Below are positions 1 through 32,994 of a stretch of 32,994 nt of DNA, in pieces. How positions within the stretch are numbered: position 1 is the stretch's first letter; every line of letters begins with the position of its first letter. The translations under genes and the position numbers were made by a program. The notes under the pieces are model-generated. The model was not told the DNA's origin. It did not search any database and was given only the letters and a program-made list of their open reading frames with translations. This stretch comes from Candidatus Aminicenantota bacterium (lineage in GTDB: Bacteria > Acidobacteriota > Aminicenantia > Aminicenantales > Aminicenantaceae). The stretch is from contig WVZK01000092.1 in the NCBI GenBank assembly GCA_011772475.1, positions 1 to 32,994 of the forward strand. Reading direction: 5' to 3'.

Positions 1-70
1 CACCCATTCCTCCCTTTCCGAGTTGCTCGAGAACTTCGTATTGTTTTATTTTGTCTCCTGGTTTAGCCAT
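1..70 (-). CDS. Ser/Thr protein kinase, N-terminus only (truncated by window start)
   Basis: Minus-strand reading from ATG at 70..68 gives MAKPGDKIKQYEVLEQLGKGGMG, a typical glycine-rich loop of a PknB-type kinase; a consensus promoter lies upstream at 264..292. Confidence 0.75.
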   Translation of the reverse strand, partial: MAKPGDKIKQYEVLEQLGKGGMG

Positions 71-263
71 TTGTTTTAAACAAGAGAATTTTTCAAGGGG
101 AAAAAAGGGGGTCAAAGCAGATCCAAAGCTTTTTAAGTGGCAAGAATCTGTTTCTTATGCAAATTTCCATATCTCCCCAACCTAAAATCATTCCAGCTTG
201 GCAGCCAGCAAGCTTAGCCTCTTCCTTGCCCACGAGCAGGTCTTTCTCCTCCTATGCTGAAAA

Positions 264-292
264 TTTATAGCACAGGGAAAATTTGATGTCAA
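264..292 (-). promoter_or_regulatory. sigma70-type promoter for the truncated kinase
   Basis: Minus strand TTGACA (292..287), 17-nt spacer, TATAAA (269..264). Confidence 0.6.
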
Positions 293-411
293 ATCGATAG
301 TTCTACCCTTTCTTACTATAATTTCTCTGCTTTTCCATACAACTCTTTATCGAAGAGCAAAAGTAGAATTGACGAGGCTTGCTTTTTTTTATATTACTTT
401 ACTAATCACTG

Positions 412-1731
412 ATGAATAAAAGCAGGGAGGCCTCCCAGGTCTTAGAAGATTTTTCCTTAGAGTCTGTGCCTTTAACTCAAAGGAAAACCTGGCTAAACCT
501 GGCAGTTATCTGGATTGGGATAGCCGTTGTTATGTCAGCCATATTTCGGGGGATGATGATTGGTCTTGGATTAGGGAAAATCTCAAGCGTTGTGCTTTCT
601 TATGTTTTAGGAGAAATTATCCTCATCGTCATGATGGGGCTTACTGGGTATATCGGAGCAAAGACAGGATTTTCAACTCCCTTAATAGCGAATTTTTCTT
701 TCGGGAGAATTGGGGCGATCATAATCTCTCTCTCCATAGCTTTATCCCTTATCGGCTGGTTTGGCGTTCAGGCAGCTTTTTTTGCCCGGACCATCCAATT
801 CTATTTTAAAACAGATTTCTCGCTGCCTTTCTTCTCCTTTTTATGCGGGATTGTGATGATGATCCCTGCTATCTTCGGCATCCGAGGTTTGAGTGCTCTT
901 AGCTGGATGGCATCTCCGTTCATGATCGTAATCTTTTTGTGGGGTCTGATAAAAATGGGCTTTAATTTCCTACCCTCTGAAACTTTGGTTTCACTAGCCC
1001 TTAGCCACGAACCTGATCCCTATCCCCTAACCCTGGGAGCTGCGGCCTCGATTGTAGCAGGAGGCTTTATCGTGGGAGCAATAACAAGCGCAGATATATT
1101 TCGCTATGCCCGTCCTCGAATGAAGGATATCTTCCTGGCAGCCACCTTGGCCATGCTGGTCAGTGCTTTCCTTCACCTTGTTGGCTCTGTTTTATCGATG
1201 AATACCGGTGTTTACCACGAAAGACTTCCAGAACTCGTAATCGATAGCCAATATCTTGGATTGGGATTTATAGGTTTCCTCGTTCTCCTCTTAGCTCAAT
1301 GGACTACCAATGACAGCAACATCTATTCATCTGTGCTGGCTTTGAATAATATTTTCCAGACGAAAAGGTGGATAGTAACTATCGGAGCAGGTGTATTCGC
1401 CTCTCTGTTCGCTGCTTTTGGCATTCTAGAGAGATTGGAACTTTTCTTAAAGATTTTGGCCGTGAGCATCGGACCTATCGGAGGTATTTTTATCTGTGAT
1501 TATTATCTTCTGAGAAGACTAAAAGCGCAGGCATTTAGGGAAAAAACGTTTTCCAAAGCAAACTATAAGGCTTTAGGCGTTTATCTTATCTCCTTTCTCG
1601 TAGGCTGGACTACCTCCGGAAATCCTTTCACGATTAAAGTTTTCCCCTTTTCTGTTTTCGCTTTTAACGGAATAATATCTTCAATTATTTTTTATTATAC
1701 GGTGATGAAAATTTTCCCTGAAAAGGAGTAA
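412..1731 (+). CDS. NCS1 family (cytosine/purine/hydantoin-type) permease
   Basis: 439-aa multi-TM ORF; N-terminal TWLNLAVIWIGIAV and GYIGAKTGFSTPLIANFSFGRIG resemble the NCS1 (CodB-like) family. Confidence 0.75.
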   Translation: MNKSREASQVLEDFSLESVPLTQRKTWLNLAVIWIGIAVVMSAIFRGMMIGLGLGKISSVVLSYVLGEIILIVMMGLTGYIGAKTGFSTPLIANFSFGRIGAIIISLSIALSLIGWFGVQAAFFARTIQFYFKTDFSLPFFSFLCGIVMMIPAIFGIRGLSALSWMASPFMIVIFLWGLIKMGFNFLPSETLVSLALSHEPDPYPLTLGAAASIVAGGFIVGAITSADIFRYARPRMKDIFLAATLAMLVSAFLHLVGSVLSMNTGVYHERLPELVIDSQYLGLGFIGFLVLLLAQWTTNDSNIYSSVLALNNIFQTKRWIVTIGAGVFASLFAAFGILERLELFLKILAVSIGPIGGIFICDYYLLRRLKAQAFREKTFSKANYKALGVYLISFLVGWTTSGNPFTIKVFPFSVFAFNGIISSIIFYYTVMKIFPEKE

Positions 1732-1734
1732 GCC

Positions 1735-2763
1735 ATGTCTTTTAAACAGGTAATCGATGTTTACGAATTACTGGATACTCCAGTAATTAAGGGCGATGAG
1801 ATAAAAGAATTCTTTTTGAAGCGCGGGATAGATGAATCAGAAATTGAAACTCAAAAGATAAAAGAAGACAAAGGAGAGACGGAATTTGTGAAGATAACCA
1901 TCCGAGGGAGAAAAGGAATGTTGGCCGGAGAGATAGAAGGAAAATCAGAGGCAGAAAAAGAAGGAAGGTCAAAAGGAGAAGAAGAGGCGAAATTAGACGA
2001 AGATAAATCTTTTTCGGGCCATGCGCCCACCCTAGGAATCATAGGCCGCCTGGGAGGAATAGGTGCCAGGCCTCGCAAGATCGGCCTTGTATCTGATGCA
2101 GACGGGGCAATAACAGCCTTGGCAGCTGCAGCGAAAATCGCGGTCATGAGAAAAAAGGGAGATGTGCTCAAAGGCGATGTCATTGTCGCCACTCATCTCT
2201 GTCCCAACTCCCCTATTATCCCCCATGAGCCGGTTGACTTTATGGACTCACCCGTGTCTCTAGAAACGATGAATAAATACGAGGTAGATGAGCGAATGGA
2301 AGCAATTCTCTCTATAGATACGACTAAAGGGAACAGAGTGATCAATTGTAAAGGATTTGCCATCTCTCCTACCCTAAAAGATGGCTATATACTGAGAGTG
2401 AGCGAAGATTTGCTGGATATCATGCAGATAGTAACAGGCAAATTGCCTGCTGTTTTTCCGATTACAACGCAAGACATAACTCCTTATGGGAATGAAATCT
2501 ACCATCTCAACAGCATTATGCAGCCAGGCACCGCGACCAGTGCTCCAGTGGTAGGAGTGGCGATCACGACCGAAGTCCCTGTACCGGGATGCGCCACTGG
2601 CGCTAATCACGCGGTCGATATAGAAATGGCCGTGAGGTTTGTGGTTGAAGTGGCAAAAGCCTATGGCGAAGGAAAATGCTCCTTTTACGACAAGAAGGAA
2701 TTCCAGAGATTAATCTCTCTCTACGGCTCTTTAGAACATTTAAAAACTATAGGAAATAAATAA
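1735..2763 (+). CDS. DUF1177 family protein
   Basis: HAPTLGIIGRLGGIGARP, ILSIDTTKGNRVIN, ISPTLKDGYILRVSEDLLDIM, FPITTQDITPYGNEIYHLNSI match my recollection of DUF1177; starts 3 nt after the permease stop. Confidence 0.8.
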   Translation: MSFKQVIDVYELLDTPVIKGDEIKEFFLKRGIDESEIETQKIKEDKGETEFVKITIRGRKGMLAGEIEGKSEAEKEGRSKGEEEAKLDEDKSFSGHAPTLGIIGRLGGIGARPRKIGLVSDADGAITALAAAAKIAVMRKKGDVLKGDVIVATHLCPNSPIIPHEPVDFMDSPVSLETMNKYEVDERMEAILSIDTTKGNRVINCKGFAISPTLKDGYILRVSEDLLDIMQIVTGKLPAVFPITTQDITPYGNEIYHLNSIMQPGTATSAPVVGVAITTEVPVPGCATGANHAVDIEMAVRFVVEVAKAYGEGKCSFYDKKEFQRLISLYGSLEHLKTIGNK

Positions 2764-2811
2764 GCTGGTATTGCGATTGACTAAAGCGAGTGCTGCCATC
2801 TTAAATGAATT

Positions 2812-2840
2812 TGTCATATTGAGTGAAGCGAAGCAATCTC
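2812..2840 (+). repeat. Short dispersed-type intergenic repeat (TGTCATATTGAGTGAAGCGAAGCAATCTC)
   Basis: Matches the widespread intergenic motif TGTCATTCTGAGCGAAGCGAAGxATCTC with few changes; lies in the DUF1177-aroM gap. Confidence 0.55.
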
Positions 2841-2911
2841 ATAAAAATATATAATTTCAAGCATCATAAGCGAGTGGGCAATTTTCTTTATTGATTTTAT
2901 AAGAATATCTT

Positions 2912-2940
2912 TTGACAATTCCTCACAATTGTTAGATAAA
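2912..2940 (+). promoter_or_regulatory. Putative sigma70-type promoter upstream of the AroM-like gene
   Basis: TTGACA (2912..2917), 17-nt spacer, GATAAA (2935..2940). Confidence 0.4.
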
Positions 2941-2989
2941 AGATAATTATCGGACAAAAAAACATGGTTTTATCTCTAAGGGGCACAGC

Positions 2990-3658
2990 TTGGCTTTAGT
3001 CAAGGTAGGACTTCTCACCATCGGCCAGTCTCCGAGAGAAGACGTAGTACCTGAAATGAGCCCTTTTTTCCTCCCTCAAATTAAGATTCTGGAAAAAGGA
3101 TTACTGGATAACCTCAACCCTGAGGAAATTAGACGCTTAAAGCCTAAAAAAGGGGAAACACCTTTAATCACCCGTTTAAGGAAAGGCGGAACGGTTCAAC
3201 TTAGCGAGAAAGAAATAAGCTCTCTCCTGCCTGAGGCTATTGATTCAATGAGAACGAAAATGAAGGTAAAGGCGGTGGGAGTACTCTGCACTCATGATTT
3301 TCATAAGACAGAATTTCCCCCGTCGGTCATTTTCCCGTTTAATTCTCTAAGGTTCTTGATCAATCGCATAATTCAAGTAAAGTGCCTTGGATTAGTTGTT
3401 CCTTTGGAAAGCCAGGTTAATGAAGCAAAGAAAAAATGGAAAAAAGAAAAAGTTGTTGTCGAGGTTAAATCGCCGTATGCAAAAGGAAAAGGCTGGAAAG
3501 AAATAGCCCAAAATTTCTCTCAAGAAAATGTAAATATAGTAATACTTGATTGCATTGGGTATAAAATAAGAGATAAAAAGGCACTGCAAAAATTATTGTC
3601 AGTTCCTGTCCTCTTACCCAGAGTTGTTCTTGCATTTGCCATCGATCAACACGTCTAA
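2990..3658 (+). CDS. aroM: AroM family protein
   Basis: N-terminal VKVGLLTIGQSPREDVVPEM and overall length (222 aa) fit AroM; start codon is TTG. Confidence 0.7.
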   Translation: MALVKVGLLTIGQSPREDVVPEMSPFFLPQIKILEKGLLDNLNPEEIRRLKPKKGETPLITRLRKGGTVQLSEKEISSLLPEAIDSMRTKMKVKAVGVLCTHDFHKTEFPPSVIFPFNSLRFLINRIIQVKCLGLVVPLESQVNEAKKKWKKEKVVVEVKSPYAKGKGWKEIAQNFSQENVNIVILDCIGYKIRDKKALQKLLSVPVLLPRVVLAFAIDQHV

Positions 3659-3868
3659 TCTTAGTCTGAATCAAAAAAACACACTGTATAGTGCTGATCT
3701 ATTTCAGGAAAAACACAAATCATTTGATCGTCAAGAAACCTAAGGATTAGGATGGGACACCGATAATCATTTGAAACCAGGCTTTATTACTGACTCGATA
3801 ATCACTTGGCATAGAAATACATAATCACTTAATGATTTGAAATATGGATTTATTTCTTAAAGGGAGGA

Positions 3869-5545
3869 TTATGAAGTTCTCTGGATTATGACCAGAGTCA
3901 TATCATCAATTCGATCAGCACCTTTAGTGAATGAATCGAGTTCCTCATAAACTTTTTTCAGTATTTTAGGAGCCTGCTGTTTAGCATGCTTCCGAATAAG
4001 CTTTATGAGTCCTTTTTCATCGAATTCTTTGTCATCTTTACTCCGACTTTCAGTGATTCCGTCTGTATAAAGAACAGCCATTTCTCCAAGGTTTATTTTG
4101 ACTTTTTTCACTTCATATGTACTAGAAGGGAACATCCCCAAACACAGGCCGCAACTCTCCAAACGGGAGACGCTACCTTTTTTATCGACGATAAGCGGAG
4201 GATTATGACCAGCATTGATATATTTTAGCTCGCCAGTTTCTTTATTTAACTCGCAAAAGAAAAAAGTTATAAAAGCATTCGGGGCAGAACTGCGGTGGAC
4301 AAAATCATTCAGCTTAACTGCCATGTCTTCTATACTGTATTCAGCATAAACCTCTGAATGAAGAGCTGCTCTTAAAGAAGCCATCAGGAGGGAAGCACCA
4401 ACTCCTTTACCAGAAACATCGGCAACAACAATACCCAGGCGAGATGGGTCGATATCTATAAAATCATAATAATCTCCGCCAACTTGATAACAGGGCGTAT
4501 TATAGCCGACGATTTCAAACTTTTTGCAGGGAGGATTCTCTTTAGGGAGAAAATCTTCCTGAATCTTGGCAGCTAAAGCAAGTTCTTTTTCCATCTTTTC
4601 TTTCTCGATGGATTGGTCAATTAGCTTAGCATTTTCAATCTTGACCGCAGCCAGATTAGATAGAAGAGTTAGAAGCTTGAGATCCTCATCCGTAAACTGC
4701 TCAAGGTTTGATATCCGGTCTGCATAGATAATTCCAATGATTTCCCTGTTGTTCCATAAAGGAACGCTCATTGCCGAATGGATGTTATATTTAATAATGC
4801 TTTCCATGGCTTTGAAACGAGTGTCAGCCTGGGCATCAGAAGTCAGAATTGATGAATTCTTATCCACTGCCATGTTTATGATGCTCTGGCTTACCTGAAT
4901 CTTTTCATTCTTAAGGTTTTTATCGTTGATACGAATCACTTTGGGAATGAATTGAGCAGGATTGCCTTCTTTTAGCATCAGAATCCCCCTGTCCATTGGG
5001 AGATTCTCGCAGATCAGGTCCATGATGTTATCCAAGAGCTCATTTATAGGCTGATGAAGAAGAAGGGCTTTACTAACATCACTCATTATGGCAAAAGCTC
5101 TATGTTCTGTCCTGACTTTTTCCAAATCAACAGGTGCAAGACTTGCCTTTAGAGTTGTATCGATTTCAGTCTTGGTTAAAAGCTCTTCTACATGCATAAT
5201 GGTGTTGACGTTAGAAGAGGAGGTCGGTGATTCGGTGACTTCTACATGTGTGGGAATTTCTTTATCGAAGACAATCCTCGTTGATCCAACAAGGACTTCA
5301 TCACCTTTTTTAAGCTCGATCTCGGCCTTTATTTTTTTGCCGTTTAGAAAGGTTCCGTTCTTACTGGCATTGTCTCGAACAGACCAGCCGTCTTCCGTAG
5401 GATAAATGTAAGCATGATGTCCTGAACAGAACGGATCAAGAACGTTGATGTCATTATCAGCAGAACGGCCGATAGATATTCGATCCTTCTTAAGAGGGAT
5501 TGTGTAATCCTCTCCTTTTTTTTGATAAACATACAGTTTGGGCAT
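3869..5545 (-). CDS. FHA - GAF - PP2C/SpoIIE (RsbU-like) serine phosphatase
   Basis: FHA: ISIGRSADNDINVLDPFCSGHHAYI...NGTFLNGKKI; GAF-like centre; SpoIIE: GGDYYDFIDID...IVVADVSGKGVGASLLMA...NAGHNPPL...LYTDGITESR. Confidence 0.9.
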   Translation of the reverse strand: MPKLYVYQKKGEDYTIPLKKDRISIGRSADNDINVLDPFCSGHHAYIYPTEDGWSVRDNASKNGTFLNGKKIKAEIELKKGDEVLVGSTRIVFDKEIPTHVEVTESPTSSSNVNTIMHVEELLTKTEIDTTLKASLAPVDLEKVRTEHRAFAIMSDVSKALLLHQPINELLDNIMDLICENLPMDRGILMLKEGNPAQFIPKVIRINDKNLKNEKIQVSQSIINMAVDKNSSILTSDAQADTRFKAMESIIKYNIHSAMSVPLWNNREIIGIIYADRISNLEQFTDEDLKLLTLLSNLAAVKIENAKLIDQSIEKEKMEKELALAAKIQEDFLPKENPPCKKFEIVGYNTPCYQVGGDYYDFIDIDPSRLGIVVADVSGKGVGASLLMASLRAALHSEVYAEYSIEDMAVKLNDFVHRSSAPNAFITFFFCELNKETGELKYINAGHNPPLIVDKKGSVSRLESCGLCLGMFPSSTYEVKKVKINLGEMAVLYTDGITESRSKDDKEFDEKGLIKLIRKHAKQQAPKILKKVYEELDSFTKGADRIDDMTLVIIQRTS

Positions 5546-5610
5546 CTTAATCTTCGCTCCTAATTATAAAACTAATAAAGGAAAAATTTCAAGGAAATTC
5601 GGCCTTTTAT

Positions 5611-5823
5611 GGGGGCAGACCTTTCAAACTTTTTTAATCAGGCCGGAGTCAAAATAATTTAATTGAGTGTCATCTTTTCAGGCAAAAGGCTTATTTTGCA
5701 GAGGCTTGATTTATCAAGCCCACCTTTTAAAACCATACAGGTTAAAAGAGAGAAAAGATACAGTCAGTAGAGAAAATAGGAAAATTAGATCACGAATTAT
5801 GAAAGTTTGAAAGGTCTGACCCC
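5611..5823. repeat. 213-bp segment bounded by inverted repeats (GGGGKCAGACCTTTCAAACTTT)
   Basis: 5611..5632 gggggcagacctttcaaactttt; 5801..5823 gaaagtttgaaaggtctgacccc is its reverse complement with one mismatch. Confidence 0.65.
5703..5720. repeat. Short palindrome GGCTTGAT-TT-ATCAAGCC
   Basis: Perfect 8-bp inverted arms; related to the palindrome at 11488..11513. Confidence 0.55.
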
Positions 5824-5827
5824 AAGG

Positions 5828-8344
5828 TTATTCTTCAGAAAGTTCAAATCTCTCCAAAATCTTAAGCATTTTCCTGCCTTTCTTAACCTTATCTTCGAAA
5901 GGAATATCCTCGATCAAAGGCAGGAGGACTTCTATTATTTCTTTCTTCACAATGTTGTCGAGAAGCTCTATAGAATAATCTATGGCTTTTTTGGTTCCAG
6001 TAGTAATATTTTGATAAGCTTTTATGATATCTTCCCTGGGGAAGATAAGACTTAGCAACTCAAAAATATATTTAAGCGACCGAGCTAAATTATTCTCTAA
6101 ATCTTTAGCCAAAAACTCTTTTTTCTTATCGGTTTCTAAATCATGGATTTCTTTTAAAATAAGGTAAGATTCTTTTATTTCCCGAATAATTTGAGGCACT
6201 ACAATCTGTTCTCGGAAATGAATTTCAGGCTTTTCTGACCTCATCTTATACATGGCGCTAACGATTTCAGATTCCACATCCCTGCTTTCTTTTCTTAATT
6301 CTAAGGACAATACATCAGCTGCCCTTTGAGCGCCTGTTTGAGCCAAAATACTAGGTATGGCCTTTCGTAATCGCACATTTTCACTCGGGTCGCCCAAATA
6401 ATCTTTTAGTGTACCTATAACCTTAACCCCATATTCTGCTAAGGCTTTATTGGCAGAACTCTGAAGGGAAGGATTTATTAAATTTTGGATTATATAAGGT
6501 ACAAGCTCCCGTTTTTTAAGCTTCCCAGCGCTCTCAAGAGCATAACTGACGACTTCTGGCGATTTATCCCTGAGAAGTTTACCTAGATTATGGACGACAG
6601 AGGGAGTCGGCTCCATCATCCCCATAACCTTAGCTGCCTCCATCCTAGAAACTTCCTCCTCTTTACCTTCCTCACCTACAATTTTATCGAGATGGTCTTT
6701 CATAAGTTCTTGATAAACATTCAAGGACATGATCTCTTTTACCTGGGCATCAAGGCTTTCCTCATCGAGAGCATCTTCGGTTTCCGGGATTAACACCTCT
6801 CCGTCTACTTCAAGAAGAGAATCCATAGAACTAGCCCTTACCTCGTCAGATTTATAAGAAATTATTTTTTTAAGCTTAGAGCTCAACTTTTCTTTCTTGA
6901 CAAGGTCAAAAAGATTCATGGCATACAGCACCGAACTCCTTTTCTTGCTTTCGATGGTGTCGAAAACCAGCTTTGTCATATCAATATCAATCTTTTCGGC
7001 AACAAATTTATCAGCATCTTGCCATTTTATCTCGATGTTTTTCTTCACAATATTCACATACTCCTTGGTAATCAAAAGGTTGAGAATGATCCAGATAAGT
7101 ATAAACGCGATGGCGACGAAGCTTATATATTTGATCTCAAAGCTCAGGACTGAGAAAAACAAAAGAATTAGAAGAGCTCCTATGCCTTTAGCAAACTTGT
7201 TGACGAACATGTCGATGAATACTTTTGCTTTGTACTTTATCTCAGGAGGGATCGGGATATAAAGCAATTCCCTGACAGATTGGTTGAGTGAATGAGCAAG
7301 ACTTTTGTCGGTTCCTTTGATAATAAGAGCCCAATAAACTAAAGCGAAAGGGAAAATAAAAATCACACCAGACAACAGCAACAAAAAGAATGGGGCAACC
7401 AAAAGAGCAACCCGAATTCCAAAATTTTTCAAGATGCTGTTGGTCGAGAAAACATGAAGGAGATTTGAAAAAATAAGGAATACGGTAAAAAATATGCCGA
7501 GAAAAGCAGTCCTCGCATCCTTGCTCGGATAGGCATCTTCGACAAAATAATTGAACTGAAAATCAATCAAAGTTGTAACAATAATAGCCGCTGCCATAAT
7601 CCCGGTCAAAAGCAACAAATGTCGATTTTTTCTAAGCAGGCCAAAGCTCTTACCATATCCAATTTTTGGCCTCTTCCGCACCTCAGCTGGCTTGACCTCC
7701 TCTTTTTTCTCTTTTTGAATGACTCTATGAACGCGACTGACAATGACGAGACAGATACAAAGCATAAAAGGGCAGATTAAAAGAAGATTTTCGGTTCCCA
7801 CAATTTTAGACAAAGAAGCAATGAGAGCTCCCGCAACTCCACCCAAAAGCCCTCCGCTCACTAAGAAGCCGACAAGTCTTTTTGCCTGCCGAGGATTATA
7901 AATATCATTGATCAATATCCAGAATTGAGTAACAGAAGTTACCAGGAATATATCTGCCCAGAACCAGAATACCATTGAAATCCAATTCCAGTATAAAAGA
8001 GGTAGCCAATTCCTTCCTTGAGTGAAAAGAAGCCAGAATATTAAAAGACAAGTTATGAAAAAGACCAAGCTGAGAGATATGTATACGTGTCTCTTCACAA
8101 CCCGCAGCAGCCTTGAGTTCAGGGTGACAAAAAATCCTATCAGGATGGCAGTCAAAAGATATGCATAAGGGAGTCTCCTGGATGAAAGCTTCTCCAGGAA
8201 ATCGGAAATCTTGACCAGTTTGATGATGTAAGCAGAAGAAGTGATCAGGAAAAAATAAGAAAACATAAGCCCAGAGGTAGATATTTCCTCAGGCCTGACA
8301 TCAACAAAGCGTGACAGAATTTTATGAAATGAGTTCTTAGCCAT
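5828..8344 (-). CDS. ATP/ADP translocase-like (Npt/NTT, MFS-type) membrane protein with C-terminal HEAT-like domain
   Basis: Multi-TM N-terminal half with VTQFWILINDIYNPRQAKRLVGFLVSGGLLGGVAGAL; C-terminal soluble alpha-helical repeats. The track start 8353 is GTG; ATG at 8344 gives MAKNSFHKILSRFV, aligning with the paralog MAKNLLNRVLSRFV. Confidence 0.75.
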   Translation of the reverse strand: MAKNSFHKILSRFVDVRPEEISTSGLMFSYFFLITSSAYIIKLVKISDFLEKLSSRRLPYAYLLTAILIGFFVTLNSRLLRVVKRHVYISLSLVFFITCLLIFWLLFTQGRNWLPLLYWNWISMVFWFWADIFLVTSVTQFWILINDIYNPRQAKRLVGFLVSGGLLGGVAGALIASLSKIVGTENLLLICPFMLCICLVIVSRVHRVIQKEKKEEVKPAEVRKRPKIGYGKSFGLLRKNRHLLLLTGIMAAAIIVTTLIDFQFNYFVEDAYPSKDARTAFLGIFFTVFLIFSNLLHVFSTNSILKNFGIRVALLVAPFFLLLLSGVIFIFPFALVYWALIIKGTDKSLAHSLNQSVRELLYIPIPPEIKYKAKVFIDMFVNKFAKGIGALLILLFFSVLSFEIKYISFVAIAFILIWIILNLLITKEYVNIVKKNIEIKWQDADKFVAEKIDIDMTKLVFDTIESKKRSSVLYAMNLFDLVKKEKLSSKLKKIISYKSDEVRASSMDSLLEVDGEVLIPETEDALDEESLDAQVKEIMSLNVYQELMKDHLDKIVGEEGKEEEVSRMEAAKVMGMMEPTPSVVHNLGKLLRDKSPEVVSYALESAGKLKKRELVPYIIQNLINPSLQSSANKALAEYGVKVIGTLKDYLGDPSENVRLRKAIPSILAQTGAQRAADVLSLELRKESRDVESEIVSAMYKMRSEKPEIHFREQIVVPQIIREIKESYLILKEIHDLETDKKKEFLAKDLENNLARSLKYIFELLSLIFPREDIIKAYQNITTGTKKAIDYSIELLDNIVKKEIIEVLLPLIEDIPFEDKVKKGRKMLKILERFELSEE

Positions 8345-8349
8345 TAAGT

Positions 8350-10872
8350 TCACTGCATCTTAGGAAAAGCCTTAAAAAGAACCCTGCATTTTTTTACCCT
8401 TTCTTCAAGCGAAAGATCTTCAATAAGCGGAAAGATTACATCTCTAATATCTTTGGGCAGTATATTATCGAGAAGTTCGACAGCATAATCTATAGAATCC
8501 TTCGTTGCCGTCCTTATGTTCTGGTATGCTCTGAAAATATCCTCGTGAGGATAGATGAGCCCCAATAATTTAAAAATGTTCATCATTGAAGCGGCCAGAT
8601 CCTCTGACAATTTTCCGCTCATCTCTGGCCTCTTTACTTCAGATTTTGTTTCGTAAGAATTAATAAGAATCTGATAGTATCTCTTTATTTCTTTGAATAT
8701 CTTAGTCTTTATAATCTCCGCCTGGACCTGAATATCAGGCTGTCCAGAACGAATCCTATCCAAAGCATCTATGAGCTCATTATCCATATCTTCGTTTTCT
8801 TCTGCTAACTCCCAGGCTAATAAATCTGCAGAATCTTGAATAGGAATTCGAGCCAAAACTGAAGCCACTTCTTTCCGCAATCCAACATCCTCGTCATAAT
8901 CTCCCAAATAATCTGACAGAGTACCGACAATTCTTTCCCCATATTTTTCAAGAGCAGCAGAGGCATCTTCTCTCGTTAAAGGATTATCTAACTTGTAGAT
9001 TAAGCCAGGAACAAGCTCTCTTCTCTTTAGCCTTGCCGCGCTTTCAATTGCATATTTACTCACTTCTGGCGATTCATCTTCAAGGAGTTCTTCAAGTTTT
9101 TGAGCAAGCGGAGAATCAGATTCCATCAATCCTATGGCTTTGGCCACTTCCATCTTTGATGTCTTAGTTTCATTAGTCTTATCAACTAGGACTTTGTCAA
9201 TGTATCCTTTCATCACCTCTTGATAAACATCTAGGGACATTATCTCTTGAACCTCTTTTTCCAAGACTTCCTCGCCTAACATGTCATCCGTTTCAGGAAT
9301 TAAGGTTGTCTCCCCAGATTCAAATAAACCCCCTAATGAAGCGACTCTCCTTTCATCGGCTTTATAAGAGATTAATTTTCTCACTTCAGGAGTGAGCTTA
9401 TCTTGCTTAATCAAATCATAGAGATGCATGGCGTACAAAACTGAACTTCTTTCCCTGCTTTCTATCGTATCAAAGACTAATTTTGTATAATCCACATCCA
9501 TCTTTTCAGCCACCAATCTATCCCCTCTATCCCACTTCACATCTAATTTCTGTTTAACAATATTGGTATACTCTTTGCTTACTTTTAGGTTAAGTAGAAG
9601 CCATGCTCCGATAAAAATAACAGCAATAATGCTCACAAGTTGAACTTTATCTCTCCAATCCCACTGCCAATTTTCAGGGGGAAGAAAGATATAAACTAAA
9701 AACAAAAGTATCAAGGCCCCAACGCCTTTGGCAAATCTATTGAGAAACATATCGATAAATACCTTTGCTTTATACTTAAGCTCCGGCGAGATAGGGATAT
9801 AAAGTAGCTCCCGCACATACTGGTTAATAGAAAAAGAGAGACTCTTATCGCCAGCTTTGATAGCAAGAGCAAAAACAAAAATTTCAGGCCGATAGCCTAT
9901 TCCAAAAATACAAAGCAACAATACTAGAGGGAAGAGTAAAAGAGTAACGCGAATCCCATAGCGTTTAAGAATATTGCTGGACATAAATATTGATATGAAA
10001 AAAGGAATAACCAACAATGCTGCATGAAAAAATCCAAAAAATTCCAACTTTTCATCCATTCTCTCTATTTTAATGTCGATAACAGTCTTGGACTGCCAAT
10101 CAATAAATGTTGAAACAATAAATGTTAAAGTCACGACACCAGCCAGAAGTTTTAAATAATAATTTTTTCTCACTGTATTAAAACAATCTATGAAGCCAAC
10201 CTTAACCTGCTCTGCCCCCCTTTCTCTATGTTTATGATCTACCTTATCATCTGGAGGGGACTTTTTTCTCTGCCAAATGAATATATGATTTACGACAAAA
10301 ATACTGAGCACAAGCAATCCAGAGGCAATGATAAGAACAATATCGGGCATGTCTCTACCTAATAATCCCGTCAGCAAACCCCCTAAGATACCTCCAAAAA
10401 GTCCGCCACTACCAAAGAAGCCAATCAGCCTTTTGACTTCTCTCGGATTAAAAATATCATTCACTAATATCCAGAATTGGGTTATAAGGACCACAACAAA
10501 AGTGTTTGCCCACACCCAAAATGCGAGAGGCATCCAACTCAAATCCAGATTGAAAAGCCAGCGAGAAAGTAAACAGGTGAGAGCAAAAAATGTGACGCTT
10601 GAGATTATTAAGACGCGTCTCTGAATTCTAACTTGAAGCTTGGTATAAAAATGAACAAAAAAACCCATAAAAAGAGCTGTTAATAAGTAGGCATAAGGTA
10701 GTCTTGCAGATGTTAACTCAATTAAGTATTTTGCATCTCTATAGGGTTTAATAATGTAATACGGGAACATAATAAGAAAGAGATAAAGAAAAAGAAGGGA
10801 GGCAATGACTTCTTCGCCGGGTTTGATCTCTACAAAGCGCGATAGAACTCTATTGAGGAGGTTTTTTGCCAT
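8350..10872 (-). CDS. ATP/ADP translocase-like (Npt/NTT) membrane protein with C-terminal HEAT-like domain (tandem paralog)
   Basis: Paralogous over full length to the downstream gene: ITQFWILVNDIFNPREVKRLIGFFGSGGLFGG; KLVFDTIESRERSSVLYAMHLYDLIK. Confidence 0.75.
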   Translation of the reverse strand: MAKNLLNRVLSRFVEIKPGEEVIASLLFLYLFLIMFPYYIIKPYRDAKYLIELTSARLPYAYLLTALFMGFFVHFYTKLQVRIQRRVLIISSVTFFALTCLLSRWLFNLDLSWMPLAFWVWANTFVVVLITQFWILVNDIFNPREVKRLIGFFGSGGLFGGILGGLLTGLLGRDMPDIVLIIASGLLVLSIFVVNHIFIWQRKKSPPDDKVDHKHRERGAEQVKVGFIDCFNTVRKNYYLKLLAGVVTLTFIVSTFIDWQSKTVIDIKIERMDEKLEFFGFFHAALLVIPFFISIFMSSNILKRYGIRVTLLLFPLVLLLCIFGIGYRPEIFVFALAIKAGDKSLSFSINQYVRELLYIPISPELKYKAKVFIDMFLNRFAKGVGALILLFLVYIFLPPENWQWDWRDKVQLVSIIAVIFIGAWLLLNLKVSKEYTNIVKQKLDVKWDRGDRLVAEKMDVDYTKLVFDTIESRERSSVLYAMHLYDLIKQDKLTPEVRKLISYKADERRVASLGGLFESGETTLIPETDDMLGEEVLEKEVQEIMSLDVYQEVMKGYIDKVLVDKTNETKTSKMEVAKAIGLMESDSPLAQKLEELLEDESPEVSKYAIESAARLKRRELVPGLIYKLDNPLTREDASAALEKYGERIVGTLSDYLGDYDEDVGLRKEVASVLARIPIQDSADLLAWELAEENEDMDNELIDALDRIRSGQPDIQVQAEIIKTKIFKEIKRYYQILINSYETKSEVKRPEMSGKLSEDLAASMMNIFKLLGLIYPHEDIFRAYQNIRTATKDSIDYAVELLDNILPKDIRDVIFPLIEDLSLEERVKKCRVLFKAFPKMQ

Positions 10873-10904
10873 AAATTGACTCGACTATAAGAAGCTCGTG
10901 AAAG

Positions 10905-11255
10905 TTACTGATCCTTATTAAAGCTATCCAAGGCGACTTCTTCTTCGTCAAAAATTTCAAGCACTTTAGTTAGCATTGTGACTTGAAAGACGAGGTAGAG
11001 TTTCTTTGATATTTTTGCTATCTTCAGTTTCCCCCCTAGATTATGAGTAGAAATATAGCTGGCCAATATTTCCCCTACCCCGAAGCTATCGATAAAATCG
11101 ACATTCTGAAAATTGAGAAGTATGTTCCTTTTGCCGGCATCCAATTGATCTTTAACGAGCTGATGAAGAGTGAAATCGGTTACGTCCGATCTTCTTATCT
11201 CCCCCTCGATATCAAAAATAACAATATCTGTTTTTTCTCTTGTATTAATTTCCAT
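10905..11255 (-). CDS. STAS domain protein (anti-sigma factor antagonist, RsbV-like)
   Basis: 116 aa; NILLNFQNVDFIDSFGVGEILASY carries the STAS phosphosite-type DSFGVG motif. Confidence 0.85.
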   Translation of the reverse strand: MEINTREKTDIVIFDIEGEIRRSDVTDFTLHQLVKDQLDAGKRNILLNFQNVDFIDSFGVGEILASYISTHNLGGKLKIAKISKKLYLVFQVTMLTKVLEIFDEEEVALDSFNKDQ

Positions 11256-11487
11256 TTTTTCCCATCCTCTCTATTATCTTAATTTTCTCCTATTGAATAA
11301 TCTTCTGGATTGATTTTGATCCTTATCCGAGCACTTCCCCTTAACTCTATTCTCAATTATGAAATATCTTGGGGCTTTCCTTCTCCTTTCCTGCTGCAAC
11401 CAATTCTCTCCGACTATACCCTTAGCTTTTATCAAAAGAGAAATCTAAAGTCAATCCATTATTTGATGTTGTGGGGGTTGCTTTTTC

Positions 11488-11513
11488 TGTGGGTTTGATT
11501 CATCAAACCCACA
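11488..11513. repeat. Perfect 12-bp palindrome TGTGGGTTTGAT-TC-ATCAAACCCACA
   Basis: Arms read directly; followed on + strand by TTTTTTA. Same family as 5703..5720. Confidence 0.65.
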
Positions 11514-11580
11514 TTTTTTAGAAAAAAATATATTGATATTATCTATTTAAAGGAGTTGTTTTATCTGTAGCTGGGATTCA

Positions 11581-11934
11581 CTACTTTTCATTCAGTAAAA
11601 TTGTGACAAGGATGAATCTATAGAGTTTTGGCTTTTCTCTAAAATCAAGTTCAGTAAACTTTACGCCATATGATAAAACCTCTTCTTCTTCTCTCTCCCA
11701 GATAATGTTTCCATATATATTGATATTAATATCCTCAGGTAAGTTCAGGTTGAAAATCAAGTCCGTGCCTAGAGGAAACCGAATATTAGTTACGACACAC
11801 ATCCCATCAAGACTGATATTCTTTATATAACCTTTTGCCTTTTTTTCAACCTTGAAATCTTCCCATAGCTGGACGTTTACTCTAACCAAAACCCTTGGAG
11901 CTTTCCTTCTTTCCAATTTTTTCCGTTTTTGCAT
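11581..11934 (-). CDS. PilZ domain protein
   Basis: RRKAPRVLVRVNVQL (RxxxR) and NISLDGM ([D/N]xSxxG) PilZ c-di-GMP motifs. Confidence 0.85.
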   Translation of the reverse strand: MQKRKKLERRKAPRVLVRVNVQLWEDFKVEKKAKGYIKNISLDGMCVVTNIRFPLGTDLIFNLNLPEDININIYGNIIWEREEEEVLSYGVKFTELDFREKPKLYRFILVTILLNEK

Positions 11935-12059
11935 TTAAATTTCTCTTGTTACCTCAAGAGCTAAACAGATAGGAATCTTTTTTTCGCTTACAATGTTCCC
12001 CAGTCATCTTCACTATTAGCCAAAGGCATACAGTCGCTTCTAACCAACTGCCGCTAAAA

Positions 12060-12088
12060 CTTATAGCACACCAAAAATGCGATGTCAA
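12060..12088 (-). promoter_or_regulatory. sigma70-type promoter for the PilZ gene
   Basis: Minus strand TTGACA (12088..12083), 17-nt spacer, TATAAG (12065..12060). Confidence 0.6.
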
Positions 12089-12373
12089 AAACAAAATTCT
12101 AATATAAAAATAACAATAGCATTGGAAGGGAATGGAGATATTATTAAACATAAATTTGAAACCGCCCTTGAATTCCCCTGATAAGGCTTAAATCATAAGA
12201 GGAAATGTCTCTTTCCGAATATTATTTCCTTTCCCTATAAAGACAGAAGGTTTCTATTCATCAGACATTATTCCTTGACATTTAATATCATTAATTTACA
12301 TTATTAATGGTGAATTGAACTGGAAACGACGTAAACCCAATAAACATACTATGGTGAAACTCTGGAAAAAGCC

Positions 12374-13537
12374 ATGAAAAACGACGTTATTAAGTTAATG
12401 ATGAGAAAAACTAAAGCTATACTACTATTAGCCGTTCTCGCCTTCGCCTCTCTTGCCAATCTGTGTTCAGCTGATACACAGTGCGAATGGACTGGCATCG
12501 AAAAGATTGTAGCTGTGGGAGACATACACGGCGACTACCAGGCCTTCGTCGAAATTCTAAAAGGAACAGGATTAATAGATAAAAAACTCCATTGGACAGG
12601 TGGGAAGACTCACCTGGTTCAAATCGGGGATGTATTAGATAGAGGTGATTACGCCAAGGAAATTCTTGACCTGTTGATGCAACTGGAAAAAGAAGCAGAA
12701 GAAGCAGGAGGCATGGTTCATATGCTGATTGGCAATCATGAAGAACTAAATGTTACAGGCCTAATCTTTAACCGAGAAGAATTTACTACACGCCAACTTG
12801 TCTCTTTTCTTCCTGATGGGTACAGGGAGAAGCAAGTAAAAAGATTCAGAAAAATACTGGGAGACAATCCAACTACAGAAACAGGTCTGTATGCATCCTT
12901 AGATAGTGATTTAATCCCCTACTGGGAGAATATGTTTAACGAGGTGAAAGCAAGCCGCAGACATCCCGCTAGAAGGGAATACTTATACAATTTTAATAAG
13001 AAATACGGAAAATGGATCGTTAAACAAAATGCTGTAATTAAAATCAATAATATCGTATTTGCGCACGGGGGAGTCAGCGAGAGATTATCCAAATGGGAGC
13101 TAAAGAGAATAAATAATCGCCTTCGGTTAGAGTTAGAAGATCTGAGGCGGGCGGCGATGAATCAAACACGACCTAAGATTCAAGATTATCAGCGCCAAAT
13201 TGTTTATGCACCTGATGGGCCATACTGGTACAGGGGTTTTTATTTAATGGATGAAGATGAGAATAAAGACACCGTGGATACAATCCTAAAAAACCTCGGC
13301 GCTGAATACATGGTAATAGCCCATACTCCTCAGGTAATTAAGTCAAAGGAAGATATGCAGCTTTTTCAAGGAAGGATTTGGATAATCGATACTGGTATTT
13401 CAAAAATCTACAGAGAACACTTGCAGGGACGCCTCAGCGCCTTGATTATAAACAAAGGAGAATTCGATGTATGGGGGTTGGACAATGAAAAAAAAGAAAG
13501 CCTTAGCCATAATGATTCTTACATTCTTTTTCTCTGA
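12374..13537 (+). CDS. Secreted Shewanella-like PPP family phosphatase (metallophosphoesterase)
   Basis: Signal peptide MMRKTKAILLLAVLAFASLANLCSA; PPP motifs VGDIHGD, IGDVLDRGD, IGNHEE, FAHGG, WYRG, IAHTP. Confidence 0.85.
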   Translation: MKNDVIKLMMRKTKAILLLAVLAFASLANLCSADTQCEWTGIEKIVAVGDIHGDYQAFVEILKGTGLIDKKLHWTGGKTHLVQIGDVLDRGDYAKEILDLLMQLEKEAEEAGGMVHMLIGNHEELNVTGLIFNREEFTTRQLVSFLPDGYREKQVKRFRKILGDNPTTETGLYASLDSDLIPYWENMFNEVKASRRHPARREYLYNFNKKYGKWIVKQNAVIKINNIVFAHGGVSERLSKWELKRINNRLRLELEDLRRAAMNQTRPKIQDYQRQIVYAPDGPYWYRGFYLMDEDENKDTVDTILKNLGAEYMVIAHTPQVIKSKEDMQLFQGRIWIIDTGISKIYREHLQGRLSALIINKGEFDVWGLDNEKKESLSHNDSYILFL

Positions 13538-14276
13538 AGCCTGGTTTCACTCAAAATCACAAGCAGTTACTCAAGAAAATGAGAAGCAAAAAGAGCTGGA
13601 GAATTACTTAAGAACAGCTAAGATTGTATCTAAGAGGCGAGCAGGAGGCAGGGGAGAAAACTGGATAATAAGCCTGGACGATGGAAAAATTTCGAGCTAT
13701 GCATTCTATAAGCTTCTTGATGAAACTAGACCAGAGGCCCCTATCGGCGACAGCTATAAATACGGGATTGCTGCCTATGAGCTGGATAAACTCCTTGATC
13801 TTGGCTTAGTCCCTCCTGTCGTAGAAAGAGAAATAGAAGGCAGAAAAGGTTCGCTTCAGATATTCATCGAGGGCGCTCTATATGAAAGTGTCCGAAGGAT
13901 GAAGAATATTAAGCCACCAGAGCCTGAGAAGTTTAAAAATATTATGGAAGACTTAATTGTTTTTGAGAACTTGACTTGGTCCCCCTCCTATTGCGGAGAG
14001 AGAGAGCTGGACGATATCCTAATAATGCAGAGAGAGGACTGGAAAGTCTGGAGGGTTGACTTCTCTGAAGCCTTTCCCCCTTCACCAGAGCTAATCCCAG
14101 GATGCGAAATAACTGGCTGTTCCAAGAGGCTTTGTGAAAACCTGATAAAATTGAATGATGAAGCGATTAAAGCCAAGCTAAAGCCTTATCTAAATGATGA
14201 AGAAATGAGCATGTTGCTGAGAAGAAAAAAACTCATCGTTGAAAAGATCAAAAAACTAATTGCTGAAGAAGGGTAA
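13485..14276 (+). CDS. Secreted degenerate kinase-like protein (paralog of the genes at 17339 and 18250)
   Basis: Start MKKKKALAIMILTFFF (signal peptide) preferred over upstream ATG 13467; shared segments LRTAKIVSK, YGIAAYELDKLLDLGLVPPVVER, KGSLQIFI, WRVDFSEAF; the NxDRxxxN catalytic motif is not recognisable. Confidence 0.7.
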   Translation: MKKKKALAIMILTFFFSEAWFHSKSQAVTQENEKQKELENYLRTAKIVSKRRAGGRGENWIISLDDGKISSYAFYKLLDETRPEAPIGDSYKYGIAAYELDKLLDLGLVPPVVEREIEGRKGSLQIFIEGALYESVRRMKNIKPPEPEKFKNIMEDLIVFENLTWSPSYCGERELDDILIMQREDWKVWRVDFSEAFPPSPELIPGCEITGCSKRLCENLIKLNDEAIKAKLKPYLNDEEMSMLLRRKKLIVEKIKKLIAEEG

Positions 14277-14586
14277 GAATCCGTCTTTTTCTCTTAAGGT
14301 TACCTGATTTTGCGATAAAAAAAGACAAGATTCAATCTTGCAAATTCCTTTTATAAACAGCTAAATTTGCGCGACCAAAAATTGTGCAAACTACCATAAT
14401 CATAATTAAATCAATTTATTAAAAAAAGAAGTCACTTACTTTTCAACAAACTTATTCACAGAAATAGTGGAAAAGGAAAAGGCAAATTCGCCTGCTTTAG
14501 AATTTCCATAGCAAAAGCAATGAAATAAGCTGCATTTCTCCCCTACACGTTTCAAACGAAGCAACCTCTTTGACATAATAATTAGC

Positions 14587-14615
14587 TTGACAGCCGATTT
14601 TTATTCCAATATATT
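14587..14615 (+). promoter_or_regulatory. sigma70-type promoter for the third NTT-like gene
   Basis: TTGACA (14587..14592), 17-nt spacer, TATATT (14610..14615); about 140-nt leader to ATG 14755. Confidence 0.55.
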
Positions 14616-14754
14616 TCTCGTAAATTCAAGATATCTTAGATTGAAAAGTGGGCATTCTGAATTCATTTGTATTTTTGGTATGTCCGAGGTTCGCTTTAAA
14701 GAAGGAGAAAATATCCCAGCAGAAAACCAAGGGGAAATTTAAGGGGAGGAATCA

Positions 14755-16158
14755 ATGAAAAATTTGGGCAATGAAGAGATGGTGCAAACCGGGCAAAAAC
14801 CGCCTGGATTCGCTTATAAAATTCTCAGACTTTTCACAGTCGTCCATCCTGGCGAAGCTTTATCGGTTTTACTTTTAACGCTTAATGTATTTTTTCTCCT
14901 TACGGCCTATTACATCCTAAAACCAATAAGAGATGCCTTAATTGTTGAGGAGTGGGGTGCTAATATTAAACTTTATCTTAACGCTGTTGCAGCGGTTTTG
15001 CTGATATTTGTGGTTAAAATATTCAGCAGCATTGCTTCCAGGTTCCCACGTCAGAAATTAATCACATGGGTAACGCTCTTTTTCATTTCCAATATAGTAA
15101 TTTTCTATATTTTACATTTATCAGGTATTGGACCTGCAGTTTTTGGCATCGGTTTCTTTATTTGGGTAGGCATTTTTAACTTGGTCGTTATTGCTCAATT
15201 CTGGGGTTTTGCCAACGACTTATACACAGAGGAAGAAGGGAAACGCTTATTCCCTTTGATTGCTTTCGGAGCAGTCTTTGGAGGTTTTGCAGGAGGAATG
15301 ATAACTAGTTGGCTTGTGGAGCCTCTTGGAAAATATCAGCTGCTGCTTATATCAGGAGGATTACTGGGAATTTGTATTTTATTTACCTGGATTATTCATA
15401 GAAGAGAGATAAAAAGAATTGAGGCTAAGGTCTCTGAAGTTGGCCAGGAGGAAAAACTAAAGGTAGAAGTACATGAGAGACCCTTAGAAAAGGTAGGAGC
15501 ATTCCAGCTTCTCTTCAAAAATCGATATCTTCTCTACATCGGTTTTTTTGTTCTTTTGATGAACTTTATCAACACCAATGGTGTTTTTATACTAGACAAA
15601 GTAGGCGAAATCGCTGCAGCCAAAGCCACAGAAGCGGAATTTATGACTAAGTTTTATGCAAGCTTCTATAATATCCAGAATCTCTTCGCCATGTTCGTTC
15701 AGCTGTTCGTCGTATCTCGTGTCTTTAAATGGTTTGGAGTAAGAGTGGCGATCTTCATCCTTCCAGTTCTTGCTCTGGGAGGATATTTCTTTGTGGGCCT
15801 TGGAGCAGCTCTGGTATTGGTAAAATGGGTTAAAGCTTTGGAAAATGGTGCTGATTACTCGCTTGTGAACACAGCCCGGCATTCTCTGTTTCTAATCACT
15901 TCAAGAGAAGAAAAATACAAAGCCCAGGCCGTGACAAAAACCTTCTTCCATCGAGCAGGCGATGTGCTTGCTGCCGTGTTTGTTTTCTCATGTACAACTT
16001 TTCTAGCTTTTTTTACCATAGAGAATGTGGCGATGGTCAATGTTGTTCTGGTCTTGATCTGGATAACCATTTGCATTTTAATCTTCAAAGAGCACAAAAG
16101 ACTATCAGAGAAAAAAGCAGAGCTAGGCGTAGAATATTTGAAAACAGATGAAAAGTAG
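14755..16158 (+). CDS. Npt1/Npt2-type nucleotide transporter-like (ATP/ADP translocase family) protein, no HEAT extension
   Basis: 467 aa multi-TM; YYILKPIRDALIVEEWGANIK, VVIAQFWGFANDLYTEEEGKRLFPLIAFGAVFGGFAGG; RBS ggggagg upstream. Confidence 0.8.
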   Translation: MKNLGNEEMVQTGQKPPGFAYKILRLFTVVHPGEALSVLLLTLNVFFLLTAYYILKPIRDALIVEEWGANIKLYLNAVAAVLLIFVVKIFSSIASRFPRQKLITWVTLFFISNIVIFYILHLSGIGPAVFGIGFFIWVGIFNLVVIAQFWGFANDLYTEEEGKRLFPLIAFGAVFGGFAGGMITSWLVEPLGKYQLLLISGGLLGICILFTWIIHRREIKRIEAKVSEVGQEEKLKVEVHERPLEKVGAFQLLFKNRYLLYIGFFVLLMNFINTNGVFILDKVGEIAAAKATEAEFMTKFYASFYNIQNLFAMFVQLFVVSRVFKWFGVRVAIFILPVLALGGYFFVGLGAALVLVKWVKALENGADYSLVNTARHSLFLITSREEKYKAQAVTKTFFHRAGDVLAAVFVFSCTTFLAFFTIENVAMVNVVLVLIWITICILIFKEHKRLSEKKAELGVEYLKTDEK

Positions 16159-16178
16159 GACAGGCAAAGCAAGCAAAA

Positions 16179-17027
16179 TTAGCGCAGGTCTTTGATTTTG
16201 ATGATTCCCCCCTCGCCCTGAGCAATGTACAAATAGCCTTCTTCATCCTTGGCAAGACCTTCCTGGTTGTTCCCGAGGAAAGCATATTCCCTGATTAATT
16301 TCCCCTCAAGAGTTATCTCTACCAGGATGTTGTAAGCATCGCTGACAATGTTTAAATTCCCTGTTTTTCTATCATAATACATGCCTCCAGGATCATCCAT
16401 TTTGAACGGTAGAACCCGGATAATCCTGGCCTCGGCCTCCTCGCCTTGGCTCGACTCAAGGGGAACCAGAATTTCCACTATACAAGCAGGGTCCCATTGA
16501 TTGCCCGCATAGAAAGTCCCGCCTTCAGGATGATCTTTATCAGCGACAAAAGCAATTGATTCAATCCCCTGATCGTAGCCTTCCTGTTTTTGGAGAAAGT
16601 TAGGATTTCCCTGGAATTCTCTGTTTATAGGAAATATTCGGCTGACCTGTCTCTTTTCAGGATCAAATTCCAGGATGACGTCCTCCCCTTCTCTGACGAT
16701 GTATAGAAGCCCTGATTGATGATTGACTGTTATCCCTTCCAAATCCCCGGGAATTTTTAGTCTAAATACAGGGTTTCCGTCAGTCTTTATTTCAGTAATT
16801 TCTCCTTCATCACTCACGACAAAAAGAGTTTTTCTGAGGGGGTGAAAACAGATACCCGAAGGTTCCACAAAGCTTTGCTGGTCAATGTTTACTCCATACC
16901 CAGGAATTCCCAGCCAATCTGCAGGAAATCGGATCGTCGGTGAATTTTCTTCTGGCGAACAACTGGCTAACAAAATTAAAGCGCCAAGCAAAAAAAGCTT
17001 TATTTTCATTCCCAATCCTTTTTTCAT
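16179..17027 (-). CDS. SdiA-regulated (YjiK-like) beta-propeller lipoprotein
   Basis: Lipobox LLASC; VEPSGICFHPLRKTLFVVSDEGEITEI, GDLEGITV, GIESIAF, NQEGLAKDEEGYLYIAQ. Confidence 0.8.
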   Translation of the reverse strand: MKKGLGMKIKLFLLGALILLASCSPEENSPTIRFPADWLGIPGYGVNIDQQSFVEPSGICFHPLRKTLFVVSDEGEITEIKTDGNPVFRLKIPGDLEGITVNHQSGLLYIVREGEDVILEFDPEKRQVSRIFPINREFQGNPNFLQKQEGYDQGIESIAFVADKDHPEGGTFYAGNQWDPACIVEILVPLESSQGEEAEARIIRVLPFKMDDPGGMYYDRKTGNLNIVSDAYNILVEITLEGKLIREYAFLGNNQEGLAKDEEGYLYIAQGEGGIIKIKDLR

Positions 17028-17038
17028 TATAAGCCAAC

Positions 17039-17253
17039 GGGATCAGACTTGCAAAACTTGAGTTTTTGTCAAGAAATCAAGCAAAAGCTAGAACTTAAAG
17101 GTAATAAACAGAAGCTCAGTTCTGCAAGTTTTACGAGCCTCCCGCTAAATTACTAGCCTTGTCCAAGATTACATATAAAGGTCTCACCGCCATGGCCGCA
17201 AATTATCAAAGCTCAGGTTTTCCAAGTTTTGCAAGTTCTTCAAGCTTGATCCC
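17039..17253. repeat. ~215-bp segment bounded by imperfect inverted repeats of the GGGATCAGACTTGCAAAACTTG family
   Basis: 17039..17062 gggatcagacttgcaaaacttgag; region 17213..17253 reverse-complemented reads gggatcaagcttgaagaacttgcaaaacttggaaaacctgag. Confidence 0.5.
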
Positions 17254-17338
17254 AAATTTTTTGGTTTGATTTTTTTTAAAAATGTAATTATATTATTAGA
17301 AAAATTTGAGGGGCAGTGTGAAACATGGAGGAATAGAA

Positions 17339-18172
17339 ATGAGACGGAAAATATTTCTTACCGTAGCTCTATTCATTTTTGCCAGCCAAAGCAATGTAGT
17401 CTACGGGCAGTTCACCCCTGATGAAATTGCTCAAAGGCAAGAAATAGAAGAATTTCTCAAAACTGCAGAGATCGTGAGATTCGAGGACATACCAGAAGGC
17501 GTTACAAAGCCAATCAGGCTCTTCTTAAAAAAAGGAGACGTTGAAATGAGCGGGGCCTGGAAAAATCCCAAGGGGATGCAAAAGGGCTTTCTTGAGGGAT
17601 GGCAGTATGAAATCGCAGCTTACGAGATGGATAAACTTCTGGAACTAAACTTGGTTCCACCCACAGTCGAGAGGATATTCAACAAGAAAAAAGGCTCCCT
17701 TCAGTTTTGGGTCGATGTTCAATTCAGTGAGCTCACTGTATTCGAACAAAAAATCGGGATTCCTCGTTCAAAATTCGAACACAAGGAGAATATGAAATAT
17801 TTAACGAGGGCTTTTGACTGCTTGATTGCGAACGATGATCGAACGCAGCAGAATATCCTCTACACCAAAGATTGGCGCGCGATTTTGATAGACCATTCTC
17901 GCTCTTTCCGGTCAAGCAAGAAATACACCAAGAAACTCATGTTTGGGAAAACAGGATTGAAAAAAGCCGGTGGTCGGCCCCAGCTCTTCAGGCGACTTCC
18001 TAGGGCTTTTGTGGAAAAGGTCAAAGCTCTGAACTATGATAATATAAAAAATGCTGTAGGTCCCTATTTAGAGGACAAGGAGATCAAAGCTATCCTTATC
18101 CGTAAGGAGCTTCTTCTTAAAGAAATAGAGGAGATGGTAAAGGAACAGGGCGAAGATAAGGTCTTATATTAA
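17339..18172 (+). CDS. Secreted PI3/4K-, HipA- or FAM20-like kinase-fold protein
   Basis: RBS GGAGGA (17327..17332) before ATG 17339; signal peptide MRRKIFLTVALFIFASQSNVVYG; SGAWKN (beta3 Lys), YEIAAYEMDKLLELNLVPPTVER, IANDDRTQQNILYTKDWRAILIDHSRSF. Confidence 0.75.
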   Translation: MRRKIFLTVALFIFASQSNVVYGQFTPDEIAQRQEIEEFLKTAEIVRFEDIPEGVTKPIRLFLKKGDVEMSGAWKNPKGMQKGFLEGWQYEIAAYEMDKLLELNLVPPTVERIFNKKKGSLQFWVDVQFSELTVFEQKIGIPRSKFEHKENMKYLTRAFDCLIANDDRTQQNILYTKDWRAILIDHSRSFRSSKKYTKKLMFGKTGLKKAGGRPQLFRRLPRAFVEKVKALNYDNIKNAVGPYLEDKEIKAILIRKELLLKEIEEMVKEQGEDKVLY

Positions 18173-18249
18173 TATATAAATTCAATTAATTCAGGATACA
18201 TTTTAGAAAAATCAGGCGGAAAATCAAAATTAAAAAGGAGGAGAGAAAA

Positions 18250-19086
18250 ATGAAAAAAAGACTGATTATCTTTTTCGGTTTGGTGCTTGTTTTAGGATTT
18301 AGTTTCCAATCCATAGCTCAATTCACCAAAGAAGAGGCGGCAGACAGGGAGAAATGGGAAGAATTCCTCAAGACAGCAGAAATTATCGCTCAAGAACAAC
18401 CATTCGATAAACGAGAAGCTGTGACCGAGCCCTGGGTCCTCACTCTGGAAAAAGACGGAGTCAAAAATAAAGCCATATGGAAAGATGTACAAGGCCGGGC
18501 AAAAGGATTTATGGAAAGCTGGAAATGGGAAATTGCTGCCTACCTTTTAGATAAGCATTTGGGCTTGAATATGGTTCCGCCCACAGTGGAAAGAAGATTC
18601 CAGGGAAATCGCGGCTCCTGCCAATTATGGATTAAATCGATGATGAGTCTCAAGAAAAAATTCGAGGAAAAAATTAAGACTCCCTCTATTAAAGTTTTTT
18701 ATTGGAATAGAGCCTTCTACAAACAGCGGGCTTTTGATAACTTAATTGCTAACGAAGATAGACATCAAAATCAATATCTCATCACCGATGATTGGCGCAT
18801 GATCCTAATTGACCACTCCCGGTCGTTCCGGACTGCCAAGAAATTTACCAAAAAACTCATCTATGACGAAAAATACAAAGAAGGCCCAACGTTTATCATG
18901 AGGGAACTTCCCCGCGATCTTTACGAGAAGATAAAATCCCTGAATGCTGAGGTGATAAAAGGCGTCGTCGGAGAATATCTGACAGATAGCGAAATCGAGG
19001 CAGTGCTTATCCGGAAGGACTTGATAGTCAATTGGATTGAGGATCGCATCAAACAAATGGGGGAAGATAAAGTCTTATACGATTAG
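18250..19086 (+). CDS. Secreted PI3/4K-, HipA- or FAM20-like kinase-fold protein (tandem paralog)
   Basis: Signal peptide MKKRLIIFFGLVLVLGFSFQSIA; NKAIWKD, WEIAAYLLDKHLGLNMVPPTVER, IANEDRHQNQYLITDDWRMILIDHSRSF; RBS aggaggag upstream. Confidence 0.8.
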   Translation: MKKRLIIFFGLVLVLGFSFQSIAQFTKEEAADREKWEEFLKTAEIIAQEQPFDKREAVTEPWVLTLEKDGVKNKAIWKDVQGRAKGFMESWKWEIAAYLLDKHLGLNMVPPTVERRFQGNRGSCQLWIKSMMSLKKKFEEKIKTPSIKVFYWNRAFYKQRAFDNLIANEDRHQNQYLITDDWRMILIDHSRSFRTAKKFTKKLIYDEKYKEGPTFIMRELPRDLYEKIKSLNAEVIKGVVGEYLTDSEIEAVLIRKDLIVNWIEDRIKQMGEDKVLYD

Positions 19087-19505
19087 ATAGAGGACTGCGC
19101 TTCTTTAATTGTTTTATAAATAGTAAGAACGTTCTGATCTTTCTCCCGCTTGTAATCAAATCCATCCATAAGCTTGCGGGAAAGGAAAACTCCTAATCCA
19201 CCTTTTTTCTCGCTCTTGATTATCTCCCGGATATTAGGCTCCTCCAATCCTCTAGGATCAAACGGAACGCCCCAATCCCTTATTTCCAGATACATCTTTC
19301 CCTCGTCCAACCAAATCTTAAGAAAGATCTCGCCTTTATTATTAGGATAAGCATACCTGATAATATTTACACATATCTCCAGGAGCGCGAGTTCTATCTT
19401 AAAGTAATCCTTATCTGAAACACTCAATCCTTCCAAGTTTTGCTTCAAAAAAGTCCTCATCTTATCTAACTCAGCTAAATCACTTGCGATTTTTATTGTA
19501 TTCAT
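19083..19505 (-). CDS. ATP-binding anti-sigma regulatory factor (RsbW-like, HATPase_c_2)
   Basis: FKIELALLEICVNIIRYAYPN (N-box), LEIRDWGVPFDP (G1), KKGGLGVFLSRKLMD (G2). Confidence 0.85.
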   Translation of the reverse strand: MNTIKIASDLAELDKMRTFLKQNLEGLSVSDKDYFKIELALLEICVNIIRYAYPNNKGEIFLKIWLDEGKMYLEIRDWGVPFDPRGLEEPNIREIIKSEKKGGLGVFLSRKLMDGFDYKREKDQNVLTIYKTIKEAQSSI

Positions 19506-19600
19506 CCTCGTTTTCTTTTTACTCTATCCTCATCTTGGTTCTATCTTCTCGACTTTGAGGGAAAGAAGTTTTTGTTTTCCTCCGCTTGGCTCTTGGATAA

Positions 19601-19627
19601 TTTATACAAAAGAAAAAGTGATGTCAA
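19601..19627 (-). promoter_or_regulatory. Putative promoter for the RsbW-like gene
   Basis: Minus strand TTGACA (19627..19622) with TATAAA (19606..19601) at 15-nt spacing, or TAAATT at 17 nt. Confidence 0.4.
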
Positions 19628-19641
19628 ATGCTAAATGAAAT

Positions 19642-22600
19642 CTATTCCAAAAGTTTAATTTCAGAGGCGAAAAGGCCAGTCCATCTATAAGAGGGGTCTA
19701 TTTCAGCAGCTTTTCTAAGGTATTCTCTCGCTCGAATTTTTTCTCCAAGCGCGTCACATGCCATTGAAGCCCAAAGATAATATTGAGGCTTTAATTTCCT
19801 GCTGTGCTCAATCAGGCTCTCACTCTTTAATTTCATCTCATTCAAAAGCCTCTCTGCTTCATTAACCTCCCCGAGTTTTCGCAATGAGAGAGCCTTGTAA
19901 TATGAATGGATTGTGGGAATTCCTGTTGTTTCTACTTTGACTTTGTTGGTATATTTTTCTGCCCTTTGCAAATTCCCCATCTTTTCATAACATAATCCTA
20001 TAAAGAAATATTCTCTTGTGAATAAAGGATGCAGCGGTCTCCCCGTTCCTAAGTTTTCTGGATATTGCATAGCTTCGAAAAAGTCATCAATCGCTTTTTT
20101 GTATTTTCCGTTCTTCATATAAGAATAGGCTCTTCCCAGGTGAGCGAGTACAAATACTTCCCTTGCACCTGTCCAGCCTTCCCAGGGAAGGAAAGTATTG
20201 CTCTTCAATATTTTAAATGCTTTTGAGTATTGTTCGGTGTCCACATAATATTGCGCTCTTTTGAGCACGTAATTGAAGTTCTTCTTTACAGCACGAGGAG
20301 CCTCCCTATAAAGTTTCTTTCTTGCAGAGTGGTCCTTGGTTAAAGCGTATAATTCATCAATAGCCAAATAAAGACGATAATCATCTGAGGAAAAAGAGAG
20401 CGCCCTTTCATACAGCGCTAGAGCCCTCTCATAATCTCTAAGCTTCTTCCAATAAATCTCTCCAAGGTTTCTGTAGATAGTCGGAAACTCAGGTGAAAAA
20501 TCTGCTGCATTTTTATAGTATTCCAATCCTTCTTCCCATCTCAGCTTAGCCACAAGAAGATTTCCAAGATAGTAGTGCGCTTTCCAATCAGAAAGATTAT
20601 ATTCTATAGCAAGCTTCAGCACACTCTCGGTTTCAACTCTAAAGGGAAAGATATAATCTGGACTGCAGGCTACTGCTTTTTTAAAGTATGCTGCTGCCTC
20701 CTCTTTTCGCCCGACTTTGTCGTTAAAGAATCCTAAATAGTAATAAATGATAGGATAATCTCCGGCGTTTAGATTCTCGCTATAAATCTCGAGCACACGT
20801 ATGGCGTCCTCTGTTAGGTTCATTTCTGAATAATCACTGGCCGCTTCAATATAATATTCTGGATCCGCCCTTAAAATATCAAGCTCGCTTTCTCCGGAGA
20901 GCAACTCCTTCTCCAAAAGTGCAACAGGCGAAATCGGGTCCTCTTTTAAAGCTGAATCTATGAGTGTTTCAGCACCTCTATTATTGTTAAGATGTCTTTC
21001 CGCGGCGGCAAGCATGACTCTTGCTTTCAAACCGACGGGATTATTTCTGATTGCATCTCTCAACAGTTCTCTTGCTCTTCTATAGTTTTTCTTTTTAAAC
21101 TCAAGAGCAGCAAGAAGATAAGGAGCAACATGCCTGTAAGACGCCCTTCTGGAGACCATGTAAAGATCCTCCTCTGAACCCTGTGTGATTCCAAGCTTTA
21201 TTTTAGAAAGAGCTCTATAATAGCGAGCCGTATGATCGTCTTCATTTCTTTTGAGCACTCTTTCAAACAGGTCAAGCGCTTCTTTAGTTTTTCCTGTTTT
21301 GTAATAAAGTATTCCAAGCCATTTAAGGGAAGGAGAAAATTCAGGGTCCTTCTCGAGTGCCTTCATGAAATAGTACATGGCTCCCTCTGAGTCCCAGTGC
21401 TTCATCGAATAATAACCTTTGAGGAAAATTATCTCCGCCGAATCGCTCTCCTGCATTGAAAAGTCTGGCTGGAGCTCAGGAGGGGAAACCTCTTTTTTCT
21501 CTGTCGTGTAGTCTATTATTTTCTGCCCGTATTGATCCAGGAACTCAAGCGTGTAAATTCCCCGGCTTTCTCTCGAGAAAATCTCCTGTTTATAAGAACC
21601 ATCGGGAGAGATATCTAGCCTCTTTGAAAATATCTGCCTTTCTCCGCGGGAAAGTCTAACTTCAGCATTATTGAATGCCCTCGTAGTATTAAGAGCGATA
21701 AAGACTCCTTCCTCTCTTAGCTCCAGGTTCAGAGCAGCATCTGGATTTGCCTTTACAAACCCGTGCATATTCTTTAATGGATACCACCACTCATCCCATT
21801 CCTCGACAAGATGGGGCTCGAAAATCCAGGTATCGCCCTGAGTTAGAAGTCTTCCTGCCTGGATCTCGATATACTGACCATCTTCATCTGTAAGAATATC
21901 CTCCCAAATAGTGCCGCTGGGAGCTGTTCCCCAAGTCCAGAATTTCTTCCCAGGACTCTGATATCTCGAAGCATAATGAGCTGTGCCGTTATCTTTCTCG
22001 TAATTGTAGGCACCGTTATAATCTCCAGGGGTTCCGCAGAAATAATCGTGAGCATTGGCTGTATTCTTATACCAGGAAACATCTTTTCCTTGATAGATAG
22101 GCCAGGGCTTTGGGCTCTTTCTGCTTCCAGCATAAGTGTATTCAGCAGGAGGGAAAACAACTCTTGTCTCCCTTCTGGCATGGGTAGCAGCATTTGCCCA
22201 GAAATACCCGTTGTTATGAGTAAGCGTCCTGTTGTAAAGCCTTATCCTGGTTTTGAAGTAAGACCTGCCGGGAAAAATGCTTATGAAAACTTCCCACTTC
22301 ATCCTTCTCACCCACTCTTCTGTCCCGACCACACAGGTAATGCTCCCGTCAGCATTATTGAGAATCTTGTAATTTACTGGCGAGAACGTGTTTACAGTAT
22401 GGCCCAGGGTTGGAAAGTTCCACTCAATCCCGCCAGAAAGCCAGGCACCTCTTAGGGCTACAAGACCCGGCTTTATCACCCGATTGTGATAGATGAAGTC
22501 AAAATTGTTGTTTGTTTTGTCGATAGCAGCAAGAATCCTTCCTCCCACATCGGGCAGGATCATAAGTTGGATGTAATCGTTTTCCATCACAACTACTCTG

Positions 22601-22824
22601 TATTGTCCTGTAATTTTCTCACGGGTTATGTCAGTCTGCATCGGATAAGGATAAACCCTTAAATTCCATAGAGGAGGGCTCGGGTCGTCAGGACCTGTAT
22701 AGTATGTGGGAATATTCATCTCAATTTCTTTTACCGACACTTCTCCTGAAACCGAGAGGCATATGATAAGAATCGCCGGGATTATCACTATTAAAAGAAA
22801 GATCTTTCTTTTCATTTTTTCCAC
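19642..22824 (-). CDS. Exported DUF5107 domain protein with TPR repeats
   Basis: Signal peptide MKRKIFLLIVIIPAILIICLSVSG; VVVMENDYIQLMILPDVGGRILAAIDKTNNNFDFIYHN; many TPR units such as PTIYRNLGEIYWKKLRDYERALALYERAL. Confidence 0.85.
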   Translation of the reverse strand: MEKMKRKIFLLIVIIPAILIICLSVSGEVSVKEIEMNIPTYYTGPDDPSPPLWNLRVYPYPMQTDITREKITGQYRVVVMENDYIQLMILPDVGGRILAAIDKTNNNFDFIYHNRVIKPGLVALRGAWLSGGIEWNFPTLGHTVNTFSPVNYKILNNADGSITCVVGTEEWVRRMKWEVFISIFPGRSYFKTRIRLYNRTLTHNNGYFWANAATHARRETRVVFPPAEYTYAGSRKSPKPWPIYQGKDVSWYKNTANAHDYFCGTPGDYNGAYNYEKDNGTAHYASRYQSPGKKFWTWGTAPSGTIWEDILTDEDGQYIEIQAGRLLTQGDTWIFEPHLVEEWDEWWYPLKNMHGFVKANPDAALNLELREEGVFIALNTTRAFNNAEVRLSRGERQIFSKRLDISPDGSYKQEIFSRESRGIYTLEFLDQYGQKIIDYTTEKKEVSPPELQPDFSMQESDSAEIIFLKGYYSMKHWDSEGAMYYFMKALEKDPEFSPSLKWLGILYYKTGKTKEALDLFERVLKRNEDDHTARYYRALSKIKLGITQGSEEDLYMVSRRASYRHVAPYLLAALEFKKKNYRRARELLRDAIRNNPVGLKARVMLAAAERHLNNNRGAETLIDSALKEDPISPVALLEKELLSGESELDILRADPEYYIEAASDYSEMNLTEDAIRVLEIYSENLNAGDYPIIYYYLGFFNDKVGRKEEAAAYFKKAVACSPDYIFPFRVETESVLKLAIEYNLSDWKAHYYLGNLLVAKLRWEEGLEYYKNAADFSPEFPTIYRNLGEIYWKKLRDYERALALYERALSFSSDDYRLYLAIDELYALTKDHSARKKLYREAPRAVKKNFNYVLKRAQYYVDTEQYSKAFKILKSNTFLPWEGWTGAREVFVLAHLGRAYSYMKNGKYKKAIDDFFEAMQYPENLGTGRPLHPLFTREYFFIGLCYEKMGNLQRAEKYTNKVKVETTGIPTIHSYYKALSLRKLGEVNEAERLLNEMKLKSESLIEHSRKLKPQYYLWASMACDALGEKIRAREYLRKAAEIDPSYRWTGLFASEIKLLE

Positions 22825-23024
22825 CTAAATCCAGAATATAATATTAAATCAAACCTCGTCAACGAATTGAAGAAAGCCATAAAATGAATATTTAATATTA
22901 AAACTGAGTATTATCTCCGTTTAGCAGTTCATCCAGATATTTTTTTAGGAGTAGAATTAAAGGTAAGAAAAGAGGAAAAATAAGAAGATTAAGAAGTTTC
23001 AAAAAAGGGACGGAAAATTCTGCT

Positions 23025-23053
23025 ATCTGGATATTTTATTATCCAGATTTTTT
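23025..23053 (+). terminator. Intrinsic-terminator-like hairpin in the 22.8-23.07 kb gap
   Basis: ATCTGGATA-TTTTAT-TATCCAGAT followed by TTTTTTT on + strand; flanking genes are on the minus strand, so the role is uncertain. Confidence 0.4.
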
Positions 23054-23068
23054 TATTTAAATATTTCT

Positions 23069-25015
23069 CTACTTAGACTCAGATGGAGGGACTGCGCCGA
23101 ATAATTGAACTCTGTTATTGTTTCTTTCTACAACATAGACATAGCCTCGGCTATCAATGGCAACATCGACCGGATATTGCATTTGGCCGTTATTTGTTCC
23201 CGGAGTTCCCCATTTAGCTATAAACTTACCACTTCCATCAAATTTCTGAATTCTATTGCTGCCAGAATCAGCCACATATACAAAGTTTAAATTATCAATA
23301 AATATTCCCTGGGGATTGTTAAGCTCGCCATCTGCTGTGCCTCTTCTTCCCCATGAAGTAATAAATTCTCCTTCTAAAGAGAATTTTTGAACCCGGACTC
23401 TATCAACGACGAAAACTTCGTTCTTTTGACTTACAGCTATTCCTTTTGGATAGACAAAATCGCCGTTTGCAGTGCCCTGCTTTCCCCATATTTTCTTTAA
23501 AACACCCTGACTTGTGTATTTCTTCACGCGGTGGTTTCCAGAATCAACGACATAGATATCGTTTTTACTATCAACCGCAATTCCAGAGGGAGTCTTAAAC
23601 TGGAGATTTTCAGTACCTTCTGTGCCCCATTTTCTTTTATAAGTCCCTGCCCTATCAAATTTCATAAAACTGTGAGTTTTTGCGTCTGTGACATACACAT
23701 TGCCCTGACTATCAACAGCAACGCTCGTAGGATTCTTTAATATCTTGAATTGTTTTCCAGAAGCTCCCCAGGCGGTCTGGACTCTCCCTTCTGGATTAAT
23801 TTTCTTCATCTTAATCCGTCCTGAATCAACAATATAGATATTATTAGCCTTATCAATGGCAATTCCAGCAGGCTGAACGAATAGTTCGCTCGCTGGTCCA
23901 CCCCATTTAAGAAGATAAGCATATTTATTAGGAGTCAGGGCCATTTGAACTACTACGGGCTTCTCACCTTCCACCTTTACGTTGTCCTCCCATTCTGCAT
24001 AATTCTCTTTCACTACTTTTATTTTATGAGACCCAAAGGGTACAAGCGGCAGCACAGTGTTGGTCACTTTTGCTGTATCCTTACCATCCAGATAAACCTT
24101 TGCTCCTGCCGGAGTGGATTTTACTTCCACATCTATCCCGGCTCTCTCTAAGGAATATCTTTTTCCTGTAGTAGCCTGAGTGATAAAGAACTCATCTTTA
24201 ACCGGCTTGTATCCATTTTTTTCGATTTCGATGACAATCTTGGGGTTGGATGTCCTGTATATCTCAGGAGAAAGCCCTATATTCTGGCCGTTGACTTTTA
24301 TTTTTGCCTCCTTGGGAATAGTCGATATCTCAACAGAATATTCTGTAACCAATCCTAAATATTGCTTCTCAGCTTGTTCAATCAAGGCTACAACTTCGGG
24401 ATCAAGGATATTCCGGGTTATCTCCTTTGCATAAGGATGATGGACCGAAAACATACTCTTGAATTCATTCAAGGCAGCATACGCATCGCCCTTGCCAGCA
24501 GAAGCAAGACCTAACCACAGAAAGAGCTCTGCTCCCAATTCTCTCTGCTTATTATGGTCTGAAACGTTAAAAACCTCAGCAATCAAAGGCTTTAAAGTGC
24601 TTATTGCTTTTTCAAAATCCTTCTCCAGCCTTATCTGCTTCCTGCCTTCCTCCATCTTGACTTCAATCCCTGCCACAATTTCTGGCTGAGATTTCGCAGG
24701 CCTGCCTGGACCTCCTGCTTCTTCCCTGGCCAGTTCCCTCTCGCTCACCTCATCAACATTCATAGCGTGAATATAACCTGAGGATCCTTGCCAAGTAACC
24801 TTGTACCAATCTCCTATTTTGGTCTCAGCATTCAAAACTGTATTCAGAGGAATTCTGGTAAGAGTCTTCCCTCCGATTGCGCGCGTTGCTTTTACGCTGG
24901 CATTATCAAGAATAACCTTTATTTTTACGGGGGCTGCCTCAAGAGTGACGAGGAGAAAAAAAAGAACAAAAATACTTAATATTCTCATTCCCCTGCTAAA
25001 ATTCTTTGATTCCAT
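23069..25015 (-). CDS. Exported SH3-like - PEGA - NHL-repeat protein
   Basis: SH3b: WYKVTWQGSSGYIHAMN; two PEGA units (IPKEAKIKVNGQNIGLSPE; STPAGAKVYLDGKDTAKVTN); about 6 NHL units (AIDKANNIYIVDSG, AVDSQGNVYVTDA, AVDSKNDIYVVDSGNHRVKKY). Confidence 0.85.
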   Translation of the reverse strand: MESKNFSRGMRILSIFVLFFLLVTLEAAPVKIKVILDNASVKATRAIGGKTLTRIPLNTVLNAETKIGDWYKVTWQGSSGYIHAMNVDEVSERELAREEAGGPGRPAKSQPEIVAGIEVKMEEGRKQIRLEKDFEKAISTLKPLIAEVFNVSDHNKQRELGAELFLWLGLASAGKGDAYAALNEFKSMFSVHHPYAKEITRNILDPEVVALIEQAEKQYLGLVTEYSVEISTIPKEAKIKVNGQNIGLSPEIYRTSNPKIVIEIEKNGYKPVKDEFFITQATTGKRYSLERAGIDVEVKSTPAGAKVYLDGKDTAKVTNTVLPLVPFGSHKIKVVKENYAEWEDNVKVEGEKPVVVQMALTPNKYAYLLKWGGPASELFVQPAGIAIDKANNIYIVDSGRIKMKKINPEGRVQTAWGASGKQFKILKNPTSVAVDSQGNVYVTDAKTHSFMKFDRAGTYKRKWGTEGTENLQFKTPSGIAVDSKNDIYVVDSGNHRVKKYTSQGVLKKIWGKQGTANGDFVYPKGIAVSQKNEVFVVDRVRVQKFSLEGEFITSWGRRGTADGELNNPQGIFIDNLNFVYVADSGSNRIQKFDGSGKFIAKWGTPGTNNGQMQYPVDVAIDSRGYVYVVERNNNRVQLFGAVPPSESK

Positions 25016-25075
25016 TTTCCCCTCCTCTCTTAAACTATAAGCGTTTTTCTTGACAACTCAATCAATGTCTTATCT

Positions 25076-27070
25076 TTATATCTTATCTTCCTTTGTAATT
25101 TTCCAGACATTTCCTTGTTTTTCCATTGTCCAGATTACTTGTCCCTCAAAAACCTTTTCCCTCTGACCAGTTTGTTTGTTAACAGCAGTCGAGAAATTAA
25201 AAAATTTTACGTCGGCATGCTTTCTATCTTTAAATCTAATCGAAATACTCGCCTTGTCTACGATAGACATTATATCATCATAATAATTAATGATTTCCCG
25301 TAAATCTGATCTTTTCGTATACTGCAACTCTGGAGACCCGACATAAGAGATAATTAGTGGGAGGTCTTTTTCCTCCTCGGCTTTCCTCAGTGTTTCTATT
25401 ATTCGTTTAATTTCATTCTTGGAGTTAGCTTCATAAATGATATTATCCGCTAAATTCCAGTATTTTTTAGCCTCTTTATGATCCTTATCCAACTTTAAAA
25501 TCTTTTCCATTTCCCGCATGCTTTTTCTATAGTCTTTGTTATTATAACTGTTGATCCCGGTCTCAAGGGTTTGGGCGATCATAATCTCATTATTCGCTTT
25601 TGTTATTAGATCTTGAGCTTCATTGTTTTTGGGGTATTTTGCAATAACTTCTTCTGCAAGCCTTATCGTCTCGTCATAATCGCCTTTCTCAAAACTTTCG
25701 TTAGCCCTGTTCAATTTATCTTCTGTGCTGCCAGGAATGACAGCTCTTGTCTCGGGAGGTTCTTTTGTATCTATCTTTTTTTCGGCTTCAGCAACGTCCG
25801 GTTTTTTATCTTGAGGCAAGGAAGGTGCCTCTGCCTTTATTTCTTCTGTCCCCGGAGTTTGAGCAACCAGGGCTTCATCTATTTTGCTTTTTGCTTCACT
25901 TAAGTATTGCTGGGCTCTTATGTTTTCAGCATCTTCGGAGAGAACCTCTTCTGCCAGTCTTACTGTCTCCGTATAGTCCGCCTTATCAAAGCTCTCTTTA
26001 GCCCTGTTCAGTTTATCTTCTATACTACCAGGTGGCGGGGATACCAGAGATTTTTCTGCTTTCGTTCCTTTGAACAGGCCTGAAAGAAAAGGTATCTCTC
26101 CTGTCTTTTGGTAGGAAAAATAGCCAGCTCCTGCAGCGGCCAACAGAATCACTGCTGAGGAAATGGCTATGACGGGCCAAACTTTCCGCTTTTTCTTCAT
26201 CATCAAGGTTGGGAGTTCCTCTTTAGCCATTGTAACGGGTATTGTCTTATCAGATATTTGGTCAAAATTGTGCAAATCTGAGGCAACCTCAGCACAAGTC
26301 TGGTAGCGATCTCTCGGATCTTTAGCTAAAGCCTTACAGACTATCTGTTCAAAACCAACTGGTAGACCTTTTTTTACTTCAGTCAAAGCAACTGGCTCTT
26401 CATTGATAATCTTATAAATTACTGTGGTAATACTTTGAGCCTGAAAAGCCCTTTGTCCCGTGAGAAGCTCGTAAAGGATGCTCCCCAATGAGAATATATC
26501 TGAGCGCCTATCTACCTTTTTCCCCATAACCTGCTCCGGGGACATATAACTCGGTGTACCCAGCGTTGTCCCCGCTTCAGTCAAGGTCGATGTCTCAAGA
26601 CGAGCTACTCCAAAGTCAACAATGAAAGGTTTCCCCACTTTATCCAATAAAATATTGGCAGGCTTAATATCTCTATGGATGATTCCATTATTATGAGCAT
26701 AATCTAAAGCTTTGCATAATTGGTCCATGAGCTCGATTACTTCATGAGTGGATATTTTCTCACCTGAACTTATTACCTTTTGGAGACTCTTGCCTTCTAT
26801 CAATTGCATAACAATGTATGTCATGTCTTTTCCTCTGCCGACATCATAGATGGTGATAATATTTGAGTGGGTTAGCTTACCTGCAGCCTGAGCCTCCCTC
26901 ATGAACCTTTCCATCATTTCTTCTCTGTCACCTTCCTCAGAGACCAGGTCAAAGCGTATAGTCTTTATAGCCACTTCTCGATTTATATCGGGATCAAGGG
27001 CTTTATAGACAATCCCCATGGCTCCCTTTCCAAGGATGCTGGTGATTTTGTATTTGCCTATATTTTTCAT
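25076..27070 (-). CDS. Transmembrane Ser/Thr protein kinase with extracytoplasmic TPR-like region and C-terminal NTF2/SnoaL-like domain
   Basis: Kinase motifs GKGAMG, AIKTI, HRDIKPANILLD, DFGVARLE, GTPSYMSPEQ; TM VWPVIAISSAVILLAAAGAGYF; C-terminal EGQVIWTMEKQGNVWKITKED. Confidence 0.9.
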   Translation of the reverse strand: MKNIGKYKITSILGKGAMGIVYKALDPDINREVAIKTIRFDLVSEEGDREEMMERFMREAQAAGKLTHSNIITIYDVGRGKDMTYIVMQLIEGKSLQKVISSGEKISTHEVIELMDQLCKALDYAHNNGIIHRDIKPANILLDKVGKPFIVDFGVARLETSTLTEAGTTLGTPSYMSPEQVMGKKVDRRSDIFSLGSILYELLTGQRAFQAQSITTVIYKIINEEPVALTEVKKGLPVGFEQIVCKALAKDPRDRYQTCAEVASDLHNFDQISDKTIPVTMAKEELPTLMMKKKRKVWPVIAISSAVILLAAAGAGYFSYQKTGEIPFLSGLFKGTKAEKSLVSPPPGSIEDKLNRAKESFDKADYTETVRLAEEVLSEDAENIRAQQYLSEAKSKIDEALVAQTPGTEEIKAEAPSLPQDKKPDVAEAEKKIDTKEPPETRAVIPGSTEDKLNRANESFEKGDYDETIRLAEEVIAKYPKNNEAQDLITKANNEIMIAQTLETGINSYNNKDYRKSMREMEKILKLDKDHKEAKKYWNLADNIIYEANSKNEIKRIIETLRKAEEEKDLPLIISYVGSPELQYTKRSDLREIINYYDDIMSIVDKASISIRFKDRKHADVKFFNFSTAVNKQTGQREKVFEGQVIWTMEKQGNVWKITKEDKI

Positions 27071-27403
27071 TTTTCCAGACTTATGGCCGCATATATTCTT
27101 ACAGACTGGGGCACGCTAACATAACGTCCTTTATGATTACAAAGGATTCGTCTACTGTCAATCATCAGTAAAGAGGATTTTTTAGGATGAATACTAATTT
27201 CTTTCCCTCATCTAAGAAGGTTAGACCGTTCATCGCTATCGAGGAGGAATTTCAGTTGAATATAACCCGCTTGAAAGAAAACTGCTACGCTGCCCCTTAC
27301 TGAAAAGCGGGTATCCCTCCACCCATAAAACCACTAATTTCAGCTTTTTCCGTATTACCCTTTAAGAAAATATAATAGAAAGATTCCGTTGTCAAGAGTT
27401 AAT

Positions 27404-27474
27404 GGGATCAGACATGCAAAACTTGCATGATTTAAATTCAGATGGGATCAGACCCTGAAAGCTTTTGTCATTTG
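27404..27474. repeat. Two direct copies (40-nt period) of the GGGATCAGAC motif
   Basis: 27404 gggatcagacatgcaaaacttgcat; 27444 gggatcagaccctgaaagctttt. Confidence 0.55.
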
Positions 27475-27639
27475 AAAAAAGTAGCCCATCCCCTTAAAAT
27501 GCAATTCTATTTTTTTTGCCAAAGAGTATAGAATCACGGTAAAATGATTTTGAACACTGAAAGATAAAGAATGTGAGGTAGGGAGCCCATTTTTAGAATA
27601 GAGAATAAAACAATAAAGGAAAAACGCAGCCTTTTACGG

Positions 27640-28728
27640 ATGGAAAACAGATCAAAAAGTGCAGCTTCCTTTCGTAAAAAATTGCGCACATGGTATAAAA
27701 CACATTGCAGGAAGCTTCCCTGGCGAGAAAATCAAGATCCCTACAGAATCTGGATTTCTGAGGTCATGCTTCAACAGACCACAGTTCAGGCCGTTCTGCC
27801 TTACTACAGACTGTGGATAAAGCTTTTCCCGGATGTTGTGAGTCTGAGCAAAGCTCCTCTTCAGAAAGTTCTTAAAGCCTGGCAGGGTCTGGGTTATTAC
27901 CAAAGAGCGAAAAATTTGCACAAGGCTTCGAAGATAATAAATGACAAATTCGAAACGCAAATTCCTCAGAACTATGAAGAACTAAGAAAACTGCCAGGTT
28001 TCGGCCCTTACACAACAGCTGCAGTTCTCAGCTTTGCTTTTAACAAACCCTATATAGCCCTGGATGCCAATGTGCGGCGGGTCCTGATGAGGCTGATGAG
28101 CTTAGAAGGCGAACCGAATCCCAATAACGATGATGCTCTGCTTCAATTTCTCAAATCTTACCTTTCTCGAAAAGGTATGAGTCTTCTCAATCAAGCCTTG
28201 ATGGAGCTCGGAGCTTTGGTTTGCCGGCCTAAAAATCCTTTCTGTCTTCTATGCCCTATAAGCGAGTTCTGCCAAGCTTTCGAAGAAGGCAAACAGGAAG
28301 TTATCCCCCGGCCTAAAAAGAGAAATTATGCGAAGATTGAAGCAGTTGTCGCCATAATAAGAGGAAATGGAAAATACCTGATTCAAAAAAGACCTCCGAA
28401 AGGTCTTTTGGCAGACCTCTGGGAATTTCCTGGCGGGAAAAGAAAAGCAGGGGAAAAACTGGAGGAGGCACTCCAGCGAGAATTAAAAGAGGAACTCTCC
28501 GCTGAGACAAAAAAGGGGAAACTCCTGACTAAAGTCCATCACACCTACACTCAATTTCAAGTGACTCTTTACGCCTACGAATGTAGCTTAAAAAATGAAC
28601 CCCACCTCAACAAAGATCATCATAAGTGGGTCACTCTTAGGGCACTTCGTCGTTATCCTGTTCCCTCTGGGAGTGCTAAAATTATCAAATTTCTGGAAAA
28701 AAGAGAAAAAATTCACGGTCAAGAATGA
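27640..28728 (+). CDS. mutY: A/G-specific adenine glycosylase with C-terminal NUDIX-like domain
   Basis: WISEVMLQQTTVQAVLPYY; HhH LPGFGPYTTAAVLSFAF; 4Fe-4S C-x6-C-x2-C-x5-C (CRPKNPFCLLCPISEFC); NUDIX box GGKRKAGEKLEEALQRELKEEL. Confidence 0.95.
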   Translation: MENRSKSAASFRKKLRTWYKTHCRKLPWRENQDPYRIWISEVMLQQTTVQAVLPYYRLWIKLFPDVVSLSKAPLQKVLKAWQGLGYYQRAKNLHKASKIINDKFETQIPQNYEELRKLPGFGPYTTAAVLSFAFNKPYIALDANVRRVLMRLMSLEGEPNPNNDDALLQFLKSYLSRKGMSLLNQALMELGALVCRPKNPFCLLCPISEFCQAFEEGKQEVIPRPKKRNYAKIEAVVAIIRGNGKYLIQKRPPKGLLADLWEFPGGKRKAGEKLEEALQRELKEELSAETKKGKLLTKVHHTYTQFQVTLYAYECSLKNEPHLNKDHHKWVTLRALRRYPVPSGSAKIIKFLEKREKIHGQE

Positions 28729-29792
28729 ACACAGAAAAAATGGAAGTCACTTACCAATTCGTCAATTATGGCGAGGATTTGAGGCCAGTTAAAGGTGTAT
28801 TAGTTCTGGATGTTGGGATGAAAACCGTGCCAGGGATTATTGACCACCATCACTCTGAGGCCGAAGTCGAATGCACAGCATCTTTAATCGCCAAGCATCC
28901 CAACCTTGTCCTGGATCACATCAAGCAGGGCGTTCCAGAAAAAAAAGAAGAAGCCCCTAAACTAAGAATCGTAACCCACCGCCTTCCTGATTTTGACTCT
29001 ATCTCCTCTATTTTTCTCGCCTTAAAACTAATTGAAAAAGGCAAAATCAACCCTTCTATGGAAAAAATAGCCCAATATGCCAAGATGGTCGATTCCTCTT
29101 CTTTACCCAAGGATATCGATCTTACCTGTACTCCATATTCCATTCTTCGCGCACTCTTTACCGAAATAAAAAGAGGAGAAGAAGAGAGCAACCTCGAAAG
29201 AACAAGAGAGGGCTTAAAGTTTATGAGCTTCTTGTATTCTAAGTCAGAAGAAGGATACGAAATCCTTGAGAATAAAGTGCTTTTTTCAGGGATTGACAGA
29301 TACGGATGGGCAGTGAGAAAAGCGGAAGACGATTACTTCAGTTATTTATCTGACATAAGCAGAGCACGGAAAATCATCATTTATTTGCCCCTGACTCAAG
29401 GAAAGGGAAAGAAGAAAGTCGATGGCCTTGTCATCAAAAACCCACAAAGCTTTCTCTTGAAGGAATGGGCCCGGAGAGACAGGGAGAATTCTCCGCTCAA
29501 GAAAGGCTTCGGCTTGCTTGTGACAAATTTCTGGAACAAGAGATACATTCTTGGAGTCGACCCAGAGAAGGAAGTGAATCTCAAAGGACTCGGGGACCTG
29601 CTGAACGAAAAGGAGTCAGAAAAGAGAGCCAAGACGGGAAGGCCTTTTACATTCCGCTGGTATGACGGGAACTGTCCCTTTTTTAATTTCCGGATCATAG
29701 ATTCTCCCCAGGACGGTTCGAAGTTAAGCCAGGAGGAAATTGTCAACGCACTTCTATCCTTCGCTAAAAACCTAGACTCCAACGGCCGTTAA
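28725..29792 (+). CDS. DHH-like phosphoesterase family protein, apparently permuted motif order
   Basis: VLVLDVGMKTVPGIIDHHHSEAE (DHH motif) precedes RIVTHRLPDFDSISSIFLAL (DHH motif I-like); ATGA overlap with mutY stop. Confidence 0.55.
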   Translation: MNTEKMEVTYQFVNYGEDLRPVKGVLVLDVGMKTVPGIIDHHHSEAEVECTASLIAKHPNLVLDHIKQGVPEKKEEAPKLRIVTHRLPDFDSISSIFLALKLIEKGKINPSMEKIAQYAKMVDSSSLPKDIDLTCTPYSILRALFTEIKRGEEESNLERTREGLKFMSFLYSKSEEGYEILENKVLFSGIDRYGWAVRKAEDDYFSYLSDISRARKIIIYLPLTQGKGKKKVDGLVIKNPQSFLLKEWARRDRENSPLKKGFGLLVTNFWNKRYILGVDPEKEVNLKGLGDLLNEKESEKRAKTGRPFTFRWYDGNCPFFNFRIIDSPQDGSKLSQEEIVNALLSFAKNLDSNGR

Positions 29793-30024
29793 TTTATTTT
29801 AGATCGAAGTTTATTTTTTATTAAGTTCGTCAGCTTCAAAAAATTTTCAGGATATGAAATCTACATCATTGCCAAATATTTGATTGCTTTATGGCTTGCG
29901 GCTTCCTTCTTGTTACTATTGACCTGGCGGTTTTGAGTGTGATAAGCTCACTCATCGATTTCGTACGTAGATAACTCTGATAAAACGCAAGGGAATAATG
30001 ACGAGCACCAAAAATACAGTCTCA

Positions 30025-30041
30025 TCGATAGTAACTATCGA
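30025..30041. promoter_or_regulatory. Perfect dyad TCGATAGT-A-ACTATCGA upstream of the M16 pair
   Basis: 8-bp inverted arms about 45 nt before ATG 30087; possible operator or mRNA hairpin. Confidence 0.3.
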
Positions 30042-30086
30042 GCAAAGAGTCATATTAAAATCATAAGATTAAAGGAGGTAAATCGT

Positions 30087-31628
30087 ATGAAACGCACCCT
30101 TGTTCTTCTCTTCACACTGGTTGTGTTCGCCTCGCTGGTCACAGCTGCTGAGATTAAGCTCGACGTCACGGAGCATGTGCTTTCCAACGGGATGAAAATC
30201 CTGATGATCAAAAAGTCTGGTGTTCCGCGTATCGTCTGCCACATCTATTATAAGGTCGGCTCGATCAACGAGCGTCCGGGCATCACTGGCCTTGCTCATC
30301 TACATGAACATATGATGTTCAAGGGAACCAAAATGATGGGTGTCACAGACTACGAAAAAGACGACGCCATCAACAAGAAAATCGATGAGCTAATCAATAA
30401 GATCTACCGGGAGAAATTCTGGAAGGCAGATGGCGGTGACAAGGAAAAGATCGCCCAGTGGCAGAAGGAATACGAAGAACTGACCAAAGCCGAGAAGCAA
30501 TATATCATCAAGGACGACCTCTGGGAGCTGTACATGAAGAACGGAGGCACAGGTCTAAATGCTTCCACAGGAAATGAGACCACAGGATATTACGTGACAC
30601 TCCCCTCCAATAAAGTCGAGCTCCAGATGCTCCTCGAATCAGACCGGATGATGAACGCTTATTTCCGGGAATTCTACTCTGAAAAGGACGTTGTCATGGA
30701 GGAGCGCCGCCTGGGCGAGAACAGACCTGGTTTCTTATTCAGCGAGCAGGTCGACGCCGCTTTCTACGCTGCCTCACCCTATCACTGGAGCGTCATAGGC
30801 TGGATGGAAGACCTGCAAAAAGTCACCAAAGCCGATCTCATCAATTTCAACAAAAGCTTTTATGTGCCCAATAATGCTGTTGCCATCTATGTTGGTGACC
30901 TCGAACCCCAGAAGATCATCCAGATGGCCAAGAAATATTTCGGCCGCATCCCGAAGGCACCGGACGTGGAACCTATCAGGACGTCGGAGCCTCCGCAGTA
31001 CTCTGAAAAAAGGATGTATGGCGAAGGTCCTGCACCGACCAGCCTTCGGATGATGTTTCACACACCGCAGCAAGGTCATCCTGACGTAGCTGCGCTCTCA
31101 GTCCTGGCCGACGTACTCGGTTCAGGTGGAGGCGGCGGACGAGGACGTTTCCGTAGACGAGAAGGTGGTGGAACCGGACGACTTTATAAAATCCTTGTCC
31201 AGGAAAAACAAATTGCTGTCAGCGTCTCTGCTCGCAGCCGACCACAATGGTATGTTGGTGCCTTTCAGTTTAACGCCACACCGCGCTTTGACAAGAATAT
31301 CAAGCCAGAAGACCTGGAAAAAGAAATCTGGGCAGAGGTCGAAAAAATCAAAAAAGAAGGTGTGACTCCCCAAGAGATACAGAAGGCCAAGAACCGCTTC
31401 GAAGCTTCGTTCATCAGAAGCCTGGCAAGTTCGAGGGGCCTTGCTAGGAGAGTTGGTGCAGCCGAACTCCACCGAGGCTGGCGCTCGATCCTCACCGACT
31501 TGGAAGATATGAAGAACGTTAACAACGACGATATCAAACGCGTGACCGCAAAGTATTTTGTCAAAGACAACAGTCTTACAGCCATTTACCGGCGGAAAAT
31601 GAGTCGCCAGACAAGGAGGACGAGATGA
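30087..31628 (+). CDS. M16 family zinc peptidase (catalytic subunit)
   Basis: Signal peptide; HLHEHMMFKGT (HxxEH); downstream VVMEERR; RBS aaaggagg. Confidence 0.9.
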   Translation: MKRTLVLLFTLVVFASLVTAAEIKLDVTEHVLSNGMKILMIKKSGVPRIVCHIYYKVGSINERPGITGLAHLHEHMMFKGTKMMGVTDYEKDDAINKKIDELINKIYREKFWKADGGDKEKIAQWQKEYEELTKAEKQYIIKDDLWELYMKNGGTGLNASTGNETTGYYVTLPSNKVELQMLLESDRMMNAYFREFYSEKDVVMEERRLGENRPGFLFSEQVDAAFYAASPYHWSVIGWMEDLQKVTKADLINFNKSFYVPNNAVAIYVGDLEPQKIIQMAKKYFGRIPKAPDVEPIRTSEPPQYSEKRMYGEGPAPTSLRMMFHTPQQGHPDVAALSVLADVLGSGGGGGRGRFRRREGGGTGRLYKILVQEKQIAVSVSARSRPQWYVGAFQFNATPRFDKNIKPEDLEKEIWAEVEKIKKEGVTPQEIQKAKNRFEASFIRSLASSRGLARRVGAAELHRGWRSILTDLEDMKNVNNDDIKRVTAKYFVKDNSLTAIYRRKMSRQTRRTR

Positions 31629-32994
31629 AAAAAACGCTAACCATACTTTTTGCCATCTGCTTTTTATGCATTTCTGCAGGACTTACTCAAGTCCAGAAGC
31701 CATCAGACCTGGAATTTCCTCCTCTTAAATATGATCCCCCTAAGCCCAAAGATTTCCGTACTGAGTTCTCCAACGGTTTGCGCGGATACGTCCAAGAAGA
31801 TCACAGCTTGCCACTAATCAACATATCCGCGATCATCAATTTTGGTGGCCTTTATGTTCCCAAAGACAAGAAGGGCCTCAGCTCAGTCATGAATGAGACA
31901 ATGATTGAGGGCGGGACCAAGACCAAGGAAGGAACGGTCATCAAAGAAAGAATAGAATTCCTCGGGGGCTCGCTGAGCTTCAGAGCCGAAGAGCGGACCT
32001 CAACACTATCCCTCTCGATCTTGAGTAAAGACTTAGATGAAGGCCTCGACCTGTTTTTCGACGTTCTGATGAATCCTGAATTCAGGGAAGCTCCACTAAA
32101 TCTGGCAAAGGTCCGGCTCATCCAGGGACTTAGGCGGGCTAATGACCAAGCGGATAGAATACTGAGGCGCGAATACGAGCGTCTGATCTATGGGGATCAC
32201 CCTTTGACATGGCAGCCTAACAAGAATACGTATGAAAGCATTGCCGGAACGGACCTGCAGGCTGTGCATGCAAAGTATTTCTTCCCTAAAAACATCATCC
32301 TGACTGCAACAGGTGATTTTATTAAGTCCGAGCTCAAAGCAAAAATCAACAAGATCATTTCGAGCTGGAAGAATAAGAAACTTACAATCCCATCTTTCTC
32401 CAAGAAGTTCCCTCAGCCTGAGCCGGGCGTCTATTTCATCCAGAAGAAAATCAACCAGGGCTACATCAATCTCGGACATTTAGGAATAGAAAACACTAAT
32501 CCTGACTATTTCGCTGTTCAAGTCATGAACTTTGTCCTCGGAGGGGGAAGCTTCACGTCTCGCATAGTGTCCAAAGTCCGGTCAGATGAGGGCTTGGCTT
32601 ATAACACAGGAAGCCGGTTCAGGTACCACTGGGGATATCCGGGTACGTTCTCCGGTTACGTCCAGACTAAATCATCCACGGTTGGCTATGCGATCTCATT
32701 AATCATCAACGAGTTCAACCGCATCCGCAAGCAGCCTGTATCAGATGACGAAATAGAGACTGCAATCAACTACTACCTGGAAAGCTTTTCTAACTCTTTC
32801 GAATCGCCTCAAGCCACGATGTCCACCTTCGCCAGCCTCGAGATGACCGGCAGACCAATGGACTACTATGATACCTATCGAGATAAGATCAAAGCCGTAA
32901 CCAAAGCAAAGATCCAACAGGTCGCTAACAAATACATCCGTCCGGACGAGGCCGCCATCATGATCGTCGGGGACTTCGAGCCGTGCAACAAGGG
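31625..32994 (+). CDS. M16 family peptidase-like protein, non-catalytic subunit (truncated by window end)
   Basis: ATGA overlap with previous stop; reads MKKTLTILFAICFLCISAGLTQVQKPSDLEFPPLKYDPPKPKDFRTEFSNGLRGYVQEDHSLPLINISAIINFGGLYVPKDKKGLSSVMNETMIEGGT; the HxxEH position reads SVMNE. Open at window end, so absent from the ORF track. Confidence 0.85.
   Translation, partial: MKKTLTILFAICFLCISAGLTQVQKPSDLEFPPLKYDPPKPKDFRTEFSNGLRGYVQEDHSLPLINISAIINFGGLYVPKDKKGLSSVMNETMIEGGTKTKEGTVIKERIEFLGGSLSFRAEERTSTLSLSILSKDLDEGLDLFFDVLMNPEFREAPLNLAKVRLIQGLRRANDQADRILRREYERLIYGDHPLTWQPNKNTYESIAGTDLQAVHAKYFFPKNIILTATGDFIKSELKAKINKIISSWKNKKLTIPSFSKKFPQPEPGVYFIQKKINQGYINLGHLGIENTNPDYFAVQVMNFVLGGGSFTSRIVSKVRSDEGLAYNTGSRFRYHWGYPGTFSGYVQTKSSTVGYAISLIINEFNRIRKQPVSDDEIETAINYYLESFSNSFESPQATMSTFASLEMTGRPMDYYDTYRDKIKAVTKAKIQQVANKYIRPDEAAIMIVGDFEPCNK

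Follow-up and report, generated by a model that had tools for sequence, protein, structure and literature searches.

What does a kinase-fold protein do once its catalytic residue has gone, and which of its neighbours does it serve? The question is raised by a gene in the window (the whole stretch of DNA analysed, 32,994 nucleotides from a Candidatus Aminicenantota bacterium), which lies between a phosphatase gene and two genes for predicted secreted FAM20-like kinases, kinA and kinB (Table 1). A sequence-only reading had described it as a degenerate copy of the kinase genes, encoding a candidate secreted pseudokinase that would be an allosteric partner of the two intact copies, as FAM20A is of FAM20C. 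The open reading frame and the motifs quoted for it are real, all within 13467/13485..14276 on the forward strand, and its place as third member of the family was borne out by homology to the ORFs at 17339 and 18250 (BLAST 77 and 92 bits, 26% identity). From sequence reading, the pseudokinase has a signal-peptide-like start, and a hydrophobic, signal-peptide-like N-terminal stretch is common to all four enzyme-like proteins (phosphatase, pseudokinase, kinA and kinB).

Table 1. Coordinates of genes and residues at the pseudokinase locus
Feature	Position	Strand	Remarks
Calcineurin-like (Shewanella-like PPP) phosphatase	12374..13537	+	Active-site motifs intact; directly upstream of pseudokinase
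Secreted FAM20-fold pseudokinase (predicted)	13485..14276	+	263 aa; alternative upstream start 13467
Lys76, beta3-type Lys	13710..13712	+	Lys in 54/60 orthologs, Arg in 6/60
Asp89	13749..13751	+	In the column where FAM20A has Gln; 51/60 orthologs have Asp
Gly94 at alphaC Glu position	13764..13766	+	Local to a side branch, 6/60 orthologs
Dead catalytic loop (predicted)	13980..13994	+	Ser168 in catalytic Asp column; Cys170 is putative disulfide partner
Asp177 in metal Asn column	14013..14015	+	Asp in 59/60 orthologs
Asp192, DFG-like Asp	14058..14060	+	Kept in 60/60 orthologs
Cys207 to Cys212	14103..14120	+	Cys207 covaries with loop Cys; Cys212 column is Cys in 59/60
TLC/NTT ATP/ADP carrier family protein	14755..16158	+	Single domain; Pfam family match
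SdiA-regulated/phytase-like gene	16179..17027	-	Between TLC/NTT carrier and kinA
kinA, secreted FAM20-like kinase (predicted)	17306..18172 (start 17306 or 17339)	+	Catalytic residues intact
kinB, secreted FAM20-like kinase (predicted)	18250..19086	+	Catalytic Asp residues intact
RsbW-like HATPase gene	19083-19505	-	Converges on kinB, 4-nt overlap with kinB end

The AlphaFold2 model of the pseudokinase (pLDDT 93.1, pTM 0.87) was compared with solved structures. Foldseek and VIA-align returned Fam20C (5yh0; Z 18.7, rmsd 3.3, 227 residues aligned), PI4KIIbeta (4wtv; Z 18.7, rmsd 2.9, 210 aligned), hydra Fam20 (Z 18.6, rmsd 3.2, 223 aligned), FAM20C 5yh3_C (Z 18.4), FAM20A 5wrr (Z 17.2, rmsd 3.7, 227 aligned) and CtkA (Z 16.3, rmsd 2.9, 194 aligned), against a Z of about 11.7 for HipA. 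The modelled fold is that of the FAM20/PI4KII group of kinases. Searched singly against Pfam and NCBIfam, the pseudokinase had no match above cut-off, while a profile of the pseudokinase alignment had FAM20A as its best sequence match in the PDB (E 3e-7). The 53 members of alignment A2 gave no match to the Pfam family for Fam20C (PF06702) at E<=1, and kinA and kinB scored below its cut-off (13.0 and 13.6 vs 26.8 bits). A HipA label, suggested by weak Pfam matches of the two kinases to HipA-like kinases (PF20613; kinA 17.5 and kinB 14.8 bits vs a cut-off of 27, with no match for the pseudokinase), was rejected, as these scores are below cut-off and HipA structures gave Z of about 10-12 vs 18.7 for Fam20C and PI4KIIbeta. 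All three paralogs resemble the SCO1664 profile (TIGR03843) weakly (23-48 bits vs a cut-off of 172.4; 23.3 bits for the pseudokinase).

Orthologs were sought in 99 genomes including that of the window, nearly all of them metagenome-assembled (MAGs), and family members were present in 67. Matches fell into an ortholog group with about 35-84% identity to the pseudokinase (E<=1e-35) and a kinA/kinB-like group at about 30%, with few intermediates. We fetched 60 stretches around the better matches (L032 included), to which the window and the second copy of the same genome were added, and classed their ORFs by BLAST; L093 was dropped as kinase-like rather than orthologous, and the matches G042:C21, G054:C394, G040:C43 and G051:C261 stand outside the set of 60. 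The resulting alignment holds 60 pseudokinase, 48 kinA-like and 43 kinB-like sequences, the 60 pseudokinases being spread over 58 genomes, with a pair of loci in each of two genomes. Leaving out the genome of the window (G000), orthologs of the pseudokinase are present in 57/98 related genomes, and its named relatives are Candidatus Aminicenantes MAGs. All 60 form a single clade in the FastTree phylogeny (support 1.0), so that the catalytic Asp was lost before the sampled lineages diversified.

This loss is universal. The catalytic Asp column has Asp in none of the 60 pseudokinases (39 Cys, 7 Ser, 7 Arg and 7 others) vs 47/48 kinA and 42/43 kinB rows, the remaining two being gaps (89/89 of those with a residue), and the replacement of the catalytic-loop motif noticed in the single sequence thus extends to every ortholog. 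Judged by alignment, the loop of the window protein has no evident catalytic Asp at a shifted position, and the next Asp, Asp177, falls in the column of the metal-binding Asn/Gln. With a kinase fold, a conserved gene and no catalytic Asp throughout the clade, the protein fits the general definition of a pseudokinase and is predicted to be inactive, as the sequence-only reading had proposed; its observation that the beta3-like Lys and the metal-site Asp remain also holds (Table 1). A change from alphaC Glu to Gly, to which the same reading drew attention, is present in the window protein at the YxIAAY position, but this column, aligned with the NAEIAAF Glu of FAM20C in the PDB profile alignment, holds 40 Glu, 12 Asp, 6 Gly, 1 Ala and 1 Val, and with Gly in just 6/60 orthologs it is a side-branch change which was ruled out as the defining lesion. 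Other residues are conserved specifically in this clade (Arg56-type, Arg190-type and Cys212-type, each 59/60). A Cys in the loop (columns 258-260) is accompanied in 49 of 49 sequences by a second Cys that follows the DFG-like motif (column 300), while the second Cys occurs in one of the 11 lacking the first (Fisher 1.5e-10, with no correction for phylogeny). The two correspond to Cys170 and Cys207 of the window protein, which from their covariation probably form a disulfide locking the dead catalytic loop.

With regard to the partner of the pseudokinase, the adjoining phosphatase gene has the closest genomic tie. Its best matches in the PDB are the entries for the cold-active PTPase of Shewanella (1v73/2z72; E about 4e-36), a type known as the "Shewanella-like protein phosphatase". 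Motifs (DxH, GDxxDRG and GNHE) and similarity to 1v73 place the gene among the Shewanella-like PPP phosphatases, and SLP1 is assigned to the PPP family in the accessible text of PMC12834941. Of 60 phosphatase rows, 57 contain GNHE and the remaining three are short or split fragments; L040 and L043 gave no regex match to GDxxDRG. In the window, the 3' end of the phosphatase gene overlaps the pseudokinase start at 13485 by 53 nt. A phosphatase gene is found immediately upstream on the same strand in 43/60 pseudokinase loci, mostly overlapping, and forms a single ORF with the pseudokinase in 15/60 (with the phosphatase part divided between two ORFs in L074, and a start inside the phosphatase in L049); it is adjacent in L078 once an over-long ORF start is discounted, and L092 starts at a contig edge and is hence uninformative. 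The phosphatase is therefore directly upstream or fused in 59/59 informative loci. Across the 98 genomes without G000 (cut-offs E 1e-35 for the pseudokinase, 1e-20 for the phosphatase, and 1e-50 for the kinases and TLC), both genes occur in 55, one only in three and neither in 40; the three exceptions comprise G014 and G085, where the loci reach contig ends, and G029, which has partial phosphatase matches. The model of one fused protein (L140, 618 aa; pLDDT 88.6, pTM 0.60) has two well-ordered domains, the first matching the Shewanella PTPase (1v73) and the second Fam20 structures, and a low-confidence linker (372-383). A rigid interface between the two was sought in this model and none was predicted with confidence, so that the model would favour a tether over a fixed interface. 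The genomic evidence points to the phosphatase before the kinases as the best-supported candidate partner.

On this basis we consider it probable (about 0.68) that the secreted pseudokinase is the non-catalytic half of a phosphatase-pseudokinase pair, and that it would aim or gate a phosphatase opposing two secreted kinases. KinA and kinB would phosphorylate an extracytoplasmic substrate, which could be a protein, glycan or lipid, and the phosphatase would strip the phosphate they add. The pseudokinase may take the phosphatase to the substrate or a partner of the kinases, or may gate it by nucleotide, for which it could use the retained substrate- or partner-binding surface of a kinase and perhaps nucleotide binding (Lys76, Asp89, Asp177 and Asp192 are kept), with the Cys170-Cys207 disulfide as a probable lock. 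In descent, a kinase linked to the phosphatase would have given up its activity, while the separate kinases retained theirs.

Elsewhere, a phosphatase and a kinase domain occur together in single proteins. When genome contigs were scanned with a profile of the pseudokinase alignment, 63 loci were obtained; among those outside Aminicenantes are unfused kinases from other Acidobacteria, and single proteins of gammaproteobacteria (Kangiella, Lysobacter, Neiella, Thalassotalea and Steroidobacteraceae) in which an N-terminal phosphatase is joined to a C-terminal kinase domain. The fused alignment, used in wider searches, gave matches in 61/297 genomes of the phylum of the window and in 21/247 genomes of the order of Kangiella shandongensis. 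Fused ORFs were taken from the matches listed, nine duplicate genes being removed to leave 50, and L226, read by motif only, stands outside this count. A kinase was scored dead when the catalytic or DFG-like Asp was replaced, and a phosphatase live when seven or more of its eight signature residues were present. Among these listed matches, both active sites are intact in 24/50, a live phosphatase is joined to a dead kinase in 17/50, a dead phosphatase to a live kinase in 5/50, and a live phosphatase to a kinase without the beta3 Lys but with both Asp residues in 4/50; both halves are dead in 0/50, vs 1.7 expected under independence, which makes the zero weak evidence by itself. Three fused ORFs (L172, L175 and L186, in G108, G107 and G186) show a different kind of altered kinase beside a live phosphatase, in which both Asp residues are kept, the beta3 Lys is replaced by His and the alphaC Glu by Gln.

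On an IQ-TREE phylogeny of the listed matches, which was midpoint-rooted and has several deep nodes with support below 75, the dead-kinase state needs four losses: in the Aminicenantes clade (with L183), in L165/L166, in L147 gene 1/L217, and in L218/L219/L221. The active site of the kinase half has thus been lost repeatedly beside a live phosphatase in fused proteins of other bacteria. In a Kangiellaceae MAG (L147), the first of two neighbouring fused genes has 8/8 phosphatase signature residues and a dead kinase, while the second has a dead phosphatase and an intact kinase, and G625 (L217, L224) has the same reciprocal tandem arrangement; the dead-kinase copies of both genomes group together, as do the live-kinase copies (IQ-TREE support 100 each). 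In G289, an ORF with phosphatase motifs and an Asp-less kinase domain (GLEQRDDSD) is oriented divergently next to two unfused intact-loop kinases, and this layout looks like that of the window. Since the beta3 Lys is also gone from L147 gene 1 and L217, and the DFG-like Asp also from L147 gene 1, nucleotide binding cannot be general among these dead-kinase parallels.

The genomic context also includes the kinases. In 47/60 pseudokinase loci they lie no more than 6 kb downstream and in the same orientation, and kinA/kinB-like genes are present in all 57 pseudokinase-bearing genomes, so context alone is compatible with a pseudokinase acting on the kinases. It could then bind kinA and/or kinB and activate them allosterically as FAM20A does its partner, with the tie to the phosphatase merely bringing the eraser to the complex. 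A pseudokinase of the FAM20A type would form a heterodimer with a paralogous kinase and activate it, and would show inverted ATP binding. The two share a FAM20/PI4KII-group fold, secretion (predicted here), catalytic incompetence, a cysteine pattern of their own and active paralogs encoded alongside, and the pseudokinase profile has its best PDB match in FAM20A, so that the parallel drawn by the sequence-only reading stands for fold and pseudokinase status. It does not extend to the lesion. FAM20A has Gln for the acidic residue before helix alphaC, given in PMC5865150 as part of why it is a pseudokinase, in a column five positions before the alphaC-type Glu, and keeps the catalytic Asp (NMDRHH) in the PDB profile alignment, whereas the window pseudokinase keeps the acidic residue (Asp89) and has lost the Asp; with different residues lost, its lesion is not of the FAM20A type. 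The disulfide pattern which PMC5413348 describes for Fam20A is at a different position from Cys170-Cys207, and FAM20A is a protein of the vertebrate secretory pathway, whereas the window protein is bacterial and shorter (263 aa).

The partners differ as well, a kinase for FAM20A vs a phosphatase as the strongest link of the pseudokinase. Fusion to the phosphatase in 15/60 loci is matched by no pseudokinase-kinase fusion noticed in an unsystematic look among the BLAST-classed ORF rows; nine genomes, mostly incomplete, have kinases without a pseudokinase; and the tie in gammaproteobacteria is with the phosphatase, no separate kinases being seen in most genomes. The kinases proposed as partners thus keep a genomic link to the pseudokinase, but we consider this allosteric role unlikely and the phosphatase the better-supported partner. 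Of the kinases themselves, a kinB query of the genome returned the three window copies and a fourth, active-type copy at G000:C202. This paralog (G000:C202:2631-3449; L002 1498-2415) is kinB-like with an intact NDDRHAGN loop and lies beside an acyltransferase-like ORF. Separately, in kinB column 269 (Gln175 in the window), Gln replaces the metal-binding Asn in 18/42 kinB rows, with both Asp residues kept. The region also encodes a Hanks-type kinase (25076-27070, minus strand; classical Pkinase family of Ser/Thr kinases, Pfam 3.4e-57).

An alternative to a non-catalytic role is that the protein is changed rather than dead, with the Lys, the metal Asp residues and Asp177 serving another reaction (e.g. 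AMP transfer) or slow phosphotransfer. These residues are well conserved (Lys 54/60, DFG-like Asp 60/60, Asp177-type 59/60) and kinase-fold proteins transferring other groups are described in PMC7948968, but the catalytic Asp column offers no conserved candidate base and its Cys covaries with another Cys in a disulfide-like manner, which makes a catalytic function quite improbable. That the gene is a decaying paralog under relaxed selection, as its lost catalytic residues and a dN/dS above that of the kinases (0.33-0.43 vs 0.15-0.30) could suggest, is so improbable that it can be largely dismissed, since the frames are intact, the orthologs form a single clade over 58 genomes with conserved residues of its own, and dN/dS stays well below 1. 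Among the three closest orthologs it was 0.33, 0.43 and 0.39, against values from the same three of 0.20-0.30 (kinA), 0.15-0.20 (kinB), 0.28-0.30 (phosphatase) and 0.23-0.28 (TLC); the pseudokinase evolves faster than the kinases, and is under purifying selection. The description of the gene as a decayed copy therefore had to be abandoned, while its predicted nature as a secreted pseudokinase was retained.

The non-catalytic phosphatase partner favoured here would act in a locus which usually also encodes a carrier. The 14755-16158 protein passes the Pfam PF03219 gathering score (45.8 bits vs 21) and has no solved relative at E<=0.1. A related TLC gene lies directly downstream on the same strand in 43/60 pseudokinase loci, six of the 17 others having less than 1.5 kb of contig remaining, and in the 98 genomes the pseudokinase and this TLC type are found together in 52, either alone in eight and neither in 38. 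By Pfam cut-off the protein is a single-domain member of the NTT/TLC carriers of free-living bacteria, which in the accessible text of PMC5381601 are widespread with roles unknown, while the characterised members are those for ATP import in parasites and plastids. We infer that the carrier would export ATP for the secreted kinases, and it may provide ATP beyond the inner membrane.

Several further genes surround the locus. Two minus-strand genes (5828-8353 and 8350-10872) encode a tandem pair of 840-aa TLC-like proteins, the second of which, the one searched against Pfam, has TLC and HEAT repeats and resembles published NTT-HEAT fusions; they are adjoined by genes for a STAS-domain protein (10905-11255) and a PilZ protein (11581-11934). 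Relatives of the SdiA-regulated/phytase-like gene and of the RsbW-like HATPase gene occur in 20 and 38 other fetched loci, respectively.

By sequence, a phosphatase with intact active site and an Asp-less FAM20-type domain co-occur with active-type kinases and usually a TLC/NTT carrier, which suggests a writer-and-eraser phosphorylation system outside the cytoplasm. The window phosphatase differs from other Shewanella-like phosphatases by its kinase-fold partner domain or gene, and among the papers listed by searches of open-access PMC none describes a FAM20-like kinase that is fused to, or shares a locus with, a Shewanella-like phosphatase. The accessible part of a 2025 review on families of bacterial pseudokinases (PMC12599244) has Fam20 in its reference list only, and the accessible text on the Legionella kinome counts FAM20 with the clusters specific to eukaryotes or metazoans and places some Legionella families close to a FAM20/CotH group (PMC9758233). 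A wider proposal, which we put forward as tentative and rather doubtful in its entirety, would be a complete bacterial extracytoplasmic circuit of FAM20-like secreted kinases, an opposing PPP phosphatase under the control of an inbuilt nucleotide-sensing pseudokinase, and a dedicated ATP-exporting NTT, derived from bifunctional kinase-phosphatase enzymes by reciprocal loss of one activity between paralogs. Natural before-and-after states are available in single-chain relatives that keep both sites intact (e.g. in Kangiella and Lysobacter), as well as in the reciprocal tandem pairs. If the TLC/NTT gene provides extracytoplasmic ATP, this would bear on the ATP source of bacterial secreted kinases, and if the tie of the pseudokinase to the phosphatase holds across lineages, a dead kinase as targeting or gating unit of a phosphatase would be a testable principle.

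Follow-up and report, generated by a model that had tools for sequence, protein, structure and literature searches.

To our knowledge, no ATP source has been identified for reversible phosphorylation outside the cytoplasm of bacteria, and few phosphatases are dedicated to it. The spore-coat kinase CotH is related to Fam20, and we know of no PPP phosphatase or pseudokinase that partners it. CotH is a bacterial Ser/Thr kinase with a coat protein as its substrate (available text of PMC7821199), and Legionella families have been found to cluster with FAM20/CotH, alongside a FAM20 cluster confined to eukaryotes or Metazoa (available text of PMC9758233). The animal proteins Fam20A and Fam20C (available text of PMC5865150, in which the word "bacteria" does not occur) resemble the proteins described here in their fold, in giving the best profile match, in acting outside the cytosol and in having a pseudokinase beside active paralogues; the present locus differs in being bacterial, in coupling or fusing its pseudokinase to a PPP phosphatase and in the loss of the catalytic Asp. 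Similarly, the Shewanella-like PPP phosphatases (1v73, 2z72, 2zbm) are alike in sequence, fold and PPP motifs, whereas the phosphatase here is constantly linked or fused to a Fam20-like pseudokinase. Fusions in which HEAT repeats follow a PF03219 domain, the arrangement also seen in two transporter-like proteins of our locus, are described in PMC5381601, whose available text lists one Aminicenantes NTT sequence, calls the NTT fusions functionally uncharacterised, and makes no mention of the context found here, namely a conserved cluster with putatively exported kinases and a phosphatase. A literature search, which was not exhaustive, found no description of a PPP phosphatase paired with a Fam20-like pseudokinase. 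The parts of the locus are each of a known kind, and what appears new is the combination of the phosphatase with a Fam20-like pseudokinase, clustered with predicted exported kinases and NTT carriers.

A phosphatase and a Fam20-like pseudokinase in adjoining genes

The locus lies in a stretch of 32,994 nucleotides from a Candidatus Aminicenantota bacterium, a member of a little-known group of uncultured bacteria; we refer to the whole stretch as the window. Its phosphatase gene (PP; 12374..13537, forward strand) encodes a putative exported protein of 387 aa that carries intact GDIHG, GDVLDRG, GNHE, AHGG and IAHTP motifs behind an N-terminal signal-like segment, so that the initial annotation of a phosphatase with a signal peptide and full PPP motifs, ending at 13537, holds. 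Across the family alignment, GNHE and the His of HGG were found in 56/56 rows and the Asp, His and GNHE positions in every row with letters there, while the first Gly of GDxHG was replaced by Ala in 11 rows. The only PDB matches at E <= 0.001 were Shewanella PPP structures (2z72/1v73/2zbm, E about 4e-36), and the PP part of a modelled PP-PK fusion (L023) was closer in fold to the Shewanella enzymes (Z 32) than to PP1 (Z 22). By sequence and modelled fold, PP belongs to the Shewanella-like PPP phosphatases, and phosphatase activity is predicted.

The adjoining gene (PK; 13485..14276, forward strand) encodes a putative exported pseudokinase of the Fam20/PI4K fold with 263 aa. The Asp that we take to be the catalytic base, from alignment with Fam20 chains and general knowledge of the motif, was present in none of the 47 aligned PK orthologues; its place is mostly taken by Cys, and insertions that differ in length occur there. 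This Cys may form a disulfide with Cys207, in an alignment whose gaps split the column. Other positions are conserved (Asp192, Lys/Arg76 and Cys212 in 47/47 and Asp177 in 46/47), and dN/dS was 0.33-0.43 for the whole gene and 0.29-0.41 beyond the overlap with PP; as judged from these alignments, PK is a conserved pseudokinase rather than a decaying gene.

The PK model (pLDDT 93.2) gave a VIA Z of 19.4 to hydra Fam20 (rmsd 3.4, 226 aligned), 19.0-19.2 to Fam20C, 17.7 to Fam20A and 18.4 to PI4KIIbeta. Consistent with this, profiles of the kinase family, which comprises PK and two intact paralogues (K2 and K3), retrieved FAM20A, FAM20C and FAM20B in PDB, with best E values of 5e-10 for the whole family (FAM20A), 2.7e-7 for PK alone and 1.2e-6 for K2/K3 alone, and the top sequence match of the PK profile was FAM20A. 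Because PF06702 (Fam20C) was matched at E <= 0.01 by just 10 of 52 K2/K3 members and the fold lies almost as near to PI4KII, we assign the family, on profiles and models, to the wider Fam20/PI4K group. PK itself appears to fit a Fam20A-type pseudokinase, with a kinase fold from which an active-site residue is missing. Two other assignments were rejected. HipA structures scored Z 10-12, far under the 17-19 of Fam20/PI4K, and no HipB-like Pfam match was found among the 19 window proteins scanned. Weak matches to TIGR03843 (SCO1664 family; K2, K3 and PK, the three scores in ascending order being 23.2, 39.4 and 47.7 bits) and to HipA_2 (PF20613; K2 and K3) were far under the curated cut-offs, which for TIGR03843 is 172.4 bits.

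With signal peptides judged by hydropathy alone rather than by a trained predictor, a hydrophobic N-terminal segment preceded the domain in 51/54 PP, 43/44 unfused PK, 35/35 K2 and 29/29 K3 proteins, compared with 8/162 control windows; the earlier prediction of an exported pseudokinase is borne out to this extent. In the frames that PP and PK share (see below), by contrast, such a segment stood before PK in 0/16. Since the fusions have no second export signal, the PP and PK domains should lie on the same side of the membrane, and the two proteins would act in one compartment, to which export is predicted.

Linkage, fusion and overlap of the two genes

Of the 142 genomes of the class that we searched, 67 held the kinase family and 63 the phosphatase; 60 of the latter belong to the same order as the window. 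After exclusion of repeats (L001, L003-L005, L009-L013, L018, L019, L025, L031, L068, L069 and L071) and of L002, which is not PK, 60 PK loci from 58 genomes of the order were examined, and in 60/60 PP either immediately preceded PK on the same strand or was in-frame with it. The two other PP-matching genomes of the order (G016 and G020) held fragments only, PK-like matches at G056:C21 (a fragment), G091:C394, G092:C261 and G093:C43 stand outside this count, and nine genomes of the order had kinase-family matches but no examined PK locus. The gene-neighbourhood linkage that the initial annotation had proposed to check is therefore conserved in every PK locus examined.

PP and PK shared one open frame in 16 of the 60 loci, a figure that counts loci and not independent fusion events. 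Thirteen of these frames are complete (618-764 aa), two are cut by contig ends (L024 and L067), and in one (L051) the PP part is broken by a stop. Family f1 (genus g5) and family f5 (g25-g27) contain the fusions and family f7 the broken copy, and a further PP-PK fusion (L109) was found in another class. The structure prediction for the fused protein of L023 (pLDDT 91.6, pTM 0.84) suggests a defined arrangement of the PP and PK domains. No frame joining PK to K2 or K3 was found among the loci scanned. As a separate observation, L051 (2945-4732) is a second PP-PK copy of its genome (G093) with a frame broken by TGA, which could reflect either decay of the copy or an error.

In the window, the PP frame (12374..13537) and the PK frame (13467/13485..14276) differ, and the overlap (13485..13537, forward strand) is 53 nt from the ATG at 13485 or 71 nt from that at 13467, both lengths as originally given. 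Comparison with the two nearest relatives, the Candidatus Aminicenantes MAGs L006 and L007, points to the ATG at 13485 as the right start, the one at 13467 having been rejected on the in-frame TAG or TAA that both relatives carry before the equivalent of 13485; the AAAGGAG preceding 13467 is weak evidence for that start because it falls within PP codons. In both relatives the overlap is only 11 nt, ATGAAAAATAA. At the PP stop they read GACAATGAAAAATAAGAAA where the window reads GACAATGAAAAAAAAGAAA, a single T-to-A difference that destroys the TAA, adds 14 codons to PP as a lineage-specific extension and lengthens the overlap from 11 to 53 nt, while the kinase frame is unaffected. A frameshift error near 13485..13537, or another sequencing artefact, was considered as the source of the overlap and set aside, since the difference is a substitution that spares the kinase frame and both frames are conserved in relatives. 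The base at the lost stop may still be a miscall, and the conclusions are unchanged either way.

Across the order, the ATG overlaps the PP stop by 1-20 nt in 26 of 44 unfused pairs, and individual loci have overlaps of 4, 8, 14, 17 or 89 nt, or gaps, so the length of the overlap is incidental; the 89-nt overlap recurs in family f7 (L021, L022, L074 and L075), apparently independently of the 53 nt in the window. The overlap as such is ordinary and minor, and the conserved linkage is the finding. The initial annotation had also placed the PK signal peptide within PP codons, which is true of the window but is an unconserved by-product of one lost stop. The translational coupling that it drew from the overlap is plausible, although coupling in the window may be weakened because the PP stop sits 50 nt past the PK start. 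A scan for promoters and terminators gave no signal exceeding shuffled sequence.

Intact kinases and NTT-type transporters around the pair

The overlapping genes had been read as a writer/eraser-like pair, a reading not supported, given the loss of the PK catalytic Asp in 47/47 aligned orthologues; the writers are therefore likely K2 and K3, encoded 3.8 and 4.8 kb downstream, rather than PK. Both are putative exported Fam20-like kinase paralogues, K2 (17306..18172, forward strand) with a TTG start and intact NDDR and IDHSRSF metal motifs, and K3 (18250..19086, forward strand) with intact NEDRHQN and IDHSRSF. Among 52 K2/K3 sequences, N168, D170, R171 and D188 and the N-x-D-R and D-H-S motifs were invariant, and within the family it is K2/K3 that carry both the catalytic Asp-Arg motif and the metal Asp of active Fam20 members; dN/dS of K3 was 0.15-0.20. 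The window's genome has a fourth family member outside the cluster (L002:1471-2388, contig C202), which resembles K3 and keeps its motifs intact, and in a genome of the same genus a K2 homologue is split over two frames (L073:5281-6150).

The pair and its paralogues sit in a cluster with a recurrent order, which on the reverse strand begins with an FHA-GAF-SpoIIE phosphatase of a partner-switching module (3869..5545), the NTT-HEAT fusion transporter-like proteins TLC_HEAT1 (5828..8353) and TLC_HEAT2 (8350..10872) and a STAS anti-sigma-factor antagonist (10905..11255), continues with PP, PK and the NTT-type membrane transporter-like TLC3 (ATP/ADP carrier-like, PF03219; 14755..16158) on the forward strand, often has an SdiA-regulated/phytase-like beta-propeller gene (16179..17027, reverse) between TLC3 and K2, and ends with K2, K3 and an RsbW-like anti-sigma kinase (19083..19505, reverse). 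Across 25 distinct regions of the order, in which the arrangement varies and several are limited by contig ends, 24 contained K2 or K3, 21 at least one NTT-type gene (TLC3 in 19), 21 RsbW and 20 STAS; NTT genes, RsbW and STAS were missing from L080, L082, L085 and L086, and no K2/K3 lies within 14 kb of PP-PK in L082. This locus and the nine kinase-bearing genomes without an examined PK indicate that the parts are not strictly inseparable. Elsewhere in the window lie a cytosine/purine-type permease adjoining a DUF1177 gene (412-2763) and a Hanks-type Ser/Thr kinase whose C-terminal region is TPR-like (25076-27070), adjoining NHL/PEGA and DUF5107-TPR proteins.

Against a gathering score of 21, PF03219 matched TLC3 with 45.8 bits, TLC_HEAT1 with 58.4 and TLC_HEAT2 with 59.8, and it was matched by 18/18 TLC3 members, whose profile also matched, over nearly the full length, the solved structure of an ADP,ATP carrier (PDB 9j3n, E 1.5e-13). 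The three window proteins are NTT-type by domain, and transport is predicted. KPVRE in TLC3-family proteins aligned against RDTKD of the solved carrier at the ADP-site lysine stretch, within which one residue presumably corresponds to K155 of plant NTT1. That lysine matters for ADP binding, which was impaired by K155R (available text of PMC3306366).

We then considered the phylum as a whole, where a profile search with PK, scoring just a few candidates per genome as did the other phylum searches, found the kinase family in 79 of 396 genomes, including 23 families outside the class. A PF03219 protein was present in 79/79 of these genomes and in 46/317 others (Fisher 9e-51, shared ancestry ignored), and genomes G000-G093 comprised 63 with kinase and transporter, 4 with the kinase only, 4 with the transporter only and 23 with neither. 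A control family, PF02133, was detected in 105 of 337 genomes (a smaller draw) and in 19 of the kinase genomes, which number at most 79 there, so the kinase-NTT association is not general to families of similar prevalence. We rejected the NTT genes as chance neighbours on the 79/79 versus 46/317 difference and on the lack of such a link in the control family.

Outside the class, 38 loci (L109-L128 and L141-L158) were picked from best matches or because linkage had been suggested, and proportions among them should not be taken as rates. PPP and kinase domains shared one frame in 13 of them, two degenerate (L109 and L143) and 11 with intact catalytic motifs (L119-L123, L141, L142, L144-L146 and L158), the phosphatase part being weak or partial in L119 and L120; these 11 are candidate bifunctional exported kinase-phosphatases by their motifs. 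Phosphatase and kinase genes were close together in 11 more (L147-L157), and 12/38 contained NTT-HEAT-like genes. Because most linked or fused kinases outside the class keep their catalytic motifs, the arrangement there does not require a dead partner. At L143 (2240-6176), a fused phosphatase-degenerate kinase lies beside two intact Fam20-like kinases, a window-like arrangement in a distant family. The live-kinase fusions suggest a route from a kinase-phosphatase enzyme to a phosphatase with a dead kinase handle.

A possible extracytoplasmic phosphorylation system

The reading that we favour, and consider probable though far from secure, is that PP-PK forms the eraser arm of a system for phosphorylation outside the cytoplasm, in which PK is a regulatory or docking subunit and K2/K3 write. 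Against it weigh the incomplete linkage of the parts in the order and the intact motifs of most linked or fused kinases outside the class. PP and PK would form one functional unit, as subunits from coupled genes in the window and as one polypeptide in several relatives, and the fusions and the pTM of the fused model suggest physical contact between them. PK is most likely, by analogy, a regulatory or docking subunit of PP, and may hold PP on secreted K2/K3 or on their substrates, and report nucleotide state via its retained ATP/metal residues. Docking of PK to K2/K3 is suggested by analogy with the binding of Fam20C by Fam20A, a precedent that supports a heterodimer without proving it. K2 and K3 would add phosphate, PP-PK would take it off, and the NTT-type transporters of the cluster would plausibly deliver the ATP outside the cytoplasm.

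Several other explanations bear on the same observations. PK may instead be an allosteric activator of K2/K3, with PP co-transcribed merely to balance the system. Fam20A activates Fam20C (available text of PMC5865150), no sequence matches the PK profile better than FAM20A, and intact paralogues share the cluster in 24/25 regions; however, PK is in-frame with the phosphatase in 16/60 loci and in L109 and never with K2/K3 among the loci scanned, and we regard this as unlikely. A PK that catalyses another reaction (AMPylation, glutamylation or phosphotransfer with migrated residues), making the pair a bifunctional modifier and remover, would account for the near invariance of ATP/metal positions 76, 177 and 192, and the 11 PPP-kinase frames outside the class that keep DR..N and DH motifs could be bifunctional, but the Asp is gone in 47/47, mostly to Cys with variable-length insertions, which leaves such an enzyme distinctly unlikely.

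That the neighbourhood is merely conserved, the overlap being ordinary operon compaction and the jobs of PP and PK unrelated, draws on the fact that short stop/start overlaps are common in bacteria and that the 53-nt length is due to one base. It seems highly improbable in view of the fusions, in which the second signal peptide is lost, and of further families of the phylum in which PPP genes adjoin this kinase family or are fused to it. Compatible with the favoured reading, and somewhat unlikely rather than remote, is that the substrates are glycans or lipids, with K2/K3 phosphorylating an envelope sugar or lipid that PP dephosphorylates: the fold is about equally near to Fam20 with sugar (Z 19.4) and PI4KII lipid kinases (18.4), but a Shewanella relative of PP was deposited as a protein-tyrosine phosphatase.

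Beyond the eraser arm itself, we tentatively propose, as a possibility short of even chances, that Acidobacteriota-type bacteria have a self-contained phosphorylation system outside the cytoplasm, organised like the secretory pathway of animals and made up of exported Fam20-like kinases, an exported PPP phosphatase carried on a Fam20-like pseudokinase or, in other families, joined to a live kinase, and dedicated NTT and NTT-HEAT proteins sending ATP out and ADP back. Putative writers, an eraser, a linking pseudokinase and ATP/ADP-carrier-like transporters are brought together in one cluster conserved in the order, with looser versions across the phylum, and this one gene set addresses the roles of bacterial Fam20-like kinases, the use of a pseudokinase to a phosphatase and the cargo of NTT-HEAT proteins in free-living bacteria. 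If the proposal is true, the orphan NTT-HEAT transporters of free-living bacteria would gain a function and the ATP problem of extracytoplasmic kinases would be solved.

Follow-up and report, generated by a model that had tools for sequence, protein, structure and literature searches.

Predicted exported FAM20-like kinases encoded with a secreted phosphatase and an ATP/ADP-carrier homologue in Aminicenantes

What could a kinase do for a bacterium that exports it? ATP is normally cytoplasmic, and a first-pass annotation of the window, that is, the whole 32,994-nucleotide stretch of a Candidatus Aminicenantota contig analysed here, had made this remark about two neighbouring open reading frames with signal peptides and kinase-like motifs. 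The remark is sharpened by our finding that an NTT/TLC carrier homologue is encoded beside the kinases. We propose that the region encodes an export-based module by which targets outside the cytoplasm are reversibly phosphorylated, perhaps with this carrier as the source of nucleotide, and we give this reading a probability of roughly 0.6.

The kinase pair, its predicted fold and export

The pair at 17339-19086 was recovered as annotated. K1 (17339..18172, + strand, 277 aa) and K2 (18250..19086, + strand, 278 aa) are separated by 77 bp, and a GGAGG-type ribosome-binding-site-like sequence lies upstream of each ATG (17339 and 18250). Scans for promoters and terminators gave a signal no better than chance. 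The two proteins are 48% identical over a full-length alignment; since the E value is 4e-83, chance similarity is ruled out and they are real paralogues.

The motifs quoted by the annotation were all there, namely A-W-K, the alphaC-like segment, NxDR (NDDRTQQN in K1, NEDRHQNQ in K2), IDHSRSF in both and the C-terminal tail, and most of them are invariant or near-invariant in 92 relatives. In the 92-sequence K1/K2 alignment, W77, K78, E94, N168, D170, D188, H189 and S190 (K2 numbering) are invariant and R171 is nearly so, and the C-terminal L276 and Y277 also belong to the invariant or near-invariant positions. NxDR was found in 59/59 K2 and 45/47 K1 relatives (104/106 in total). A near-invariant Glu or Asp five residues before E94 falls in the same column as Glu213 of ceFam20, a residue discussed as needed for activity in Fam20C (Zhang 2018, PMC5865150); distant K relatives carry Asp at this position, as hydra Fam20 does. 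Comparison with orthologues from a sister species gave dN/dS values of 0.13 for K1 and 0.08 for K2. Judged from sequence and model, K1 and K2 are likely to be catalytically active. The proteins end in a GEDKVLY tail, encoded at 18149-18169 in K1 and 19060-19080 in K2, which is near-invariant across the family.

The annotation had named several atypical kinase families and a structural comparison with HipA, FAM20C and PI4KII. The AlphaFold2 model of K2, built on the 92-sequence alignment (pLDDT 91.6, pTM 0.87), has a kinase fold, and Foldseek against the PDB placed FAM20 proteins at all of ranks 1-10 (TMq 0.59-0.65), with PI4K-II next. Among these ten are hydra Fam20, which was the best match (E 4.4e-9), Fam20A, zebrafish Fam20C and the worm Golgi casein kinase. 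HipA was absent both from the best 50 folds and from the sequence matches of the profile to the PDB. At E<=1 the profile matched only FAM20 proteins among PDB chains (FAM20A 3.7e-5, FAM20B 3.2e-4, FAM20C 1.3e-3), and EIAAYxLDKxLxLNxVPPTVER of the K family was aligned to a FAM20 segment in this search. The catalytic Asp, metal Asp, Lys and two alphaC-region acidic residues of FAM20 all have counterparts, invariant or near-invariant in the 92 sequences. The proposed atypical kinase fold, with intact motifs and export, survived this comparison, and among the families that had been named the predicted fold and the profile point to FAM20 rather than HipA.

Among named families, TIGR03843 (SCO1664) is closest in sequence; it matched 92/92 members but far below its curated cut-off (47.7 against 172.4 bits), and the genome itself holds no TIGR03843 match above that cut-off. 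Pfam PF06702 (FAM20) scored 13.0-13.6 bits against a gathering cut-off of 26.8, with 61/92 members matching only at E<=0.1, and PF20613 (HipA_2) scored 14.8-17.5 bits against 27. Because the nearest curated matches lie far below their cut-offs, we describe K1 and K2 as FAM20/SCO1664-like and as formal members of neither family. HipA, PI4K and SCO1664 were each rejected as the filing family, being more distant by fold or below their own cut-offs.

K1 and K2 both begin with a run of basic residues that leads into a single hydrophobic stretch; a cleavage-like site of small residues then precedes QFT. Export was judged by a crude rule for the n-, h- and c-regions of a signal peptide, with cytosolic controls as baseline. 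Under this rule signal-peptide-like starts were seen in 45/47 K1, 56/59 K2, 25/25 K3 and 22/25 phosphatase relatives, against 14/133 controls, which bears out the signal peptides claimed for both open reading frames. Such starts were also assigned to 33/35 distant kinases and 18/19 distant SLP phosphatases. The same crude scan detected no lipobox in the kinase relatives, and K1 and K2 have one hydrophobic segment each and no second transmembrane segment. Taken together, sequence and model support both fold and export well, and we predict with high confidence that K1 and K2 are exported kinase-fold proteins.

The cassette in Aminicenantes and beyond

The tandem pair stood, but the first-pass annotation had overlooked both the degenerate third paralogue at 13485-14276 and the other members of a cassette. 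Gene order was mapped in 20 regions from relatives and in 79 public-genome loci, two sets that partly overlap. The common order is a Shewanella-like phosphatase (SLP), K3, the carrier homologue TLC0, an SdiA-regulated protein on the opposite strand, K1, K2 and a convergent HATPase gene.

SLP (12374..13537, + strand) is a predicted secreted PPP-family phosphatase. It matched the solved Shewanella phosphatase 2z72 at E 3.6e-36, and it has all PPP signatures (GDxHG, GDxxDRG, GNHE, HGG and (I/L/V)D(S/T)G), which read GDIHG, GDVLDRG, GNHE, HGG and IDTG. The last is the motif of bacterial-type PPPs, according to the signature definition in PMC535813.

K3 (13485..14276, + strand, ATG at 13485) starts before the phosphatase gene has ended. 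The two genes overlap in most loci, and in several genomes they form one open reading frame of about 620 aa. The catalytic NxDR was found in 0/25 K3 relatives, whereas the metal-site Asp is retained (DFSEAF). The K3 model has a kinase fold (pLDDT 89.8) with structure matches to PI4K-II and FAM20, and its dN/dS of 0.23 indicates purifying selection. As the fold is kept and the gene is still under purifying selection despite the loss of NxDR, we regard K3 as a secreted pseudokinase; a pseudogene is ruled out by the dN/dS value together with conservation in 25 loci. K3 relatives often have a C-terminal tail comparable to that of K1 and K2 (GEEAVLF).

TLC0 (14755..16158, + strand) is an NTT/TLC ATP/ADP-carrier homologue of 467 aa with about 11 hydrophobic segments. 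It matched Pfam PF03219 (TLC) with 45.8 bits against a cut-off of 21 (E 5e-12), and its profile matched the solved ADP,ATP carriers 9j3n (8e-14) and 9j3j (1.3e-8). The KEMAYIPL signature common to both solved ATP/ADP carriers reads RHALFLIT in TLC0, and the alignment puts Arg at the Lys position taken as K155 of AtNTT1. It is reported that the K155R change in AtNTT1 nearly abolishes binding (PMC3306366). Three TLC proteins were found in the assembly, all inside the window; the others are the NTT-HEAT-type fusions TLCa (5828..8353, - strand) and TLCb (8350..10872, - strand) in the wider neighbourhood.

Here and in many relatives, TLC0 and K1 are separated by a gene (16179..17027, - strand) for an SdiA-regulated/phytase-like beta-propeller protein that carries an N-terminal signal; speculatively, this protein is a candidate substrate, partner or phosphoesterase. 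The HATPase_c_2 (RsbW-like) gene (19083..19505, - strand) converges with K2 throughout the taxonomic order. A conserved flank (5828-11255 and 3869-5545, - strand) encodes TLCa and TLCb along with a STAS protein and an FHA-GAF-PP2C protein; taken with the RsbW-like HATPase, this set resembles a partner-switching unit connected to NTT proteins. In several close relatives the cassette is followed, as at 19642-27070 (- strand), by genes for a large TPR protein, an NHL-repeat protein and a Ser/Thr protein kinase. The segment 412-3658 (+ strand) encodes a CodB-like permease as well as two conserved enzymes that, judged only by eye, resemble DUF917 and AroM; the permease and the DUF917-like enzyme are also encoded next to the cassette in two relatives (loci L036 and L037).

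In the 27 K1-K2 tandems with enough upstream sequence, SLP was found within 8 kb in 25, TLC0 in 23 and K3 in 23, and in eight loci TLC0 comes immediately before K1 with a gap of -4 to 98 bp. Among 60 related genomes, SLP is present in 41/48 with K and in 0/12 without K, and K and TLC are jointly present or absent in 58/60; these linkage and co-occurrence counts, as well as those for the phylum below, take each genome as independent and make no correction for shared ancestry. The losses are spread over several genera and families. Some loci have K genes with neither TLC nor SLP beside them. The gene-order maps of relatives held no conserved glycan-pathway gene in the cassette. Since the roles of NTT proteins in free-living bacteria are unknown (PMC5381601), the linkage of TLC and kinase is itself informative.

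A fourth kinase copy of the same genome stands alone on another contig (C202, locus L051, 2628-3545). Its neighbours, a GPAT-like acyltransferase, an alpha/beta hydrolase and a B12-binding protein, were uninformative as a clue to the substrate. A mobile or viral origin was rejected, as relatives were found in neither viral contigs nor plasmids.

A phylum-wide Acidobacteriota sample had K relatives in 78/396 genomes. In 30 genomes elsewhere in the phylum, 20/30 SLP matches lay within 6 kb of a kinase gene against 0.29 expected, and so did 12/74 TLC matches against 0.63 expected. Four distant loci (L173, L174, L176 and L177) encode SLP-kinase fusions with intact kinase motifs. The ancestor of the Aminicenantes K3, which is fused or coupled to SLP, was therefore probably a phosphatase-linked kinase that was still active. 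A tree resolved K1, K2 and K3 as three fully supported clades and placed K1 as sister to K2; among their nearest outside relatives are SLP-linked kinases. A scan of public contigs with strict Aminicenantes-type patterns gave loci nearly all labelled Aminicenantes or Acidobacteria.

A proposed extracytoplasmic module and its alternatives

We propose that the signal peptides would direct K1 and K2 through Sec across the inner membrane, and that the proteins would fold outside the cytoplasm as FAM20-like kinases. There they would phosphorylate an extracytoplasmic protein or glycan, and the co-encoded SLP, in view of its PPP-family motifs and tight linkage, would take the phosphate off. Reversible phosphorylation with SLP is in our judgement probable. 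K3, translationally coupled or fused to the phosphatase, would probably be a regulatory or docking subunit, linking the phosphatase with kinase or substrate. TLC0 would be the best candidate to swap cytoplasmic ATP for periplasmic ADP and supply the phosphoryl donor. This is the weakest step, because KEMAYIPL is replaced and Arg stands at the presumed K155 position. Known parasite NTTs are importers, and the transport direction of TLC0 would need to be reversed. The supply of ATP by a TLC/NTT carrier is put forward here tentatively. Kinase-fold proteins can also AMPylate, glutamylate or only bind.

The carrier step is also where the strongest competing explanation applies. The TLC/NTT proteins may be unrelated to ATP supply and may instead be components of a distinct partner-switching unit (STAS/PP2C/HATPase) whose genes just happen to lie next to those of the kinases. 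We consider this a real possibility, short of even odds. The conserved flank of TLCa, TLCb, STAS, FHA-PP2C and HATPase genes fits such a unit, as do the departure of TLC0 from the NTT signature and the lack of a known function for the NTT-HEAT proteins of free-living bacteria (PMC5381601). On the other hand, TLC0 lies inside the cassette, its gene overlaps or nearly overlaps K1 in some genomes, the linkage recurs in distant families, and K and TLC were lost together in several lineages. A different substrate is conceivable as well: K1 and K2 may be exported FAM20B-like kinases of glycans or small molecules, acting on a sugar of the cell surface or exopolysaccharide, with SLP as the matching phosphatase. 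The best structural match is a hydra Fam20 solved with sugar, distant relatives share its Asp at the Glu213 position, and in animals the ancestral type is considered to be a glycan kinase like FAM20B (PMC7948968). We judge this explanation unlikely, as SLP belongs to a family of PPP-type protein phosphatases and the cassette has no conserved glycan-pathway gene.

The remaining explanations question the chemistry or the location of the kinases. It is reported that several bacterial kinase-fold proteins carry out other chemistry (PMC10870513), and K3 indicates that the family tolerates catalytic loss, so that K1 and K2 might be non-catalytic or might, for example, transfer AMP. Their catalytic positions are, however, invariant or near-invariant across deep divergence and under strong selection, and K3, which lost these positions, serves as the contrast case; we regard this explanation as improbable. 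Cytoplasmic kinases of the HipA or SCO1664 type, with the hydrophobic N-terminus as a mere anchor, would agree with the TIGR03843 match in every member. The score is far from the cut-off of that family, nearly all relatives show one N-terminal hydrophobic segment and a cleavage-like site followed by the folded domain, and the linked phosphatase is likewise predicted to be exported, which makes a cytoplasmic location very improbable. Reversible phosphorylation outside the cytoplasm remains our preferred reading.

A broader proposal may be drawn, although we hold it to be rather unlikely. Acidobacteriota may possess a self-contained system of extracytoplasmic phosphorylation, partly Golgi-like, with FAM20-like kinases, a pseudokinase, a phosphatase and an ATP-delivering exchanger, and may represent the bacterial stock of animal FAM20. 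Apart from this broader proposal, if the cassette works as we propose, with exported kinases, their own phosphatase, a pseudokinase and a candidate ATP carrier, it would demonstrate that bacteria can run reversible phosphorylation outside their cytoplasm, the NTT proteins of free-living bacteria would gain a possible role, and the origin of FAM20 would become testable. The FAM20 family has been described from animals, and bacterial members are not discussed in PMC7948968 and PMC5865150. The literature that we found, which covered few subscription journals and leaves absence unproven, described no bacterial FAM20-like secreted kinases.

Comparison with known systems

The SCO1664 family gave the best sequence-profile match to the K proteins, which differ from it in their predicted export and in scores far below the family cut-off. 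In the literature searched, no function was reported for this family beyond one passing mention. SLP agrees with the Shewanella-like (SLP/Shelph) phosphatases in its signatures, including IDTG, and in its similarity to the Shewanella enzyme, and differs in being coupled or fused here to FAM20-like kinase or pseudokinase domains. TLC0 resembles the NTT/TLC carriers and NTT-HEAT fusions in its Pfam TLC match above the cut-off and in retaining FWGFAN as well as the late, Lys-rich YKAKAAID, but differs from the NTT/TLC carriers in having RHALFLIT for KEMAYIPL, and its transport is putative.

Compared with FAM20A/B/C (PF06702), K1 and K2 are bacterial, shorter (277-278 aa, whereas the solved FAM20 structures span 349-438 residues) and below the Pfam cut-off, and their genes are linked to those for a phosphatase and for a homologue of nucleotide carriers. 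They have one Cys each, whereas FAM20 has four disulfides (PMC5865150). K3 has lost the catalytic loop and FAM20A another residue, and the proposed role of K3 would be comparable to that of FAM20A, not orthologous. On the other hand, the predicted fold, the EIAAxxLDxxL...VPP motif, the catalytic Asp of DR, the metal Asp of DHS/DNG and the acidic pair are shared with FAM20, and so are export, which is predicted for K1 and K2, and the presence of a pseudokinase paralogue beside active kinases.
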